Made by a program: the position numbers and the translations under genes. Under the pieces are notes generated by a model, which was given only the letters and a program-made list of their open reading frames with translations, had not been told where the DNA came from and searched no databases. This document shows positions 1 through 64,000 of a DNA stretch of 64,000 nt, piece by piece; positions within the stretch are counted from its first letter, which is position 1, and every line of letters starts with the position of its first letter. The stretch is from positions 27,518 to 91,517 of the forward strand of contig JAMPDJ010000012.1 of assembly GCA_023665805.1 (NCBI GenBank), in the 5' to 3' direction. The DNA is from Bacteroides sp. Its GTDB lineage: Bacteria; Bacteroidota; Bacteroidia; Bacteroidales; Bacteroidaceae.

Positions 1-807
1 AAATCCCTCCTTGTCATCCAGGAAACCACCTTTCAGGAAGTAGCGGAAACAGAAATATGCAAACGATCGCCAGAACAGAGGTAGATTGTTATACGTGTTC
101 TTCTTCTTGTGCTTACCCTCTGCCTGTTTGCCCAACGACTCGTCTTCGCGCAGATCACTAAAGCCACTCTCACCTCTCACCTCTAAGCTCTCACCTCTAA
201 GCTGATACATTTCATCTAGCACCACAGCAGCTTCTCTTTCTGCATAGTTCAGGTGCTTACGGCAATAATCCGAAACATTGATCAGCGAATGATCACAGAA
301 ATCATTGTCCAGCACCATGCTAGTGCCCTGATTCAGCACCATGTGTTCGTCCATCAGTCGGTCGGCATATCGACCGCAACCAGTACGGCAGATGCGCATC
401 ATGATCACCGGATAGATACCATGCTTCACAAACTTACCCATGAATATATGCCTGCGCTTCAGTTCCAATCCGGTTATTTCCTTGGGCAGACTGGGCAGTT
501 TCTCCTCAATCTCCCTCACCAGTTCGGGCATCAGATACTCATCTGCATCAATACGGAAAGTCCACTCCGTATCAATCTTCAGCGTATCCACCGCCCAGTT
601 ATATTGTGCTGCCTGATTGCCAGGCCACTTATGCTGCACCACTTCCACCTCAGGGAACTCAGCACAAATCTCACAAGTCTTGTCCGTTGAGAAACAGTCA
701 ATCACATACACTTTCTTCGAGAAGGGACATACATTCTCCAGACATCTGCGGATATGCAATTCCTCGTTATAAGTGAGGATTATGGTTGTAAGATTCAATT
801 TACTCAT
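1..807 (-). CDS. Glycosyltransferase family 2, 3' end outside the window
   Basis: This is a GT-A fold glycosyltransferase acting on the inner face of the membrane to add a sugar to the capsule repeat unit. The N-terminus reads TTIILTYNEELHIRRCL, followed by a DADEYL metal-binding motif near residue 85. The frame stays open to base 1, where it reads FRYFLKGGFLDDKEGF, as in the C-terminus of WaaE/KdtX-like family 2 enzymes, so only a short tail is probably missing. The start (ATG at 807-805) overlaps the stop of the upstream acetyltransferase by 8 bases. Bases 169-207 hold a short tandem repeat that puts an LEVRGES-like insertion into the protein. Acceptor and donor are unknown. Confidence 0.85.
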   Translation of the reverse strand, partial: MSKLNLTTIILTYNEELHIRRCLENVCPFSKKVYVIDCFSTDKTCEICAEFPEVEVVQHKWPGNQAAQYNWAVDTLKIDTEWTFRIDADEYLMPELVREIEEKLPSLPKEITGLELKRRHIFMGKFVKHGIYPVIMMRICRTGCGRYADRLMDEHMVLNQGTSMVLDNDFCDHSLINVSDYCRKHLNYAEREAAVVLDEMYQLRGESLEVRGESGFSDLREDESLGKQAEGKHKKKNTYNNLPLFWRSFAYFCFRYFLKGGFLDDKEGF

Positions 808-1348
808 CTTTGATAATACGTTTTTTTATGAACTTAGCAGGATTACCACCAACCACTGTCCAAGGCTCTACTTCATTAAAAACAGCAGAACGAGCGCCAA
901 CTACAGCACCTTCTCCAATATGTACACCAAGGCATACCAAAGCTTCAGCACATATCCAAGCATACTGATCTATCTGAATAGGCTTTGTGATAAGAGGTTT
1001 GTTTAGACTGCTGATATCATGACTTGCCGAACAAAGGAAAGCACCTTGCGAGATTGTGACCTTATCACCAATATCAATAGGGGCTGGATTGTAATAATCC
1101 ACTTTAGGACCAACACAAACACGCTCACCCAAGATCATATTCTTAGGATACCATATCTTAGCCGAAGAATGAACGATACAGCCTTTCCCAATCTTTGCCC
1201 CAAATAGTTTGAGAACAAAGATTCGCCAGCCATTGAAGAATGGCAAGCCAAAAGGTTGGAACAGTATCCAACTAAATATATTCCACACCAATCGTGCAAG
1301 CTTGTTACTCATTGTCAAGCTATCTTGATATTTTATTACTTCTGCCAT
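800..1348 (-). CDS. WcaF-like hexapeptide-repeat O-acetyltransferase
   Basis: This 182-residue protein belongs to the left-handed beta-helix acyltransferases of the colanic-acid WcaF type, which use acetyl-CoA to O-acetylate a sugar. The hexapeptide pattern is visible from about residue 50 (AKIGKGCIVHSSAKIW) to the end (IGEGAVVGARSAVFNEVEPWTVVGGNPAKFIKKR). The SHD triplet near residue 109 contains the usual catalytic histidine. The N-terminal 45 residues are hydrophobic, as is usual in WcaF-like proteins. It lies in the capsule operon, 1 base after the FrhB-like gene's stop and overlapping the next glycosyltransferase by 8 bases, so it very likely decorates the capsule repeat unit. Confidence 0.88.
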   Translation of the reverse strand: MAEVIKYQDSLTMSNKLARLVWNIFSWILFQPFGLPFFNGWRIFVLKLFGAKIGKGCIVHSSAKIWYPKNMILGERVCVGPKVDYYNPAPIDIGDKVTISQGAFLCSASHDISSLNKPLITKPIQIDQYAWICAEALVCLGVHIGEGAVVGARSAVFNEVEPWTVVGGNPAKFIKKRIIKDE

Positions 1349-1349
1349 A

Positions 1350-2567
1350 TTATCTTCCTATTAGTTTTCTAAGTTTATTGGCAAGTACAGGACCGAAATA
1401 TCGTTTTACGAACAATTTGCACTTTTGCACAAAGGTAGGGCGCAACACCTTAATCACTCCATTCCAATCCTTGCTATTCTCAAAAGTTTTCCAGAATAGG
1501 TATGCTTTGGGGTTGCAGATAGATGAGCGTTCATAATTGCTATTTCCTGCTACAGCCTCTTCCAAGGTTCTTTCTGTCCAATTCAAACGATTCTGCAAAT
1601 AGCTTTTGAAGATTTTAATAGCCTTATTCGAGTTGAGCGCACACATAGAGATGCCTTTTGTTTTTTCCATTTCGTGCTCATAAGGAACATTTCTTCCAAT
1701 TCCCCAGAAGTCTGCAATCGTAAAATCCGCATGTCGCCTCAAACCATTTGATGTACATTGGTAACAACTTTGGCGGATGAACATATTGTTCAGCATTCCT
1801 GTAAAATAGCTGTTTTCATCATTCATAAACTTGCGCTCGCCTATATTACGGAATGTACCTACAGTCAAGACTCCATTATCCCAACCATATCGCTTATCTC
1901 TGAAATTGAAGTCAACAAGTTTATCTCCATATTTCTGCTCAATCCATTTGATGTATTCAGCAAAAACTTTTGGAGAAGGTACACCATGGCAAATGAAATC
2001 GGCTGTTATGAGATTTTCATTCAGTTTGCTTCCAACCACCTGATACAGACCTCGCACATGACAACTGGTTCCACAGAACAGTACAAGCTTACCATCGGCA
2101 AGTTGTTTTTTGATCTGTATGAAAGTATCTCCAATTTCACATTGCACATATTTCGATCTGCGAAGCTTGCCTAAGTCCTGTACCTTGTCTATACCTTCAT
2201 ATCTGAGGTGCATGTTTTCATCATAGGCTGCACCCCAAACAATACCATTAAGTGAGAGCACATATTCTGCAAGAGCTGTAAACACACCTCCCGAAGAACT
2301 GGTCATTCTTATTTCATTATCTTTGTGCCAGCAAGCAATCACCTTTCGTGCCTTATCATTCCTATTATACTCATCGTTGCCAACTGGGCATTTCTTTGCA
2401 CATAATCCGCAACCGATACACTTGTCCAGATTGATTACAGGATGAAGAAAACCATGTGAATCCGAGACCATTGCAATAGCTCCTGATTTACATGATTGCG
2501 AACAAGCACCACAACCCATGCAAAGATCAGAAGCACACAATACGGGTATATTCTTATTTGCCTCCAT
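1350..2567 (-). CDS. FrhB/FdhB-family (coenzyme F420 hydrogenase beta-like) ferredoxin-domain protein
   Basis: The N-terminus carries two 4Fe-4S ferredoxin motifs, with cysteines at about 16/19/22/26 (CMGCGACSQSC) and 50/53/56/60 (CIGCGLCAKKCP). These are followed by the FrhB_FdhB N and C domains (SSGGVFTALAEY, CGTSCHVRGL, DFICHGVPSPKVF). Relatives in methanogens move electrons to F420; copies in Bacteroidetes capsule loci are common but their reaction is unsettled, so a flavin-linked sugar redox role is inference. I take the ATG at 2567; a TTG lies one codon upstream. It overlaps the pyruvyltransferase gene by 14 bases. A second FrhB/pyruvyltransferase pair lies at 11177-13464. Confidence 0.85.
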   Translation of the reverse strand: MEANKNIPVLCASDLCMGCGACSQSCKSGAIAMVSDSHGFLHPVINLDKCIGCGLCAKKCPVGNDEYNRNDKARKVIACWHKDNEIRMTSSSGGVFTALAEYVLSLNGIVWGAAYDENMHLRYEGIDKVQDLGKLRRSKYVQCEIGDTFIQIKKQLADGKLVLFCGTSCHVRGLYQVVGSKLNENLITADFICHGVPSPKVFAEYIKWIEQKYGDKLVDFNFRDKRYGWDNGVLTVGTFRNIGERKFMNDENSYFTGMLNNMFIRQSCYQCTSNGLRRHADFTIADFWGIGRNVPYEHEMEKTKGISMCALNSNKAIKIFKSYLQNRLNWTERTLEEAVAGNSNYERSSICNPKAYLFWKTFENSKDWNGVIKVLRPTFVQKCKLFVKRYFGPVLANKLRKLIGR

Positions 2568-3708
2568 CAATTGCAGTTTTAAGATAGTTCATGGATTTTT
2601 GCCTTTCTTCTGAAAGCCTATTATTTACAGGATCAAAGTTAATTGCCAAATCGCTTTCAGATGGGAAATCTGCGCCTTCAGCAATTATTCGGCTTGACAA
2701 TCCGAACAACTTCAAGATACTTTGCTGACGGCTATTGTTATTCTTGTGGGCAGGTGTCACCACATAGAACGGCTTGTTCATATTGATGCTGAATGCCGTA
2801 CCATGGAACGAGTTAGTCACTACAAATTCAGTACCTCCGAACATTCCAAGGAACTCTGCCGGACCTGCATTCATTACGTTCACCACATCCTCGTCAGGCT
2901 CCACACGGTTGGCATCTTTTGTGATGCGCACCACCTTGTACCCCTTTATCTCTGCAATATGTTTTGCCAAGGTCTTCAGGTATGGGCATGGGGTCAACTC
3001 ATACAGCAACACATATTTCTCTGGCAGTCCTTCGGGTTTCTTTGCCACCTCCAGCCATTCCTTGGTATTCAGCAGCAATGTAGGGTCAAGCACCCACTGG
3101 GCATCCCTTCCACTCACCTGCTTCACCAGATCCACAGCCTTTTCCTCGCGTACGCTGATGGCATCCAGTCCGTTTAATGCTTGATGATAATATGAATGAG
3201 TATAATCAGGTAGTTCGTTCAAGCCTATACTGCTGGCATAGGACAATTTTCGCTTGCTTGATGGAGCAAACATCAAGAAGTAAGGTTCGAGAGATGAATA
3301 AACTCCAGGATTCCATACTTGATCACTACCAACGATGTAGGCATCGTAATCCATATCAGCTTTAAGAAGTTCATCATAAGAATGGTATGTACTTGAGAAT
3401 CTTGTATTATCGTTATGAAAACATGCAAACCTATCCTCGCGAACTATAGTCAGTTTGTTGCGCTGAACAAACGCTTTCAATTTCTCTCGTTTTGGGTAAA
3501 GCCACTCTGCCAGACGTTTTTTGAATGACATAGGGAATACAGGACGAGACAATCGTGTTGTCTTATGCCCTTTATTCTTGTAGAATAGGTAATCTATTAT
3601 TTCTGCATCATAACCCGCTTTCTGCAAAGCTGCTTGGGTGGCGTATGCCTGCAACTCTGCACCGTAGTTATTGACACGAACGATGGTTATTATTCCGACT
3701 TTGGTCAT
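2554..3708 (-). CDS. Polysaccharide pyruvyl transferase family protein
   Basis: The 384-residue protein belongs to the CsaB/PS_pyruv_trans family, which uses phosphoenolpyruvate to place a ketal-linked pyruvate on a sugar hydroxyl pair. Family signatures seen: MTKVGIITIVRVNNYGAELQ at the N-terminus (GT-B-like first strand), YIVGSDQVWNPG near residue 130, and FVVTNSFHGTAFSI near residue 300. Pyruvylation would add negative charge to the surface glycan. It is coupled to the FrhB-like gene by a 14-base overlap and starts 1 base after the GT4 gene. The ATG at 3708 is the only start compatible with the N-terminal motif. Confidence 0.88.
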   Translation of the reverse strand: MTKVGIITIVRVNNYGAELQAYATQAALQKAGYDAEIIDYLFYKNKGHKTTRLSRPVFPMSFKKRLAEWLYPKREKLKAFVQRNKLTIVREDRFACFHNDNTRFSSTYHSYDELLKADMDYDAYIVGSDQVWNPGVYSSLEPYFLMFAPSSKRKLSYASSIGLNELPDYTHSYYHQALNGLDAISVREEKAVDLVKQVSGRDAQWVLDPTLLLNTKEWLEVAKKPEGLPEKYVLLYELTPCPYLKTLAKHIAEIKGYKVVRITKDANRVEPDEDVVNVMNAGPAEFLGMFGGTEFVVTNSFHGTAFSINMNKPFYVVTPAHKNNNSRQQSILKLFGLSSRIIAEGADFPSESDLAINFDPVNNRLSEERQKSMNYLKTAIDGGK

Positions 3709-3709
3709 T

Positions 3710-4882
3710 TTACTCGGTTATTACAAATTCAGGAGTTTTACCTCCATCAACAATCCATTTATATAAGGTAAGCATCATCTGGGCTACTTTGTGCTGCTCG
3801 TATTTTTCAGCCATAAGGTTATAACCACGTTGTCCCATAGCCTTCAACTCATCTTCCGACTTGTGGAGTATATCCAAGATTATACGCGCAATGGTTTCAG
3901 GACTATTGTCTTTCCACCATCCGCATTTACACTCATTAAGCTCACTCCATGGAGTACCTAAAGATGCATAAACAGGAGTACCGCAAATTAAAGCTTCTGG
4001 AACAATCATACCAAAGTTCTCCTGAGCAGATGGAACCATGAGGGCTGACAGTTGTGAAAGGCGTTCATACTTCTCTCTTCCGGAGACAAAACCAACAAAC
4101 TCGACACAATCTTCCAGATGTTGGCGCACTACTTCATCCTTCAACCATTGTTCGTACTGATTGTCATATTTACCCATAATCTGAAAAATAAGACCGTCAC
4201 GTGTGTCTTTGGAAATGGAAGAGAGAGCATATAGAACATTTTCAACCTTCTTTATGGGATGCAATCTACCAAGAAAACCAATTTGCTTCTTTGATGGAAT
4301 ATTGTATATTGATGTTTCTTCTCTCATTTGAGGGCTTATCCCTTCGGGAAAAACCACACAATTGGGGATAATCGCAATCGGTCCCTTATACCCGAATGCC
4401 CTCACATATTCTGCCTCCTGCTGACATGTAGCATGAATGCAAGTTGCAGAGTGTATGTCCTTATTGAACCACAGCCAAAGCATTGGAATTTTCTTCCATT
4501 GTTTTATCCTGAGGGCTGTTGGGTACAGCATTCCATGTGGAGAAATGAGATATGGTTTTCCTTTCTTACGAGCAATCTTACAGGTGATATGACTTGAGTA
4601 TGACCATAACGCATTGACGTGATATACATCATAGTCATAGGTTTGAATCTCCTTCTTAAAATTATGAGAAATTACCAATGGCGAAAAGCCGTCATTGTTA
4701 CATTCTTTTAGCCACTCAGCACCTTCACCCAAGTTGTGATTAGCGGGATGCTTGCACTTCAATGTGTACAGTTCCACTGTTCCTGGTGATATACTATGCA
4801 ACCCCGTCATTAAATCATGGGAACATGTAGATGGCCCACCTGAGGAGGCAGAAAGACCTTGTATTGTTTGTAGTACTTTCAT
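3710..4882 (-). CDS. Glycosyltransferase family 4
   Basis: This 390-residue GT-B glycosyltransferase has an N-terminal acceptor domain starting MKVLQTIQGLSASSGGPS, and the C-terminal GT1 Rossmann domain has GRLHPIKKVENVL and the nucleotide-binding ALICGTPVYAS stretch. It transfers an activated sugar at the cytoplasmic membrane during repeat-unit assembly. I chose the ATG at 4882, not the longer frame to a TTG at 4927, because the longer form adds 15 unrelated residues and runs into the upstream gene; from 4882 the gap to that gene is only 4 bases. Linkage is not predictable. Confidence 0.88.
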   Translation of the reverse strand: MKVLQTIQGLSASSGGPSTCSHDLMTGLHSISPGTVELYTLKCKHPANHNLGEGAEWLKECNNDGFSPLVISHNFKKEIQTYDYDVYHVNALWSYSSHITCKIARKKGKPYLISPHGMLYPTALRIKQWKKIPMLWLWFNKDIHSATCIHATCQQEAEYVRAFGYKGPIAIIPNCVVFPEGISPQMREETSIYNIPSKKQIGFLGRLHPIKKVENVLYALSSISKDTRDGLIFQIMGKYDNQYEQWLKDEVVRQHLEDCVEFVGFVSGREKYERLSQLSALMVPSAQENFGMIVPEALICGTPVYASLGTPWSELNECKCGWWKDNSPETIARIILDILHKSEDELKAMGQRGYNLMAEKYEQHKVAQMMLTLYKWIVDGGKTPEFVITE

Positions 4883-4886
4883 AATT

Positions 4887-6014
4887 CTATGCTTTTGAAC
4901 ATGGTCCTTCAATAATAGAAGTGTCAAGTCCGAACTTTAACTCTTCTATCAGTTTCAAAAGGGATTTTGCAGCATTCTCTGGCGACCAAACTTCTTGCAT
5001 CGTCTTTACTGCATTTCGCTGCATTTGTTTCAACTCTATAGGATGCAATATCAGCCATTTTACTTTTTCGTAAAGTGAATCCACATCATCACTCTTGAAA
5101 CGCAAGCCTGTAACGCCATCTTTCACAAGATACGGCACGCTACCTATGGCATCACTTCCCACCACTGCACAGCCGTTACTCATAGCCTCATTAACCACAG
5201 CTCCCCAACCTTCAAGACGGTTGGAGGTAAAGAGGAAAATATCATGCTGACGCATAGCCTCTATAACTTGATTGTTTGGTACTGAACCATGGAACTTCAC
5301 TACATCACTAACTTGAAGTTTTTCTGCAAGTTGTCTTGTTGAATCCAGTTCATTGCCACTGCCATAATAATCAAGTATAAAAGAATAACCCTCATCCTTC
5401 AATCGTGCTGCCATTATTACAGGTAGTTCTGGATGTTTCAGTTTCAAAAAACGGGCACACCACATTAAGCGCAAAAGAACATCTTTCGAACTCGGGACTT
5501 GAAACTTTGACTTATTAACTTTAGTGAAGTATCCCCACTTATAACACTTGCCTTTATACATCCCGAGTTTGTAATGATCACCTGCACAAAATGCAGAGCA
5601 GCATAGCTTATATATTGGTTTATTCTTCCAATAGCCAATCCAATAAGCCAAAAGCATACGGCTTAGAGCTGGTGAAAGTATGTTTTTCCACCCGTGCTTC
5701 ATCCATCGTTCGCCCATATCAAAGGAGAGGAGGCCAAGACGCATACGCACCTTCATATAAGGCAGAGATGCGACACCACTAAAAATGCAACAATCGGCTG
5801 TCATCGCCAACTCCATTGCTTTCTCATTGTTCTCTGTGGAATCCCAGGCACGAAGGAGGTATGGACGTCGAGAAAAGTCCTCTGTGCCCCCCTTTGTGTC
5901 ACCTAAATTTATAAGTTCTACAAAGGTATATTGATGCCCCGTAAGTTCCCAAAGAACATCTGCAACAGGAGCTTGATGCTGATTAAGAACTACACTATAG
6001 AATACTATTTTCAT
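4887..6014 (-). CDS. Glycosyltransferase family 4/1
   Basis: This 375-residue GT-B enzyme has an N-terminus (MKIVFYSVVLNQHQAPVADVL) typical of the GT4 acceptor domain. The C-terminal half has a donor-binding domain with VVKFHGSVPNNQVIEAMRQ, FLFTSNRLEGWGAVVNEAMS and GCAVVGSDAIGSVP, the E-x7-E type region that contacts the nucleotide sugar. It probably adds one sugar of the capsule repeat. The start overlaps the last codon of the broken acyltransferase by 4 bases (ATGA), and the downstream GT4 follows after 4 bases, which shows coupling. Confidence 0.88.
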   Translation of the reverse strand: MKIVFYSVVLNQHQAPVADVLWELTGHQYTFVELINLGDTKGGTEDFSRRPYLLRAWDSTENNEKAMELAMTADCCIFSGVASLPYMKVRMRLGLLSFDMGERWMKHGWKNILSPALSRMLLAYWIGYWKNKPIYKLCCSAFCAGDHYKLGMYKGKCYKWGYFTKVNKSKFQVPSSKDVLLRLMWCARFLKLKHPELPVIMAARLKDEGYSFILDYYGSGNELDSTRQLAEKLQVSDVVKFHGSVPNNQVIEAMRQHDIFLFTSNRLEGWGAVVNEAMSNGCAVVGSDAIGSVPYLVKDGVTGLRFKSDDVDSLYEKVKWLILHPIELKQMQRNAVKTMQEVWSPENAAKSLLKLIEELKFGLDTSIIEGPCSKA

Positions 6015-6989
6015 AAAATTGTTTTTGTTATTTTGCTGCTCATCTTGTTAAACGCATATGCGCATACATATGAATCAATGAAAAGCATCAAGGCTGGCAA
6101 GAACCTATCTCCAATATGGCCATAGAATCGGAAGTGAATCAGATATAATTCATACGAAATTAGACCAGTAAGAATGAGTAGCGGGTTACCTATCAATCTT
6201 GGTGTATACATTAGCCCAGTAACGAACATCATGCTTAGCGGCCATTTTATGAGAAGTTGAAGGGGATTGTACCAGAAAGCATCACTATAAGTTCTTATCA
6301 TAGGAATTTGTTTTGTAGCTAAGGCTGCAAACCCTATTATGCCAAATACTATTGTTACCAAAACAAACTTCTTCGCGGCTGCAGCTCGTTTGCAGCAATC
6401 CTTATGTTCGGACATCCATACACCCGACAAGAAGCCAAGTGCTTGTTCGGATTGAAGATCACTCATAAAGAGTAAAGATGCAATGGCTACAAACGCGAAA
6501 ATAATCATTCTGCATTTCGGTAAGGTTTTTGACACCAGCCAAAATACTATATAACATTCAATAATGTATGGCACAAACTAATACGGGCACTTCACGCATG
6601 TCAATTGCAATGCAAAATCCAGTAATGAAGTCCAAACAAATGGCGCGAAACCAATGGTGATGATTGCGAATGGAAGCCACATTCTCAGCACCCGTTTCTT
6701 CCAAAAGCTATCAAGCCCCCTCTTGCGATAGGATTCATTCAGACCATATCCTGATGAGATGAGGAATATAGACACGCCAATTCCGCCACGGGGTCATGCC
6801 CCTGCCTCCTACCCATAAACCCGAACAATGGGCAAGTATAATGAGTAACATTGCAATTCCTTTCAATGCGGTAGTGTAATCAACAGACATAAATCCGTTG
6901 TTTTTGGACTCATTGTGTGGGATTTTTATTGACATATAGCCGGATAATATCAACAGAGCCACTAATGCAGGTATATATAAGGCTTCCAT
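6011..6989 (-). pseudogene. Broken acyltransferase family 3 (OafA/OatA-like) with a frameshift and an amber stop
   Basis: Three fragments make one acyltransferase-3 membrane protein. Bases 6989-6780 encode an N-terminal helix and ALKGIAMLLIILAHCSGLW, the family motif with its conserved histidine. Near 6780-6800 the frame must shift by one base to continue as GGIGVSIFLISSGYGLNES. At 6580-6578 a TAG interrupts the same frame between KCPY and FVPYIIECYIVFW; TGG to TAG would explain it, since family members usually have W-F-x-P there. The rest (to 6011) is intact, with several membrane helices. Both lesions would abolish function unless they are assembly errors. The gene sits flush between two intact GT genes. 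Confidence 0.85.
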
Positions 6990-8069
6990 TTAGGTATTTT
7001 CGATTTGTTTCATTGTTTTGTTCCAAACCTCGGTTGAGAACATCTGTTTCGTTTTCTCACCTTGGTTCACATACTTGTGTAATTCGCATTCACTCATAGA
7101 AGCGATGTGCCTAATCTCCTCTGTGAATTGTTTCATGTCAGAGGACACCTTGAAATAGTTCAGGTCTCCCAACTGTGGATAGTGGATGGTGCTGATGACA
7201 GCGCGGTTATGTAACAACGCTTCAATAATTTTGCTTGGGAAATTGCATTCGTTCTCGGGACAGGAAGCATCTCTAGTACTCAGTTGGAAGGTAATTGTAT
7301 GGAGTAAGTCTAAATAGTCAGCAAATTTCAGCTGTTCATGATAGATGATATTGGGGTACTTATCTGCGTATTTTTTTATTTTCTCCACATTTTGGCTACC
7401 AGTAATATGTAACTCGCATTTAGGCAAACGAGAGAATGCATCCAGCACTATAGAGGTTTGGGCTATCACTTCATTGAGAGCACCAGACAGAAGGAATTTC
7501 GCAGTAGGTGTCTCTATTATTGGAGTCGTTTCATCATTAGTAGGTACTACCCCAGGAAGTGTTACAGAGTTCTCTTGTTTGAACAAAGGAGAGTTGGCCA
7601 AACAGATGCGTCCATGAGCTGCATTGATCAACTTTAAGAAGATGTGATTGAGTCCAAAACCATTTGTCACAGGTGTAAAGTCAAGCACAATTACATTGAG
7701 TTGCACAGAAGGCTTGAAAACTTTCAATAGTGAGAATAGAGTTGCGTTTAGAGAGTTCAAATTATAAAACCAGACTGATTCCCCTTTAGATATATTTTTG
7801 AAAATATTCCATTGTTCTTTTAGAGCGGCCAAACGAATCCACTTTCCGCCTTTCCGCCTCAACTTATTATACATCAATTCAAAACGAGAATCTTCAAAAG
7901 CCTCCTTCTCCATATTGCCACCGACATATAGGCCAAGAATAGAATACACCTTATCAAATCCTTCTCCACTCATTAAGTTAATAGAGAAATTTGCAGCTGC
8001 AAATGATAACTTATGCTTGGCAATCAATTGTTCTGGGAGTATTGTGGTAATAAATACTCGTTTTTTCAT
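6990..8069 (-). CDS. Glycosyltransferase, GT4-like
   Basis: This 359-residue protein starts MKKRVFITTILPEQLIAKHK. Its second half resembles a GT-B donor domain: FLLSGALNEVIAQTSIVLDAF, LHITGSQNVEKIKKYADKYPN and FPSKIIEALLHNRAVIST, the last matching the E-containing nucleotide-binding helix of GT4 enzymes. The N-terminal half is more divergent, so the exact family is uncertain. It overlaps the upstream acyltransferase by 4 bases (ATGA), and its stop is flush with the broken acyltransferase start. By position it is a capsule sugar transferase; donor and acceptor are unknown. Confidence 0.75.
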   Translation of the reverse strand: MKKRVFITTILPEQLIAKHKLSFAAANFSINLMSGEGFDKVYSILGLYVGGNMEKEAFEDSRFELMYNKLRRKGGKWIRLAALKEQWNIFKNISKGESVWFYNLNSLNATLFSLLKVFKPSVQLNVIVLDFTPVTNGFGLNHIFLKLINAAHGRICLANSPLFKQENSVTLPGVVPTNDETTPIIETPTAKFLLSGALNEVIAQTSIVLDAFSRLPKCELHITGSQNVEKIKKYADKYPNIIYHEQLKFADYLDLLHTITFQLSTRDASCPENECNFPSKIIEALLHNRAVISTIHYPQLGDLNYFKVSSDMKQFTEEIRHIASMSECELHKYVNQGEKTKQMFSTEVWNKTMKQIENT

Positions 8070-8974
8070 AAAATATTTGTTTTAGCTAATTTGTTGATAC
8101 CATCCTTCATATATTTGAGAGTAAGAAGCACAATCATAAGCATACTATATTTTACTACAGTATTGAGAGTGAAATGCTGATTCAACAATATGATGGTTAT
8201 TTGCGAGAAAGCAACTATGATGTATGTTTCACGACCTATTGCCTGTAATAGGTTTGAGCACCATTTGGAGTATTTAGCAATAAATGATGATATGGTAAAC
8301 ATCATCAAGGTGCCAGATACTGCTCCTATTGTCAAAGGTATCACTGGAGTGATAGTATTCGAAGCCATATCCAAATGCCAATAATATGAGATATAGGAAC
8401 TTAGGATGATGCATCCAAATAGTATGCATGACCTTGGTTGATCAATATAACTGGTCACCCGTTTTAGCTCTGTTCCAGACAATACAAGAAAAGTTGCATA
8501 AGGAACACTGCAAATCGTCCATGGCAGATAGATTTGGCAGTATGAAAGGTATGTTCCCATAACGAGTAGCATTACCATCAGCAAGTGTCTAACTCTGTTA
8601 CTTTTCGTCATCCATACAATTCTGCTTATTATCAAAGCTAAGAAAAGAACAGGTATAAACCATAAGGCATATCCTTCCCAACCTTGTGACAGCCAATGTA
8701 CAAAATTCCCTCCCATTAGGATGACCACAATAATGGAATATATGAGGAATTGCAATATAAGGGAACGGCATTTCCTGATACAGAATTCATCAAGGTCATA
8801 TTTTTCCCAATTGGTTGTCCATCCTGAAGCTATGAAAAATAGCGGCATATGAAAAGACCAAATGAAGTTAGAGACGAAAACAGGAATTGAAGTATGCCCC
8901 AATACCATCAGAATAATGGTGATGCCTTTGGCTATATCTAACCAAATACACCTATTATTATCAATTTTGTTCAT
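8066..8974 (-). CDS. Acyltransferase family 3 (membrane O-acyltransferase)
   Basis: This 302-residue integral membrane protein has RCIWLDIAKGITIILMVLGHTS at residues 8-29, the family signature with the conserved histidine. FIWSFHMPLFFIASGW (the H-x-PLFF motif) follows, with about eight to ten predicted hydrophobic helices to the C-terminus. Family members move acetyl or similar groups across the membrane onto sugars. It is at the short end for the family but looks complete. It is coupled by a 4-base ATGA overlap to the GT downstream and starts 1 base after the Wzy-like gene's stop, so it probably modifies the capsule. Confidence 0.87.
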   Translation of the reverse strand: MNKIDNNRCIWLDIAKGITIILMVLGHTSIPVFVSNFIWSFHMPLFFIASGWTTNWEKYDLDEFCIRKCRSLILQFLIYSIIVVILMGGNFVHWLSQGWEGYALWFIPVLFLALIISRIVWMTKSNRVRHLLMVMLLVMGTYLSYCQIYLPWTICSVPYATFLVLSGTELKRVTSYIDQPRSCILFGCIILSSYISYYWHLDMASNTITPVIPLTIGAVSGTLMMFTISSFIAKYSKWCSNLLQAIGRETYIIVAFSQITIILLNQHFTLNTVVKYSMLMIVLLTLKYMKDGINKLAKTNIL

Positions 8975-8975
8975 T

Positions 8976-10223
8976 TTATGCCCTTAAGAAGCGTTTTTTA
9001 GTATATCTATCGTATAAAAACAGCCCCAAAATGATATAGACTGACATTTGAGACGTTTGATGCTCACCATTGGGTGATATATAACTAACAAACAGGTATC
9101 CTGTAAAAGTAGCCAGTGTGGTAATATCAACAAATGACTTCCAACTGAAGTTTCTTAATACAAAAATTACAGGTAGAACGAACAATATAATTCCAAGGAT
9201 TCCAGATTCACTCATACGAGTCCAAATAGAATTCTCAAAATGTCTTCCGACTCTTTCTGTTGGTAGAGCTTTTTGAGCATGAACATAACCTATACCTTCG
9301 CCAATAGCTATGCGTTTCACGTCAAAGTCCAAGAGACAATACTCCATTCCCTCTCGCCACCATTGATACCTTACATCTTCTGCAATAGACTCATCTGAAA
9401 ATCTCTCTTCATACGCAGAGTTGCTATAAAGCTGATTCATTATAGTGGGTGCTGCCATTGAAACTGTTAAGGCTAATAAAAGAATGGATGAGGAGCCTTT
9501 ACTAGTAAAAAATGAATAGACAATAGAAGCGATAAAGACAAGAGCTAAAACAAAAACAATCTGACGGGAACCTGTGAACCAAGCGCCTATGATAAATGAA
9601 ATGGCAATTAGGAGTAATACATATCTTATTGTCGCTGATGAAGTAGAAAGAAACTCCTTCATACACATCATCATACACAGTGCGTAGTACACGCCAAAAG
9701 TAGTTGGTGCTTCTGCAAGGAAACAATATCGTCCCATCTCTACCAGCCCATTTGGGTCTTCACCGATAACCTTGAATGTTGAAGTAAAGATTCCTCCAGA
9801 CATAAAGTCCAATAGCAGGCCACCAGTTTGGAATAATCCAAGGAATATAAAGAACCAGTTAATTTTTCTCTCTGACCAACCACTATTAGAAGCGACAAAT
9901 GGAAATATTATAAAAGGTAGGCCAGAAAAATAGGCCCACCATGTGTATGCGATTCTAACAAGATTAAAATGATCTATAAAAATTGTCAGGAAAGAAAAGA
10001 TAATAACTATAAAGAAAAACAACTTAACTTTAGATACATATCGAGATAGAGGCTGATAATTAATGTATTTAAGTTCTTTGGTCATAAAATAAAGACCAAC
10101 TATAAATATCAATTGCCTCCATATACTCAAATGTAGCTTTGCAAATACGAAATTAGAAAATGCTCCATTTGCCAAAAGGAATATAGATATGATATAAAAA
10201 TATAATATTTTCTTACTTTTCAT
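8976..10223 (-). CDS. wzy: O-antigen/capsule polymerase, Wzy-like
   Basis: This 415-residue protein is almost entirely hydrophobic helices (about 10-12 segments) with one larger outside loop near residues 250-330 containing NQLYSNSAYEERFSDES and EGIGYVHAQKALP. That layout is typical of Wzy and O-antigen ligase (Wzy_C) proteins. The motif GAWFTGSRQIVFVLALV resembles the TGSR segment of O-antigen ligase/polymerase families. Sequence alone does not separate polymerase from ligase, but in a locus with its own flippase and glycosyltransferases the polymerase role is more likely. Overlaps the upstream GT2 gene by 4 bases. Confidence 0.75.
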   Translation of the reverse strand: MKSKKILYFYIISIFLLANGAFSNFVFAKLHLSIWRQLIFIVGLYFMTKELKYINYQPLSRYVSKVKLFFFIVIIFSFLTIFIDHFNLVRIAYTWWAYFSGLPFIIFPFVASNSGWSERKINWFFIFLGLFQTGGLLLDFMSGGIFTSTFKVIGEDPNGLVEMGRYCFLAEAPTTFGVYYALCMMMCMKEFLSTSSATIRYVLLLIAISFIIGAWFTGSRQIVFVLALVFIASIVYSFFTSKGSSSILLLALTVSMAAPTIMNQLYSNSAYEERFSDESIAEDVRYQWWREGMEYCLLDFDVKRIAIGEGIGYVHAQKALPTERVGRHFENSIWTRMSESGILGIILFVLPVIFVLRNFSWKSFVDITTLATFTGYLFVSYISPNGEHQTSQMSVYIILGLFLYDRYTKKRFLRA

Positions 10224-11173
10224 GACAATTTAATTAATGCTCTCAAAAGCAATGGGTCAATTAATAACATCACTAAACGAATAGTATGTTTTATACTAAA
10301 TGTCTCCGAGAATAAATATCTCACCATCCTCTTTTTATTCTTAAATGAACGAAGTGTTGAATAGACTTGCTTTTCATCCAACTTTGATTTATAGTCTCCA
10401 ACGACCTGAAACACAAGCATGTTTGCATTCAGAAACCTAACATCCATATTTTTTTCAACATCCAGTTCCTCAGAATGTTCTATTCCAGCCATCACACCAT
10501 TAAAGTTTCGTATAGTGCATTGTGAAGTTATTGAACCTTCACGCTTTTGCAAATAGTAATACAGTGGCTCATCAATATAAAACACCTCTGAACAGGCATT
10601 CATTACATCAAGAAAATAAGGATTATCTTCGTGAAGTATCCCTTCGACAAATCTTATATTGTTTTTCTCAAGAAAAGAACGCCTATAGATTTTTTGGGGG
10701 GCGGGTATTATATTAAACTGCTTTGCCCCCAATGTCGCATGTAAGAAACTCTCCCTCTCATATCTACCTTCTTGCAATCCATTAAGTTTTACTTGTTGTT
10801 CCTTTTCTGAATAATAGTGCATCATTGGAAATGCTATAACATCATATTCTCCGATGTGCTTGGATAGTATGCTCAATGCATTGGGAGAGTACCAATCATC
10901 ACCATCAAGGAACAAAATATAATCCCCCTTTGCATGGTCAGCTCCATAATTACGTGTATTAGACAAACCACCATTAGGTTTGTCTATTATTGTGAGATTT
11001 GAAACCTCCTTGTATTTTTTGATATACTCTAATGTATCATCCGTTGAGCCATCATTGATTACTATAACCTCGTAGTCATCTTTATGCACATTAACTTGGT
11101 TGATGCAACTTTCTATGGCCTTACATATTATTTCGCCCAAGTTGTAACATGCTATTATTATACTGAATTTCAT
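10220..11173 (-). CDS. Glycosyltransferase family 2
   Basis: This 317-residue GT-A enzyme starts MKFSIIIACYNLGEIICKAI, with VINDGSTDDTL near residue 38-48 and LFLDGDDWY near residue 90 (the D-x-D type metal/nucleotide site). FVEGILHEDNPYFLD follows, with the acidic ED pair typical of the catalytic base region. The C-terminal hydrophobic stretch (RLVMLLIDPLLLRALI) could anchor it to the membrane. It is coupled to the Wzy-like gene (ATGA overlap) and lies 3 bases after the pyruvyltransferase stop. It belongs to the same assembly line as the other transferases here. Confidence 0.9.
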   Translation of the reverse strand: MKFSIIIACYNLGEIICKAIESCINQVNVHKDDYEVIVINDGSTDDTLEYIKKYKEVSNLTIIDKPNGGLSNTRNYGADHAKGDYILFLDGDDWYSPNALSILSKHIGEYDVIAFPMMHYYSEKEQQVKLNGLQEGRYERESFLHATLGAKQFNIIPAPQKIYRRSFLEKNNIRFVEGILHEDNPYFLDVMNACSEVFYIDEPLYYYLQKREGSITSQCTIRNFNGVMAGIEHSEELDVEKNMDVRFLNANMLVFQVVGDYKSKLDEKQVYSTLRSFKNKKRMVRYLFSETFSIKHTIRLVMLLIDPLLLRALIKLS

Positions 11174-11176
11174 ATC

Positions 11177-12310
11177 TTATGCTAAACTTTTATACAAATA
11201 CTGTATAGATTCATTTCTAAGTTTCTCAATTTCCACAGAGGCTGGAGCAGACATATTAAGGCTATATGAATCAGGATCATCATCACATACAACTGCTCTT
11301 TCGGTTGTGTTTGTAACCTTAAGAATGTTATATACTCTAGAATCCGAGTTGCCTATTTCTTTTATCACAGAGATAAAAGGTCTCTGAAAATTAAGAGAAA
11401 ATGCTGTGCCATGGAAAGAATCCGTCATCACAAAAGACGCATTCTTAAATAGCCATAAGAATTCTGCAGGGCCTAAATCCTGTATCTTCAACTCACCGAA
11501 AGGTGCATTGTATTTTCCTCTGCGAGAATTAAAGAATACTACTGGAAGTTTCAATTCATTTGCGACCTTGTCTATATGTTTATATATGCTGGGATATGGA
11601 TCATACGCATACCCCATAACATAAACCAAAATATACTTCTTGCCCGTATGTAAAACTGAGTCCTCTGCGATCTTACCCCACTGCTCTTTGCTAAGAAGCA
11701 AGGTAGGATCACAACAAACAGTTGCATCTTTATTTGTTAATTCGTTAACCAACTGCTTTCCAGATTCTTCACGCACTGATATACTATCATACTTCGAGAG
11801 ACACCGAGCATAATCTCTCTTAAGAAAAAACGGGATACTATTGGTAGAAAAGCTTGATGCATAACTAATTCTTTTTGCATTCTCGGGGACAAAATCCAAT
11901 AAATAGGATGTATCAAAACCTATATATTGAGGATTCCAAACCTGATCACTACCAGTAATATAAATGTCAAACAAAGGTGTATGCTCATATAAGGATTTAC
12001 GAGATGTGTAAACAGACTTAGTACATCGAAAATACTTATCGTAAAAAGAATTGTATAGCGTAGTATGTTTACTTTTCATTAATTTTACTTTAACCAACTG
12101 CGCTACTAAACGGATGGCTCCTTTTATATCCAAAGACTTGACATCCTTAACACAGCCAGCAAACGCTGAGTGCTCTATGTTAGGATATTGGTAATCTATA
12201 AGCTTTACAGCAAACCCCATATCCTCTACTGTGCGTTGCAATGCATAAGCTTGAAGGGCTGATCCTGCATTCCAAACTTTATGCATAGTTATTATACCAA
12301 CAGTTTTCAT
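11177..12310 (-). CDS. Polysaccharide pyruvyl transferase family protein (second copy)
   Basis: This 377-residue protein is of the same family as the gene at 2554-3708, with the same landmarks: MKTVGIITMHKVWNAGSALQ, YITGSDQVWNPQ and SFVMTDSFHGTAFSL. It would transfer pyruvate from phosphoenolpyruvate to a hexose in the repeat unit. The two copies differ over much of their length, so they are paralogs with probably different sugar targets, not a recent duplication. It starts inside the stop of the FrhB-like gene (4-base ATGA overlap), so the two products are expected in matched amounts. Confidence 0.88.
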   Translation of the reverse strand: MKTVGIITMHKVWNAGSALQAYALQRTVEDMGFAVKLIDYQYPNIEHSAFAGCVKDVKSLDIKGAIRLVAQLVKVKLMKSKHTTLYNSFYDKYFRCTKSVYTSRKSLYEHTPLFDIYITGSDQVWNPQYIGFDTSYLLDFVPENAKRISYASSFSTNSIPFFLKRDYARCLSKYDSISVREESGKQLVNELTNKDATVCCDPTLLLSKEQWGKIAEDSVLHTGKKYILVYVMGYAYDPYPSIYKHIDKVANELKLPVVFFNSRRGKYNAPFGELKIQDLGPAEFLWLFKNASFVMTDSFHGTAFSLNFQRPFISVIKEIGNSDSRVYNILKVTNTTERAVVCDDDPDSYSLNMSAPASVEIEKLRNESIQYLYKSLA

Positions 12311-13464
12311 ATATGTAGGATTTTCTTTATTTTTGTAGGATTTTCAATTATTCGGAGGACCTGTCTATACATAGTGCGTATTTTTAGGCCAAACTCTATG
12401 AATTTCAAATTAGCATTCGGCTTTCGGAGATGAGACATTACATAACGATAATCCTTAGCGTGTTGTGCATTCTTCTTCATCTGTCCTTCTGCAACCACCT
12501 CAAACGGATGCTCAATGAGCGTAACGTCTTTCAACCCCTCAACTAGTTCACGGCCTTTCTCGGTGAAAGCGATGAGCGCACTTACACCTTTCTGATCGTT
12601 CTTGTAAGTGTCGCCCCAGAGGTCACCAATGCGGATGTCGGCACTACTGTGGTCATATTTATACTTACATTGCTCTTCGCATTGAGGGCCAAGTGCCACA
12701 TCACCTAGGAATAATTTATAAAACAAATCACCCTTAGATCGCCACGATGTCACCGAACCCTTACTCCCGTTCATCTGCATCGTCCAACTGTCTTGCCACC
12801 CTGTAGGCTTATTTATCCAACTTGCATAAGTAACATTTCCAATCTTTGGTTCGAGCATCTTGATATACGCTTTCCAAGCGTGCATCGAAGGCACGCAATG
12901 ACAGAAAAAATCAAGCAGAATGAAGTTGTCTTCACAACGGAACTTGCGAATCATTATGCGGAATGAGTCAATCTGGCAAGGAGTACCCGTAACTATATAT
13001 TTCTGCCCTTTGCGCTCAATCTGACGGAATGCATAAACCGTATAGCTTTGGATGTACTTGCTGCCGATAGATGCAATGAACTCCTCAACTGTGGTGGCAA
13101 TATAGTGCTCTGCACGCTGATGATTAACATCATATCGGCAACCTACGGCTTTATAACCTTGCTCTATCAGTTGCTTGCCAATTTGGAAGCCAATCCCCCC
13201 ACTAGAGCACTTCCTGCGTATACTTTCGTCATTACTCCATGCCGCCCAACTCTTAATGGGAGTTGCATCAGCATTTGCCAATTCTGTATGTGAAAAGGCG
13301 CACACATCGACACAGATTCCGCAATGCGTACATTGGTTTTCATCCGTTATCCGAGGCTCATAGAAGCCATCGTGGTTAAGCTCAATCGCAATAATCTTTT
13401 TGCCACAGCTGGCAGCACATACGCCACAGCCGTAACAATTTTTTATATCAGAGATATTATTCAT
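12307..13464 (-). CDS. FrhB/FdhB-family ferredoxin-domain protein (second copy)
   Basis: With the start at the ATG of 13464 the protein has 385 residues. It begins with two 4Fe-4S motifs: cysteines 10/13/16/20 (CYGCGVCAASC) and 45/48/51/55 (CTHCGICVDVC). FrhB_FdhB domains follow (KCSSGGIGFQIGKQL, VTGTPCQIDSFR, DFFCHCVPSMHAW). The frame stays open 44 codons upstream, but that part overlaps the flippase and has no family features; the 13464 ATG gives a 4-base ATGA overlap with the flippase stop. The reaction in capsule synthesis is not known. Its pairing with a pyruvyltransferase repeats that at 1350-3708. Confidence 0.86.
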   Translation of the reverse strand: MNNISDIKNCYGCGVCAASCGKKIIAIELNHDGFYEPRITDENQCTHCGICVDVCAFSHTELANADATPIKSWAAWSNDESIRRKCSSGGIGFQIGKQLIEQGYKAVGCRYDVNHQRAEHYIATTVEEFIASIGSKYIQSYTVYAFRQIERKGQKYIVTGTPCQIDSFRIMIRKFRCEDNFILLDFFCHCVPSMHAWKAYIKMLEPKIGNVTYASWINKPTGWQDSWTMQMNGSKGSVTSWRSKGDLFYKLFLGDVALGPQCEEQCKYKYDHSSADIRIGDLWGDTYKNDQKGVSALIAFTEKGRELVEGLKDVTLIEHPFEVVAEGQMKKNAQHAKDYRYVMSHLRKPNANLKFIEFGLKIRTMYRQVLRIIENPTKIKKILHI

Positions 13465-14996
13465 CTTATCTTTTGAATGAATGTCTTCATTTTTATTGTA
13501 AAAAACTGCCTTTCGTTTCTTGTCAATCCCAATGTCCAAACAGACAATAAAGTAGAACAAATAGAAGCTGCACAAACTATAATAAACGAAGACCATGATT
13601 CAGGAAGTACGCAATAAAATACAACAGGTATTATCAATGATACTGTGCTTGTAAGCGATATTTTAACGAGTACCTCCTTTACGTATTTCACTTGTGAAAA
13701 ATTAATTAGTTTACTTGTTATACTAATTCTCGCAACTTGTGCTATGCATTCAAAGGCAAGGTGGACCGCAAATACAACCCATGCATCAACTCCAAGATAC
13801 AAAAATAAATACGACACTGGAAGAATTAGTAGCATTACTACTGCAACGACACTCTCGTATTGCCATATTTTACCGGAAGCTTTTACAGAAATAATAAGTG
13901 GATTCGCAAAAGAATTAATCCAAGTTGTTATGAATATCAATCGCAAAAATACAACCGTATAATCAGGAACAACTCCAAGCCACATACGCAAAATAGGTTC
14001 TGCTTCAAGCACAAACGGTAGTGATATAATCAGCAAGAGATAAAAGGAGAATCTGGAACTTCTAAAAACTAAACTATGCATTTCCTCTAATTGTCCTGCT
14101 GCATAGGTCTTGGTTATCTGAGGATTGATGGCAGTCTGAAAGTTTGCAACAAAAGTATTTACTGCTCCTTGTACTTGCAATGCTATACCTCTTGCTGCAT
14201 TAACTGCTGGCATAAAGAAAGTTCCTAATAGCAAATTAAGTCCTTGCGTATATGTGAGGTATGAAACATTACCTAAGATACTCCAACTAGCAAATGAGCC
14301 GATTTCTTTAATTCTGGTTTTATCTATTCTTAAGGTAAAACAAACTTCCTCAAAGTGTTTTTTACAATAAATATAGTACAATAACTGAATTGATATCTGA
14401 GTAAGCAAAATCAATGCACCATATACAATAAGTTTGTCAAAAAACGTAAGCATCAGAGAATATACTATCAATAACTTTAATACGGCTTCTACAATAGAAA
14501 TCATAGCAAATGCACTCATTCTTTCATGTGCAACAATCTCTGCGTTGAACGGAACCGATATTATCATTACAATTGTAGATAATATGCAGAACTGAAAAAC
14601 CCATATTGCAGCAGAAAGTCTATCGCTCGGTATAACCAGTTTGTTTGCAATAAACCAAGTTCCAGCGACATCGGCTATCGTTGCAATAATTAAAGCTATT
14701 AATATATGCAATAGTAAGCATGTAGAAAAGACAGACTTGGTATTAGCTTCGGGGCCTTTTCCTAACTCGAATGTTATAAATCTTTGGGTTGCAGTGGATA
14801 GTGAAGAACTCACAAAGCCAAACATGGCAATTACGCCTCCAACAAGATTGTATATGCCATAGTCCTCTATGCCTAACACTTGGAGAATAACTCTTGAAGT
14901 AAAAAGAGTTATTCCCATAGTTAATATCATTCGCACATAAAGCAGAAGTGTATTCTTAGCAATACGTTTGTTGTTTGAAAGAGTAGATTCATCCAT
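13461..14996 (-). CDS. wzx: Polysaccharide flippase (Wzx/MATE-like)
   Basis: From the ATG at 14996 this is a 511-residue membrane protein with about 12-14 helices. It begins RIAKNTLLLYVRMILTMGITLFTSRVILQVLGIEDYG in two parts, the opening typical of the polysaccharide biosynthesis / oligosaccharide flippase family; GLNLLLGTFFMPAVNAARGIALQVQG is also characteristic. It moves the lipid-linked repeat unit across the inner membrane. The frame is open 33 codons further up, through the G11 tract in the upstream acyltransferase, with no stop in between. The chosen start gives an 8-base overlap with the acyltransferase stop. Confidence 0.9.
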   Translation of the reverse strand: MDESTLSNNKRIAKNTLLLYVRMILTMGITLFTSRVILQVLGIEDYGIYNLVGGVIAMFGFVSSSLSTATQRFITFELGKGPEANTKSVFSTCLLLHILIALIIATIADVAGTWFIANKLVIPSDRLSAAIWVFQFCILSTIVMIISVPFNAEIVAHERMSAFAMISIVEAVLKLLIVYSLMLTFFDKLIVYGALILLTQISIQLLYYIYCKKHFEEVCFTLRIDKTRIKEIGSFASWSILGNVSYLTYTQGLNLLLGTFFMPAVNAARGIALQVQGAVNTFVANFQTAINPQITKTYAAGQLEEMHSLVFRSSRFSFYLLLIISLPFVLEAEPILRMWLGVVPDYTVVFLRLIFITTWINSFANPLIISVKASGKIWQYESVVAVVMLLILPVSYLFLYLGVDAWVVFAVHLAFECIAQVARISITSKLINFSQVKYVKEVLVKISLTSTVSLIIPVVFYCVLPESWSSFIIVCAASICSTLLSVWTLGLTRNERQFFTIKMKTFIQKIR

Positions 14997-16074
14997 TTTT
15001 CCTATATATTTTAAGCAATAAATTATAGATGCACATTCTTCCTTTATCCAACAAAATCCCCCCCCCCCATACAGACAATATAAATAATACGACATCTATA
15101 GTACCTGTTATAAATGGTTGCCTGGTGTAGTATAAATGATTTATCGTTGAACGGTATAAAGGCAGTCTAATGGATACATGTTCATGAAGTAAATAAACTG
15201 CAAAACAACTTGATGCCACCCAATTTATTAGATTACTTTGAAACCTAAATTTAGAGAAGCCTAATAGCAGGAATACTGAGGCTGCTATTACAAAAGGAGA
15301 AGCGTAACTGAAGAATCCTATTATAGCTATAATGCCACCATGACTAAAAAAGGCAACGAAAGATAGTATTATGGTCAAAACCAAATAAACTATAACATCA
15401 TGACTGCCCCTTAGGGATGCCCATACAGGTTGGTATATTCGTACATAACGAGTAAGCATATATATTAAAATGAATGAGATCGTTGAATACCCTGCTTTAA
15501 TTTCTGTAGATAATGTAGGAAATACCCATGCAGCTAACGACTGTATGCAAAATGCAGTGATTAGAAAAAGCTTAAATTGTTTTTTTGGTGAATTCTCGCA
15601 AAATGAGTTTAATACTGGCGAAAATATATATAGTAAAAGATAACAGTCAACAAACCAATAATTTCTGCTACCTAACAACAGACCATCTGTCATAAGATTG
15701 GAAATGGAAAAATCCTTAATATTTGCTATGATAGCAATGATAAATCCTAATATAGAAAAGAATAACACCTGAAATAAAAAAGACAGAATGCCTTTGATCG
15801 AAAATTTAATTCCAAACCATCCTGATATCATTACAAAAACATTGACAGAAACAACACTCAATGCTTTGATCACCCCCAGTAGGTAATACTCCATTCCCAT
15901 TGCATTGGTTTGGTCTGGGTAGCCCACAGCCAATGTTGCATGCGTTAGCATTACAAAGAACATAGATATTATTCTTAGTAATTCTATGTTGGATTGGCGT
16001 ATTTTGATTTTTGGCAAGATATCACATTGTTGTGACATCTGAATACTTTTCTTATTAGATGAATTGTCTGACAT
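14989..16074 (-). CDS. Acyltransferase family 3 with an internal G11 tract (possibly phase-variable)
   Basis: This is a multi-pass O-acyltransferase of 361 residues from the ATG at 16074; a longer start at 16128 is possible. The family motif IELLRIISMFFVMLTHATLA lies near residue 30-50, and SVNVFVMISGWFGI follows. Near the C-terminus eleven Gs in a row (bases 15068-15058 on this strand) encode part of VWGGGILLDK. Tracts of this length slip easily, and loss of one G moves the reading frame into that of the downstream flippase with no stop before its ATG. This is the first capsule gene after the antiterminator and mobile-element remnants, and its expression state could change the surface acyl pattern. 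Confidence 0.87.
   Translation of the reverse strand: MSDNSSNKKSIQMSQQCDILPKIKIRQSNIELLRIISMFFVMLTHATLAVGYPDQTNAMGMEYYLLGVIKALSVVSVNVFVMISGWFGIKFSIKGILSFLFQVLFFSILGFIIAIIANIKDFSISNLMTDGLLLGSRNYWFVDCYLLLYIFSPVLNSFCENSPKKQFKLFLITAFCIQSLAAWVFPTLSTEIKAGYSTISFILIYMLTRYVRIYQPVWASLRGSHDVIVYLVLTIILSFVAFFSHGGIIAIIGFFSYASPFVIAASVFLLLGFSKFRFQSNLINWVASSCFAVYLLHEHVSIRLPLYRSTINHLYYTRQPFITGTIDVVLFILSVWGGGILLDKGRMCIYNLLLKIYRKNG
15058..15068 (-). repeat. G11 homopolymer (C11 on the plus strand)
   Basis: Eleven consecutive Cs on the plus strand inside the last 30 codons of the acyltransferase gene. It is the longest G/C homopolymer I found in the window; others reach 8. Such tracts are classical sites of slipped-strand mispairing. 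Confidence 0.95.
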
Positions 16075-16315
16075 CAATTTGTTGTTATAGTAGTTATATA
16101 ACTGTTTCTTAGCTTGAGCTGCAAGCAAAAAATACGATGAGGGATTAAGAATTAATGACTCCTTTGAGCATCCAACGCTTGTTTGGTATCATCTGAGATT
16201 GTATAATTCATTTTTCTACCAGCATTATTTAGATTTGAGGCGTTCTGTCAAGTATACATGGGTGTCCTTGTTTCTCTCGTTTGAGTTCAGCAAGTGGTGA
16301 TTTTGTGTTGTCTAT
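16075..16315. other. Non-coding stretch between the acyltransferase and the MITE
   Basis: AT-rich sequence upstream of the first capsule gene in the broken leader. I see no open frame with family features and no convincing TAnnTTTG promoter. It may hold remnants of whatever the mobile elements interrupted, and if the acyltransferase starts at 16128 its first 18 codons lie here. Bases 16307-16315 are the left copy of the MITE target duplication. Confidence 0.5.
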
Positions 16316-16581
16316 TATTGGTGTCCGGTAAACGTGTTTAACTGGCTATTCTGAGTGTTTTTGCAAATTGACAAGCCCCATATTTCAGTGATTGCGTAAG
16401 CTGTCCGACAAAATACTCTCCTTTCGTGCGGCATTTATTAACAAGGATGCCATATTTGACCAATTCAGGCTCTTCTAATGCATTTTTATCTCCAAATGGA
16501 GCCACTATACGTTTAGGACATCGACTGTCAGAGGAAAACAAAAACTCAAATAGAGCTTGATAGTTTTACCGGACACCAATA
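16316..16581. mobile_element. 266-bp MITE-like element with 17-bp terminal inverted repeats and 9-bp target duplication
   Basis: The ends are perfect 17-bp inverted repeats: TATTGGTGTCCGGTAAA at 16316-16332 and its complement at 16565-16581. They are flanked on both sides by the direct repeat GTTGTCTAT (16307-16315 and 16582-16590), a 9-bp target-site duplication that marks a real insertion. A 67-codon frame inside on the minus strand (16541-16338) ends just before the left end; I recognise no transposase in it. The element is too short to move by itself and would need a transposase in trans; a 9-bp duplication fits an IS4-like enzyme, but that is inference. Confidence 0.85.
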
Positions 16582-16679
16582 GTTGTCTATATCTATAGTA
16601 TTGTTATCGTTATGGTATATTGAGTAAGTGAAAGAATCTGAAATCTGGCCTCAAGGGCTTCATGTCAATATTATCCCTC

Positions 16680-17642
16680 TCACAATAACAAAAGAGAAAG
16701 GCCTGAAATCCGAATCTTGATACAAGTACCGCATTGTGTTGCCAGGTGTGGCTTCTAAAAGCCGATGGCATGAAGGAGAGGAAATAGCATTCAAAGTCGT
16801 ATAAGGTAATACTGCCGTGTACAATTGGGTGAAATGATATTACAAAGACGGAATGGATGTTCTCCAGGAGGGAAGGATTGCGAGGCCTTCCAACCGTTGA
16901 TGAACAAAGACGACACACCGATTGTGAAGGAAGTTCTAAATCAACATCGGAAGAGTATCAAGACCGCCAAGACTGAGTGTCGGGAATGCTTAAAGAGAGG
17001 GGTGAGAATATCACCTTCAGACGTTTTTAGACTTGCGGACTCAAGATACAAGCGTATAAGAAAATGTCCAAGGTGAAACGCCTTCGTCACAGTTTGTTGA
17101 AATCAAACGCTATCGCCTGCAAGAACTTGCAAATCTTTTGATTACAGGCGTAAACAATTGTTGCTTTGGAGATGAAAGTTTGTCTTTACAAGTGACTATG
17201 TGCCTTATGGCTGGCAATTCGATGATGAAGATGTTTTCGTGTCATCCCAAAACAAGGATAGGTCGGTATTTGGGTATCATATCTTCTGGTTGTAAATATG
17301 GAGTATTTGGTATAACAGATGTCATCATGGGAGAGGAACTCGCTGAGTGGCTTGAAGATTTCTCTTTGAAAATTAGCAAGCAGACTTTAGTGTTTATCGA
17401 CAACGCATCTATTCACCGTAAAGTGGAAGTCACAAAAAGAATATAGAAAAGGACGGGGCATATTTTATCTTCCCAATTGTTCTCTGAATCTCAATGTGGT
17501 AGAGGCGGTATGGCGCTTTCTAAAGAGAATGTGCCTTCCCACGCGTTACTATTGCAACAAGAGCGTGCTTGATGATACTATTCGCGAAATTTTGGATGGT
17601 ATCGGGAATAAGTATGTAATCAACTTTGCTCATACTGCCTAA
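16680..17642 (+). pseudogene. Degenerate IS630-family transposase
   Basis: Pieces of an IS630/Tc1-mariner-like DDE transposase occur in order but in changing frames. They are AVYNWVK...KDGMDVLQEGR (helix-turn-helix part, with an in-frame TGA), HRKSIKTAKTECRE, RYKRIRKCPR, LITGVNNCCFGDES (first catalytic Asp), GWQFDDEDVFVSSQ, TLVFIDNASIHRK (second Asp) and LPNCSLNLNVVEAVWRFLK, which carries the third acidic residue (the E of VVEAVW). At least four frameshifts or stops mean it is dead. It lies on the plus strand, antisense to the capsule transcript, between upxY and the first structural gene. I could not define its terminal repeats, so the limits are approximate. Confidence 0.8.
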
Positions 17643-17677
17643 TAGTTTGATTTTGACCTGACAAACTACTTGTCTCT

Positions 17678-18448
17678 TCATTCCGCCACCTCGAAGTCCT
17701 CGTTGTGTACTCCTCGGATGGCCACGGCATAGCCGCCGAATTCCATGACGAGCTGGCGGTCGCGGTGGATGCGTATTATGTAGCCTTCCATGCCCTTGAA
17801 GGGGCCGGACAGGATGCGCAGTCTGGTGTGGTCCTTGGCGAATTTTATGAAGGGGTCGCGCAGGAAGGTTATGTTTTCTGGGTGGGCCGTGGCGGCTTCC
17901 ATGAACGGTTGCATCATGCTGTGCGATATGCTGGCGGCCCGGCCCGTGCTGCAATCGTTTACCAAATGGTATTGGGGGTAGTTGGATTTTAAGAAGGATT
18001 GCAGGTCGGACGGTTCGCCTTGAAGAAAAACGAGGCCGCTTACCGATGGCACTCGTACCTTGGTCACGCCCCGGCCGTCGCTTTTTTGCTTGTACCTATA
18101 TGAATAATGTACAAAGCATGGGTGAGCGGAATCGGGGTGGGACAGATTGTAGGCATCAATCTGCTTCTTGAAAAGTTCGACACGTTTGTTGTGCAGATAG
18201 ATGTATCCCCATGGGAGGGCCTGGGGAGCATGTGGTGAGGTGACGGTACGTGTGACGCCTCCTGCGACGGTGGTGGAATTTGTGGGGGAGGAGAGGGGGA
18301 GGGATGATTCGCATACGGATACACCCTCTATACCTGAGGCCGAAGATGTTTCGGCCTCAGCAATATGGATGCCGTTGGAGAAACGCCGGTTGTCGGAGCC
18401 ATGGTTCTCGCTGGCGGTAGAAAGAGAAGTAGAGCAATCCTGCGTCAT
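17678..18448 (-). CDS. upxY: UpxY-family transcription antiterminator (NusG-like), head of the capsule locus
   Basis: This NusG paralog of 256 residues would let RNA polymerase read through the long capsule operon. The NGN-type domain starts near residue 78 (PWGYIYLHNKRVELFKKQI), and the KOW-type end reads RLRILSGPFKGMEGYIIRIH, with QLVMEFGGYAVAI after it. Residues 1-75 are low-complexity, rich in Ser/Thr/Glu, and unlike NusG; the true start could be further in. In Bacteroides, UpxY proteins are encoded first in each capsule locus and act on their own operon. Here it is first too, but 1.6 kb of mobile-element remnants separate it from the acyltransferase. Confidence 0.85.
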   Translation of the reverse strand: MTQDCSTSLSTASENHGSDNRRFSNGIHIAEAETSSASGIEGVSVCESSLPLSSPTNSTTVAGGVTRTVTSPHAPQALPWGYIYLHNKRVELFKKQIDAYNLSHPDSAHPCFVHYSYRYKQKSDGRGVTKVRVPSVSGLVFLQGEPSDLQSFLKSNYPQYHLVNDCSTGRAASISHSMMQPFMEAATAHPENITFLRDPFIKFAKDHTRLRILSGPFKGMEGYIIRIHRDRQLVMEFGGYAVAIRGVHNEDFEVAE

Positions 18449-18857
18449 GTTTCCTCTGACTACTGTATGTCATTGCTGGCTATTGTCACCTGGGAGAATA
18501 GTTCCAGTCTTGCAACGACTCTGTCCATATTTCAATGTTTTTATGTCTGCCGTGGGTGCGCAAAGGTCAGTACGGCCTTGTTGCATGTGCGCTCCTTGGC
18601 ATCGGTCTCTACCGTTACTGGCCGGTCTTGGATTGTCAAGAATCCGACTTCGGGTACAAAAGTAATACTTTTTTCGGAATACTCTGTCGCTTTTAACGAA
18701 AAAAACATTCGACTGTGACTACGGCACGACGACATCACGCATGGAGTTCTGTGCATGACCGTCATGTGGGAGATGTTTTCATCCGGACATTACCGCATGT
18801 CTCCTTGGGAGGGATTACCGAAGGTTTGCCGGATGGGAGAGTGCGAGGGGTGGCCGT
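18449..18857. other. Leader/promoter region between dnaG and upxY
   Basis: A 409-base stretch with no believable gene on either strand; the small open frames show no family features. It holds a TAnnTTTG promoter element on the minus strand (18664-18657) and about 200 bases of leader before upxY. UpxY-type regulators act on the leader of their own operon, so target structures may lie here, but I cannot point to a specific one. Confidence 0.5.
18657..18664 (-). promoter_or_regulatory. Candidate Bacteroidetes -7 element for upxY/capsule operon
   Basis: TACTTTTG on the minus strand matches the TAnnTTTG consensus. No clear TTTG lies 19-20 bases upstream, so the match is partial. Transcription would start near 18650. 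Confidence 0.5.
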
Positions 18858-20915
18858 TCAAACCAGCACCCTGTCGCCGCATTCCTTGGCAAGGCGGCTT
18901 TCTGCGTCTTTAAGCTCTTTGAATTTCGCCAGTAGCTGCATGCCTTGGTCTTTGGGGGTGGAGGGGTTCTTTATGTCGGCAAGGACGCTTTTGATTTGCT
19001 GTCGCACGATGGACAGTTTCATGTCGGCGAGGACGTGGGTGGTGAGTTCCATCAGGCGGTCGCCGTCGGTGGTGACTTGCTTGGTGCGGCTGTGGTACTT
19101 GCTGAGTTCCTCCTTGTCCATGCATAGCTGGAAGGCGGCTTGGGAAAGCCGGATGTCGGGGTGGCCCAGAAAGAACTTCTCGGCCACGAAACTCTCGTCG
19201 TGGACATGTTCCATGGCTTGGTTCATGATTGTCTGCGCCGTGGGGTTGGCAAAGGTGAGCCCGTCTTGGGTGAGGGAGAGGAAAATGAATTCCGCCACGG
19301 ACAAGGGCACGCTGCTGCCATCCTCGTCTTCGGCCTGGCAGATGATCTGCTCTCCGTATCGGACAATGAGTTGGGCCAGCAGAAGTTCCACTCCCGTGTA
19401 GGCCTGCGCAGCCGTTTGGGCGCTGGAAGGCAGTGGCGTTTCTGTCTCTGTATGGCCGGCGGTATCGGTGGGGACCGACGGGTCTGCCGAGGTCTCGGCC
19501 GAAGCGTCGGCGTCATGCCCGGTGTCGTGCGGAGATGTCTGTTGCCGTGGATATTGTGCCTGTTGCAGCGGGGAGTTGCGGCGTTTGTGTTCTTCCTCCC
19601 GGTTTTTGGACATGCGGTCCAGCACGGCACGGTGTATCATGCCCTCGTCCATGCGCAGGGTCTGTGCCGTCTCGCGGATATAGAGCGAGCGGGTGATTTC
19701 GTCGGGGATGCAGGCTATGCTGGTGACTATTTCCGTTACCATCCGGCTCATCTTGCGAGGGTCGTCTTGGGACTGTTTCAGCAAGATGTCCGTCTTGAAG
19801 CGCAAGAAGTCCACCTGGTGCTGCTCCACGTATTCGCGGAATTCCGTTGCATCGTGCTTGCGTGCAAAGCTGTCCGGGTCGTCGCCGTCGGGCAGGAGCA
19901 GAATCTTGACGTTCATTCCTACTGCCAGGAGCATGTCCGTTCCTCTCTGGGCGGCGTGTATGCCTGCGTCGTCGCCATCGTAGAGCAGGACGATGTTGTC
20001 CGTGAAGCGGTGGAGAAGATGAATCTGCTCGTTGGTGAGAGCCGTGCCCGAGTTGGCCACCACGTTCTCTATGCCGCACTGGTGCATGGATATGACGTCG
20101 GTGTATCCCTCCACCATGTACACCTGCCCCATCTTCACTATCGCCTGTTTGGCCTGGAAGAGACCGTAGAGTTCGCGACGCTTGCTGTAGATGGCGGATT
20201 CCGGGGAGTTCTGGTATTTCACGGCCACGCCCTTGGTGGCTGCGTCCAGCACGCGTCCGCCGAATCCCACCACCTTGCCGCTCACGGTGTGCCATGGGAA
20301 TATCACGCGTCCCCGGAAGCGGTCGGCCAGGCTGCCGTCGTCGCGTTTCAAGGACAGGCCGGTGCTCAGCAGGTATTGCTCGCGGTAGCCCTCCTTTATG
20401 GCGCTCCGGCTCATGGTGTCGCGTTCGCTGCCAGGGCAGTATCCCAATTGGAACTTGTCCACGATGTCGTCCCTGAAACCGCGTTCGCGGAAGTACGCTA
20501 GGCCTATGGCGCGTCCGTCGGTGGTGTCGTGCATCTGCGTCCGGAACCACCGTAGCGCCCATTCGTTCAGGATGAACATGCTTTCTCTGTCGTTCCGGGC
20601 TGCGCGCTCCTCGTCGGTCAGTTCTTTTTCCTCCACCTGTATGCCGTACTTCCTGGCCAGATAGCGCAGGGCGTCGGGGTAGGACATTTGCTCGTGCTCC
20701 ATGATGAAGCCAACCGGGGTGCCTCCCTTGCCGCAGGCAAAGCACTTGCAATAATTCTTGGCCGGGGAAACGATGAAGGATGGGGTGCGGTCGTCGTGGA
20801 ACGGGCACAGACCCTTGTAGTTGGCACCGGTCTTCCTGAGGGTGACGAAGTCCGATACCACGTCTACAATCTGTGCGGCCTCGATTATCTTGTCTGTGGT
20901 AATTCTGTCTATCAT
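18858..20915 (-). CDS. dnaG: DNA primase
   Basis: This is the replicative primase that lays RNA primers at the fork. From the ATG at 20915 it has 685 residues. The zinc-binding domain has C37, H40, C58 and C61 (CPFHDD, CKCFACGKGG). The TOPRIM core includes YMVEGYTDVIS and LLYDGDDAGIHAA. Residues about 430-515 are a charged linker (KNREEEHKRRN onward), followed by a C-terminal helicase-binding-type helical domain. The frame is open to 20993, but the promoter element at 20991-20998 would put the transcript start inside that extension, and MIDRITTDKI is the usual DnaG opening. It ends 409 bases before the capsule regulator, on the same strand. Confidence 0.97.
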   Translation of the reverse strand: MIDRITTDKIIEAAQIVDVVSDFVTLRKTGANYKGLCPFHDDRTPSFIVSPAKNYCKCFACGKGGTPVGFIMEHEQMSYPDALRYLARKYGIQVEEKELTDEERAARNDRESMFILNEWALRWFRTQMHDTTDGRAIGLAYFRERGFRDDIVDKFQLGYCPGSERDTMSRSAIKEGYREQYLLSTGLSLKRDDGSLADRFRGRVIFPWHTVSGKVVGFGGRVLDAATKGVAVKYQNSPESAIYSKRRELYGLFQAKQAIVKMGQVYMVEGYTDVISMHQCGIENVVANSGTALTNEQIHLLHRFTDNIVLLYDGDDAGIHAAQRGTDMLLAVGMNVKILLLPDGDDPDSFARKHDATEFREYVEQHQVDFLRFKTDILLKQSQDDPRKMSRMVTEIVTSIACIPDEITRSLYIRETAQTLRMDEGMIHRAVLDRMSKNREEEHKRRNSPLQQAQYPRQQTSPHDTGHDADASAETSADPSVPTDTAGHTETETPLPSSAQTAAQAYTGVELLLAQLIVRYGEQIICQAEDEDGSSVPLSVAEFIFLSLTQDGLTFANPTAQTIMNQAMEHVHDESFVAEKFFLGHPDIRLSQAAFQLCMDKEELSKYHSRTKQVTTDGDRLMELTTHVLADMKLSIVRQQIKSVLADIKNPSTPKDQGMQLLAKFKELKDAESRLAKECGDRVLV

Positions 20916-20990
20916 GGGGCGGAATGTGGCATTGCGCTTACGCGCCATGCACGCTTGGGGGAGTGGACGTTGTGTGTGTAATCCCGACTG

Positions 20991-20998
20991 CAAATGTA
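20991..20998 (-). promoter_or_regulatory. Candidate -7 element for dnaG
   Basis: TACATTTG on the minus strand fits TAnnTTTG. The -33 position has GTG instead of TTTG. Transcription starting near 20984 argues against the longer dnaG reading frame. Confidence 0.5.
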
Positions 20999-21095
20999 CG
21001 ATAAAAACACGAGATTACACACCGGTATGGCAAATAAGGTTGGTAATGTTCACGTATTGTCGGTGCCCCGATAATAGTATTGTCAGGGTCACGTC

Positions 21096-21127
21096 TATAG
21101 TATTGTCACTCCCCCGACAATACTATA
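21096..21127. promoter_or_regulatory. 12-bp hairpin built on repeated TAGTATTGTC units upstream of dnaG
   Basis: TATAGTATTGTC at 21096-21107 pairs perfectly with 21116-21127 across an 8-base loop. A further direct TAGTATTGTCA lies at 21075-21085, with weaker GTATTGTC-like units near 21054 and 21144. There is no T-run, so this looks less like a terminator than an operator or structured element, about 100 bases upstream of the dnaG promoter. Confidence 0.5.
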
Positions 21128-21282
21128 ATCAAGGTTGCGACCATACTGTCGGCGAGACCGCCTTTTGACAGGGATTGTCAGGCGTAAGAATCTTTCCATG
21201 TCTTTGCCGTACGGGAGATTGACGGGATGGGCGTGTCGTAGTTGACAAGAATAGCCTCGTCTTAACCGCACGTTAACCCAAA

Positions 21283-21323
21283 TCTAATGACCTGTTCGGG
21301 TTAAACCCGAATCGGTCATTAGA
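21283..21323. repeat. Imperfect 41-base palindrome at the left end of the dispersed element
   Basis: Bases 21283-21302 are the inverse of 21304-21323 apart from two mismatches, so the left end of the repeat element carries an extra inverted copy of its own terminus. It could be a relic of a second element end or an imprecise insertion. Confidence 0.7.
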
Positions 21324-21501
21324 ACGTCAAATTGTATAAACCAGATGATTTGTATTGCCTTTTCCTCTATTTTGCCCTTCTCTTCGCCGTCTTGCTTCCC
21401 GTTTGGTCTTGCCATAGCTCGCTATGCCTTCGACAAAACGGTTGCAATACGAACGAATGTAAGGGCAAAACGGATTGGAAATCTAATGACCGATTCGGGT
21501 T
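21304..21501. mobile_element. 198-bp MITE-like dispersed repeat (copy 1)
   Basis: Perfect 20-bp inverted repeats bound it: AACCCGAATCGGTCATTAGA at 21304-21323 and its complement at 21482-21501. A second inner inverted pair (TTTTGCCCTT and its complement) suggests the whole element can fold. No protein-coding frame is evident. The first 54 bases recur at 63948-64000 with about 87% identity, so this is a family. Its right end lies 8 bases from the fba terminator hairpin. Confidence 0.8.
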
Positions 21502-21550
21502 AAAAAAGGAACAGGAGGCAATCCCCGATGTCCGAGGTTCGCCTCCTGTT
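21502..21550 (-). terminator. Intrinsic terminator of fba
   Basis: AACAGGAGGC (21510-21519) pairs with GCCTCCTGTT (21541-21550); on the minus strand the stem is followed by six Ts. It lies 73 bases after the aldolase stop codon. Confidence 0.85.
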
Positions 21551-21622
21551 ATTAAGAAACTCCCTTGGGCCTTGACTCAACGGAATATGCCGTTAGGGGT
21601 AAGGCCGGGGGGCGGTGCGTGA

Positions 21623-22621
21623 TTACATCTTGTCGTTTGAACCGAGCACGTTCATGATCTTGTGGATGTACATCTTCTTCATGTTCTCGCGAGCGGGCTT
21701 GAGGTACTGGCGAGGATCGAAGTGTCCGGGGTTCTCGGCGAAGTGCTTGCGGATGGCAGCGGTCATGGCCAGACGAGAGTCGGAGTCGATGTTGATCTTG
21801 CAAACTGCGCTCTTGGCAGCCTGACGCAGCTGCTCCTCGGGGATGCCCACTGCATCGGGCAACTTGCCGCCGTACTGGTTGATGGTGTCAACCTCGTCCT
21901 GAGGAACTGAAGATGAACCGTGCAGCACGATGGGGAAGCCGGGCAGCTGCTTTTCGATTTCGGCGAGAACGTCGAATGCCAATGGAGGAGGAACCAGCTT
22001 GCCGGTCTTGGGGTCTACGGTGCACTGCTCGCGAGTGAACTTGTAAGCACCGTGGCTGGTGCCGATGGAGATGGCGAGAGAGTCGCAGCCTGAACGGGTA
22101 GAGAAGTCCACGACCTCCTCGGGCTTGGTGTAGTGGGAAACGGCAGAGGAAACCTCGTCCTCTACGCCTGCCAATACGCCCAGCTCGGCCTCTACGGTTA
22201 CGTCATACTGGTGTGCGTAGTCCACAACTTTCTTGGTGAGGGCGATGTTCTCCTCATAGGGAAGGTGAGAACCGTCGATCATCACTGAGGAGAAACCGTT
22301 GTCGATGCACTCCTTGCAGATCTCAAAGCTGTCGCCGTGGTCGAGGTGCAGTACAATCTGGGGATGCTCGCAGCCCAGTTCCTTGGCATATTCCACAGCA
22401 CCCTGTGCCATGTAGCGGAGGATGGTGCCGTTGGCGTATGCACGTGCGCCCTTGGATACCTGCATGATAACGGGTGACTTGCACTCTACGGCAGCCTGTA
22501 CGATGGCCTGCATCTGCTCCATGGTGTTGAAGTTGAATGCTGGGATGGCATAGCCGCCTGCTACTGCCTTGGCGAACATTTCACGGGTGTTCACCAGACC
22601 CAATTCCTTGTAACTTGTCAT
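21623..22621 (-). CDS. fba: Class II fructose-1,6-bisphosphate aldolase
   Basis: This 332-residue zinc-dependent aldolase of glycolysis and gluconeogenesis cleaves fructose 1,6-bisphosphate to dihydroxyacetone phosphate and glyceraldehyde 3-phosphate in the cytoplasm. Visible landmarks are YAIPAFNFNTMEQMQAI near the start, VLHLDHGDSFEICKECI with the catalytic/zinc HxDH near residue 110, VMIDGSHLPYEENI, and FPIVLHGSSSVPQDEV with a zinc histidine. SIGTSHGAYKF provides the other zinc and phosphate ligands. The length is as usual for the family. A monocistronic unit is likely: it has its own terminator and a 140-base upstream gap. No TAnnTTTG box was found for it. Confidence 0.96.
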   Translation of the reverse strand: MTSYKELGLVNTREMFAKAVAGGYAIPAFNFNTMEQMQAIVQAAVECKSPVIMQVSKGARAYANGTILRYMAQGAVEYAKELGCEHPQIVLHLDHGDSFEICKECIDNGFSSVMIDGSHLPYEENIALTKKVVDYAHQYDVTVEAELGVLAGVEDEVSSAVSHYTKPEEVVDFSTRSGCDSLAISIGTSHGAYKFTREQCTVDPKTGKLVPPPLAFDVLAEIEKQLPGFPIVLHGSSSVPQDEVDTINQYGGKLPDAVGIPEEQLRQAAKSAVCKINIDSDSRLAMTAAIRKHFAENPGHFDPRQYLKPARENMKKMYIHKIMNVLGSNDKM

Positions 22622-22762
22622 TGTTGTAATGTAATTAAAGGGTTATTGTTAGTTTATGAGTTTAGATTCATACCTTAATATATAATATGCGCGCGAAAGA
22701 GCCTCTGTGTGTGTCGCCTCCATGCCGGGAGCTTGCTTGGAGAGACCCTGAGCGTGAATGTG

Positions 22763-23812
22763 TCACAGGGTCTTCACCAGATAGACGACCACAGGAAGGT
22801 GGTCGCTGTATCCGTCAAGCCACACGCCGCGGGAGTGTGTGCGCTTGGGTGTTCCCTTGCCGGCACCTTCGCTCTGGATGAGATAGTCGCGACGGAAGAT
22901 GTGGTAGGAATGCAGTGTGAGGGAATTATAGGTGTTGGCCTTGTATTCCTCGACGAGATTGCTGTTGAGCACTATCTGGTCGAAGAGGTTCCATGCGCCT
23001 TGATAGGATAGCGTTCCTTGGCCTTTCTTGCGGAGAATGTCCCACCAGGGGTTGAAGAAATCACCCTTTCCCATGTCCTTGATGCTGCGACGCGCTCCTA
23101 GGCACTGGGCCATGGAGGCATTGTCGGGGTCATCGTTCATGTCGCCCATTACCATGATGTGCTGGCTCGGGTCGGCCTGGCTGATGCTGTCGGTGAGGGC
23201 GCGTACCTGGCGGCCTCCGTATTCGCGGAAGATGCTTTCCGCTGCACGGCTGGGCCAATGGCATACGATTACCGTGACATTGTCGCCGGCCAGCTTGCCC
23301 TGTACGCACAGGAAGGGACGTGTACGGCGAACGGTGTCGCCATTTTCGTAGACATAGTCCTTGGTGAAGGACTTGGTCACCTTGAAGGCCTTTGGATTGT
23401 AGAGCAGTGCGCAGTCCACGCCACGCTTGTCGGGACCCTCGATGTGGACATAGCGGAAGCCTCGCTTCTGCATGGCCGGCTGTGCCATGAGGTCGTCCAA
23501 GGCTCGGGAGTTCTCCACCTCGCTGACACCTATGATGCTGGCGCCATAGGGCAGCTTGTCTGTACCCAGCTCGCCGAGCACACGGGCGAGATTGGCCAGT
23601 TTGTGTTCGTACTTGAGCTTGTTCCAATGGTAGGAACCGTCGGGCGTGAATTCCCAGTCGTTCTTGCCTTCGTCGTGGCAGGTGTCAAACAGGTTCTCCA
23701 GATTGTAGAAGGCCACGGCGTGCATCTGCAGTTTGCGGTCCTGGGCAAAAGCCTGCAGTGCCAAGGCGCATACAAGAAGAAGAAGGATGGGCAGGCGGTA
23801 CGTTCTTTTCAT
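22763..23812 (-). CDS. Secreted endonuclease/exonuclease/phosphatase family protein
   Basis: This 349-residue protein has a Sec signal peptide (MKRTYRLPILLLLVCALALQAFAQ), so it is exported to the periplasm or surface. The EEP (DNase I-like) fold shows AVAFYNLENLFDT, IIGVSEVENSRALDDL with the metal-binding Glu, VIVCHWPSRAAES, VMGDMNDDPDNAS and YSDHLPVVVYL with the catalytic SDH. It would hydrolyse phosphodiesters in nucleic acids or a related substrate. The ATG at 23812 is used because the signal peptide starts there. It is divergent from the TonB-dependent receptor, which suggests a shared nutrient role. A short inverted repeat overlaps its stop codon. Confidence 0.9.
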   Translation of the reverse strand: MKRTYRLPILLLLVCALALQAFAQDRKLQMHAVAFYNLENLFDTCHDEGKNDWEFTPDGSYHWNKLKYEHKLANLARVLGELGTDKLPYGASIIGVSEVENSRALDDLMAQPAMQKRGFRYVHIEGPDKRGVDCALLYNPKAFKVTKSFTKDYVYENGDTVRRTRPFLCVQGKLAGDNVTVIVCHWPSRAAESIFREYGGRQVRALTDSISQADPSQHIMVMGDMNDDPDNASMAQCLGARRSIKDMGKGDFFNPWWDILRKKGQGTLSYQGAWNLFDQIVLNSNLVEEYKANTYNSLTLHSYHIFRRDYLIQSEGAGKGTPKRTHSRGVWLDGYSDHLPVVVYLVKTL

Positions 23813-23891
23813 AAAATACATCGTTGTTTTGGGGTGCCATGGTGTCGTAGTGTCGTATGCCTACGGCTATCCATGCTATATTCATGCACTG

Positions 23892-23899
23892 CAAAGTTA
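23892..23899 (-). promoter_or_regulatory. Candidate -7 element for the EEP-family gene
   Basis: TAACTTTG on the minus strand matches TAnnTTTG, about 80 bases before the start codon. No TTTG at -33. Confidence 0.5.
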
Positions 23900-23973
23900 G
23901 TGCTTTTTTGGGAAAAAGGGGGGCTTTAGTGTGAAAATTAACAGAGTGTCACCGTTTTGCAGATATTTCTTCA

Positions 23974-23981
23974 TAACTTTG
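23974..23981 (+). promoter_or_regulatory. Candidate -7 element for the TonB-dependent receptor operon
   Basis: TAACTTTG, 36 bases upstream of the start codon at 24018. A TTTG occurs upstream but only 14 bases away, so the -33 box is not canonical. It forms a divergent pair with the element at 23892. Confidence 0.55.
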
Positions 23982-24017
23982 TAGTGACAAAATATATTAT
24001 AAAAGACATTAAACATT

Positions 24018-26582
24018 ATGAAGAAACAGTTTCAACTGACGGCTCTGGTTCTGTTGGCGGCCATGAACGGCTGGGCGCAGGGCATTGCAGAGTCGGAGGA
24101 GGATTCGACCGTCATGGCCATTGATGCCAGCGATTTTACCATCTCGGAGTCGCAATTGGGCGAAGATGACGATATGACCTCGGACATCATCCAGGTGGGT
24201 TCTTCCAGCAATCTCTACACCAGCAACATCGGCTGGACATGGAGTGTTGCCAGATTCAAGTTCCGTGCATTGGACAACAAGTACAATGACGTGTACATCA
24301 ACGGAGTGCAGGCCAACCAGGTGGAGAGCGGACGTTTCCAGTTCTCCAATATAGGCGGTATGAACGACGCGGCCCGGAACAAGGATGCGGCAAACCCGTT
24401 CGAGAGCAATTCATATGGCATGCCCGGTCTGGGCGGAAGCACCAATTATGACTTCCGTGCCTCTGCCATGAGTACCGGCAGCAAGGTGACCTTGAGCGGA
24501 CTGAACCGCAACTACACGTTGCGTGGCGTCTTTTCGCACGGTACGGGGCTGAGCAAGAACGGTTGGGCCTTCTATGGCTCCTTGGCTTACCGTTGGAGCA
24601 ATATGGAAACAGCTGCCGCGGATGGTACTTTCTACAACAGCCTATCGTATCTGCTGTCCTTGTCAAAGAAGTGGGACAACGGCCATTCTCTGAATCTCGC
24701 CACATGGGGCAATCCCACGGAACGTGCCCAGCAGGGCGCCAGCACGGACGAGGCTTATTGGTTGGCCAATGACCGTCAGTACAATCCCTATTGGGGCTGG
24801 CAGAACGGCAAGAAGCGTGCCAGCCGCGTGGTGAACGATTTCGCGCCCACGGTGATGCTGACCTGGGACTGGCAGATAAACAACGACATGAAGCTGACCA
24901 CGAGTGCGATGATGCGTTATCAGCTTTACAGCAGCACCAAGTTGGACTACAGCGGCACCAATCCCGCTCCGGACTATTGGAAGAACTTCCCGTCATACAA
25001 TTATGACGTGTGGGGCGATACGGACGGAAGCAACAATAATCTGGATGCCTATAATTCGGCAAAGGAATACTGGCAGAGCGGTACGCGTGCACGCCAGATT
25101 GATTTCGATGAGCTGTACTTCTCCAACCAGCAGCTGAACAAGACGCAGAGCGATGCCATCTACTGGATTCAGGCTCGCCATAACGACCATCTGACGACTT
25201 CGCTGGGCAGCAACTTCAGCTGGAATACCGACAAGGACGGCAAGTTCAATGCCGGCATACAGTTGAGCAATACCAACGGCATGCACTACCAGACGGTGGA
25301 GGACCTGTTGGGCGGAGAGTATTTCCATAATACGGACCGTCACCTTGTGGGCACGTATACCGACGACGATACTCGTGTGGACTATGACCTGAACAATCCC
25401 AACAAACGTCTGAAGGTTGGCGACCGTTATGCGTACGACTATAATATAATGGTGCAGAAGTTCAACGCCTATACTTCATACGCCCGCAACATGGGGATCA
25501 GTCACACTTATGTCGCAGCCCGTCTGGGCGGTTCGCGCATGTGGCGCGAGGGCAACATGAGGAACGGCCTTTTTGCGGACAACAGTTATGGCGAGAGTGG
25601 CGTGGCAGGCTTCTTGGACGGTGGCGTGAAGTTGGCCAGCACGATGAATCTGGGACATGGACATGCCATCAGCCTGGGTGCGGGATTCGAGGCCAAGAGT
25701 CCCAATGCGCGCGATGCCTTTATCTGTCCCGAGAAGATGAACGACTTTGTGTATAACCTCAGGAACGAGAAGATTGCCAGTGCCGAGGTGACCTATAGCT
25801 TGAACAACAGCTGGTTGCGCCTGAACCTGACAGGATTCTTCAACCACAAGTATGACGGCACGGAGTGGTCTTGTTTCTATGACGACAACGAAAGCAGCTT
25901 CGTGTATGTCAGCTCGCAGAATATCACAAAACGCAACTATGGTGTGGAATTGGGAGCCAAGTTCAATATTACGTCCAACTTCGACATCACCCTCTTGGGC
26001 ACATGGTCCGAGGCGGAGATTGTCGGTAACACCGATGTGGACTATATGCTCTCCGACAAGGGCGAATTGCGTCGTACAGTATGTTTTGCCGACGGCATGC
26101 GCGAGGGTGGTACGCCTTTGGCTGCTGCAAGCGTCGCGCTCAATTACCGCGTGAACGGTTGGTTCTTGGGCCTTACAGGCAATTACTACGACCGCATATA
26201 CCTGAGCTATAGTCCCGTGACGCGCCTTAAGTCTGTTCAGGACCTGTGGGCCAAGAACAACTATGGCGGTGCCTACATCGATGTGGACGGTACTCCGGTA
26301 TATGCCATCCCCGAGCAGGCCAAAGGCAATGGCGGTTTCGTCTTGGATGCATCCATAGGCCGACAGTTCCGTTTGGGCAAGAATCCTCTGAGCGTGAATC
26401 TCAACCTGAGCAACATTACCAACAACCGCAGCCTGTGTACCGGCGGCTATGAGCAGAGCCGTGCCAATTACAGTGTAAGCGATGGCGCGATAACCAATCG
26501 TACCTATAACTTCCTGAAGAACCCCAAGAAGTACTATGCTCAGGGTATCAACTTTATGCTGAACCTGAACTATCGCTTCTGA
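24018..26582 (+). CDS. TonB-dependent receptor, outer-membrane beta-barrel
   Basis: This 854-residue protein has a signal peptide (MKKQFQLTALVLLAAMNGWAQ). The N-terminal part to about residue 190 resembles a plug domain (KYNDVYINGVQANQVESGRF and the GGMNDAARNKDA segment), and the rest is barrel strands rich in alternating aromatic residues, ending in LNLNYRF with the terminal Phe needed for barrel insertion. It lacks the usual N-terminal carboxypeptidase-like domain and an obvious TonB box, so energy coupling is inferred. No SusD-like partner is nearby; two lipoproteins follow instead. Context (secreted nucleases, OB-fold lipoproteins) points to nucleic-acid fragments or phosphorylated compounds as ligand. 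Confidence 0.85.
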   Translation: MKKQFQLTALVLLAAMNGWAQGIAESEEDSTVMAIDASDFTISESQLGEDDDMTSDIIQVGSSSNLYTSNIGWTWSVARFKFRALDNKYNDVYINGVQANQVESGRFQFSNIGGMNDAARNKDAANPFESNSYGMPGLGGSTNYDFRASAMSTGSKVTLSGLNRNYTLRGVFSHGTGLSKNGWAFYGSLAYRWSNMETAAADGTFYNSLSYLLSLSKKWDNGHSLNLATWGNPTERAQQGASTDEAYWLANDRQYNPYWGWQNGKKRASRVVNDFAPTVMLTWDWQINNDMKLTTSAMMRYQLYSSTKLDYSGTNPAPDYWKNFPSYNYDVWGDTDGSNNNLDAYNSAKEYWQSGTRARQIDFDELYFSNQQLNKTQSDAIYWIQARHNDHLTTSLGSNFSWNTDKDGKFNAGIQLSNTNGMHYQTVEDLLGGEYFHNTDRHLVGTYTDDDTRVDYDLNNPNKRLKVGDRYAYDYNIMVQKFNAYTSYARNMGISHTYVAARLGGSRMWREGNMRNGLFADNSYGESGVAGFLDGGVKLASTMNLGHGHAISLGAGFEAKSPNARDAFICPEKMNDFVYNLRNEKIASAEVTYSLNNSWLRLNLTGFFNHKYDGTEWSCFYDDNESSFVYVSSQNITKRNYGVELGAKFNITSNFDITLLGTWSEAEIVGNTDVDYMLSDKGELRRTVCFADGMREGGTPLAAASVALNYRVNGWFLGLTGNYYDRIYLSYSPVTRLKSVQDLWAKNNYGGAYIDVDGTPVYAIPEQAKGNGGFVLDASIGRQFRLGKNPLSVNLNLSNITNNRSLCTGGYEQSRANYSVSDGAITNRTYNFLKNPKKYYAQGINFMLNLNYRF

Positions 26583-26617
26583 CATAAATAATATATATAA
26601 GGTATATAGACACAGAC

Positions 26618-27493
26618 ATGAAAAAGATAAAGATATTTGCTGCACTCTTCGTGGGTGCGATATGCCTGAGTTCCTGTATGGACGGGGAGTGGGAAGCTCC
26701 CGACTTTGGCGATAAGCCTCCTTACGGCAACAATGACATTGTTCCCGTGCCGTCCAAGAAAATCACCATAGCCGGATTGAAGACCAAGTATGCCGACGTC
26801 TTCAGCAAGAGAAGCGGTTACAAGTATGTGGACGAGGACTTGCAGTTGTATGCCGTTGTCAACGGCAACGATCAGGGTGGCAACCTGTACAAGCAGATTT
26901 CCATCCAGGACGAGACCGGTGGTATCATAGTCGGTATCAATGCCACTGACTTGTATGCCCCCATGCCGGTGGGGCAGAAGATTGTCATCAATCTCAAGGG
27001 CCTTTGCATAGGTACCTACGGCAGTATGGCTCAGATTGGCGGTGAGTACAACGGTAGCCTCGGACGTATGGACGAGAACGTGTGGAAGGCCAACGTCCGT
27101 CTGGTTGGCGACAAGGTGTCTGTCGGCGGGGATGGTAACGAGCAGGCCGAGGTGCCCATGACGGCAGTGGTTGACACCATCGACTTCACCAAGGTCAGCG
27201 ATCCGAACAGTATCAGTGGCCGTATAGTGCGTTTGAGCAATGTCACCATCAGTGGAGATGGCACGCAGACTCTGGCTCCTGATGACGGCAGCGTGAGTCT
27301 CACCAGCAATTGCGCCAACCGCAATATAGGCGGTGCAGCCGTATCGGGCATGGTTCTGCGTACAAGTTCCTACAGCGACTTTGCTTCACGTCCCATGCCT
27401 AAGGGTAAAGTGGACCTTTACGGTGTCTGCACTCATTTCAACGGCACGTATCAGATTCTCATGCGCACAAACAGTGACATGGTGGAGCTGTAA
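26618..27493 (+). CDS. DUF5689-like surface lipoprotein
   Basis: This 291-residue lipoprotein has a signal MKKIKIFAALFVGAICLSSC with the lipid-attached Cys20, followed by MDGEWE. Acidic residues right after the Cys are the known Bacteroidetes signal for surface display. Residues about 45-170 look like a DUF5689 OB-fold (YAVVNGNDQGGNLYKQISIQ, GGIIVGINATDL, GQKIVINLKGLCIGTYG), and a second similar module may follow. OB-folds often bind nucleic acid or oligosaccharide. It starts 35 bases after the receptor stop with a TATATATAAGGTATAT stretch between, and is almost certainly co-transcribed with it. It is probably a capture lipoprotein for the receptor. Confidence 0.8.
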   Translation: MKKIKIFAALFVGAICLSSCMDGEWEAPDFGDKPPYGNNDIVPVPSKKITIAGLKTKYADVFSKRSGYKYVDEDLQLYAVVNGNDQGGNLYKQISIQDETGGIIVGINATDLYAPMPVGQKIVINLKGLCIGTYGSMAQIGGEYNGSLGRMDENVWKANVRLVGDKVSVGGDGNEQAEVPMTAVVDTIDFTKVSDPNSISGRIVRLSNVTISGDGTQTLAPDDGSVSLTSNCANRNIGGAAVSGMVLRTSSYSDFASRPMPKGKVDLYGVCTHFNGTYQILMRTNSDMVEL

Positions 27494-27552
27494 ATGCCAC
27501 AGTTGAATACAATATAACATTTTTCCATAGGAATAATATCACAAATATCAAT

Positions 27553-29544
27553 ATGAACAAGTATTTCAAGCACATCATGCTCATCTCCGTGGCAGCATTT
27601 GCATTGGCTGCCTGCGAGGACGTTCCCGCTCCATTTGTCGTACCCGGTGAGGGCGGTGACAACACCGATGGAGAAATTTCTCTCCCTTACATCAGTACCA
27701 ATTTGAAGGAGGGCTTCACCGTGGCCACCACCACAGGTATCAGTTGGGATTTGGGTAACACCTATGCCAAGGCCACAGGTTACAATGGCGGCACCACATC
27801 TGCTACGGAAACATGGCTCGTTAGCCCGGAGATTCCCACGGGTGATGCCACCGAGGTGTATGTGGATTTTGATTACGTCATAGCATACACCAACTCTCTT
27901 GGTATCAACGAGGCTCATCAGGTATACGTATGCTCTGAGTATAACAGTGAGGAACCGGCTTCCAGCCAATGGGTAAAGTTGCCTTTCCAGCCTAAGGAGC
28001 GTGAGGATCGTAACTCATGGGATATGTATGCAGCCAACACCATGCAGGTTCCTGCCGAGATGTTGGGCGGCAGTATTCGCGTTGGCTTCCTGTACAAGTG
28101 TAACACCACCAGTGCCTCTACATGGGAGTTGACCAATCTGAAGGTCTCTACCGAACCTGGTGGTACGATTAACCCGGATATTCCAGATGTTCCATCGGAT
28201 GGCGGTACATGGGACGCTCCCTACACCGTGGCACAGGCTATCGCCAATCAGACGGGGGCTGAGGTATGGGTGCATGCTTACATCGTAGGCTCGATTCCCA
28301 GTAGTGCAAGTTCTGTGGTTTTGGATAACATGACGTTCACTGCTGATGGTGCCAGCGGTACCAACATTTGTATAGCCGAGAGTGCCACGGAGACCACACC
28401 TGCCAACTGTATTCCCGTACAGCTTCCTGCTGGAACTGATGCTCGCACCAAATTGAATCTGGCTTCCAATCCCACCATGCTGGGACAGGAGGTATGGCTA
28501 AAGGGTAAGACCATCAAGTACTGCGGTGCTCCTGGGCTGAAGGAAATTAGTACTTACACCCTCACTGCTCCCACTGCCGAGGACGATGGTAACGGCGGAG
28601 GTTCTGACGAACCTGTAGAGGGTGCCAAGGGCGATGGCTCACAGGCCAATCCATTCAATGCGGCAGCAGCACAGAACTACACAGCAGCACTGCCTGCCGG
28701 ACAGACCACAACGGAGAAGTTCTACATCAAAGGCATTGTCTGTATGAGCAGCAAGATGGACATCAGCACACAGTATAAGAATGCCACATTCCATATTTCG
28801 GAGGATGGCAGTGCCACAGGCACACAGTTCCTTATCTTCCGCACAAGCGGTCTGAACGGAGCCGACATCACCTCTGCAGATGATATACAGGTGGGCGATG
28901 AGGTGGTGGTCTATGCGGCTTTGGTCAACTACATGGGCAACACACCTGAGACTGCACAGGGTGGAATAATCACCTCTATCAAGCGTAACGGCCAAGAGCT
29001 GAATCCTGGAGGTGGGAACGAAGGTGGCGACAACGAGGGTGGCGACACTCCCGACGTTCCTGCCGGAGAGAATATTCTGGAGAATGGTGACTTTGAGGTT
29101 TGGGACGGTGGCACTCCGCTGAACTGGAAGACTACAACATCCGCAAGTAACGCCACATTGGCGCAGAGCACTGAGGCGCGTACCGGTTCATATGCCGTGT
29201 CTGTGGGCTATGCTTCTGCCAACAAACGCCTTGGCTATAAGGAGACCACTCTGCCTGCCGGTACATACCGTTTCAGTTTCTATGCCAAAGCCACAACTGA
29301 CAGCAAGTGTCAGACACGTATTGGCTATGTAGTGGTCAAGGACGGTACTGTCAATGCTTCTGACTACACCTATAAGGACGGATTTGTAGATCTTAGCCTG
29401 ACAGATTGGACACAGGCATCGTACGACTTCACGCTGACAGAGGAGACCACCATCTCACTCTTGATGATGTCACCCAAGGGTTCCAGTTTCCATACCTCAC
29501 AGAATATTTTGGTGGACGATGCAACACTTGTAAAACTCCAGTAA
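27553..29544 (+). CDS. Multi-domain surface lipoprotein with OB-fold-like (DUF6359-type) and jelly-roll domains
   Basis: This is a 663-residue lipoprotein: MNKYFKHIMLISVAAFALAAC with Cys21 followed by EDVPAP, an acidic surface tag. Domains in order: residues 35-200, a choice-of-anchor-J-like beta-sandwich (ETWLVSPEIPTGDATEVYVD); about 220-340, an OB-like domain (WVHAYIVGSIPSSASSVVL); about 355-485, a second OB-like domain (EKFYIKGIVCMSSKMD, GDEVVVYAALVNYMGN); a Gly/Glu/Asn linker; and about 510-663, a carbohydrate-binding-like jelly roll (ENILENGDFEVWDGGTP). No catalytic motif is seen, so binding is the likely role. It is third in the receptor operon and is followed by a terminator. Confidence 0.8.
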   Translation: MNKYFKHIMLISVAAFALAACEDVPAPFVVPGEGGDNTDGEISLPYISTNLKEGFTVATTTGISWDLGNTYAKATGYNGGTTSATETWLVSPEIPTGDATEVYVDFDYVIAYTNSLGINEAHQVYVCSEYNSEEPASSQWVKLPFQPKEREDRNSWDMYAANTMQVPAEMLGGSIRVGFLYKCNTTSASTWELTNLKVSTEPGGTINPDIPDVPSDGGTWDAPYTVAQAIANQTGAEVWVHAYIVGSIPSSASSVVLDNMTFTADGASGTNICIAESATETTPANCIPVQLPAGTDARTKLNLASNPTMLGQEVWLKGKTIKYCGAPGLKEISTYTLTAPTAEDDGNGGGSDEPVEGAKGDGSQANPFNAAAAQNYTAALPAGQTTTEKFYIKGIVCMSSKMDISTQYKNATFHISEDGSATGTQFLIFRTSGLNGADITSADDIQVGDEVVVYAALVNYMGNTPETAQGGIITSIKRNGQELNPGGGNEGGDNEGGDTPDVPAGENILENGDFEVWDGGTPLNWKTTTSASNATLAQSTEARTGSYAVSVGYASANKRLGYKETTLPAGTYRFSFYAKATTDSKCQTRIGYVVVKDGTVNASDYTYKDGFVDLSLTDWTQASYDFTLTEETTISLLMMSPKGSSFHTSQNILVDDATLVKLQ

Positions 29545-29564
29545 GCATCTTCGTATATATGAAT

Positions 29565-29597
29565 AAAGGCCGCCAAGTTGTTAGCTTGGTGGCCTTT
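29565..29597 (+). terminator. Intrinsic terminator of the receptor/lipoprotein operon
   Basis: AAGGCCGCCAAG pairs with CTTGGTGGCCTT across a 7-base loop, one G-T pair, followed by a T-rich stretch. It lies 20 bases after the stop codon. Confidence 0.85.
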
Positions 29598-29619
29598 GTG
29601 TGATTTAGTCCCCCAAATG

Positions 29620-29651
29620 TTTGGACGTAAGGATAAAAAGCATTACCTTTG
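29620..29651 (+). promoter_or_regulatory. Promoter of rpmE2
   Basis: TTTG at 29620-29623 and TACCTTTG at 29644-29651 with a 20-base spacer: a full match to the Bacteroidetes primary sigma consensus. Start of transcription near 29658, leaving a leader of about 75 bases. Confidence 0.85.
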
Positions 29652-29731
29652 CAGCCGATAATCATTAACCACGTCCCTTATCATCTTCCTCAAGTCAAGG
29701 AAATTCGGGGACACAAAACTACTTAAGAAGT

Positions 29732-29983
29732 ATGAAACAAGGAATTCATCCCGAGAATTACCGTCCCGTTGTGTTCAAGGACATGAGCAACGGTGACATG
29801 TTCCTGAGCCGTTCAACCTGCAAGACCTCTGAAACCGTAGAGTTCGAGGGTCAGGAGTATCCTGTAGTAAAGTTGGAAATCTCCAGCACTTCTCACCCTT
29901 TCTACACTGGTAAGAACAAGTTGGTGGATACTGCCGGTCGCGTGGACAAGTTCATGAACCGTTACGCCAAGACCCGCAAGTAA
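29732..29983 (+). CDS. rpmE2: Ribosomal protein L31, type B (zinc-independent)
   Basis: This 83-residue large-subunit ribosomal protein starts [18 protein letters not shown] and includes [24 protein letters not shown], the L31 signature. It has a single Cys and lacks the CxxC zinc ligands, so it is the type that does not need zinc. The gene stands alone, with its own promoter upstream and a T-tailed hairpin downstream, and separates the receptor operon from the endonuclease gene that fits the same theme. Confidence 0.97.
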
Positions 29984-30031
29984 TTCGTGCTTGAACCGTG
30001 CACAAGGTGCAACAATAGACTTAAAAAGAAG

Positions 30032-30063
30032 ATGTGTCATACCTGTTATGGCACATTTTTTTT
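30032..30063 (+). terminator. Intrinsic terminator of rpmE2
   Basis: ATGTGTCATA pairs with TATGGCACAT (one G-T pair) around the loop CCTGT, followed directly by eight Ts. Confidence 0.9.
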
Positions 30064-30147
30064 GCTAATGCGACGTCTGGTGTTGATTGTGCTTATGCAC
30101 ACTTGAAATAAATACAATTAGTTCGCGCAATTATATATATAAGGTAT

Positions 30148-31113
30148 ATGAAACTGCATTTTGCTATGGGGCGTTTTCTGCTTCCGGTCATTTGCCTGTC
30201 GGTGATGTGCATGGCTGTTTCTTGCGAAGAGGGAATACCGGGTCCGGCCGAGGGAGATGTGTCAACCAATGACAATGCCAATGTGCCTACTGTGGCAGAA
30301 GCCATGCGTATAGAGATTCCGCACTTGAAGGATGGGACGCATAACCAGTTCATAGTCAAGACGGCCAAGTTGAGGGACAATTCCTCCCAAACCTTTGTCA
30401 ACTACTGTGTCGAGTATGACCAGCAGAAGAAATCCTCTCGTTGGACCGCTTTTCGTTGGGATATAGACAATGTCTACGACAGCCACTGTGGCAGGGTAGG
30501 GAATTATGCCCCGGATACGGATGTGCCTTTGGAGTATCGTGTCGGTAGCGGGGCATTTCGCGGTTATCAGCGTGGGCACATGTTGGCCAGCGAGGACAGA
30601 CAGTGCTCGTCTGAGGCTAATATCCAGACGTTCCTTATGACGAACATGCACCCGCAGTATGGCCGCTTTAATGGTTATGACGACAAGGGGGATTATGTGT
30701 GGCTGAATGCCGAGTCTTTGATACGTGGCCTCTACAGTGGTTGGACTCAGGCTTACAATTCCACGGATACAATCTATGTGGTCAAGGGTGGTACCATAGA
30801 TTCTGAACGCGATATACTGGGATATACCAGCAACAGCAATACGGACAACATCATAGTTCCGGGGTACTTTTACATGGCCCTGCTCTATAAGACAGGCAGG
30901 TCGCAGACCCAGGGCGGCTACAAGGCCATAGCCCTATGGATACCACATCGCGAGGGCGATACCACCAAGGGTAGTGACATAGCCCGCAAGTATGCAATCA
31001 GCATAGATGAACTGGAGCAGAAGACGGGCATAGACTTCTTCTGTAACCTTCCAGATGACATAGAGGATGTTGTGGAGCGCAACTATTCCCTTGCTGCCTG
31101 GGGATGGAACTGA
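30148..31113 (+). CDS. DNA/RNA non-specific endonuclease, surface lipoprotein
   Basis: This 321-residue nuclease of the NucA/Serratia endonuclease (Endonuclease_NS) family cuts single- and double-stranded DNA and RNA with a metal-bound water. The catalytic motif is YQRGHMLASEDR with His144, and the metal-binding Asn is expected in MTNMHPQYGRFNG. The lipoprotein signal ends LSVMCMAVSC (Cys26) and is followed by EEG, so it is probably displayed on the cell surface. The ATG lies at the end of a TATATATAAGGTATATG stretch; a second ATG six codons in is also possible. It ends convergent to the DUF3256 gene. It fits the receptor operon upstream as the enzyme that makes fragments for uptake. Confidence 0.93.
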   Translation: MKLHFAMGRFLLPVICLSVMCMAVSCEEGIPGPAEGDVSTNDNANVPTVAEAMRIEIPHLKDGTHNQFIVKTAKLRDNSSQTFVNYCVEYDQQKKSSRWTAFRWDIDNVYDSHCGRVGNYAPDTDVPLEYRVGSGAFRGYQRGHMLASEDRQCSSEANIQTFLMTNMHPQYGRFNGYDDKGDYVWLNAESLIRGLYSGWTQAYNSTDTIYVVKGGTIDSERDILGYTSNSNTDNIIVPGYFYMALLYKTGRSQTQGGYKAIALWIPHREGDTTKGSDIARKYAISIDELEQKTGIDFFCNLPDDIEDVVERNYSLAAWGWN

Positions 31114-31146
31114 GACATGGTATGCTTGATTACAGGGAAAAGCCTT

Positions 31147-31791
31147 TTACCGGACTTCTTTCACCACGGGTTGCAGATATTTGTCTGCAACCTTTTTTTG
31201 TTCTTTGGTGAACTCCGATGTTTGCAGCGTCCATGTTATCTCTGTGGAACCCGAAGAAAGTGTGGCCTTCATCAAGGGAAGAAACTCGGCCTCTTGGCGA
31301 AGCATGCGCATGGTGTCGGTGGCAGCCTCGGTGGTGAGGGGCGAGACGCTGGCTGGCAGTTTAATAAATTCGGACACGGCAGGGCGGTGGATCCGGCGCA
31401 ACAGCGCCCAGTTCTTGTCGTATAGCTTTACCTCGCTGTCAGGCGTGGTTCCCATGTATGTGCGGTTGACACAGATAGAGGTGTCATTGCCCTGAGCTTG
31501 CGGCACGAGTTTCATCTCCACGTAAGACGACGTGCTTGTCTGTATACGCAGGTAATCTTCCGTCAAGGAATCCAGCACCACATGCTGGTCGAAGCGGTTC
31601 TTTACCCTTGCCTCTATGTCGTTTTCTATGAAGTCTATGCAGTCCAGACGGTTGTTTCTGGTCATATACGGCAGTACGGAATCCGGCAGTTGTGCAAAGA
31701 CATCACGCATTCTCATTTGTGCCGAGGCCGAAATGGACAGTGCCGCGCAGGCAAGCAATAGCACTTTTCTTTTATTATATATGCTGGTCAT
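31147..31791 (-). CDS. DUF3256 family secreted protein
   Basis: This 214-residue protein with a signal peptide (VLLLACAALSISASAQ) continues MRDVFAQLPDSVLPYMTRNNRLDCIDF, the start typical of the DUF3256 family of Bacteroidetes. The function is unknown. It is the last gene of the minus-strand run DUF308 protein, endonuclease I, truA, DMT transporter. In related genomes a DUF3256 gene often follows truA and the transporter, from memory of the family's context. No catalytic motif was recognised; it is probably periplasmic. Confidence 0.8.
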   Translation of the reverse strand: MTSIYNKRKVLLLACAALSISASAQMRMRDVFAQLPDSVLPYMTRNNRLDCIDFIENDIEARVKNRFDQHVVLDSLTEDYLRIQTSTSSYVEMKLVPQAQGNDTSICVNRTYMGTTPDSEVKLYDKNWALLRRIHRPAVSEFIKLPASVSPLTTEAATDTMRMLRQEAEFLPLMKATLSSGSTEITWTLQTSEFTKEQKKVADKYLQPVVKEVR

Positions 31792-31872
31792 TTTCTTATG
31801 GCGTTTAGTCCCGAATAGTTCAAAGCGAAGTCAAAATAGTATTTCCTGATATGTTGGTGCATGGCAGTTCGG

Positions 31873-32754
31873 TCATTGGCAGATGGTGCCCCAATACAGG
31901 AACAGCATACCCAGGAGCACCAGCGTGAGGTCCACGGCCTTGGCCTTGAGGTTGCGCTCGTGGAATACGAATGCTCCCACCATGAAACTGACTATCACGC
32001 TGCCGCGGCGCACCATGCTGACTATGCTGATCATTGCATCGTCCATGGACAGGCAATAGAAATAGGCTAGGTCGGCAGCACAGATGAATATGCTAATCAA
32101 GGGTATCGTCCATCTCCATTGGAAAGTGCCTTCGGCTTTGCCGTGCCATCGTTCCATCAACACAACGACCAGCATTATGGCCAGCTGATAGAAGTTGAAA
32201 TAGCTCTGTACCGTCAGCCTGTCCAAGCCCAATCCTCCGTCTTCCTGCGGGGACATAAGATACTTGTCATACAGTGCACTCGCCGTTCCCAGTAGCACGG
32301 CAGCCATCAGGCACAATGCCCATCGGTTGTGAGCGAAGTCGATCCCTTCTTTCTTGCCTCCTAACTTCAGAAGGAAGAACGAACTGAGAGCCAATAACAC
32401 GCCCGTCCATTGGAACAGGTTCAACTGTTCGCCATACAGCACCATTGCTCCCACCAGCACCAGCATGGGGCGAGTGGCATTCATAGGGCCTACCAAGGTC
32501 AGCGGCAGATGTTTCATCGCGTAGTAGCCGCATATCCAGGAACTAAGTACGATGACGGCTTTCAGGACAATGTACTTTTGCACCTCCCATCCTCCGAACG
32601 GAGCATACCACAGGGTTGGCAGAAAGATTATGGACGAGAACAGGCAGTTTAGCAGCAGAACCGTCAACACGGCGTTTCCTCTTAGGGATTGTTTCTTGAA
32701 AACATCGTAGAATCCAAGCAGTGTAGCACTGACAAATGCAAATAGTATCCACAT
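31873..32754 (-). CDS. EamA/DMT-family transporter
   Basis: This 293-residue inner-membrane protein has about ten helices in two repeated EamA units. The first (MWILFAFVSATLLGFYDVFKK onward) ends near residue 135 with VLLALSSFFLLKLGG, and the second runs from about residue 145 to the C-terminus (VLLGMLFLYWGT). The PMNATRPMLVLVGAMVLYGE and MVRRGSVIVSFMVGAFVFHE stretches are the repeated drug/metabolite transporter motif. Substrate is unknown; family members export amino acids, nucleosides or sugars. It lies between truA and the DUF3256 gene with short gaps, so it is probably in the same operon. Confidence 0.88.
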   Translation of the reverse strand: MWILFAFVSATLLGFYDVFKKQSLRGNAVLTVLLLNCLFSSIIFLPTLWYAPFGGWEVQKYIVLKAVIVLSSWICGYYAMKHLPLTLVGPMNATRPMLVLVGAMVLYGEQLNLFQWTGVLLALSSFFLLKLGGKKEGIDFAHNRWALCLMAAVLLGTASALYDKYLMSPQEDGGLGLDRLTVQSYFNFYQLAIMLVVVLMERWHGKAEGTFQWRWTIPLISIFICAADLAYFYCLSMDDAMISIVSMVRRGSVIVSFMVGAFVFHERNLKAKAVDLTLVLLGMLFLYWGTICQ

Positions 32755-32815
32755 AATCTTTCCGCTTTAAGGGTTATTGTTTTCGTGCCTGGCCTTGTCA
32801 GGCACAAAGGATGGT

Positions 32816-33565
32816 TCAGTATGTCACGTCCACCAGGAACAGTGCGTTGCCCGGCACGCTGTCACCGGCCCGGCACCGGTCCTTGGCCTCTATCACGCGC
32901 CTCAGTCCGTCGATGTCCATGCGTCCGCGTCCAACTTCCACCAATGTGCCCACTATTGCACGCACCATGTTGCGCAGGAATCGGTCGGCTGTGATGGTGA
33001 AGCGCCATTGGTTGTCGCCCACCATGTCCCAGTGTGCTTGCGTGACGGTGCAGTTGTTGGTCTTGGTGTCGGTGTTCACTTTGGAGAAGGATGTGAAGTC
33101 ACGGTACTCCATCAGCACCTCGGCCGCACGGTTCATCATGTCGAAGTCCAACGTGCCATACACTTGCCAGCTGTATGCCCGGGCAAAGGGATTCTTGTCC
33201 ATGTGCAGGAAGTAGTGATAGGTGCGTGAAGTGGCCGAGAATCGTGCGTGCATGTTCTCCTCCACGGGCTCAATGGCCTGCACGGCAATGTCGCGTGGCA
33301 GAAGCTTGTTCAGCTTGTATGCCAGTTGCCTGCAGTCCAAGGGTGCACCGTCGCAATCGAAGTGCGCCACCATCTTGCGTGCATGTACTCCGGTGTCCGT
33401 CCGTCCGGCGCCGACTATCTCCATTGGGCATCGCATCAACGTCGACAGAGCCTTTTGCAACTCTGCCTGCACGCTGTTGCTATGCGGCTGCACCTGCCAT
33501 CCATGGTATGCCGTACCATCGTATGACAGCGTCATGAAGTATCTTGTATGTGCGTTGGTTTCCAA
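32816..33565 (-). CDS. truA: tRNA pseudouridine(38-40) synthase TruA
   Basis: This 249-residue enzyme isomerises uridines 38-40 in the tRNA anticodon arm. The opening RYFMTLSYDGTAYHGWQ, the catalytic-Asp motif GAGRTDTGVHA near residue 60, and RFLRNMVRAIVGTLVEVG near the end identify it. The start codon is probably TTG at 33565, which keeps the RYF opening usual for TruA; an ATG at 33535 would begin at MTLSYDG. It follows the endonuclease I stop by 7 bases. Confidence 0.95.
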   Translation of the reverse strand: METNAHTRYFMTLSYDGTAYHGWQVQPHSNSVQAELQKALSTLMRCPMEIVGAGRTDTGVHARKMVAHFDCDGAPLDCRQLAYKLNKLLPRDIAVQAIEPVEENMHARFSATSRTYHYFLHMDKNPFARAYSWQVYGTLDFDMMNRAAEVLMEYRDFTSFSKVNTDTKTNNCTVTQAHWDMVGDNQWRFTITADRFLRNMVRAIVGTLVEVGRGRMDIDGLRRVIEAKDRCRAGDSVPGNALFLVDVTY

Positions 33566-33572
33566 TTGGGTT

Positions 33573-35057
33573 CTACTTCACATATAACTTTCCATTGACT
33601 ATCACCATCCCCTTGGCCTCGCTCCACTTCACTGGGCGTCCGGTCAGGTCGTATGCACGGTCATTGTCCGACGGGAGGTTGTTGTCCTTGATGTCCTCTA
33701 TGCCTGTTGTGTCCATGGTACCGGTCACTGTCACGTTGCGTATCTCCCATCCGAAACATGCGGATGGGGTGGAGGTGTAGCGGAATGCCAGGCAGATGCG
33801 CCGGCCTGCGTATGCCTTCAGGCTGATGTCACCCGAAGCAAGCTCTTTGGTCCAGTTGGAAGATGGAGGGGCAGGGAAATCCGCATCCAGGTGTTCCCAG
33901 TCAGTGGCGGAGGGTACACCGGCATAATCATCGCTTACGAGGATGGAGAAGTAGGTGTCTTTTACTGAGGCGGAGGTATTGAAACCGGTCTGGTGCACGA
34001 AAGTCAGTGTGGCGTCACTGTATCCGGTCAAGTCCACTTCGGCCAGCAGGTAGTTGTCGGCTGCCTGTGCACTGCCCTTGAAGGCGTTTGCCACGGCACC
34101 GTAACGGGTATCGCTTCTCCATAGGCTGCCCGGAGTGCCGTCTGGCAGCCTGTCGGCAAAGATTCCCAGACCATCGGTCAATGTCTCGTCCACCACTGTC
34201 TTGGCCTCGCCGGGATTGGGGTCCGGGTCGGGTGTGGGATCCGTGGTTGTCTTGTCGGGGTAGAAGGCGAAGTCGATGCTGTCGCCCCAGATGTATTCGC
34301 ACAAGTTGGGAAAATCCACGAAAGGATTGCGGTTGCCCTGTATGTCATATACGGCCTCGTTGCGTGCTATTTCTATTTCGTCCACAGGATCCTCCCGCGA
34401 CCATCTCAACACCATTTCCATGGTCCATTCGTTGAAAGTAGGCCACTGGTTGTTGTCCAGCTGGTCCAGACCGTTGCTCGTCCATGTCAGGTCGCTGTAG
34501 CATGTCACCATGTACATATATGTACGCGCGAAGTCTCCCTTCCATTTGTCCTCCGGCTCCCAGATGCTGTTCTTTATCTTGTTGCCCTTGCCCACTTTTA
34601 TGCTGCCGTTGTCGTAGCTGGCGTTTGTCACCTCGCCCATGGCATAATTGCTCTTGGAGGAGTTGGCTTTGGAGTCGCTTGGCATCAGGTTGAACAAATC
34701 CTTGTATGCCTGTATCTGGCTGCCTCCCCACCAGCTCTTGGCGAAGGAGTGCTCTATGTTCATTCCGCTGATTGCTCCTGTCTGGGAAGTGAACTGCCGG
34801 CGTTCGGGGCTGTATCTGTCTATGCAGTACCCGTCCTCTGTTTGGTCCGTGTAGTAGAAGCCGCTCCATGTCTTGCCCGCTCCGCTGCCGTAGTTCAGCA
34901 CGGATGCCGTGCGTATGATCTCGTGTAGCGCGGCTTTCAGTTCCGCCTTTTTCTTTCCGGATGTGGCGGAGTAATAATGTTCCGGATGTCCGGCCAGGGC
35001 AAAGTGCGCGCAAGCGCACAGCATTGTTGCAAATGCGAATAGTCTGAACGTTTTCAT
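33573..35057 (-). CDS. Secreted endonuclease I with C-terminal jelly-roll and possible sorting tail
   Basis: This 494-residue protein has a signal peptide (MKTFRLFAFATMLCACAHFALA). The endonuclease I (EndA-type) domain spans about residues 25-250: GMNIEHSFAKSWWGG with catalytic His103, then DLFNLMPSDSKANSSKSNYAMG. It would cut extracellular DNA or RNA. A Pro/Asp linker (DPTPDPDPNPGEAK) leads to a choice-of-anchor-J-like sandwich (about 285-450). The last 30 residues (YDLTGRPVKW to IVNGKLYVK) resemble the tail of the 1,889-residue glycosidase at 37937. It overlaps the upstream DUF308 gene by 4 bases. With the EEP protein and the lipoprotein endonuclease this is the third extracytoplasmic enzyme of probable nuclease type within 13 kb. 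Confidence 0.92.
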   Translation of the reverse strand: MKTFRLFAFATMLCACAHFALAGHPEHYYSATSGKKKAELKAALHEIIRTASVLNYGSGAGKTWSGFYYTDQTEDGYCIDRYSPERRQFTSQTGAISGMNIEHSFAKSWWGGSQIQAYKDLFNLMPSDSKANSSKSNYAMGEVTNASYDNGSIKVGKGNKIKNSIWEPEDKWKGDFARTYMYMVTCYSDLTWTSNGLDQLDNNQWPTFNEWTMEMVLRWSREDPVDEIEIARNEAVYDIQGNRNPFVDFPNLCEYIWGDSIDFAFYPDKTTTDPTPDPDPNPGEAKTVVDETLTDGLGIFADRLPDGTPGSLWRSDTRYGAVANAFKGSAQAADNYLLAEVDLTGYSDATLTFVHQTGFNTSASVKDTYFSILVSDDYAGVPSATDWEHLDADFPAPPSSNWTKELASGDISLKAYAGRRICLAFRYTSTPSACFGWEIRNVTVTGTMDTTGIEDIKDNNLPSDNDRAYDLTGRPVKWSEAKGMVIVNGKLYVK

Positions 35058-35701
35058 GCCTGTGAGTCCTTTTCGTTAGCGTTGATTACCTCAAAATCCA
35101 CATATTCCGCCTCCCTTGCCTTGCGTGCGGCCTCTTCGGCCTTTCTCTGTTCGCGTTCATATATCCTGTAATAGTGCTTGGCACGTATTGTGAGGAACAG
35201 GTCGCTCAGCCCGTAGTATATGCATGCGGCCCCAAGTATCTTGAACAATGTCCCGGCTGCTTCTCCCGTGTGTGTCAGACAATATGCGCCGCTTCCGATG
35301 AGCAGCAGGGGAATGAACATCAGCAGCCATGAGAATGGAGAAACATTGCGGTTGGTGAACATGGACAGGAATTGGTTGATTCCGGCCAATAGCAGCATGA
35401 AGCCCATGATGAACACCAGGTAGATGACAAATACGTCGGGGTAGGCTTCCAGATATATGCCAAACAGGATGCTGCCTATGGACATCAGTGGAAACGCAGG
35501 ACGCACTATTGCATTGCTGTTAAGGCGGCTGTATATGTATGCCGCGACTCCGAATATGCCCGGCAACAGGAAAAGTACTCCCATCAGGCGCACGATCAAT
35601 GCCGGCATTTGCTGTGCATTGAACAGCAGGAGCAGGCCCACCAGCAATGCACACATGGAATGAAAGATGCTACTGCTTATAAACTTCATGCCAATCTTCA
35701 T
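35054..35701 (-). CDS. DUF308 (HdeD-like) membrane protein
   Basis: This 215-residue inner-membrane protein has about six helices in pairs, as in HdeD/DUF308 proteins (FHSMCALLVGLLLLFNAQQMP, PLMSIGSILFGIYLEAYP, IMGFMLLLAGINQFLSMF), and a charged C-terminal tail rich in Glu/Lys/Ala that is probably a cytoplasmic helix. Function is unknown; HdeD is linked to acid resistance in enterobacteria, which does not transfer safely. It is first in the operon with endonuclease I, with a 4-base ATGA overlap, behind a good promoter. Confidence 0.8.
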   Translation of the reverse strand: MKIGMKFISSSIFHSMCALLVGLLLLFNAQQMPALIVRLMGVLFLLPGIFGVAAYIYSRLNSNAIVRPAFPLMSIGSILFGIYLEAYPDVFVIYLVFIMGFMLLLAGINQFLSMFTNRNVSPFSWLLMFIPLLLIGSGAYCLTHTGEAAGTLFKILGAACIYYGLSDLFLTIRAKHYYRIYEREQRKAEEAARKAREAEYVDFEVINANEKDSQA

Positions 35702-35740
35702 TTCTAAGTTATACCATTATATATATATTGTCTATGGGCG

Positions 35741-35772
35741 CAAAGTTACGTAAAAACAGCGGAAATATCAAC
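35741..35772 (-). promoter_or_regulatory. Promoter of the DUF308-endonuclease I-truA operon
   Basis: On the minus strand, GTTG at 35772-35769, a 20-base spacer, then TAACTTTG at 35748-35741. The -7 box is exact and the -33 box is close to TTTG. Confidence 0.7.
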
Positions 35773-35843
35773 TAAGCCTATGAACAAAATTGACAGACGG
35801 ATGCCATTCCGGTTAGCTTGCGCCATTATCTCCTTGCGTAAAA

Positions 35844-37436
35844 TCACTTGTAATTGCCGAGGTTCTGTTCAATCTCGAATGGCACACGCACGGAAACCCC
35901 ATGCTTCATCAACTTCATTATGTTGGGATACATCCTGTTCTTGAACGACTTCCAGTCCCTGTTCTCCATATCTGTCCATCCGGCTTCTGCAAGGGCCAGG
36001 CCTCTCGGGTAGGCCATATATGTGGCCCGGTTGATGTCTTTTATGGCTTCTCCCCACAATGTGGCCATGACGCCCATTATGTGCTCCTGCTTCTTCCCGG
36101 CTTGTCCGTATCCCGGGTCAAAACCATAGCAAGTCTCGAGGGTCGTGATTGGCATGCCCCAATTGTTGAATTCCGGAAAATCCCCTTTGTACTGTGGATA
36201 GTCCAGATAGGCATATTCGCCAGGAGCCATTATCAACGGATTGCCGTGGTCGTGTGTCAACTCCAGGCATTTGGGCGTAAGCCCTCCGCGCCAACTTACA
36301 AGTACGGTTTCTTTCGGATAGGGGAAAAGATAGTCGTTTGCGGGCGGGTATATGTTGTCAAGCTCACACCATAGAATGGTTCGTTTGCCGTTTTTCTTTA
36401 CGCTTTTCATTACCTTGGCAAAGAATGGAATCATAAGTTGTGACGGCTTGCTGTATCCCGATTTCTCCATGAGCCTGTTGCATCTCGGACATTTTGCCCA
36501 ATTGTCTGCAATTGCCGCCTCGTCTCCTCCCAGATGTATGTATTCCGCCGGGAACATGCCTGCAATCTCCTTTATTATGTCGTCAATCACAGAATATACG
36601 CCGTCCGCCGACGCACAGAGCATCATGTTTACGGTTTTTCCAATCTCGACGGAAACGCTGTCCCTGTGTCCGCATTTGAACTCGGGGAAGGCGGCGAGCA
36701 TTGCGCTGGTGTGCCCGGGAATGTCCAGTTCAGGAACGACCGTGACGTTGCGTTGCGCGGCGTAACGGACAATCTCCTTGATATCTTCTTTGGTATAGTG
36801 GTCTTTGCTGGCCAGTTGTGGATACTTGTCTATATGGATTCTCCATCCTTGGTCGTCGGTCAGATGCAGTTGCAACACATTGTACTTGTATTGTGACATT
36901 TGGTCTATGAAGAACTTTACGCTTTCCACAGGCAGAAAGTTGCGTGCCGGATCCAGCATGAACGCCCTGTAGCCAAAACGCGGTGTGTCGTTGATGCATA
37001 TCCCCTTGACCTTGTGCCTGGAGGTGTGGCATCTGTCCCCCATGAGTATTTGTTCCAGCGTGACGACACCGTAAAAGACGGCTCCTTTGGAGGCACCTCG
37101 TATGACAATGCCGTCGTTGCTTACATCTATGGTGTATTGTTCCTTGTTTTTGAGTGTATGGTCAAGAAGCAGTTTCAGCTCTCCGTCTCCGTCTTTGGAT
37201 ATGTTCACTGTTTCCTGCATATTCTCATAGATTGCATCCTGGAGTTTCCCGGCAGCGAATGAGAGTTCGTCGGAGCCGATGTAAATGGATGTCTTCTTTC
37301 CGTCAATGGTAAAGCATACGTCCGTGTTTTTCAACGAAATTTCATTAGGCATGGGCAGCAAAGCCGAAAGGTTGTCCTGTGCGACCATGGAAGAACAGGA
37401 CAACACGCCAACAATCACAAACAGCAAATGTTTCAT
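35844..37436 (-). CDS. Glycoside hydrolase family 20 beta-N-acetylhexosaminidase
   Basis: This secreted 530-residue enzyme removes terminal GlcNAc/GalNAc from glycans by substrate-assisted catalysis. The signal peptide is MKHLLFVIVGVLSCSSMVAQ, so I use the ATG at 37436 and not the longer frame. The GH20b domain (about 25-150) is followed by the TIM barrel from RYRAFMLDPARNFLP-like RFGYRAFMLDPARNFLPVES, then VLQLHLTDDQGWRIHIDKYP, and EYIHLGGDEAAIADNWAKCP with the catalytic Asp-Glu pair. The length is usual for the family. It is divergent from the larger GH20/sialidase gene across 500 bases, so both probably serve host-glycan use. Confidence 0.94.
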   Translation of the reverse strand: MKHLLFVIVGVLSCSSMVAQDNLSALLPMPNEISLKNTDVCFTIDGKKTSIYIGSDELSFAAGKLQDAIYENMQETVNISKDGDGELKLLLDHTLKNKEQYTIDVSNDGIVIRGASKGAVFYGVVTLEQILMGDRCHTSRHKVKGICINDTPRFGYRAFMLDPARNFLPVESVKFFIDQMSQYKYNVLQLHLTDDQGWRIHIDKYPQLASKDHYTKEDIKEIVRYAAQRNVTVVPELDIPGHTSAMLAAFPEFKCGHRDSVSVEIGKTVNMMLCASADGVYSVIDDIIKEIAGMFPAEYIHLGGDEAAIADNWAKCPRCNRLMEKSGYSKPSQLMIPFFAKVMKSVKKNGKRTILWCELDNIYPPANDYLFPYPKETVLVSWRGGLTPKCLELTHDHGNPLIMAPGEYAYLDYPQYKGDFPEFNNWGMPITTLETCYGFDPGYGQAGKKQEHIMGVMATLWGEAIKDINRATYMAYPRGLALAEAGWTDMENRDWKSFKNRMYPNIMKLMKHGVSVRVPFEIEQNLGNYK

Positions 37437-37559
37437 AGATACTTTGATTTCAAGGACCAACCGGGAGTCCCTTGGGGTTAGTATTTGGTCCGGACTGTTC
37501 CCCCGGTCCATGTCTTGTTTTTGGCTGGGGAATCACGCTCACGTACCTGATATGTGCCA

Positions 37560-37567
37560 CAAAGTTA
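37560..37567 (-). promoter_or_regulatory. Candidate -7 element for the GH20 gene
   Basis: TAACTTTG on the minus strand, about 125 bases before the start codon; no TTTG at the expected -33 distance. Confidence 0.5.
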
Positions 37568-37654
37568 GCCTTTTTTCGTGAAACCATGCCACATGTCATA
37601 GTCTTTTCTCAAATGCCTTACGGTCATGACCGCGGGGGAGGGAATGGACATCGG

Positions 37655-37727
37655 CGAATTCACGCTCTCGTATTCGTGAATTCACGGGTTGGAATTCGCG
37701 AATGTGAAGGTGCATATTCGCGAATAT
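37655..37727. repeat. Cluster of ATTCGCGAAT/ATTCGTGAATTC palindromes
   Basis: In 73 bases there are four related palindromic units: GAATTCAC at 37655, ATTCGTGAATTCAC at 37672, GGAATTCGCGAATGTGA at 37691, and ATATTCGCGAATATGAG at 37714. Spacing is uneven. A similar cluster is at 60145-60211. They lie in the intergenic region between the divergent GH20 genes. Confidence 0.75.
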
Positions 37728-37864
37728 GAGATGCCCATGCTCTCCTGTGCCACGGCAAACAAATGCCATGCTTTATCAGTCAAGGAAATATACGTTTTGT
37801 TTGGGATTGTCGTTTGCGGATGACACAAAAAGGCGTATTTGGGATGGGATTGGTCGGGATATTC

Positions 37865-37895
37865 CTTGTTTCTTAAAACTTTTTTGCTACCTTTG
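37865..37895 (+). promoter_or_regulatory. Promoter of the GH20-sialidase gene
   Basis: CTTG at 37865-37868, a 19-base spacer, and TACCTTTG at 37888-37895. Transcription start near 37902, 35 bases before the ATG. Confidence 0.75.
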
Positions 37896-37936
37896 CCTAC
37901 GGAAGATACACAAACTTTAATACTACAAACATCTAA

Positions 37937-40900
37937 ATGAAGAAAGCTTTTTTGACATTGGCTACGGCAGGTTTGTTCCTTGTTCCGCAGACAATGCTGG
38001 CAAAGGTGGAGCACCTTTTGCCACGTCCGCAGGAGATTTCGTCCCAAGGCGGTGCTTTGACATTGGGAGGTACTGTGTCCATCACCGACCCTACCGGCAG
38101 CGCGGCCTTGTGGCAGTTTTTCACTTCGGCAGGTTGCACCATAGGTGATGGCGGCACCCCGGTAACAGTCACCTTGGTGGAAAGCATAGCCGGTGCCTAC
38201 GACTATGAATTGCATGGCTTTGAAAACGAGGCCTACACATTGGAGGTGACGTCTTCGACCATCAACATCACGGCCGTTACCCCCGCAGGTGTGATACGTG
38301 CTGCCCAAACCCTTGCACAACTGGCCGAAGGGTATGACGGCACCCCGTCGTTGGAGGCGGTGACGGTGAAGGACTGGCCGGCATTCAAGTTGCGCGGCTA
38401 TACTCATGATGTAGGTCGTTCCTATATCACCGTAGATGAATTGAAGAAGCATATAGACCTGCTTTCGCGTTTCAAGGTAAATTGCTTTCATTGGCACCTG
38501 ACCGAGAATCAGGCATGGCGCATGGAGATAAAGGCCTATGAGGCTTTGACTTCCTCTGCCTCCATGACACGTTTTCCCGGGCAATACTACACGCAGGAGC
38601 AGTGTCGCGAGGTGGCCGGGTATGCCCGCGAAAGAGGCGTGGTGGTGATTCCGGAGATAGACATGCCGGGACACAGCGAGGCCTTTGTGCGTGCCATGGG
38701 CTTTGACATGCAGACCGACCAGGGCGTGGAGGTGCTGAAGAATGTCCTGGACGAAGTTGTGGAGGTGTTTGCCGATGCGCCCTATATACATATAGGCGCG
38801 GACGAAAAGACCATCACATACCCCGACTTCCTGAAGATCATGACCGACTACATCCATGCCAAGGGCAAGAAGGTTGTGGTATGGAATCCCATCCGTGGCG
38901 TGGACGTGGCCGGTACGGAGAGCGATATGACTCAGATGTGGAGCACGGCCGGCAGCAGGATAGAGGGACGCCCCAATATAGATTGCCGTTATAATTATGC
39001 CAACCATTTCGATGTCTTTGCCGACGTTGTGGGCATATATAAGAGTAACATTTACTATGCCGACAAGGGTAATGCGGACATAGCCGGTACCATTTCCGCT
39101 TATTGGAACGACCGCAAGACCGCAACGCAGGAAGACATCGTGGCGCAGAACAACATGTATGCCAATGTCCTGGCCAGCGCGGAGCGTGCCTGGATAGGAG
39201 GCGGCAAGGCCTATATCGAAACCGGTGGCACCGTGTTGCCAAATAGCGGTGACGAGTACGAGGAATTTGCCGACTGGGAACGCCGCTTCCTCTTCCACAA
39301 GGCCCATTGCCTGGGCAACGAGCCTATACCGTATGTCAAGCAGACCAATGTCCGTTGGCGCATTACGGATGCCTTCCCCAACGAAGGCAATGCCGCGGCT
39401 GTCTTCGCTCCCGAGGCCCAGGGCACCGCAGAGGGCACCGATATGATGGACGAGACCTTCACCCATGAAGGCCAGACATATTATACGGGCATGGCTACCG
39501 GTGCAGGCGTATATCTGCGTCATACATGGGGTAACAATACTATACCTACGTATTATGGCGCTACAAACTACAGCAATGCCACCGCGTATGCCTGGACTTA
39601 TGTCTACAGCCCGGAAGAGCAGACCGTTGGAGCGCAGATAGAGTTCCAGAACTATGGACGTAGCGAGAACGACAAGGCCCCGGATGCTGGCAAATGGGAC
39701 CGCAAAGGCTCCGACATCTGGATCAACGGCCGGCGCATAGCCCCCCCGGCTTGGGACAACAGCGGCAAGGCGATAAATAGCGAGGTGGATCTCATGAACG
39801 AGAACTTTGCAGCCCGCAAGCCTTTGGCGGTGACGCTGAAGCAGGGATGGAACAAAGTCTTCCTTAAGCTCCCCTATGTGGCTGCCGATGGTGTCCGCCT
39901 GAACAAGTGGATGTTTACCTGTGTTTTCACCGACACCGAGGGCAAGAATGCCGTTGACGGGCTGATATACTCGCCCAACCAGTGCATGGATGAGGCCACG
40001 GAGAAGGTGGCGGCCGAGGTGAGCGTGAAGAAACGTGCCGTAAGCAATTATGTGGGTACGGCCGTGGGCCTGTGGCCCGAATCAAGTGCCGAAACCCTCA
40101 ATGCCAAGATTGCCGAGATTGAGGCTACGTACCAGGATGCCATGACTGAAGAGGAGCGTACCCAGCAGATTGCACAGTTGGACGAGGCTTGGACGGCATT
40201 CCTCGCCACCCTCACACCGGAGAGCATGAACGTGCCCCAGGAGGGCAAGTACTACCGTATGTCCACACCCTTGCGCGGGAACCGCTATCCCACGTCCGGA
40301 GGGGCTGGGCAGGCTCTTGTCGGGGAACAGAGCCACGATACCTATGCTTCGGTGTGGAAGTTCGTCGCACGCGAGGATGGCACCTACGACATCCAGAACT
40401 TCTATGACCTGACATTCATCTCTCCTGCCAGTGCAAACAACACGGCCCTGAACACGGTAAATGCCGCCCCGGCTGCCGGATGGACCTTGAAAGCGGCCGA
40501 CACTATGGGCTATGTGACCATAGTCAGTGGAACGGTGCAGTTCAATCAGACCAACAATGCCGGTCAAGGCTACAAGGTGTTCAACTGGGGCGGAGGATCG
40601 AATACCGCTGACACAGGTTGCCAGTACCTCATAGAGGAGGTAACGGTCAATCCGGAGGACGAAGGCAGCGGTGTGCCTGCGGATGATGATGCTCCATTCC
40701 TGACCACAACCATAGTTGACGGCCAGTTTGCACCTGGTACCATGTGGTACACAATGCAGATAGGCGCGGCCCAGAACATCATTTCCGACAATGGCAGTGC
40801 CGACCACATATCCCTGCAAAGGACGGAGACCGCCTTGGAGGACGCCGACCTTTGGTGTTTCGTGGGCGACAATGCCAACGGATACAAGATCTATAACAAG

Positions 40901-43606
40901 CAGGCAGGCCCCACGAAGATACTTGCTTCGGAGACTGAGATGAAAACCGTGTCCGGTTACGGCGGCACCGGTGGCGGCACCTTTCCTACAATGCAGGACA
41001 GTGAGGACTTGCCGGAGGGATACGTGGGCACCTGGAGCCTGCAGGCATCTGACAAGTTGACCGATGTGGACGGATTCTTCCTATACCTGCATGGCACCGG
41101 TTATGCAGTGAACAATTTTGGCAACCGTGGCAACCTGGCCTTCTGGGCCGAGGGGCAGGATGCCGGTTCTACTGTCAGCTTTACCTTTGCCGAAGCTACC
41201 TTGGAGATAACACCCGACAACGGCTCCTTTACTGCAAGCAACGCTGCCAAGACATGGCATGCCACATGGGAAAGCAGCCTGATGCCCGGTTTTACGATGA
41301 GCACTGGTGCCAATAATATGACCACCGAGAACGGCTATATAGCCGCATATTCAGGATTGGCCGGTTCCTGTACCCACACGCTCACCGCACCTGAGGGATG
41401 CGTGGTGGCAGGATATGGCTTCGACTTTACAAATACTGGTAAGGACGGCTCATATTCCCTTGACTTGAATGTGGCCGGCACTACATACAAGACATCTGCA
41501 GATACCCAGAACTTGACCGTCACTGGCTTGACCGAACGTACAGCCACTTATGTGCAGTCCGGTGCCAACAAAGGTGTGACGCTGAGCAACTACATGGTGA
41601 CCATACGTCGTTCCTTGGCAGTGCCGGAACCTCGTAGCGAGATTTTCATTACCGATGCCGAGCGTCCGACGGTCAATCGTATTCCTGCCATAGCCACTGC
41701 CATGAACGGAAACGTTATCGCCGTTTCAGACTACCGTTACAGCGGTGCGGATATAGGCATGAGCGAAAACGCGGACGGAAAGATAGACCTGCGCTACAGT
41801 ATCAGCAAGGACAATGGTCAGATCTGGAGCGAGATTATGACTCTGGCCGCTGCCAAGGGCTATGCCTATGGCCGCGAGACCGGCGACTCGCTCAATGCAG
41901 CCTTTGGCGACCCATGCATCGTGGCCGACCGCGAGAGCAACCGCGTTCTTGTCCTGAGCTGTTCAGGTATGGTCAGCTTCCCCAACGGACAGCGCACCAA
42001 CCATCAGGGCATAGCACGCTTCTATAGCGAGGACGGCGGTGAGACATGGGGCCAGCCCGAGAACATCGCCGAGAGCATCTATTCTCAGTTCGACAAGCGC
42101 CTTGATGGTCCCGTGCGTGCAATGTTCGTAGGTTCGGGCAAGATTTCACAGAGCAGCATCATTAAGGTGGGCGAGTATTATCGCCTCTACTGTGCCGTGC
42201 TCGTGAAACTCGGCAACGGCAGCAACGTCAACTTCGTGCTCTACTCCGACGACTTCGGTGGCAACTGGGCTGTACTTGGTGACATAAACGAAGCTCCCGT
42301 TCCCAACGGTGGCGACGAGCCCAAGGCCGATGAACTGCCCGACGGTTCCGTCATTATCAGTTCACGCGCAACAGGCGGACGCTACTACAATATTTATACA
42401 TATACCGACAGCAAGGCCGCCACTGGCAGCTGGAGCACGTCCGCGTTCTCAGGCGCAAGCAACAACGGTACCATAGCCGAGAGCAATTCCTGCAACGGTG
42501 AAATCATGTTCCTGCCTGTGGTTCGTAATTCCGACAACAAGAAGATGTATCTGGCTTTGCAGTCGCTGCCCATTGGCCCGGGACGAGCAAATGTAGGTAT
42601 CTACTACAAGGGTCTGGAAAGCCCTGCGTCTTATGCAAGTCCGACCGTGATGGCTGCCAACTGGGAGGGTCGCCACAAGGCTTCTTCCATGGGGAGTGCC
42701 TACTCTACCATGACCTGGCAGAAGGACAACTCCATCGGTTTCCTCTTTGAGGAGTCCACCTATGGCAAGGACTACACCATCGTCTACAAGAACTATACCG
42801 TCGAGTATCTCACCAACGATGCTTACAGCTATGATCCAGCTCCCGACCGCGATGCCTTCGCGTACACAGCCACTGCGCTGGACGAGCGTATGGCCGAGAT
42901 GCGTGCCTCTGTTGGCACCAACGTAGGCAACCTCGAGGAAGTTGCTCTCGCTGATATCGAAAGTGCTTACGACGCCTACGTTCAGACTCCGTCCCAGGAA
43001 ACCTACGAAGCATTTGCTCAGGTAGTGGCTGATGCTGACTACGTGACCATCAATCCCGCCTTCAAGTACCGTCTGCGCAACGTCGACCGACAGGGGGGGG
43101 CTCTTTACATGATGGCCAATGCCGATGCTCTCACCGCTGGCGTATTGGATGAGGACAACGGTGCGCAGCTCTTCAACTTTGTCCGTGGCGAGGAGGATGG
43201 CACGTATGTCTTGTACAACGAGACTTCCGGCGTTTACGTTGGTCGTACCGGAGCCACTTATACGGCTATTTCCAAGGCTGACGAGCATTCTGAGGCCGGC
43301 TGCTATCGTGTGGCATCGGGCAAGGACGGCAAGAGCTCTCTCTCTTGTATAAATCCCACCGGCTCATATGTCGCCATACATCTGGATGCGGATCTTACCC
43401 GCCTGGTGCCTTGGAACGCGCAAGGCTCTCCTGCTTCTCTGTGGTACATCGAACCTACCGGCATCTCTACCGGCATAGATTGCATCCCTTCCGTTGACGA
43501 GACACAACAGCAGGATGTTCCTGTCTATGACCTTAGTGGTCGTCGTGTCATCAAGCCTAAGACGGGCATTTATGTTATGGGTGGCAAGAAGGTGCTGGTA
43601 AAGTAA
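37937..43606 (+). CDS. Secreted fusion of GH20 hexosaminidase and sialidase (GH33-like)
   Basis: 1,889 residues with signal peptide MKKAFLTLATAGLFLVPQTMLA. Residues 23-145 form a GH20b domain, and 150-430 the GH20 barrel with FHWHLTENQAWRMEI and YIHIGADEKTI (catalytic Asp289-Glu290). About 560-1230 holds beta-rich accessory modules. About 1235-1600 is a sialidase propeller: NRIP with Arg1248, and Asp-boxes SKDNGQIW, SEDGGETWG and SDDFGGNWA. A further lectin-like part follows. The end YDLSGRRV to GGKKVLVK resembles a Prevotella/T9SS-type tail. Such a protein could remove terminal sialic acid and then hexosamine from mucin-type glycans. It carries a G8 tract near base 43090. Confidence 0.9.
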   Translation: MKKAFLTLATAGLFLVPQTMLAKVEHLLPRPQEISSQGGALTLGGTVSITDPTGSAALWQFFTSAGCTIGDGGTPVTVTLVESIAGAYDYELHGFENEAYTLEVTSSTINITAVTPAGVIRAAQTLAQLAEGYDGTPSLEAVTVKDWPAFKLRGYTHDVGRSYITVDELKKHIDLLSRFKVNCFHWHLTENQAWRMEIKAYEALTSSASMTRFPGQYYTQEQCREVAGYARERGVVVIPEIDMPGHSEAFVRAMGFDMQTDQGVEVLKNVLDEVVEVFADAPYIHIGADEKTITYPDFLKIMTDYIHAKGKKVVVWNPIRGVDVAGTESDMTQMWSTAGSRIEGRPNIDCRYNYANHFDVFADVVGIYKSNIYYADKGNADIAGTISAYWNDRKTATQEDIVAQNNMYANVLASAERAWIGGGKAYIETGGTVLPNSGDEYEEFADWERRFLFHKAHCLGNEPIPYVKQTNVRWRITDAFPNEGNAAAVFAPEAQGTAEGTDMMDETFTHEGQTYYTGMATGAGVYLRHTWGNNTIPTYYGATNYSNATAYAWTYVYSPEEQTVGAQIEFQNYGRSENDKAPDAGKWDRKGSDIWINGRRIAPPAWDNSGKAINSEVDLMNENFAARKPLAVTLKQGWNKVFLKLPYVAADGVRLNKWMFTCVFTDTEGKNAVDGLIYSPNQCMDEATEKVAAEVSVKKRAVSNYVGTAVGLWPESSAETLNAKIAEIEATYQDAMTEEERTQQIAQLDEAWTAFLATLTPESMNVPQEGKYYRMSTPLRGNRYPTSGGAGQALVGEQSHDTYASVWKFVAREDGTYDIQNFYDLTFISPASANNTALNTVNAAPAAGWTLKAADTMGYVTIVSGTVQFNQTNNAGQGYKVFNWGGGSNTADTGCQYLIEEVTVNPEDEGSGVPADDDAPFLTTTIVDGQFAPGTMWYTMQIGAAQNIISDNGSADHISLQRTETALEDADLWCFVGDNANGYKIYNKQAGPTKILASETEMKTVSGYGGTGGGTFPTMQDSEDLPEGYVGTWSLQASDKLTDVDGFFLYLHGTGYAVNNFGNRGNLAFWAEGQDAGSTVSFTFAEATLEITPDNGSFTASNAAKTWHATWESSLMPGFTMSTGANNMTTENGYIAAYSGLAGSCTHTLTAPEGCVVAGYGFDFTNTGKDGSYSLDLNVAGTTYKTSADTQNLTVTGLTERTATYVQSGANKGVTLSNYMVTIRRSLAVPEPRSEIFITDAERPTVNRIPAIATAMNGNVIAVSDYRYSGADIGMSENADGKIDLRYSISKDNGQIWSEIMTLAAAKGYAYGRETGDSLNAAFGDPCIVADRESNRVLVLSCSGMVSFPNGQRTNHQGIARFYSEDGGETWGQPENIAESIYSQFDKRLDGPVRAMFVGSGKISQSSIIKVGEYYRLYCAVLVKLGNGSNVNFVLYSDDFGGNWAVLGDINEAPVPNGGDEPKADELPDGSVIISSRATGGRYYNIYTYTDSKAATGSWSTSAFSGASNNGTIAESNSCNGEIMFLPVVRNSDNKKMYLALQSLPIGPGRANVGIYYKGLESPASYASPTVMAANWEGRHKASSMGSAYSTMTWQKDNSIGFLFEESTYGKDYTIVYKNYTVEYLTNDAYSYDPAPDRDAFAYTATALDERMAEMRASVGTNVGNLEEVALADIESAYDAYVQTPSQETYEAFAQVVADADYVTINPAFKYRLRNVDRQGGALYMMANADALTAGVLDEDNGAQLFNFVRGEEDGTYVLYNETSGVYVGRTGATYTAISKADEHSEAGCYRVASGKDGKSSLSCINPTGSYVAIHLDADLTRLVPWNAQGSPASLWYIEPTGISTGIDCIPSVDETQQQDVPVYDLSGRRVIKPKTGIYVMGGKKVLVK

Positions 43607-43654
43607 TGCTTCTGTGTCATGTGCTTGTCGCATGACCGTATATACGACAATTGG

Positions 43655-43699
43655 GAACCGGCCTGCAAGTGCGATTGATGGACTTTGCAGTGCCGGTTC
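43655..43699 (+). terminator. Hairpin after the GH20-sialidase gene, probable terminator
   Basis: GAACCGGC...GCCGGTTC with an extended inner stem (CTGCAAGT with ACTTTGCAG, one bulge), 48 bases after the stop. The downstream sequence TCCTTGTGTTT is only weakly T-rich. Confidence 0.65.
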
Positions 43700-43801
43700 T
43701 CCTTGTGTTTACGTGTTTGCTGTCGCATGTGTTATCGCTCCGTATGCGTTTGTACCAATGGAAATTATCCTGAGTAGGTGCTGTTTTTTTGTAACGTTGA
43801 C

Positions 43802-43832
43802 TTTGCAAAGTCATAAAAAAAACGTAACTTTG
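43802..43832 (+). promoter_or_regulatory. Promoter of the AAA ATPase gene
   Basis: TTTG at 43802-43805, exactly 19 bases, then TAACTTTG at 43825-43832: a full consensus match. The predicted start is near 43839, only about 20 bases before the ATG. Confidence 0.85.
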
Positions 43833-43858
43833 TGCACATTAAGTACACAATATAAGGT

Positions 43859-45040
43859 ATGTTGGAGACTCTCTATAGGACACATAGGTATCTGTTGGAG
43901 CATTTGGGCTCGCCTGTCCGCCGTTCGCTGATGGACGAAATTAACTGGCGCGACCGCCTCATAGGAATTAAGGGCAGTCGTGGTGTGGGAAAGACAACCT
44001 TCTTGCTGCAATACGCCCAAGAGAACTTTATGCCAAATGACAGAAGATGCCTGTATGTGAACATGAACAGCTTCTTCTTCCAGACATACAGCATGGTAAG
44101 GTTTGCCGGAGAGTTCTACAAGCAAGGTGGGCAGGTGTTGCTGATAGACCAAATATTCAAACTCCCTAATTGGAGCCAGAATCTGCATGAGTGTTACGAG
44201 AAGTTTCCTCTGCTGCGTATAGTCTTCACCGGCAGTACGGTAATGAGGCTCAAGGACGAAAACCCGGAACTCAATGGAATCTGCCGCAGTTATAGTCTGC
44301 GGGGCTTCTCTTTCCGGGAATTCCTTAATCTGAAAGCAGGCACCGATATAAAGCCTGTTACTCTTAGGGAGCTGGAGAACCGTCATGAGCATATTGCCAG
44401 GGAGGTGATGGCCAAGTGCAATCCGTTGGACTACTTCGAGGCGTATTTGCATCATGGATATTATCCTTTCTTCCTGGAAAAGAGGAACTTCAGCGAGAAC
44501 CTCCTGAAGACTATGAACATGATGATAGAGGTGGATATCCTTCTGATATATCAGATGGAGCAGAAGAACCTGCATAGGATAAAAAAACTCTTCTACCTCT
44601 TGGCCACGGGCGGTACCGGGGCACCGAATGTAAGCCAGTTGGCTACGGACGTTCAGACCTCGCGCACAACAATAATGAATTATATAAAGTTTCTCAACGA
44701 TGCACGCCTGTTGAATGCCATTTATCGCAAGGGCGAAGACTTCCCCAAGAAACCCGTGCGTCTGCTGATGAACAATACCAATCTGATGCACGTCATGACT
44801 CCTGGGCGTGTGGACCGTCAGGATATGATGGAAACATACTTCCAAAGTGCCGTATGGGGCAAGCATAAGGTGAAGATGGGTGACCGTTCATGTAACTTCA
44901 TCTTGGACGACAAACGGCGTTTCCGTATTCTGGACGAGATACCCAAGCGCAAGGCTACTGATGTGATCTATGTCAGTACGGGCAAAAGCGAGGGTAACGG
45001 GCAGGAAATTCCATTGTGGATGTTCGGCCTGTTGTACTGA
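43859..45040 (+). CDS. AAA family ATPase (AAA_14/DUF4143-type) with altered Walker B
   Basis: This 393-residue protein has a Walker A of GSRGVGKTT at residues 39-47. Walker B reads QVLLIDQIFKLPNW, with Gln98 where the family nearly always has the catalytic Glu (DE). A sensor-1-like LRIVFTGSTV follows, then a winged-helix part (NVSQLATDVQTSRTTIMNYIKFLNDARLL) and a C-terminal DUF4143-like domain. The family is common in Bacteroidetes and its role is poorly known. Gln in place of Glu suggests weak or no ATP hydrolysis. The ATG lies inside TATAAGGTATG. It is single-gene and followed by a hairpin. Confidence 0.85.
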   Translation: MLETLYRTHRYLLEHLGSPVRRSLMDEINWRDRLIGIKGSRGVGKTTFLLQYAQENFMPNDRRCLYVNMNSFFFQTYSMVRFAGEFYKQGGQVLLIDQIFKLPNWSQNLHECYEKFPLLRIVFTGSTVMRLKDENPELNGICRSYSLRGFSFREFLNLKAGTDIKPVTLRELENRHEHIAREVMAKCNPLDYFEAYLHHGYYPFFLEKRNFSENLLKTMNMMIEVDILLIYQMEQKNLHRIKKLFYLLATGGTGAPNVSQLATDVQTSRTTIMNYIKFLNDARLLNAIYRKGEDFPKKPVRLLMNNTNLMHVMTPGRVDRQDMMETYFQSAVWGKHKVKMGDRSCNFILDDKRRFRILDEIPKRKATDVIYVSTGKSEGNGQEIPLWMFGLLY

Positions 45041-45053
45041 ACCGGATTCTGTT

Positions 45054-45082
45054 TGCACGGACTGTAAACGCAGTCCGCGCAA
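45054..45082 (+). terminator. Hairpin after the ATPase gene
   Basis: TTGC-A-CGGACTG pairs with CAGTCCG-C-GCAA, one mismatch, loop of a few bases. There is no T-run directly after it, so termination is only probable. Confidence 0.5.
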
Positions 45083-45104
45083 TGCTTATATATATAATAG
45101 GTAT

Positions 45105-45155
45105 ATGAATACCCCAGTTCCGGTATTGACGTGTATGCAAACACGGGATACTTGA
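45105..45155 (+). CDS. Possible 16-codon leader ORF before nifJ
   Basis: ATG overlapping the end of a TATATATAATAGGTATATG stretch opens a frame of 16 codons (MNTPVPVLTCMQTRDT). The context resembles that before real genes in this window, but there is no homology evidence and the short length makes chance likely. Confidence 0.2.
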   Translation: MNTPVPVLTCMQTRDT

Positions 45156-45323
45156 TATGGGAATACAATCTAATCGGTATAGGACTACAGAGTAATCGAA
45201 ATAGAAATATCTAAACTGCATCAGGCGTTTCCTTTTATTCGCCATGGCACATGTCAAACGTGTCGCTTGGGAACAGAACTGTCAGATATAGATGGAAACG
45301 TCTGACAAAAAACAATAATAACA

Positions 45324-48300
45324 ATGGCAAAAGAAAAGAAATTTGTGACATGGGACGGTAATACCTGTGCCGGACACGTAGCCTACATGTTCAGCGAGGT
45401 AGCTGCCATCTATCCCATCACCCCGTCGTCTCCCATGGCGGAGCACGTGGACGAGTGGGCCGCACAGGGTAGAAAGAACCTGTTCGGCGACACAGTGTTG
45501 GTACAGGAAATGCAGTCCGAGGCTGGTGCTGCCGGTGCAGTGCACGGCTCTTTGCAGGCAGGTGCCCTGACATCTACTTTCACCGCCAGCCAGGGTTTGT
45601 TGCTGATGATTCCCAATATGTACAAGATTGCCGGTGAATTGCTGCCCAGCGTATTTCACGTCAGTGCACGCACCGTGGCGACTCACTCACTGTGTATCTT
45701 CGGTGACCACAGCGATGTGATGGCTTGCCGTCAGACCGGCTTTGCCATGTTGGCCGAAGGCAGCGTGCAGGAAGTCATGGACTTGAGCGCAGTGGCACAC
45801 CTGGCTGCCATCGAGGCACGCGTACCCTTTATCAACTTCTTTGATGGCTTCCGCACTTCTCACGAGTATCAGAAAGTTGAGATGATCGAGGAAGACGATG
45901 TTCGCGACCTTGTGGACATGAAGGCTGTCAGCGAGTTCCGCTCACGTGCCCTTACGCCTGAACATCCGGTGGCAAAGGGCATGGCCGAGAATCCGGAGAC
46001 ATTCTTTGCACACCGCGAAAGCTGCAACCGTTACTATGATGCGGTGCCAGCCATCGTGGAGAAGTACATGGCTGCCATCAGTGAGCGCACCGGCCGCAAG
46101 TATGATCTCTTTACCTACTATGGCGCCGAGGATGCGGAGAACATAATCATCCTTATGGGTTCTGCCACAGAGGCTGCACGAGAGGCAATCGACCACGCTA
46201 ATGCCAACGGTAAGAAGTACGGTATGGTCAGCGTTCATCTCTATCGTCCATTCTCTGTCAAGCATCTGTTGAAGGCCGTGCCTGCAAGCTGCAAGCGCAT
46301 AGCCGTGTTGGACCGCACCAAGGAACCTGGTAGCAATGGCGAACCCCTGTTGCTGGATGTCAAGGATGCTTTCTATGGCGTGGAGAATGCTCCCCTCATA
46401 GTGGGCGGCCGTTATGGTTTGGGCAGTGCTGACGTCACTCCCACAATGATTCTGGGCGTGTTCGAGAACCTCGAGCTGCCTATGCCTAAGGATCATTTTA
46501 CCATAGGCATTGTGGACGATCTCACATTCACATCTCTGCCTCAAAAGGAAGAACTCGCATTGGGCGGTGAAGGCATCTTCGAGGCCAAGTTCTTCGGTCT
46601 TGGCGCCGACGGTACGGTTGGTGCCAACAAGAATTCCGTAAAGATTATCGGTGACAATACCAACAAGTATTGCCAGGCATACTTCTCCTACGATTCTAAG
46701 AAGAGTGGTGGTTTCACCTGCTCTCACTTGCGTTTCGGTGACACGCCTATACGTAGTACTTACCAGATTAAGACTCCTAACTTCGTGGCATGCCATGTAC
46801 AGGCTTATTTGCGCATGTACGATGTCACCCGTGGCTTGCGTTCCGGTGGAAGCTTCCTGCTGAATACCATCTTCGAGGGTGAGGAGCTGGTGAACTTCAT
46901 TCCCAACAATGTGAAGAAGTACTTTGCAGAGAAGAATATCACCGTATACTATATCAACGCTACCAAGATAGCACAGGAGATAGGTTTGGGCAATCGCACC
47001 AACACCATCCTGCAGTCTGCTTTCTTCCGCATCACCGAGGTTATTCCCGTGGAATTGGCCGTAGAGCAGATGAAGAAGGCTATCGTGAAGTCTTATGGCA
47101 AGAAGGGTGAGGATGTGGTGAATATGAACTATGCTGCCGTTGACCGTGGCGGTGAGTACAAGATCTTGCCAGTGGATGCCGCTTGGATGAACCTGCCTGC
47201 CGATGAGGCGGTCACATGCGACGAACCCGAATACATCTCCAACCTTGTTCGACCCATAAATGCGCAGAATGGCGACTTGCTGCCCGTGAGTGCATATAAG
47301 GGGATAGAGGACGGTACATGGGAGCAGGGTACGGCCGCATACGAAAAGCGTGGCGTTGCCGGTTTCGTGCCCGTATGGAACAGCGAGAATTGTATCCAGT
47401 GCAACAAGTGTGCTTTTGTTTGTCCTCATGCAGCCATTCGTCCCATTGTAATGAACGATGAGGAGTTGGCAGGCTACGACGGTGTAAGTATCGAGATGAA
47501 GGCGCCCGCTACCATGAAGGGCATGCACTTCGTGATAGCTGTTGATGACAAGGATTGTCTTGGATGTGGCAACTGTGCCGACATCTGTCCCGGCAATCCC
47601 AAGCTGGGTCCTGCATTGAAGATGACTCCATATGATGACTCTTCTGTGGAGGCTCAGAAGAATGCTTCCGACTGGAAGTACTTCATGCAGAAGGTTACCA
47701 GCAAACAGCACTTGGTGGACATCAAGCAGAGTCCCAAGAACAGTCAGTTTGCGCGTCCAATGTTTGAGTTCAGCGGTGCCTGTGCCGGTTGTGGCGAAAC
47801 TCCGTATGTAAAGCTCATCAGTCAGCTCTTCGGTGACCGTCAGATGGTTGCGAACGCTACTGGTTGCTCTTCCATATATTCCGGTTCCATTCCGTCTACT
47901 CCCTACACCAAGAATGCCGAGGGGCAGGGTCCCGCATGGGCCAACTCCTTGTTCGAGGACTTCTGCGAGTTCGGATTGGGCATGGTTCTTGCTACCAAGA
48001 AGATGAAGGCTCGTATCAATGCGCTTCTCAATGAGGCTATTGCTTCTGCCGAAACACCTGCCGAGTTCAAGGCCGCTGCAGAACAGTGGATTGCCGGCCA
48101 AAACGATGCTGATGCCTCCAAGGCCGCAGCCGCAGTCCTGAAGCCTTTGATTGCTGCTGGTGCGGAGGCTGGTTGCCCCGTATGCGGCCAGTTGAAGGAA
48201 CTTGACCATTATTTGGTCAAGCGCAGTCAATGGATTATCGGTGGCGACGGTGCATCTTATGATATAGGCTACGGTGGTCTCGACCACGTGATAGGTTCCG

Positions 48301-48890
48301 GTGAAGATGTCAACATCTTCGTAATAGATACGGAGGTTTACTCAAATACCGGTGGCCAGGCCTCCAAGGCAACTCCCATCGGCGCCATAGCACAGTTTGC
48401 CGCCAACGGCAAGCGTGTTGGCAAGAAGGACCTCGGCCTGATGCAGGCAACCTACGGCAATGTCTATGTGGCACAGGTTGCCATGGGCGCAGACCAGTCA
48501 CAGTGCCTCAAGGCCTTCCGCGAGGCCGAGGCATGGCACGGTCCATCATTGGTAATCGGATATGCTCCTTGTATCAACCATGGTTTGAAAGCCAAGGGTG
48601 GCATGGGCAAGAGCCAAGCCGAGGAAGCCAAGGCCGTAGAGTGCGGCTACTGGCACCTGTGGCGTTACAATCCGGCATTGGCTGACGAGGGTAAGAATCC
48701 CTTTCAGCTGGACAGCAAGGAACCGGATTGGGACAAGTTCCAGGATTTCCTTGAGGGTGAGGTCCGCTTCCTTTCTTTGAAGAAGGCTGCTCCGACGGAG
48801 GCATTGGAATTGTATGAGGCTTGTAAGGAGGCTGCAAAGCGTCGCTACAAGACATATATCCGCAAGACTCAGGAAGACTGGTCTCTGTAA
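45324..48890 (+). CDS. nifJ: Pyruvate:ferredoxin (flavodoxin) oxidoreductase
   Basis: A single-chain 1,188-residue enzyme that oxidises pyruvate to acetyl-CoA and CO2 and reduces ferredoxin, central to anaerobic energy metabolism. Domain order is as in the family: an N-terminal pyruvate-binding domain (YPITPSSPMAEHVDEW, residues 31-46), a transketolase-like domain II, a gamma domain (FGLGADGTVGANKNSVK), two 4Fe-4S motifs starting at Cys690 (CIQCNKCAFVCP) and Cys745 (CLGCGNCADICP), and a thiamine diphosphate domain (GACAGCGETPY, GDGASYDIGYGGLDHV). Length and motifs are complete. It is flanked by hairpins on both sides, so monocistronic. Confidence 0.97.
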   Translation: MAKEKKFVTWDGNTCAGHVAYMFSEVAAIYPITPSSPMAEHVDEWAAQGRKNLFGDTVLVQEMQSEAGAAGAVHGSLQAGALTSTFTASQGLLLMIPNMYKIAGELLPSVFHVSARTVATHSLCIFGDHSDVMACRQTGFAMLAEGSVQEVMDLSAVAHLAAIEARVPFINFFDGFRTSHEYQKVEMIEEDDVRDLVDMKAVSEFRSRALTPEHPVAKGMAENPETFFAHRESCNRYYDAVPAIVEKYMAAISERTGRKYDLFTYYGAEDAENIIILMGSATEAAREAIDHANANGKKYGMVSVHLYRPFSVKHLLKAVPASCKRIAVLDRTKEPGSNGEPLLLDVKDAFYGVENAPLIVGGRYGLGSADVTPTMILGVFENLELPMPKDHFTIGIVDDLTFTSLPQKEELALGGEGIFEAKFFGLGADGTVGANKNSVKIIGDNTNKYCQAYFSYDSKKSGGFTCSHLRFGDTPIRSTYQIKTPNFVACHVQAYLRMYDVTRGLRSGGSFLLNTIFEGEELVNFIPNNVKKYFAEKNITVYYINATKIAQEIGLGNRTNTILQSAFFRITEVIPVELAVEQMKKAIVKSYGKKGEDVVNMNYAAVDRGGEYKILPVDAAWMNLPADEAVTCDEPEYISNLVRPINAQNGDLLPVSAYKGIEDGTWEQGTAAYEKRGVAGFVPVWNSENCIQCNKCAFVCPHAAIRPIVMNDEELAGYDGVSIEMKAPATMKGMHFVIAVDDKDCLGCGNCADICPGNPKLGPALKMTPYDDSSVEAQKNASDWKYFMQKVTSKQHLVDIKQSPKNSQFARPMFEFSGACAGCGETPYVKLISQLFGDRQMVANATGCSSIYSGSIPSTPYTKNAEGQGPAWANSLFEDFCEFGLGMVLATKKMKARINALLNEAIASAETPAEFKAAAEQWIAGQNDADASKAAAAVLKPLIAAGAEAGCPVCGQLKELDHYLVKRSQWIIGGDGASYDIGYGGLDHVIGSGEDVNIFVIDTEVYSNTGGQASKATPIGAIAQFAANGKRVGKKDLGLMQATYGNVYVAQVAMGADQSQCLKAFREAEAWHGPSLVIGYAPCINHGLKAKGGMGKSQAEEAKAVECGYWHLWRYNPALADEGKNPFQLDSKEPDWDKFQDFLEGEVRFLSLKKAAPTEALELYEACKEAAKRRYKTYIRKTQEDWSL

Positions 48891-48928
48891 GGCACTATAA
48901 GTAACAATAGATACTTGATATTATCGCT

Positions 48929-48966
48929 CAGACACCTCTTCGTCTTCAAAAACGGAGAGGTGTCTG
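48929..48966 (+). terminator. Intrinsic terminator of nifJ
   Basis: CAGACACCTCT (48929-48939) pairs perfectly with 48956-48966; TCAATTTATTG follows. It lies 39 bases after the stop codon. Confidence 0.85.
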
Positions 48967-49002
48967 TCAATTTATTGTATGGCGACATAATATATCTAAG
49001 GT

Positions 49003-49050
49003 ATGACACGTAATATACATATAGGGCATAAGGTAACTTTATTGCAATAG
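49003..49050 (+). CDS. Possible 15-codon leader ORF before mscS
   Basis: ATG at the end of TATATCTAAGGTATG opens 15 codons and stops 20 bases before the channel gene. No homology evidence; listed because the same motif precedes several real starts. Confidence 0.2.
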   Translation: MTRNIHIGHKVTLLQ

Positions 49051-49070
49051 TATCACATAACACATATAAC

Positions 49071-49898
49071 ATGAAAGAACTACAGAACGGAGGGTATGTC
49101 CAGGAACTTATAGACAAGGGCATCGACTTGGGAATAGAGGCCGGCAAGAGCATCATCGTGGCTGTCATAATATACTTTGTGGGCAAGGCCGTCATATCTC
49201 TAATCAACCGCATGCTTGGCAGCATGATGGAGCGTCGTAAGGTGGATCCTACCATACGGACCTTCATGATGAGTTTGGTGAACATTTTGTTGCTGACGTT
49301 ATTGGTTATTAGTGTCGTAAGTGCGCTTGGAGTGAACACCACGAGCTTTGCCGCCTTGTTGGCATCAGCAGGTGTGGCCGTAGGCATGGCGCTTTCCGGC
49401 AATTTGCAGAACTTGGCCGGTGGCATAGTCATATTGTTGTTTCGCCCGTTCAAGGTCGGAGACTACATAGAGGCACAGGGGTCTGGCGGCACTGTGTCCG
49501 AGATACAGATATTCCACACCATACTGACCACACCGGATAACAAGAAGTTGTTTCTCCCCAACGGTGCCCTTTCCAGCGGCAATATCACCAACTTCAGTCG
49601 CGAAGCATTGCGCCGTGTCGAACTGACGGTATCCATCGAATATGGCGAGGATGTTGACAAAGTACGTGGTGTCTTGCTGGAACTTTTGGCCGCTGATGAC
49701 AGGATACAGAAGGAACCGGCACCATTAGTCGCCCTCGGTGCATTGGCCGATAGCAGTGTCAATCTCACAGTGCGTGTATGGGTGAACAGTTCCGACTACT
49801 GGAATGTCTTCTTCCAGACCAACGAGGCTATATACAAGGAATTCAATAGGAGAGGCATAAACTTCCCCTTCCCTCAGCTTACCGTTCATCAGGCATAG
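49071..49898 (+). CDS. mscS: MscS-family mechanosensitive ion channel
   Basis: This 275-residue inner-membrane channel releases solutes on osmotic downshock. Three helices are visible: residues 20-50 (GKSIIVAVIIYFVGKAVISLI), 65-85 (MMSLVNILLLTLLVISVVSAL), and the pore helix about 95-120 (FAALLASAGVAVGMALSGNLQNLAGG). It has the glycine-rich TM3 and the FRPFKVGDYIE beta-domain start typical of MscS, then TTPDNKKLFLPNG. Complete length. It starts 12 bases before the glycosyltransferase that follows on the same strand (49898 to 49911), so the two may be co-transcribed. Confidence 0.94.
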   Translation: MKELQNGGYVQELIDKGIDLGIEAGKSIIVAVIIYFVGKAVISLINRMLGSMMERRKVDPTIRTFMMSLVNILLLTLLVISVVSALGVNTTSFAALLASAGVAVGMALSGNLQNLAGGIVILLFRPFKVGDYIEAQGSGGTVSEIQIFHTILTTPDNKKLFLPNGALSSGNITNFSREALRRVELTVSIEYGEDVDKVRGVLLELLAADDRIQKEPAPLVALGALADSSVNLTVRVWVNSSDYWNVFFQTNEAIYKEFNRRGINFPFPQLTVHQA

Positions 49899-49910
49899 GC
49901 GACCGGCGGA

Positions 49911-50978
49911 ATGAGGATTCTATATGTCATAGAGCATATCTCTGCCAAAGGTGGACTTGAACGCATCGTCATAGACAAAATGAATGCCTTGTCGGAGGAC
50001 GATACTTTCGACATATCCCTCCTGACGATATGGAAAGATGCTGTCGGACCGGCTTATCCGCTCAGTCCGAGGGTGAAACATATCTGTCTTGATGTTTCGC
50101 GTCCTGTTTCGTCGTTGGGAATGCTCGTTGCCCTTCCGTGCGTATTGCGCAGATACAACCGGGAGGTTAGACATCTGGATCCCGACATTGTTGTATACTT
50201 CCGTGCCATGGGGGCAATGCTTGCTGCATGCTCCTCGTGGAAGGGACGAAGCATATTCGAGACGCACTCGGCCAGACGATATTGCAATCACAAGTGGCTT
50301 TACCATTGGATGGAACGAAGTGTGGACATTGTCGTATGCTTGACGCAAGACGATGCAAGACGGTACGGTCATGTTTCCAGGGTGGAGGTTATTCCCAACT
50401 TCACCCGTATAGTCTGTCCGTCATCCTCGGAAGTATGCAGAGGCAACAGGCGTTGTGCCTTTGTCGGCCGTCTGTGCATGGAGAAGAATCCCATGCGTCT
50501 TCTGAGACTGTGGAAGGAAATTGCATCACGTATGCCGGGATGGACGTTGGACATATATGGCAGCGGTGAGTTGGAAGAACGTATGAAAGATGAAATACGC
50601 CGGTCCTCTCTTTCGGAAACAGTCACCATGCACGGCTTTGTCGAAGACGTTTCCCAGGTCTATGCCGAAACTGACATTCTGCTGTTGACATCTATTACCG
50701 AGGGTTTTCCTATGGTCATCATCGAGGCCATGCGCTGCGGTGTGCCAGTGGTGAGCACGGATTGTCCCAGCGGTCCTGCCGAGGTGATAGAGACAGGCAA
50801 GACCGGCATGCTGGTGCCTTTGGATGACGACTCCGCTTATGTCGATGCCGTGTGCCGATTGATGCGTGACACAGACATGAGGGAGCGTATGGGACGTGAA
50901 GCGGTGGAATGTTCGCGGCATTACGCTGTGTCGGAGATATTGGAACGTTGGAAAAACTTGTTTGTCGACCTGGCATGA
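49911..50978 (+). CDS. Glycosyltransferase family 4
   Basis: This 355-residue GT-B enzyme starts MRILYVIEHISAKGGLERIVIDKMNA split over the glycine-rich loop that binds the acceptor side. The donor domain has CAFVGRLCMEKNPMRLLRLW, MHGFVEDVSQVYAETDILLLTS and EGFPMVIIEAMRCGVPVVST, the classical E-x7-E nucleotide-sugar site. It is coupled to the next gene by an ATGA overlap. It belongs to a second glycan cluster whose other half is on the minus strand from 52160 on. Confidence 0.92.
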   Translation: MRILYVIEHISAKGGLERIVIDKMNALSEDDTFDISLLTIWKDAVGPAYPLSPRVKHICLDVSRPVSSLGMLVALPCVLRRYNREVRHLDPDIVVYFRAMGAMLAACSSWKGRSIFETHSARRYCNHKWLYHWMERSVDIVVCLTQDDARRYGHVSRVEVIPNFTRIVCPSSSEVCRGNRRCAFVGRLCMEKNPMRLLRLWKEIASRMPGWTLDIYGSGELEERMKDEIRRSSLSETVTMHGFVEDVSQVYAETDILLLTSITEGFPMVIIEAMRCGVPVVSTDCPSGPAEVIETGKTGMLVPLDDDSAYVDAVCRLMRDTDMRERMGREAVECSRHYAVSEILERWKNLFVDLA

Positions 50979-52093
50979 AGATACTTCTCATAGGCGAATA
51001 CAGCAATGTGCATTGTACGCTGGCCCGCGGGCTGCGTGCGTTGGGGCATATTGTGGTCGTGGCCAGTGGTGGCGATGGTTGGAAAAATTATCCTCGGGAC
51101 ATAGACCTCAGTCACCGTCTCACTTTTCCGGGACACATCTCCTTTGCCATGCGTCTGCTGCGTGCCATGCCACGTATGAGAGGGTACGACATAGTACAGA
51201 TTGTCAATCCGGTTTTCTTTGAGATGCGTGCATGGCCACACTGTTTTCTGTTGGACTACCTTCGTAGCCATAATGGCAAACTGGTTCTTGGAGCTTTTGG
51301 CATGGACTACTATTGGGCGCAGGTCAACCGTGAAATCCGTCCCATGCGTTACAGCGACTTCAATATAGGCTCTCGTGTGCGTACCGATGCCGTGGCGCAG
51401 GCCGATGCCGATATTTGGATAGGAACCTCAGCGGAACGGCTCTGCCGTCATGCCGCCGCCCAGGCCGATGCCATAGTGGCAGGGCTGTATGAGTATTGGG
51501 TAACCTATCGCATGGCCGAAGGTGGCGTACTTGCCCGGAAGACCACATACATTCCTTTTCCTGTTGCCATGCCACAGGTTCCAACAGCTGTTGCATCGTC
51601 CCTTGACAGCCCGCTTAAGATATTTGCAGGCATCAGTAAGGGACGTTCCGCCTACAAGGGCACGGACATAATGTTGCATGCCGCCAGGCGTTTGCAACAG
51701 AATTATCCCGACCGTGTCCTGTTGATGGTTGCCGAGGGTGTTCCTTTTGCCGAATACCAACAGATGATGGATGGTAGCGATGTCATTCTGGACCAACTGT
51801 ACAGCTACACCCCGGCCATGAATGCACTTCTGGCCATGAGCAAGGGTATCATCTGCGTGGGGGGTGGCGAACCTGAGCATTACGACCTTCTTGGTGAAGC
51901 CGATTTGCGCCCCATAGTCAACGTGGAGCCAAGTGAACAAAGTGTTTACGCGGCCTTGGAGGCCCTGGTGCTTCATCCTGAGCGTATTCTCGAACTCAAG
52001 CGCCAAAGCATGGAGTACGTCCGCCGCCACCACGATGTGCATAAAGTGGCTTTGGCTTACGAGGCTCTCTATTCTCGCCTGCTCGCCAGATAA
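50975..52093 (+). CDS. Glycosyltransferase, GT4-like
   Basis: This 372-residue protein begins MKILLIGEYSNVHCTLARGL, with GHIVVVASGGDGWKNYPR after it. The C-terminal part resembles a GT-B donor domain (PLKIFAGISKGRSAYKGTD, LDQLYSYTPAMNALLAMSKG, GEPEHYDLLGEADLRPIVNV). The N-terminal family call is less sure than for the gene upstream. I use the ATG at 50975, inside the TGA of the preceding gene, not the longer frame from 50909. It ends convergent with the GT2 gene at 52160 with 66 bases between. Confidence 0.8.
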   Translation: MKILLIGEYSNVHCTLARGLRALGHIVVVASGGDGWKNYPRDIDLSHRLTFPGHISFAMRLLRAMPRMRGYDIVQIVNPVFFEMRAWPHCFLLDYLRSHNGKLVLGAFGMDYYWAQVNREIRPMRYSDFNIGSRVRTDAVAQADADIWIGTSAERLCRHAAAQADAIVAGLYEYWVTYRMAEGGVLARKTTYIPFPVAMPQVPTAVASSLDSPLKIFAGISKGRSAYKGTDIMLHAARRLQQNYPDRVLLMVAEGVPFAEYQQMMDGSDVILDQLYSYTPAMNALLAMSKGIICVGGGEPEHYDLLGEADLRPIVNVEPSEQSVYAALEALVLHPERILELKRQSMEYVRRHHDVHKVALAYEALYSRLLAR

Positions 52094-52159
52094 CGAACGT
52101 CAACCTTGATATATCGATATCTAATGGCACATCCGGGAAGACATTCTGGTATTATTGCA

Positions 52160-53269
52160 TCAGTAATTGCATGCGGAAGCTTGTATCACACGGAAACTTC
52201 TATAGTTCTTCTGTGCAAAAGCCTTTGCCGTATGCCTAATGGCGTAGGGAAGGTGAGAGATGACATGCGGGTCTGTCAGCATGTCTGCAAAATATGTGTG
52301 TGCCAGGTTGGAGAGAATGACAAATAAGGCTTGCATGATCTGCTCCTTGCCCAATGTCTCGCAGTGTGTGGCTGTGGAAAGGGAGTCCTGCATGAAGTCG
52401 ATGAAAAGTTCCACTGTAGCATGGTGTCCGGATGTAAAGTATTCGGTCAACACGCGTCTGCTGACCCATAGCGAATCCATGGCACGGGCGTTGCCATGGA
52501 AAGAATGCATGATTGAGGCTGTGTTGTTTCGATAGAAATAATGTCTTCCGGGCACTTGTATGCGTTTGTGGCAGGTGGGGTAGAGAAAGAAGATGTTTAT
52601 CGTGTCCTCAAACCAGTATCCCGGAGGGAAATGTACCGTACGGAACAATCCGGCACTATAAATCTTGCCGCATGCCATACCATGGGTGGAACCGCTGTCC
52701 GTGTTTCCCTCGGCGATGTCGGCGTCCTGCTCTATGGCAGCCGACATCATGGATTCTATGGCACCTGGCAAAAGCATGTCATCACTGTCAACAAAGGTAA
52801 CATAGCGTCCGCGGATACAATCCAGTGCCCTGTTCCTGGCCATGGACGGACCGCTATTGTTTTGGTTGATAATCTCTGTGCGGTCGTACATCGGGGAGCC
52901 CAGTAGACTTTGGCGATACTTTTCCAATATAGCCAGACTTCCGTCCGTACTGCCATCATCTATGATTGACACAAAGAAAGAAAAACGTGTCATTTGGGTG
53001 TAGACGGAGTTCAGGCAATCAGCCAAGTACCGTTCGGTATTGTAGACAGGTATGATGACGTGCAGGTCGGCTACAGGTTTTATTTCGTTGCTGCATAGGC
53101 AACTGCCTCCCATGTCAGGCTGTATGGTCGTGAGTACGGATTCGGCCTCCGATGCTGTCATGGATACATGCACGGGGAAACGTTTGCCTATCGTGTGTGA
53201 CAGGACACGCAAACGTAATGGAGCGGTGTGTCGCAGGATGTTTTTGATTATATTCTTTGGCGTGTGCAT
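52160..53269 (-). CDS. Glycosyltransferase family 2
   Basis: This 369-residue protein, from the ATG at 53269 (MHTPKNIIKNILRHTAP), has a GT-A domain that starts near residue 67: LHVIIPVYNTERYLADCLNS, IIDDGSTDGSLAILEKY and YVTFVDSDDMLLPGA with the D-x-D site. The 65 residues before it are basic and without recognised domain. The longer frame to 53407 overlaps the upstream gene and is rejected. The gap to the upstream GT2 gene is 16 bases. Confidence 0.88.
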   Translation of the reverse strand: MHTPKNIIKNILRHTAPLRLRVLSHTIGKRFPVHVSMTASEAESVLTTIQPDMGGSCLCSNEIKPVADLHVIIPVYNTERYLADCLNSVYTQMTRFSFFVSIIDDGSTDGSLAILEKYRQSLLGSPMYDRTEIINQNNSGPSMARNRALDCIRGRYVTFVDSDDMLLPGAIESMMSAAIEQDADIAEGNTDSGSTHGMACGKIYSAGLFRTVHFPPGYWFEDTINIFFLYPTCHKRIQVPGRHYFYRNNTASIMHSFHGNARAMDSLWVSRRVLTEYFTSGHHATVELFIDFMQDSLSTATHCETLGKEQIMQALFVILSNLAHTYFADMLTDPHVISHLPYAIRHTAKAFAQKNYRSFRVIQASACNY

Positions 53270-53285
53270 GATTACTTGTCGGAAG

Positions 53286-54338
53286 TCATTCCGCCGTGTC
53301 TGTGCCGTTACCCTTGAAGAGCATTTTAACGGCCATGTAGATTTCCATCTGCAGGCGGAAAATCCACCATGCGGGCATGTGCATGAATCCGGGCTTGAAT
53401 TTGACACGGTTGCTTACCCGAGGCATGTCTGCCTGTTCCCGCATGTATCGTATTATTTGCAGGGCTTCGCATTTGTCCGCTTTTGACAGGCGGTGCTGGT
53501 GGAGTCTGTAGTATTGATAGGAACCTATGATGCTTTCCCAAAAGGCGGTCTCGTTGAGGCATATTACTTCTTGGCAGAAGTTACCTTTGTGCAATTGGTG
53601 CCTCATACTTATGAAACGCAGGTTGCCACGTATGTTGTTCAGGCTGACGCGGTGAGACAGGGAGGTGGCCAATAGACGGTGATAATAGATTCCTTCGCAA
53701 CTGCATACCTCCGGCGAGGCCAGAAACTGCAGCTGGGCAGTATTGTCCTCGCCATAGACACGTTCGCAGTTGTCAAATGGATAGCGCAGTTGCAGTTCCC
53801 TCGTCACCATCATTCTTCCTGTGATACCCCGCCAATGTATGCTGCGGCGATATGCTTCCGTGCCTGTAATCGTCCCAAAGGAATTCTTCTCCTTGTGCTC
53901 CAGCAGGCTGCCGTCGGGAAGCAATCTGACCTCGCGCAGGCACACGCATTGCAGGCCTTTGTGCGCGTTGAATGCATCCAATGCCAACTGTAATGCGTCC
54001 GGGGCAAGAAAGTCATCGTGATCCAATGTCATGATGTACCGGCCCTTGGAAACGTTTATGCCGGCATTGCGTGCCAGTTGCGCTCCTCCGTTGCGACTTT
54101 GCCGCACGATTCGCACACGATTGTCAGCCGAAGCATATTCCTCCAGTATGTCGGCAGTGCCGTCCGTGGACACGTCGTCCACCAGAACCAGTTCTATGTC
54201 TTGCAAGCTTTGTGACAGTACCGACTCTATGCATTGTCGTATGTGCTCGCGCATGTTGTGCACGGCAACAATGACGCTCACGCTTACACTCCCGGAGCTA
54301 CTTGTGTCCCCCCTTGCCGCCACTGCGTCATTTCTCAT
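53286..54338 (-). CDS. Glycosyltransferase family 2
   Basis: This 350-residue GT-A enzyme reads VSVSVIVAVHNMREHIRQCI near residue 20, LVLVDDVSTDGTADILEEY and YIMTLDHDDFLAPDALQL (D-x-D). C-terminal helices rich in basic and aromatic residues (WWIFRLQMEIYMAVKMLFKG) could hold it to the membrane. The start overlaps the flippase stop by 11 bases. It would act with the other GT2 and the flippase in one assembly pathway. Confidence 0.9.
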   Translation of the reverse strand: MRNDAVAARGDTSSSGSVSVSVIVAVHNMREHIRQCIESVLSQSLQDIELVLVDDVSTDGTADILEEYASADNRVRIVRQSRNGGAQLARNAGINVSKGRYIMTLDHDDFLAPDALQLALDAFNAHKGLQCVCLREVRLLPDGSLLEHKEKNSFGTITGTEAYRRSIHWRGITGRMMVTRELQLRYPFDNCERVYGEDNTAQLQFLASPEVCSCEGIYYHRLLATSLSHRVSLNNIRGNLRFISMRHQLHKGNFCQEVICLNETAFWESIIGSYQYYRLHQHRLSKADKCEALQIIRYMREQADMPRVSNRVKFKPGFMHMPAWWIFRLQMEIYMAVKMLFKGNGTDTAE

Positions 54339-55779
54339 TACGGATGTCCTTTCTCATGATTCTGTAGCTGTATATGGCCGACAGCAGCGTGAGGGGAATG
54401 CCTATGCCAAAACGCACGACGGTATCCTGACCTATGCACAAAAGCATGATTGTCAGGACCAATCCTGTGCCCAAGGCGATATGTGTAAGGTTGTTACGTG
54501 AAATACGTACTTGGTACGTCATGCGGTTTACCAGGCACAATATCAATGTATTGAACAGCCCCACGATGGACAACGCCATGCCTATGCCGTTGAGTCCCCA
54601 CTGGGAATAGCAGAAGTAGACGCTACCTATGATCAGGATATTGTAGATGCCCTCCAGAATGAGGAACATCCAGGAATGTCCGTGTGCCAGTGAAACGTAT
54701 TCCAACGGCAGTGCCACGGAACGGTGCAACTGGAACAGTCCGGCCAGTACGCACATGTTCACTATCGGCATGAATTCCCGGGTGTACAAAGCCATGACTA
54801 TGGCTGGCATGGCCAGGAGGAAGAGCATCACCAGAGGGGTAGTGATGGTGAAGCTGACACGTATTTGCTTGTTCACCGTCTCGTTCTTCCGGTTGGCATC
54901 GTGGCATACCGAGGTGAGACGCGGGAAATAGTCGGTGGAGTTTGAACTGAATATCATTCCCACGTAGGATAGTATAAGTGTATAGCCCATCTTATATAAT
55001 CCCACTTCATCTGTGGATGTGATAATCTTATATAATATGGTAGTGGTGAGGGCACCCATAATTGCAGTGATTGCATACGGTATGCCGAATTTTAGCAGAG
55101 GTATGCCTCGCCTCCATGTCTTGCCGGAAAACGGAGCAATGCGATAAGGGATAATCCGTGCGCAGAAGAAGAGGTGGGTAAAGGCTGCAATGGCTATGCA
55201 GAGGTTGAGTGTGAGTATGATTCCGTCTATGCCCAACCATGGATAAACACCCAATGTGCATATCACGCCTCCTATGGCGGAGAGCAGTTCCACGACGGCT
55301 ACGCGTTTCAACTTCTGGAGGCCTTTGAGTATGGCGCATTCGCCTGCCGTGATTGGGAACAGGAAGGCGGCCGGAGCCAGCATGAGAATCTCTGCAAAAT
55401 GGCTTCGGGCATCGTTGAAGAAAACCGTCTCGAACCACATGGCAGCAGTTATGCATCCGAATATGTTCAGACATGCCACGGCCATGGACCAGGTGCGTAT
55501 TACTTGTGCCATATCTGTGGCGGCATCCATACGTTCGCTGGTGTCTATTTCGCTCATTTGCTGTATGCTGGCCGTCTCCAATCCGATATTGGTGCAGGCG
55601 TTCACCACGTCCAGCACGTTTTGGTAGATGGCTATCATGCCGGCACCGAAAGGACCAAGGAAGAAAGCCGTTATCTTGCCTCGGGAGAGGTCTGCCAGTT
55701 TTTTCAGTACTTCTACACTGCCGAACAGGCCGATATATGTGAGGATGTGGCTGGTGGATGCGTATTTCTTATTGTTCAT
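54328..55779 (-). CDS. Oligosaccharide flippase family protein (Wzx-like)
   Basis: From the ATG at 55779 this 483-residue membrane protein has about 12-14 helices. Features: LTYIGLFGSVEVLKKLADLSRGKITAFFLGP in two halves near the start, GECAILKGLQKLKRVAVVELLSA, and LYKMGYTLILSYVGMIFSS. The pattern fits the polysaccharide-exporter branch of the MATE/MOP superfamily. The frame is open 97 codons further up but those residues are not membrane-like and overlap non-coding sequence. It would flip the lipid-linked glycan built by the neighbouring transferases. Confidence 0.88.
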   Translation of the reverse strand: MNNKKYASTSHILTYIGLFGSVEVLKKLADLSRGKITAFFLGPFGAGMIAIYQNVLDVVNACTNIGLETASIQQMSEIDTSERMDAATDMAQVIRTWSMAVACLNIFGCITAAMWFETVFFNDARSHFAEILMLAPAAFLFPITAGECAILKGLQKLKRVAVVELLSAIGGVICTLGVYPWLGIDGIILTLNLCIAIAAFTHLFFCARIIPYRIAPFSGKTWRRGIPLLKFGIPYAITAIMGALTTTILYKIITSTDEVGLYKMGYTLILSYVGMIFSSNSTDYFPRLTSVCHDANRKNETVNKQIRVSFTITTPLVMLFLLAMPAIVMALYTREFMPIVNMCVLAGLFQLHRSVALPLEYVSLAHGHSWMFLILEGIYNILIIGSVYFCYSQWGLNGIGMALSIVGLFNTLILCLVNRMTYQVRISRNNLTHIALGTGLVLTIMLLCIGQDTVVRFGIGIPLTLLSAIYSYRIMRKDIRNEK

Positions 55780-55844
55780 GATATGGAATGGGCAGTTATG
55801 AATGGTGAATAAAACATTATATAGGTGGGCACGATGTTTTCTTG

Positions 55845-57071
55845 TCAGAACCGTGTGCTTGCCCGAGCATATCCCGTTATGCGGTCGTATCGTCCGCCCG
55901 GTTCTCTGTAGTAGACGAAAGCTTGATATTCGTTCTCGGTTTGCCAGAAGTCGCCCATTGTCTGCAGGGTTGAGCCGTCCGAGGTGATGTAGTGATAGTC
56001 GTAGTAACCTTGTTTCAGCAACACGGCCGCCTCGTAGCACTCTTCTTCCTCGTCGTACTGCATCAGGCACTCGGATGCGGTCTCGCCGTTGCTCCAGTTG
56101 CCGCTGACATATACATCCTTGTCCAGACGCCGCGATTGCAGGGTGAAGTGCACCACGGCGTATTCTGCCTGCGTGTCATTGTTTTCCTGGTTTTCGGTGC
56201 GCGGATAAAAGGCACCGTTGCGGTCTTCTCCGGAAAGATAGTTCTCAGGGACCTCGTCCACCCATAGTGTCGCATGGTGGAACGGTTCGTACCAACGCAT
56301 GTTGTCGACATTCATGCCAGAATGGTTGACATCCAGTATCTCGAACTTGTGGTATTCGTTGCCGGCAGGGAATATCAGTTGCCGGCAGTGTCGCCATTCC
56401 AGTCCGCCGGCCTTGTTGATGTCCGGGCGTATTCCTTTTACGGTGCGTGAGGGACGTTGGTTTTGCGTCACGAGGGCATATATCTGTTCGTATGGGTTGG
56501 TCACAACGGTGGAACCGTAGTTGAGGCTGAGCGATACCTGTTGATGGCAGTCGTTGATGTCGATGTCCGTGTTGGGAGACACATGCATGGATAGGCTCAT
56601 GGCTGTCTCCACCACAGCGAAGCGCACCTCCAGCGACGGTTCGTCCTCTTCCCGTCCTTCTTCATAGACCAGCAATTTGTAGTTGCCGCTGAGCAGAGGC
56701 GAGGCATCCCTGTTGGGGAACATCAGGGAGTAGTGCGTATATATTTGTGTGGTGTTGAAGCTTGTCTCATAATCTTCCACAGGCAGATTGTTGGAGCCGC
56801 GAATGTAGTCGCTTTCAAACAGATCCTCGGTAAGTTCCCAATCCTTGGTGCAGTGTTGCAGACGGTATATGTAGCGATGGTAGTCATGCGACATTTCGTC
56901 CCAGGAGATACGCAGATATGCCGATCTGCCCAAGGTGAGCACTGGAGGAAGGAGCGGATTGTCGTTGAGAGTCACTTGGAGCGTATGCACATTCCGGTCA
57001 TACACCCTATGCTGTCCGCGGGTGATAGCGGCCAGTATGATGCATGAAAATAAGATAAGCAGTCGTTTCAT
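55845..57071 (-). CDS. DUF5103 (type IX secretion plug-like) protein
   Basis: 408 residues with a signal peptide (MKRLLILFSCIILAAITRG). The body is beta-rich and matches the DUF5103 family: TLQVTLNDNPLLPPVLTLG, YRISWDE-like LRISWDEMSHDYHRYIYRLQHC, LYEDL-like ELTEDLFESDYIRGSNNLPVEDYETS in pieces, and DVYVSGNWSNGETASECLMQYDE near the C-terminus. Some DUF5103 members plug the type IX translocon SprA, others occur in species without a clear T9SS, so the role here is open. It is 65 bases upstream of the flippase on the same strand. Confidence 0.82.
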   Translation of the reverse strand: MKRLLILFSCIILAAITRGQHRVYDRNVHTLQVTLNDNPLLPPVLTLGRSAYLRISWDEMSHDYHRYIYRLQHCTKDWELTEDLFESDYIRGSNNLPVEDYETSFNTTQIYTHYSLMFPNRDASPLLSGNYKLLVYEEGREEDEPSLEVRFAVVETAMSLSMHVSPNTDIDINDCHQQVSLSLNYGSTVVTNPYEQIYALVTQNQRPSRTVKGIRPDINKAGGLEWRHCRQLIFPAGNEYHKFEILDVNHSGMNVDNMRWYEPFHHATLWVDEVPENYLSGEDRNGAFYPRTENQENNDTQAEYAVVHFTLQSRRLDKDVYVSGNWSNGETASECLMQYDEEEECYEAAVLLKQGYYDYHYITSDGSTLQTMGDFWQTENEYQAFVYYREPGGRYDRITGYARASTRF

Positions 57072-57119
57072 GTGTATTGGACGGATGTGTGCGGATTTAT
57101 CGGAATGGACGAGTTACCG

Positions 57120-57788
57120 TCATTCGCCCTTGACAATGGGCAAATGCCAATGGAACTTTACTGCAAGGCAACGCACGACTATAACCACCACGCTGGAAAG
57201 CAACGCATTGGTGGAGGGGTCGAAGCCCATGGTATGCATCACAGAGTACACCACGCCGCCAGCCACGCAGGCCAGGGCGTAAATCTCCTTGCGGAAGATG
57301 AGCGGCACCTCGTTTATGAGCACGTCGCGTATGACACCGCCGGCTGCGCCCGTCACGGAACCCATGGTGATGGCAGTCCACAACGGGAAATCCATCTGAA
57401 GCGTCTTCTCTATGCCCACCACATTAAATAGGGCCAGGCCTATGGTATCGAAGATGAACCATGTGTTTTCCTGTTTGACCAGGTACTTGGAGAACACGTG
57501 AACGAAAAGTACGGCTATGGCGCACCAGATGAAGTATATTTCGTTCATCATCCAAAAGGGATTGACACCCAGCATGATGTCTCGCAGCGTGCCGCCTCCT
57601 ATGGCTGTGGCCATACCCACAATCCATGCACCGAAGATATCGAACTGCTTCGCGCTGGCCAGTCTTATGCCGGAGAGGGCAAAAGCGAAGGTTCCTACGA
57701 ACTCTATAATCAGGAAAGATGTTGGGATGCGCAACGTGGTGGCCAGGATTTCCACCCATTCCGCTGCGGCTTGCCATGTCTGTAACAT
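57120..57788 (-). CDS. TRIC/UPF0126-family cation channel protein
   Basis: This 222-residue inner-membrane protein has about seven helices. The family repeat is visible twice: FAFALSGIRLASAKQFDIFG with GGGTLRDIMLG near residues 35-70, and GLALFNVVGIEKTLQ with GAAGGVIRDVLINEVPL near residues 120-160. Bacterial TRIC-type (YicG-like) proteins are potassium-permeable trimers. No substrate clue comes from the neighbours. It lies 39 bases after PqqD and 48 bases before the DUF5103 gene. Confidence 0.9.
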   Translation of the reverse strand: MLQTWQAAAEWVEILATTLRIPTSFLIIEFVGTFAFALSGIRLASAKQFDIFGAWIVGMATAIGGGTLRDIMLGVNPFWMMNEIYFIWCAIAVLFVHVFSKYLVKQENTWFIFDTIGLALFNVVGIEKTLQMDFPLWTAITMGSVTGAAGGVIRDVLINEVPLIFRKEIYALACVAGGVVYSVMHTMGFDPSTNALLSSVVVIVVRCLAVKFHWHLPIVKGE

Positions 57789-57827
57789 ATATGAACAATA
57801 TGGTACGTGCGCGTATGTTTGTAAATA

Positions 57828-58094
57828 CTATTCTGCTATGCCGATCTCTTTCCACTGCTCAGCCAAACGTGTGGCATCCTCCAGTGCCGTGGCTGCGGGC
57901 ACCTCGTACTCGTCCGTCAGAATCCGTGCCATGTCCTCAGGCGTAAATTCCTGCTGGCATACTGCCTTCCATATTGTGGCGGCTGACTTGTTGAAATGTA
58001 TTACTTGGGAGAAGTCTATGTTCTTTACTCCGGATGCCACTACTACGAATTCTCCGCACACTTCGCGGAGCTGGAAACCTTCTTTTACTTTCAT
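57828..58094 (-). CDS. PqqD-family peptide chaperone-like protein
   Basis: This 88-residue PqqD-like winged-helix protein reads GEFVVVASGVKNIDFSQVIHFNKSAATIWKAV, with the NxSA-xxIW pattern of the family, then EFTPEDMARILTDEYEVP. PqqD domains bind the leader of ribosomally made peptides and hand it to modifying enzymes. Here it sits downstream of an S24/S26 peptidase and an HPr-kinase-like gene, a combination seen with peptide-modification systems. I see no precursor gene in the 66-base gap to the peptidase. Confidence 0.88.
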   Translation of the reverse strand: MKVKEGFQLREVCGEFVVVASGVKNIDFSQVIHFNKSAATIWKAVCQQEFTPEDMARILTDEYEVPAATALEDATRLAEQWKEIGIAE

Positions 58095-58160
58095 TTGTGT
58101 CTAAGTGTGTTTGTCTATAGTTGTTTTGTTTTAGTCAAGAATCCGATGTGTGCGGCTTTC

Positions 58161-58721
58161 CTAAATGGTTGCCCGGTAGATGGCCAGCAGGTAACGTCGC
58201 AAAGGTTGCAGCCGGTGCCATATGTGTATGCGCCGCACCAGTTCGGGGTCATCGGCAGGTAGCACCTTGTGCGGGTACACATAATGGGTGACCATGCCGC
58301 AAATGTCCTTGCGTGTACAGTGCTCGGTGCCCCTGACATTGCCGTCGCCCATAAGGGTGATGGCATCGAGGCTGGAATCCGTGGGGTGGGGCTGCACTTC
58401 GATGATGCGGTGCAGGACAAATTGTCCCGGCAGTATTTCTGCCAGTACCGCATCGCCTGTCTTGGCTCCGTCCGGTGCCGCCAGCCTCACCTTGTCCCGC
58501 AGGTGCTCCAGAAACGGGCGCATGCTCCATCCTTTCACGCTTATGGTGGCGGTATGTCCCTCCCGTATGGCGTCGCGCACGGCGGACATGAGGATGTGTG
58601 TGGACACCTCCATGCGCCGGGGAGGGGAGTCTTGCCTGTACTTCTTTATGTTCCGAAGGCGTAGGGGGGGGCACAGCAGGCGCAGGCCTCTCTTAATGGT
58701 TTTCTTTAGAAATGGTATCAT
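58161..58721 (-). CDS. S24/S26-family peptidase
   Basis: This 186-residue protein has the signal-peptidase/LexA-like fold. VKGWSMRPFLEHLRDKVRL has the catalytic Ser of the SMxP motif near residue 66. TGDAVLAEILPGQFVLHRII follows, where a His replaces the usual Lys, as in ER-type signal peptidases, and GDGN is the last family box. There is no strong transmembrane helix at the N-terminus, so it may be cytoplasmic or peripheral. It overlaps the kinase-like gene by 29 bases. It could cleave the leader of a modified peptide; that is inference from context. It contains a C8 run near base 58665. Confidence 0.85.
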   Translation of the reverse strand: MIPFLKKTIKRGLRLLCPPLRLRNIKKYRQDSPPRRMEVSTHILMSAVRDAIREGHTATISVKGWSMRPFLEHLRDKVRLAAPDGAKTGDAVLAEILPGQFVLHRIIEVQPHPTDSSLDAITLMGDGNVRGTEHCTRKDICGMVTHYVYPHKVLPADDPELVRRIHIWHRLQPLRRYLLAIYRATI

Positions 58722-59589
58722 GGCAGAGAATGGCTGCGTCTCCGTTTGGCAGGCATCCGAGTTCCCAGATGCCGCATGATTGAATGAACTTGGTCACGCT
58801 GTCGCATACGCCGTTGTACACTCGTGTGTCCCACTTCATGTTGCTGCATGCCGGCAGCAACTCGGTGAAGGCTTCCACGGCCTGGAGGCGTCGTATGCTG
58901 TTCCGTGGACGCTGGTGCAGGCGCACTATGCCTCCGATTGGGGCGGAAATGTTGCGGTAGCAAGGTGTCTTGCCGCTCCATGGCGACCCATAGACCATTG
59001 GCTGGCCGTCGGGGAGAATGCGTATGACGGGATTGTCGTCGTTCATCAGGTCGCAGCCTGGGATGTGGTCGTACCACAGGCGTGTGTGAGTGCTCTTGCC
59101 TGTGCCGCTTGGGGCTGTCATCAAGTAGCCGCGTCCGTCGCAACGTATTACGCTGGAGTGTATGAGCACCGTGTCCATGGTGGCGGTGGCAAAGGCGAAA
59201 GCCATCATCAGACAGTTGTTGAGGCCATAGGCGCGTTGCGAAGGGGAACCTGGGAACGTCTGTACCATGCAGTGGCCGAAATCGGCATCGGACACCATGC
59301 GCCCGCATAAGTGTCCTGTGATGTCGTGTATCTCAAATCTGTATCCACCCGTGGAGGTGCGATAAACCTCATGGAGGCATCCGCCCACGTCGAAATGGCC
59401 TATCTCCGTCTCTTCCTCGGGGAGAGGCACGGGAACGTTGGCAATGGTGATAGTGAGGACCGGAGATTCTCCCCCCCCTACTATTTCTTTACATAGGAAT
59501 GGGGACAAGTTGGGTAACAATGCCTCGCAGTCGGTGTTGTTACTGTAGTCCACACGGATTCTATGTCCGGCGATTTTATAGTCTTTCAT
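58693..59589 (-). CDS. HPr kinase/PEP carboxykinase-like P-loop protein
   Basis: This 298-residue protein has VLIHSSVIRCDGRGYLMTAPSGTGKSTHTRLW, in two parts, holding the P-loop GTGKST near residue 172, and DLMNDDNPVIRI and GSPWSGKT, the Asp and glycine motifs of the HprK/PckA fold. It lacks the HPr-binding N-terminal domain of true HprK. Relatives in lasso-peptide clusters phosphorylate a serine of the peptide. The ATG at 59589 overlaps the upstream secreted-protein gene by 14 bases. An 8-G run (59478-59471) encodes part of VGGGES and could slip. Confidence 0.85.
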   Translation of the reverse strand: MKDYKIAGHRIRVDYSNNTDCEALLPNLSPFLCKEIVGGGESPVLTITIANVPVPLPEEETEIGHFDVGGCLHEVYRTSTGGYRFEIHDITGHLCGRMVSDADFGHCMVQTFPGSPSQRAYGLNNCLMMAFAFATATMDTVLIHSSVIRCDGRGYLMTAPSGTGKSTHTRLWYDHIPGCDLMNDDNPVIRILPDGQPMVYGSPWSGKTPCYRNISAPIGGIVRLHQRPRNSIRRLQAVEAFTELLPACSNMKWDTRVYNGVCDSVTKFIQSCGIWELGCLPNGDAAILCHDTISKENH

Positions 59590-60004
59590 GCTCGCTCCAT
59601 TCTTGCGGTACGAACTTGAACTCCCCGGCATTCAGTACCTGCAGTTTTGTGCTTGGGTCTTTGCGCAGTTTATCCTGTAGTTTCAAGAACTTCTTTTCCA
59701 ATCTGCTTCTGCTCTTGCTGAAGAATATGGCGCATGTCGTGCCGGGCTTTTCCTTGGCTGTCTCTATCCAGATATGTAACTGCTGCGAATAGATGCTGCG
59801 GTCGTATAGGAAGCCGGTTTTGGTCTCCACGTAGGCTGGGGACAGGGCTTGTATGTCGGTGAGGTAGGTGAGTGAGTCCGTGTAGCTGGTGCTTACACCG
59901 AAGACGTAGACTTTGGTTTGCTTTGGCTTGGCCATGGCATCCGTAGCCATGAACATGCACACCAGCGTGAGAATCAGGCATAATAGTTTGCTCCGTGTGT
60001 TCAT
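59576..60004 (-). CDS. Small secreted protein of unknown function
   Basis: From the ATG at 60004 this is a 142-residue protein with a signal peptide (LLCLILTLVCMFMATDAMA). The mature part is basic and continues KPKQTKVYVFGVSTSYTDSLTYLTDIQ, with a C-terminal half rich in Lys/Arg (FFSKSRSRLEKKFLKLQDKLRKD). I do not recognise the family with certainty; it looks like a conserved Bacteroidales hypothetical. It is first in the cassette with the kinase-like, peptidase and PqqD genes, behind a -7 box at 60029-60036, so it may be their substrate or an accessory protein. Confidence 0.75.
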   Translation of the reverse strand: MNTRSKLLCLILTLVCMFMATDAMAKPKQTKVYVFGVSTSYTDSLTYLTDIQALSPAYVETKTGFLYDRSIYSQQLHIWIETAKEKPGTTCAIFFSKSRSRLEKKFLKLQDKLRKDPSTKLQVLNAGEFKFVPQEWSEHERL

Positions 60005-60028
60005 ATATATCAAGTGCGTATTTCTGTG

Positions 60029-60036
60029 CAAAGATA
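60029..60036 (-). promoter_or_regulatory. Candidate -7 element for the secreted protein-kinase-peptidase-PqqD cassette
   Basis: TATCTTTG on the minus strand matches TAnnTTTG. The -33 region reads GTTT, a weak match. Predicted start near 60022. Confidence 0.6.
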
Positions 60037-60144
60037 CGAAATAATGTGGAGAAACTTTTGGCGATGAGCGAAAAAAGCGTAAATGGCATGGGAAAGCCTG
60101 AGAGTAGCGTGCCGGAGTGGCTGCCGGTACAGCTGCCATCTGGA

Positions 60145-60211
60145 TATTCGTGAATTCTCATCTTTGAATTCGTGAATGTGCGTGTGGGAATTCGCGAATT
60201 CAAGGATGTGT
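60145..60211. repeat. Second cluster of ATTCGTGAATTC/ATTCGCGAATTC palindromes
   Basis: Three units in 67 bases: ATATTCGTGAATTC at 60145, GAATTCGTGAATGTG near 60166, and GGAATTCGCGAATTC near 60188. They match the cluster at 37655-37727. Confidence 0.75.
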
Positions 60212-60281
60212 CCATACGAGGCTCGCGTATGCCTGCTTTTGACGATGGGGGACGCGGTCGATGGTGGCATGCATCATGTGA

Positions 60282-60318
60282 CACGCCCTGCACGAGAACA
60301 ACTCTCGTGCAGGGCGTG
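60282..60318. terminator. 16-bp perfect hairpin downstream of the HtrA gene
   Basis: CACGCCCTGCACGAGA at 60282-60297 pairs with 60303-60318 around the loop ACAAC. It lies 41 bases after the htrA stop on the minus strand. No T-run follows, so it may stabilise mRNA or terminate with help. Confidence 0.6.
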
Positions 60319-60358
60319 CGGCTTGCAAATAAACGATATTGTCGGTGTGCGTGATAGT

Positions 60359-61819
60359 TCACTCGTTTAGGTCTATGACAAAGCTTTGTTTGCGTCCGCT
60401 GGGAGATATGGCTCTGATCCACAGAGTGCGGTCAGTGCTGCGGTTGGCTGCTTTCACGGCCTCCTTCCAATCGTTTTCGCTGGTCATGCGTGTGTCGTTC
60501 ACTACCAGTATGATGGTGCCTTCGGACACTCCGGCCTGCTTCATCTTGCCTTGTCGGACGGTTTTGACTAACAAGCCATGCTTGACTCCAAAGAGGGACT
60601 GTATGTTTTTGGGAAGTGCTTGCAGGGTGACGCCCAGTTCGTCTTCGTCCACATCCTTGATTATCTTGGTGGAGCCTTGGGCGTTCTTGAGCGTTACAGT
60701 CTTGGACATTTTGGACTTGCCGCGCATCCAGGTGAGTTTCACTTTATCGCCCGGACGCTGTTGGGCCAAAGCCTCCTGCAGTTCGGACATCTTGTGTATC
60801 TCCTTGCCGTTGAATTCTGTTATGGCATCGCCCTGTTGCAAGCCGGCCTCTGCTGCCGCGGATTCCTCGGTGACATCGTTGACATATACGCCGCTGAGTG
60901 TGCCTAGGTCGGGGGTGTTGCCTTTTTCCTTCTCCATGTCAATGTATACGGAGACATCGTTGCCGGTGACACCCAGCATGGCTCTCTGCACGGTGCCGTA
61001 GGTCTTGAGATCGTCAACCACCTTGTTCATGATAGTGGTGGGGATGGCGAAACCGTAGCCGCTGTAGCTGCCGGTCTGGGAATAAATCATGGCATTTATG
61101 CCCACCAGTTCGCCTCGTTCGTTGACCAGTGCGCCGCCGGAGTTGCCCGGATTGATGGCGGCATCGGTTTGTATGAAGCTCTCTATGCCGTTGGCTCCCA
61201 GATTGCGGGCCTTGGCCGAAATGATGCCTGCGGTGACTGTGCTGGTGAGGTTGAACGGGTTGCCCACGGCCAGAACCCACTGTCCGAGTTTGAGATCGTC
61301 GCTGTTTCCTATGGGCAGGGTGGGGAAGTCTTTACCCTCGATTTTCACCAGAGCCAGGTCGGTACTGGCGTCCAGGCCTATGATGCGTCCGGAGAACTCG
61401 CGGTTGTCGTTCAGTTTCACCAAGATTTCGTCGGCCCCCTCCACTACGTGGTTGTTGGTGACGATGTATCCGTCTTCGGAGATAATTACGCCGGAGCCGG
61501 CTCCGCGGCGGTCGGGTTCCTTGTACTCGCGCTGCTGTGGAGCGTATCCCCCTTGGCCGAAGAAATCACCGAAAAATTCTGCGAACGGGTCGCGATATGT
61601 CACCTTGTGGGTCTTGCCCATCTTGGTTACCTTGATATAGACCACTGCGTTTACGCTCTGTTCTGCAGCTTGGGTCAGGTCTACGTAGCCTCGCGGAGCC
61701 ACTACGGGCATTACTCTATTCTCGCTTTGGGGTGTACTGGTGGAATCTACTGAAGTTTCAGCATTACCGGTACAGGCAATCATGGTGGCTGCCGTGATGA
61801 TGAATAATACTTTTTTCAT
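60359..61819 (-). CDS. degQ: DegQ/HtrA-type periplasmic serine protease
   Basis: 486 residues, envelope quality-control protease and chaperone. The N-terminus MKKVLFIITAATMIACTGNAE reads as a signal sequence with a lipobox-like IAC. The trypsin-like domain has NNHVVEGADEILV with His124, STDLALVKIE with Asp154, and NPGNSGGALVN with Ser227. Two PDZ domains follow: GVYVNDVTEESAAAEAGLQQ near residue 307, and GLLVKTVRQGKMKQAGVSEG near residue 420. The length and order are complete. It is a single gene behind its own -7 box at 61902-61909. Confidence 0.96.
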   Translation of the reverse strand: MKKVLFIITAATMIACTGNAETSVDSTSTPQSENRVMPVVAPRGYVDLTQAAEQSVNAVVYIKVTKMGKTHKVTYRDPFAEFFGDFFGQGGYAPQQREYKEPDRRGAGSGVIISEDGYIVTNNHVVEGADEILVKLNDNREFSGRIIGLDASTDLALVKIEGKDFPTLPIGNSDDLKLGQWVLAVGNPFNLTSTVTAGIISAKARNLGANGIESFIQTDAAINPGNSGGALVNERGELVGINAMIYSQTGSYSGYGFAIPTTIMNKVVDDLKTYGTVQRAMLGVTGNDVSVYIDMEKEKGNTPDLGTLSGVYVNDVTEESAAAEAGLQQGDAITEFNGKEIHKMSELQEALAQQRPGDKVKLTWMRGKSKMSKTVTLKNAQGSTKIIKDVDEDELGVTLQALPKNIQSLFGVKHGLLVKTVRQGKMKQAGVSEGTIILVVNDTRMTSENDWKEAVKAANRSTDRTLWIRAISPSGRKQSFVIDLNE

Positions 61820-61901
61820 GTTCAGTCAGTTTGGTTTATTGTTTGTTATTCTATTGGTCCGTGCCTTTGACGAATGGAGACCGGAACCTTGATTTCCGAT
61901 G

Positions 61902-61909
61902 CAAAAGTA
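61902..61909 (-). promoter_or_regulatory. Candidate -7 element for the HtrA gene
   Basis: TACTTTTG on the minus strand fits TAnnTTTG, about 80 bases before the start. The -33 region has no TTTG. Confidence 0.5.
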
Positions 61910-61970
61910 TGTAAAAATGCAGTTGTCCACGTCATTCCTTGTCTTATTTTAACCTTTAAGTTGTGAGGAT

Positions 61971-62001
61971 TTTGCCAAGTTAAGGATTATTCGTAAATTT
62001 G
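61971..62001 (+). promoter_or_regulatory. Promoter of rnpB
   Basis: TTTG at 61971-61974, exactly 19 bases, then TAAATTTG at 61994-62001: a full match. The predicted start, near 62008, coincides with the 5' side of RNase P helix P1. Confidence 0.88.
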
Positions 62002-62006
62002 CACAC

Positions 62007-62485
62007 AAAGAAACAGTGGTCCGGCTTGCCGCTGGCTTGGTCGTCCTTTCTGGGATGTCCTGGCGAGAGGAAAGTCCGGGCAACACAGGACAATCCGCTA
62101 CCTAACGGGTAGGAGTCAGTGATGGCTGGCAGGTGCAGAAGAAAATAACCGCTTTCGTATTCCTTTTGTTCTTTTTCTTCTTCGAGGATACGGGAGTAAG
62201 GGTGAGAAGGTGAGGCAAGAGCTCACCGGGCGCATGGTGACATGCGTGCCGTGCACTCCGGATGTTGAAAGTTCGCGTAAACCGGCGATGCTTCTCTTCA
62301 TGGATTCACCGTGTGGTGGACTGTGCGGAGGGGCGGGAGGGCTGTCCGTCCGAGCCGGAGGGTAGAACGATAGAGACCGGCGGTGACGCCGGTAGTGGAT
62401 AAATGGCAGGCGGCGGTTACAGCGGACATTTGCGTCTGCTGTGGGCGTGCACAGAACCCGGCTTACAGGACCTCTGCTTCTTTTT
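62007..62485 (+). ncRNA. rnpB: RNase P RNA
   Basis: This is the catalytic RNA that trims the 5' end of tRNA precursors. The 5' core GAGAGGAAAGTCCGGGC (P4 region, 62065-62081) and the 3' core ACAGAACCCGGCTTACAGG near 62452-62470 are the universal signatures. Helix P1 forms between 62007-62022 and 62468-62483 with 14 of 16 positions paired. GGTAGGAGTCAGTG and GATAGAGACCGGCGG are further conserved parts. A T-run at 62481-62485 ends the gene. At about 479 nt it is somewhat longer than most bacterial type A RNAs, with an enlarged region around 62140-62220. Confidence 0.96.
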
Positions 62486-62567
62486 AAGTAACATGTGAAC
62501 CGGATTGGCACGTAGGGACTGTACGTGTATGGATATGGTTTTATACTAACAAGAAAGGTCTTTGAAT

Positions 62568-63860
62568 ATGACGTTGATAGAAAGAATGGAAACCTGGTGG
62601 AACATTGACGAGCGCCAGTGCAAGTGCTTCCGGAGATGGGCGTTGATATTGTTCAAGCGCGTCTACATCACAGTGGAGCATTTTATCAACAATAACCTTT
62701 CTTCCTATGCTTCGGCCTTGACTTATAACACCACTTTGGCCGTAGTGCCTTTCTTGGCAATCGTCTTTGCAATAGCCCGCGGTTTCGGCTTCGACAGCGT
62801 GATAGAGAGTCGCATACGCATGTCTTTGGATTCCTTTAGCCCGGAGATGACCGAGATGGTGCTGGACTTCGTGGAACGTTATCTCCAGCATACCAAAAGC
62901 GGCGTGTTCCTGGGTGCGGGCATCCTGTTGCTGTTCTACACCCTTGTGAATCTTACCATGAACATAGAGACGGCTTTCAACACCATGTGGCAGGTGACTA
63001 ACACGCGTAACATATACAGACGCATCACTGACTATATTTCGGTGTTTCTGCTGTTGCCGGTGCTGATGATTATCAGCAATGGATTGAGTGTGACGATGAT
63101 GACTTTGGAATCATGGATGGAGATGTATTTCTCCATGGGGCAGACTTTCCATGTTGTGGTGGTGATGTTGCCATTCTTTATCAGTAGTTTTGTGTTTGTG
63201 TTGCTATATAAGCTGATGCCAAATACCCATGTGCGGTGGACTGCATGTGTGGGGCCTGGCATCATAGCGGGGTTGCTGTTTCAAGGATTGGAGTATTTCT
63301 ACATACATTATCAGATCAAGTTGTCGTCCTATAATGCCATATACGGTTCGTTTGCCGCTATCCCGTTGCTGCTTATTTTTATACAGTTTACATGGTACAT
63401 CTGTTTGATAGGGTGTCAATTGAGCTATGCCAACCAGATGGTACAGGAGTATGCGTTTGAACGCTCGACCAAGGGCATGAGCCGTCGTTTTCGCGATACC
63501 CTCTCGTTATTGCTGGTGAGCCATGTGGCTCGTGCCTTTGCCGATGGTAGTCGCCCCCTTAACCAGAATGCATTGGCACATGCAACGCACTTGCCGGAGA
63601 CTTTGGTCAAACTCCTGCTGGAGGAACTGGTCAGTGTCGGTGTCCTGGCCATTACGCATAACAATTCCGGTACGGAAACACTCTACATTCCCGCCATAGA
63701 CATACACCGACTGACCGTGCGGATGGTCACCGATAGACTGGATAGCCGTGGTACTGAGGATTTTTCTCCTGCATGGCTGCTATACAATCCCGAGTGGAAA
63801 CGCCTGAGACATTACCGTTACTACAACATGGATGATGATGCGTTGATACTGGAGGTGTGA
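62568..63860 (+). CDS. YihY/virulence factor BrkB family membrane protein
   Basis: This 430-residue protein has about six N-terminal helices (VPFLAIVFAIARGFG, FLGAGILLLFYTLVNLTMNIETAFN, VFLLLPVLMIISNGLSVTM, FISSFVFVLLYKLMPNTHVRW) typical of the YihY/BrkB family. The YHIY-like segment near YGSFAAIPLLLIFIQFTWYICLIG closes the domain. The last 130 residues are a soluble winged-helix-like tail (HATHLPETLVKLLLEELVSVG). Function is unsettled; a transporter is suspected. I use the ATG at 62568; a TTG lies two codons upstream. Confidence 0.9.
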   Translation: MTLIERMETWWNIDERQCKCFRRWALILFKRVYITVEHFINNNLSSYASALTYNTTLAVVPFLAIVFAIARGFGFDSVIESRIRMSLDSFSPEMTEMVLDFVERYLQHTKSGVFLGAGILLLFYTLVNLTMNIETAFNTMWQVTNTRNIYRRITDYISVFLLLPVLMIISNGLSVTMMTLESWMEMYFSMGQTFHVVVVMLPFFISSFVFVLLYKLMPNTHVRWTACVGPGIIAGLLFQGLEYFYIHYQIKLSSYNAIYGSFAAIPLLLIFIQFTWYICLIGCQLSYANQMVQEYAFERSTKGMSRRFRDTLSLLLVSHVARAFADGSRPLNQNALAHATHLPETLVKLLLEELVSVGVLAITHNNSGTETLYIPAIDIHRLTVRMVTDRLDSRGTEDFSPAWLLYNPEWKRLRHYRYYNMDDDALILEV

Positions 63861-63899
63861 AGATGAAAAAGAGACTGTCTAACCAGTCTCCGAATATGA

Positions 63900-63941
63900 G
63901 AAATTACCCTTGCCGGAGCGCATTCTGACAAGGGTAATTTC
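63900..63941 (+). terminator. Terminator hairpin after the YihY-family gene
   Basis: GAAATTACCCTTG (63900-63912) pairs perfectly over 13 bp with 63929-63941. A smaller GAGACTG/CAGTCTC hairpin precedes it at 63871-63890. The dispersed repeat begins 6 bases later. Confidence 0.8.
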
Positions 63942-63947
63942 ATTAAA

Positions 63948-64000
63948 ACCCAAATCGGTCATTAGAGCGTCAATTTGTATAAATCATCTGATTTATATTG
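63948..64000. mobile_element. Dispersed MITE-like repeat (copy 2), cut by the window end
   Basis: AACCCAAATCGGTCATTAGA and the bases after it align with 21304-21357 with about seven differences in 54. It is in the same orientation as copy 1; the right part lies outside the window. Confidence 0.8.

Follow-up and report, generated by a model that had tools for sequence, protein, structure and literature searches.

A receptor, lipoprotein and nuclease locus of Bacteroidales as a candidate DNA-import device

Genes and features of the locus

We analyzed a 64-kb stretch of Bacteroides sp. DNA (the whole stretch is called the window, and gene coordinates are given on its numbering). Here, an outer-membrane receptor gene is followed by two lipoprotein genes and flanked by a divergent EEP nuclease gene (Table 1). 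The six genes named in a preliminary description all lay where it had placed them, including the endonuclease I gene near the cluster. A gap of only 35 bases separates the receptor gene from the DUF5689 gene on the same strand.

Table 1. Features of the locus, with positions in the window
Feature	Position	Strand	Basis or remark
EEP nuclease	22763-23821	-	PF19580, E 3.9e-90; divergent from the receptor
Intergenic region of 196 bases from which the EEP and receptor genes diverge	23822-24017		sequence read directly
Outer-membrane receptor	24018-26582	+	predicted TonB-dependent transporter barrel
DUF5689 lipoprotein	26618-27493	+	PF18942, E 4.2e-57
Second (DUF6359) lipoprotein	27553-29544	+	PF19886/DUF6359, E 4.3e-33; also choice-of-anchor-J and CBM_4_9 stretches
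Strong RNA hairpin, likely transcription terminator	29563-29599	+	directly 3' of the second lipoprotein gene
Ribosomal protein L31 type B-like gene, 83 aa	29732-29983	+	named by eye
DNA/RNA non-specific (NS) endonuclease lipoprotein, accessory	30148-31113	+	PF01223, E 1.6e-34
Endonuclease I with choice-of-anchor-J tail, loosely associated	33573-35057	-	PF04231, E 6.2e-44; NF038128, E 8.3e-9

The hairpin (-26.4 kcal/mol, z -7.8) was matched by 0/200 shuffles; the terminator-like list from a simple scan omits it, the scan itself being at chance level. Promoter-like sites showed no excess between positions 22600 and 31300 (8 found, 9.2 expected in shuffles), and no Rfam match was obtained at 16000-46000. 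Because the strong hairpin and the L31-like gene precede it, the NS endonuclease gene is likely a separate transcription unit, and a single operon for all genes is ruled out as far as this gene is concerned. The L31-like gene lies between in 27 of the 48 loci that possess an NS endonuclease, and it interrupts the locus rather than being a part of the system. Neither this gene nor the hairpin appeared in the preliminary description.

Predicted proteins

The receptor matched none of the Pfam or NCBIfam families at E <= 0.01, among them Plug, SusC-type and CarboxypepD_reg. Its structural model (pLDDT 65.8) found its best Foldseek matches among TonB-dependent transporters (E 2.1e-21; TM on query 0.49), and the barrel is predicted to be of this type, although residues 1-90 and 103-139 fell below pLDDT 50 and the plug is poorly modelled. 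No SusD-type match occurred among the ten proteins in one family scan or the six in another, in line with the preliminary reading of a divergent TonB-dependent receptor without SusD. Neither the receptor nor the DUF5689 protein had sequence relatives in the PDB, and a wider receptor profile retrieved OprC only (E 0.014-0.015).

The DUF5689 protein has a lipobox with Cys20, which was invariant in 33 sequences. The structures nearest to its model (pLDDT 82.2) include OB domains of HIN-200, RPA, Teb1, MCM10 and LysRS; its first half (about residues 19-187) is predicted to adopt an OB fold, and the second half (188-291), barely covered by the aligned rows, is OB-like. Foldseek paired the model with two-OB HIN domains over 231-245 columns, but HIN domains rank below LysRS domains, and we claim the OB fold only, not a specific HIN relation. 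The net charge of the protein, -7, does not favour DNA or RNA binding. Its DUF5689 part matches the family NF052645 (M949_1556; E 1.1e-25), the window protein scoring 90 bits where the cut-off is 475.

The second lipoprotein comprises choice-of-anchor-J (67-198), DUF6359 (224-337), another domain resembling DUF6359 (about 350-480) and CBM_4_9 (507-632); hhalign matched the two middle domains to one another (probability 95.7, E 1e-8). No sign of an OB fold was obtained for this protein: its four parts, compared with DUF5689 by profile, gave probabilities < 1, and no solved relative was found. Thus, of the two OB-fold-like lipoproteins initially proposed, the DUF5689 protein is upheld by its model neighbours and the DUF6359 protein is not. 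The acidic surface tags ascribed to both were visible by eye as acidic residues right after the lipobox Cys.

The EEP protein is predicted to be an exported nuclease or phosphatase of the DNase I/ExoIII fold class, and to be periplasmic because no lipobox was seen by eye. Residues N40, E101, H188, D227, N229, D340 and H341, which we take to be the EEP motif residues, each occurred in >= 95% of 80 aligned sequences. In the NS endonuclease, C26, H144, N166, N175 and E189 were present in >= 98% of 46 aligned sequences.

Conservation and the Riemerella anatipestifer counterpart

Gene content was counted in 80 relatives' loci plus the window, scoring only loci long enough for the gene concerned. 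An EEP gene lay upstream of the receptor on the opposite strand in 79/79 loci and a DUF5689 gene downstream in 80/80; in 76/77, sequence matching the DUF6359 protein at least in part followed in the same place. Among 295 Bacteroidia genomes, which are related to one another, DUF5689 lay <= 1 kb downstream in 61 of the 64 strong receptor places and in 0/14 weak ones, and a strong receptor was also present in each of the 63 genomes whose DUF5689 match reached 79 bits; given the relatedness of the genomes, no P value is attached to these counts. An EEP gene was close to the receptor in 18 of the 20 loci fetched. The genes are clustered more than by chance, and the co-occurrence in other genomes, proposed earlier as a check, is borne out. 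What is new is the Bacteroidales form, in which domains are split and nucleases added, as well as the near-constancy of EEP as a partner.

The other nucleases are less constant. An NS endonuclease was near the receptor in 48/69 scorable loci and absent there in 21/69, and endonuclease I was near it in 19/58. The presence of a surface nuclease lipoprotein would fit extracellular DNA degradation for escape from biofilms or host traps, with the receptor clearing the products; however, the receptor, DUF5689 and EEP genes persist where no surface nuclease was found beside them, and we regard this explanation as highly improbable.

In a relative genome, G445, whose gene order matches R. anatipestifer, all three constant genes have counterparts. 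The two receptors are reciprocal best hits (26% identity over 834 alignment columns, E 3e-75): the best G445 match of the window receptor scored 225.8 bits and the next 57.7, and in the reverse search the window receptor was the sole match in its own genome. The DUF5689 protein was 29% identical to its counterpart over 214 (E 2e-13), and the EEP protein 33% identical over 400 to the gene in the same place (E 3e-61). The G445 order (RecA, four genes, ComEC, two genes, EEP, receptor, DUF5689) agrees with the published R. anatipestifer tags 04870, 04895, 04915 and 04920, which step by five, with ComF-like and DprA genes about 42 and 46 kb further on. Judged by this order, the G445 receptor and DUF5689 genes would be RA0C_RS04915 and RA0C_RS04920. 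The G445 receptor carries PF13620 and the DUF5689 protein PF18942 and PF16409, in agreement with PMC8459023. M949_1556 members above the cut-off, in G021 and G445, adjoin the receptor.

According to PMC8459023, markerless mutants of R. anatipestifer in RA0C_RS04915 or RA0C_RS04920 are not transformable. The same paper mentions the EEP gene only in a transcription control, and reports that the four unknown proteins have homologues across Bacteroidetes, yet that the RS04915 homologue was found in Flavobacteriaceae only. In R. anatipestifer, transformation declines when tonBA or tonBB is lost, iron not explaining the tonBA effect, and a DUF1343 protein encoded outside the receptor/DUF5689 locus is essential; TonB and transformation are the subject of PMC8383284. 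In the literature searched, which included no bioRxiv preprints and few subscription papers, DUF5689 occurred in PMC8459023 only, and none of the titles listed concerned a TonB receptor carrying DNA.

Since the same three genes stand side by side in G445 and the R. anatipestifer deletions abolish transformation, the receptor, DUF5689 lipoprotein and divergent EEP nuclease probably form a DNA-import device. TonB receptors mostly carry small ligands. The receptor could instead have another ligand or an envelope role, the loss of transformation in R. anatipestifer being indirect: M949_1556 has been reported as LPS-associated, a SusC/RagA-type gene affects transformation as well, and the proteins are acidic. 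Nevertheless, receptor and DUF5689 are linked almost exclusively and have an EEP nuclease gene nearby, the DUF5689 protein resembles OB folds, and each single deletion abolishes transformation, all of which makes such a role improbable.

Candidate import mechanism and comparison with known systems

The window genome encodes ComEC, DprA and a helix-hairpin-helix (HhH) protein elsewhere. Its ComEC is short, no match to DUF1343 (PF07075) was found in this 89.6%-complete genome, and a comparison of the HhH protein with RA0C_RS02645, as a possible orthologue, gave an empty result. The short ComEC and missing PF07075 match, together with two nuclease genes nearby besides EEP and a surface NS endonuclease in most loci, would suit nutritional scavenging. 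On that reading, a Sus-like system cuts DNA or RNA outside, imports the pieces as a source of phosphate, nucleosides or carbon, and takes no part in transformation in this lineage. We consider this rather unlikely: the homologous pair is needed elsewhere for uptake of DNA that gets integrated, and the NS endonuclease and endonuclease I are missing beside many receptors. The preliminary description of a nucleic-acid Sus system is supported in its capture and import part, the pair being homologous to what are, by gene order, transformation genes, whereas its Sus-like feeding scheme is not established: what is known of the homologues concerns gene transfer rather than feeding, no observation places external cutting before import, and the NS endonuclease sits behind a hairpin and another gene.

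In the DNA-import device, OB-fold lipoproteins would bind DNA at the cell surface, as the structural model suggests, and the TonB-energised receptor would pass it across the outer membrane. The periplasmic EEP nuclease, a candidate for the nuclease left unnamed in the published R. anatipestifer model, may then trim or nick the DNA, and the HhH protein and ComEC, with DprA also encoded, may hand a strand to the cytoplasm. Bacteroidales add the DUF6359 lipoprotein and in many loci also a surface NS endonuclease, so that some of the DNA may serve as food as well in this order. With a short ComEC, no DUF1343 match and acidic lipoproteins, the DNA may be either recombined or eaten.

More broadly, and with some doubt, we suggest that Bacteroidota may import DNA with a machine different from the type IV pilus/secretin type. 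OB-fold lipoproteins would load the DNA, a receptor driven by TonB would thread it across the outer membrane, and the EEP protein, encoded divergently, would make the strand for the HhH protein and ComEC; the Bacteroidales form in the window would be the same machine with surface nucleases added. In Porphyromonas gingivalis, the outer-membrane DNA step is called unclear and the conjugation pilus is not involved, according to PMC11532111 (2024). The locus supplies a named, widely conserved candidate for outer-membrane DNA passage in Bacteroidales, with EEP named as its nuclease partner. If the import reading holds, this passage becomes testable in Bacteroidota, and a TonB receptor carrying DNA would bear on gene transfer in gut communities.

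The closest known system is the R. anatipestifer pair, in which a DUF5689 protein likewise comes after a homologous receptor, with EEP lying divergently upstream in G445. The window differs in the added NS endonuclease and in a receptor without PF13620 at its N-terminus; this match varies among relatives' receptors (absent in L119, present in L127 and L128) and hence was not taken as defining. In the Flavobacteriia type, choice-of-anchor-J is fused behind DUF5689, whereas in the window the DUF5689 protein is short and that domain belongs to the DUF6359 lipoprotein. SusC/SusD glycan uptake likewise brings together, within a single locus, a TonB-type barrel with lipoproteins and enzymes at the surface, but the window has no SusC- or SusD-family match, and its enzymes are nucleases, with no glycan enzymes in the core. 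DNA uptake by type IV pilus and secretin works with ComEA and ComEC; the window genome shares ComEC, DprA and an HhH protein with such systems, whereas passage of the outer membrane would fall to a TonB-type receptor.

Gene content and conservation among close relatives

Every gene named in the preliminary description was found in its place, although an L31-like gene between the second lipoprotein gene and the DNA/RNA non-specific (NS) endonuclease gene had been overlooked. Gaps of 35 and 59 bases separate the receptor gene from the DUF5689 gene and the latter from the DUF6359 gene; these three genes likely form one transcription unit, and the NS endonuclease gene likely forms its own.

Features of the locus, in window positions
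Feature	Position	Strand or place	Basis
EEP nuclease	22763-23821	-	Pfam/NCBIfam scan
Receptor	24018-26582	+	gene call
DUF5689 lipoprotein	26618-27493	+	Pfam/NCBIfam scan
DUF6359 lipoprotein	27553-29544	+	Pfam/NCBIfam scan
Hairpin	29563-29599	after DUF6359 lipoprotein gene	z -7.8
L31 type B-like ribosomal protein gene, 83 aa	29732-29983	+	named by eye
NS endonuclease lipoprotein	30148-31113	+	Pfam/NCBIfam scan
Endonuclease I	33573-35057	-	Pfam/NCBIfam scan

A scan of named genomes by receptor alignment yielded 373 relatives, and the best 80 of the 373 loci were kept, all by title Bacteroidales-type (Bacteroidaceae, Prevotellaceae and the like) except L057, labelled as a Clostridium sp. MAG. Positions were scored for matches at E ≤ 1e-5, including the window, but excluding its duplicate and loci on contigs that ended too early. 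The gene set does co-occur in other genomes: among these best 80 loci and the window, EEP lay near the receptor in 79 of the 79 scorable loci (on the opposite strand in the relatives' rows inspected) and DUF5689 in 80 of 80, and some part of the DUF6359 protein was matched in 76 of 77 (no match in L063). The NS endonuclease was near the receptor in 48/69 scorable loci, endonuclease I in 19/58, aldolase in 64/74, DUF3256 in 30/61, EamA in 27/59, and TruA in 26/60. Where the endonuclease was present (48 loci), an L31-like gene intervened in 27, stood close by but outside the interval in 12, and was not found in 9; no L31-like match occurred within 9 kb in the 21 loci lacking the NS endonuclease there. 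Lipobox-like strings stood near the start of 70/80 DUF5689, 62/65 DUF6359, and 28/46 endonuclease frames, and Cys26 of the NS endonuclease was kept in at least 95% of 46 aligned sequences.

Elsewhere in the window, 37937-43606 (+) encodes a 1889-aa protein joining GH20 to a sialidase-like BNR stretch (BNR below cut-off), adjoined by a GH20 gene at 35844-37511. At 800-16128 (-), 14 listed frames on a single strand appear by eye to be a surface polysaccharide cluster (flippase-, acyltransferase-like).

Receptor and DUF5689 across Bacteroidia

The DUF5689 model PF18942 matched 113 of 295 Bacteroidia genomes and, among 14 controls, Bacillus subtilis and Bacteroides ihuae; the B. subtilis match may represent YhcR, a nuclease with OB domains. 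With a receptor profile made from 23 sequences, a search of the same 295 genomes at E ≤ 1e-60, scoring at most three candidates per genome, found 64 strong (at least 447 bits) and 14 weak (at most 327 bits) places in 72 genomes. At 61 of the 64 strong places, a DUF5689 match lay on the receptor's strand less than 1 kb downstream; the 14 weak places had none at that position. The three strong places lacking one were in G076, where receptor and DUF5689 sit on separate contigs, in G102, whose contigs are split, and in G036 (no DUF5689 match; genome 69% complete). A strong receptor was present in every one of the 63 genomes whose DUF5689 match reached 79 bits or more, a threshold chosen after seeing the list; the other 50 PF18942-matching genomes had weaker matches and no strong receptor. 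These counts are not independent events, since the genomes are related.

In each of 20 loci retrieved at good DUF5689 matches the receptor was adjacent, and 18 of the retrieved stretches held an EEP gene (not L112 or L121). Of these EEP genes, 14 lie upstream and diverge from the receptor, those of L128 and L129 lie upstream but share its strand, and those of L115 and L116 lie beyond DUF5689. Among 30 short loci at the best DUF5689 matches, the window's own included, 29 held a receptor piece (missing in L098, from G076), not immediately beside DUF5689 in L093, L104, and L107. Two tandem DUF5689 genes followed the receptor in L119, L120, L124, L126, and L130, and genome G021 has a weaker receptor paralogue (G021:C2:325690-328299, 263 bits) ~10 kb from its main receptor with no DUF5689 match beside it.

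Against the NCBIfam model M949_1556, the DUF5689 protein of the window gave a match under the cut-off, as did ten DUF5689 proteins of distant loci (140.6-179.9 bits), nine adjoining a receptor and one being second in a tandem (L130). Of 395 class genomes, 2 exceeded the cut-off; in their family, 46 of 148 did so and 144 of 148 had some match.

Correspondence with Riemerella anatipestifer transformation genes

Genome G445 (2,164,087 bases, one contig) belongs to that family. In it, RecA is followed after four genes by ComEC and, after two more, by EEP (-), receptor (+), and DUF5689 (+); a ComF-like gene and DprA come some 42 and 46 kb later. Pfam confirmed RecA, ComEC, EEP, the ComF-like phosphoribosyltransferase, and DprA. 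We take G445 to be R. anatipestifer because gene order and domains agree with PMC8459023: with tags in steps of five, the order equals RA0C_RS04870 (RecA), 04895 (ComEC), 04915, and 04920 of strain ATCC 11845 over the compared range RS04870-04920, and the available text likewise gives PF13620 for the receptor and PF18942 plus PF16409 for its neighbour. Between ComF (05105) and DprA (05130), the G445 frames list three genes where tags imply four. From ~1.4 kb past the DUF5689 gene, G445 carries a Cas9-like 1145-aa protein and Cas1/Cas2-like genes by eye (L172:1090-6531).

Window and G445 proteins share 26% identity for the receptor (834 columns, E 3e-75), 29% over 214 for DUF5689 (E 2e-13), and 33% over 400 for EEP (E 3e-61). 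The best place of the window receptor in G445 was the receptor beside DUF5689 (225.8 bits; runner-up 57.7), and likewise in G021 and G294; in reverse, the G445 receptor matched only the window receptor in the window's genome. According to the available text of PMC8459023, neither the RA0C_RS04915 nor the RA0C_RS04920 markerless mutant could be transformed. By G445 gene order, RA0C_RS04910 would be the EEP gene; that text mentions it solely as an upstream gene with unchanged transcription, and the model there names no nuclease making single strands. It describes homologues of the four unknown proteins as spread across Bacteroidetes, and also the RS04915 homologue as found in Flavobacteriaceae only.

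Predicted uptake, possible feeding, and the known DNA path

Where the preliminary description had proposed a nucleic-acid version of a Sus system, predicted nucleic-acid uptake by the locus is upheld by homologues that show a transformation phenotype, and Sus-like feeding is possible; we infer every step of its function in this organism. Against uptake stand the acidic protein charges, the non-transformability of F. johnsoniae, the finding that a SusC/RagA-type gene also affects transformation, and the LPS association reported for M949_1556 in the accessible part of PMC4976936.

The window's genome encodes ComEC, DprA, and a helix-hairpin-helix protein of 338 aa, families that matched 10, 11, and 11 of the 14 controls, respectively. 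Three points argue against a complete path of the R. anatipestifer type: Competence is the sole domain of the ComEC frame, the helix-hairpin-helix protein had no match in G445, and PF07075 was not found in the window's genome (2.66 Mb, 39 contigs, 89.6% complete). The listed start of this short ComEC frame (L186:2387-3421) overlaps a tRNA gene end by eye, and an integrase-like gene lies upstream. In R. anatipestifer, the available portion of PMC8383284 reports reduced transformation in tonBA and tonBB mutants, the authors attributing the tonBB effect to iron and suggesting nutrient transport for tonBA; a TonB-driven DNA receptor would account for the tonBA effect.
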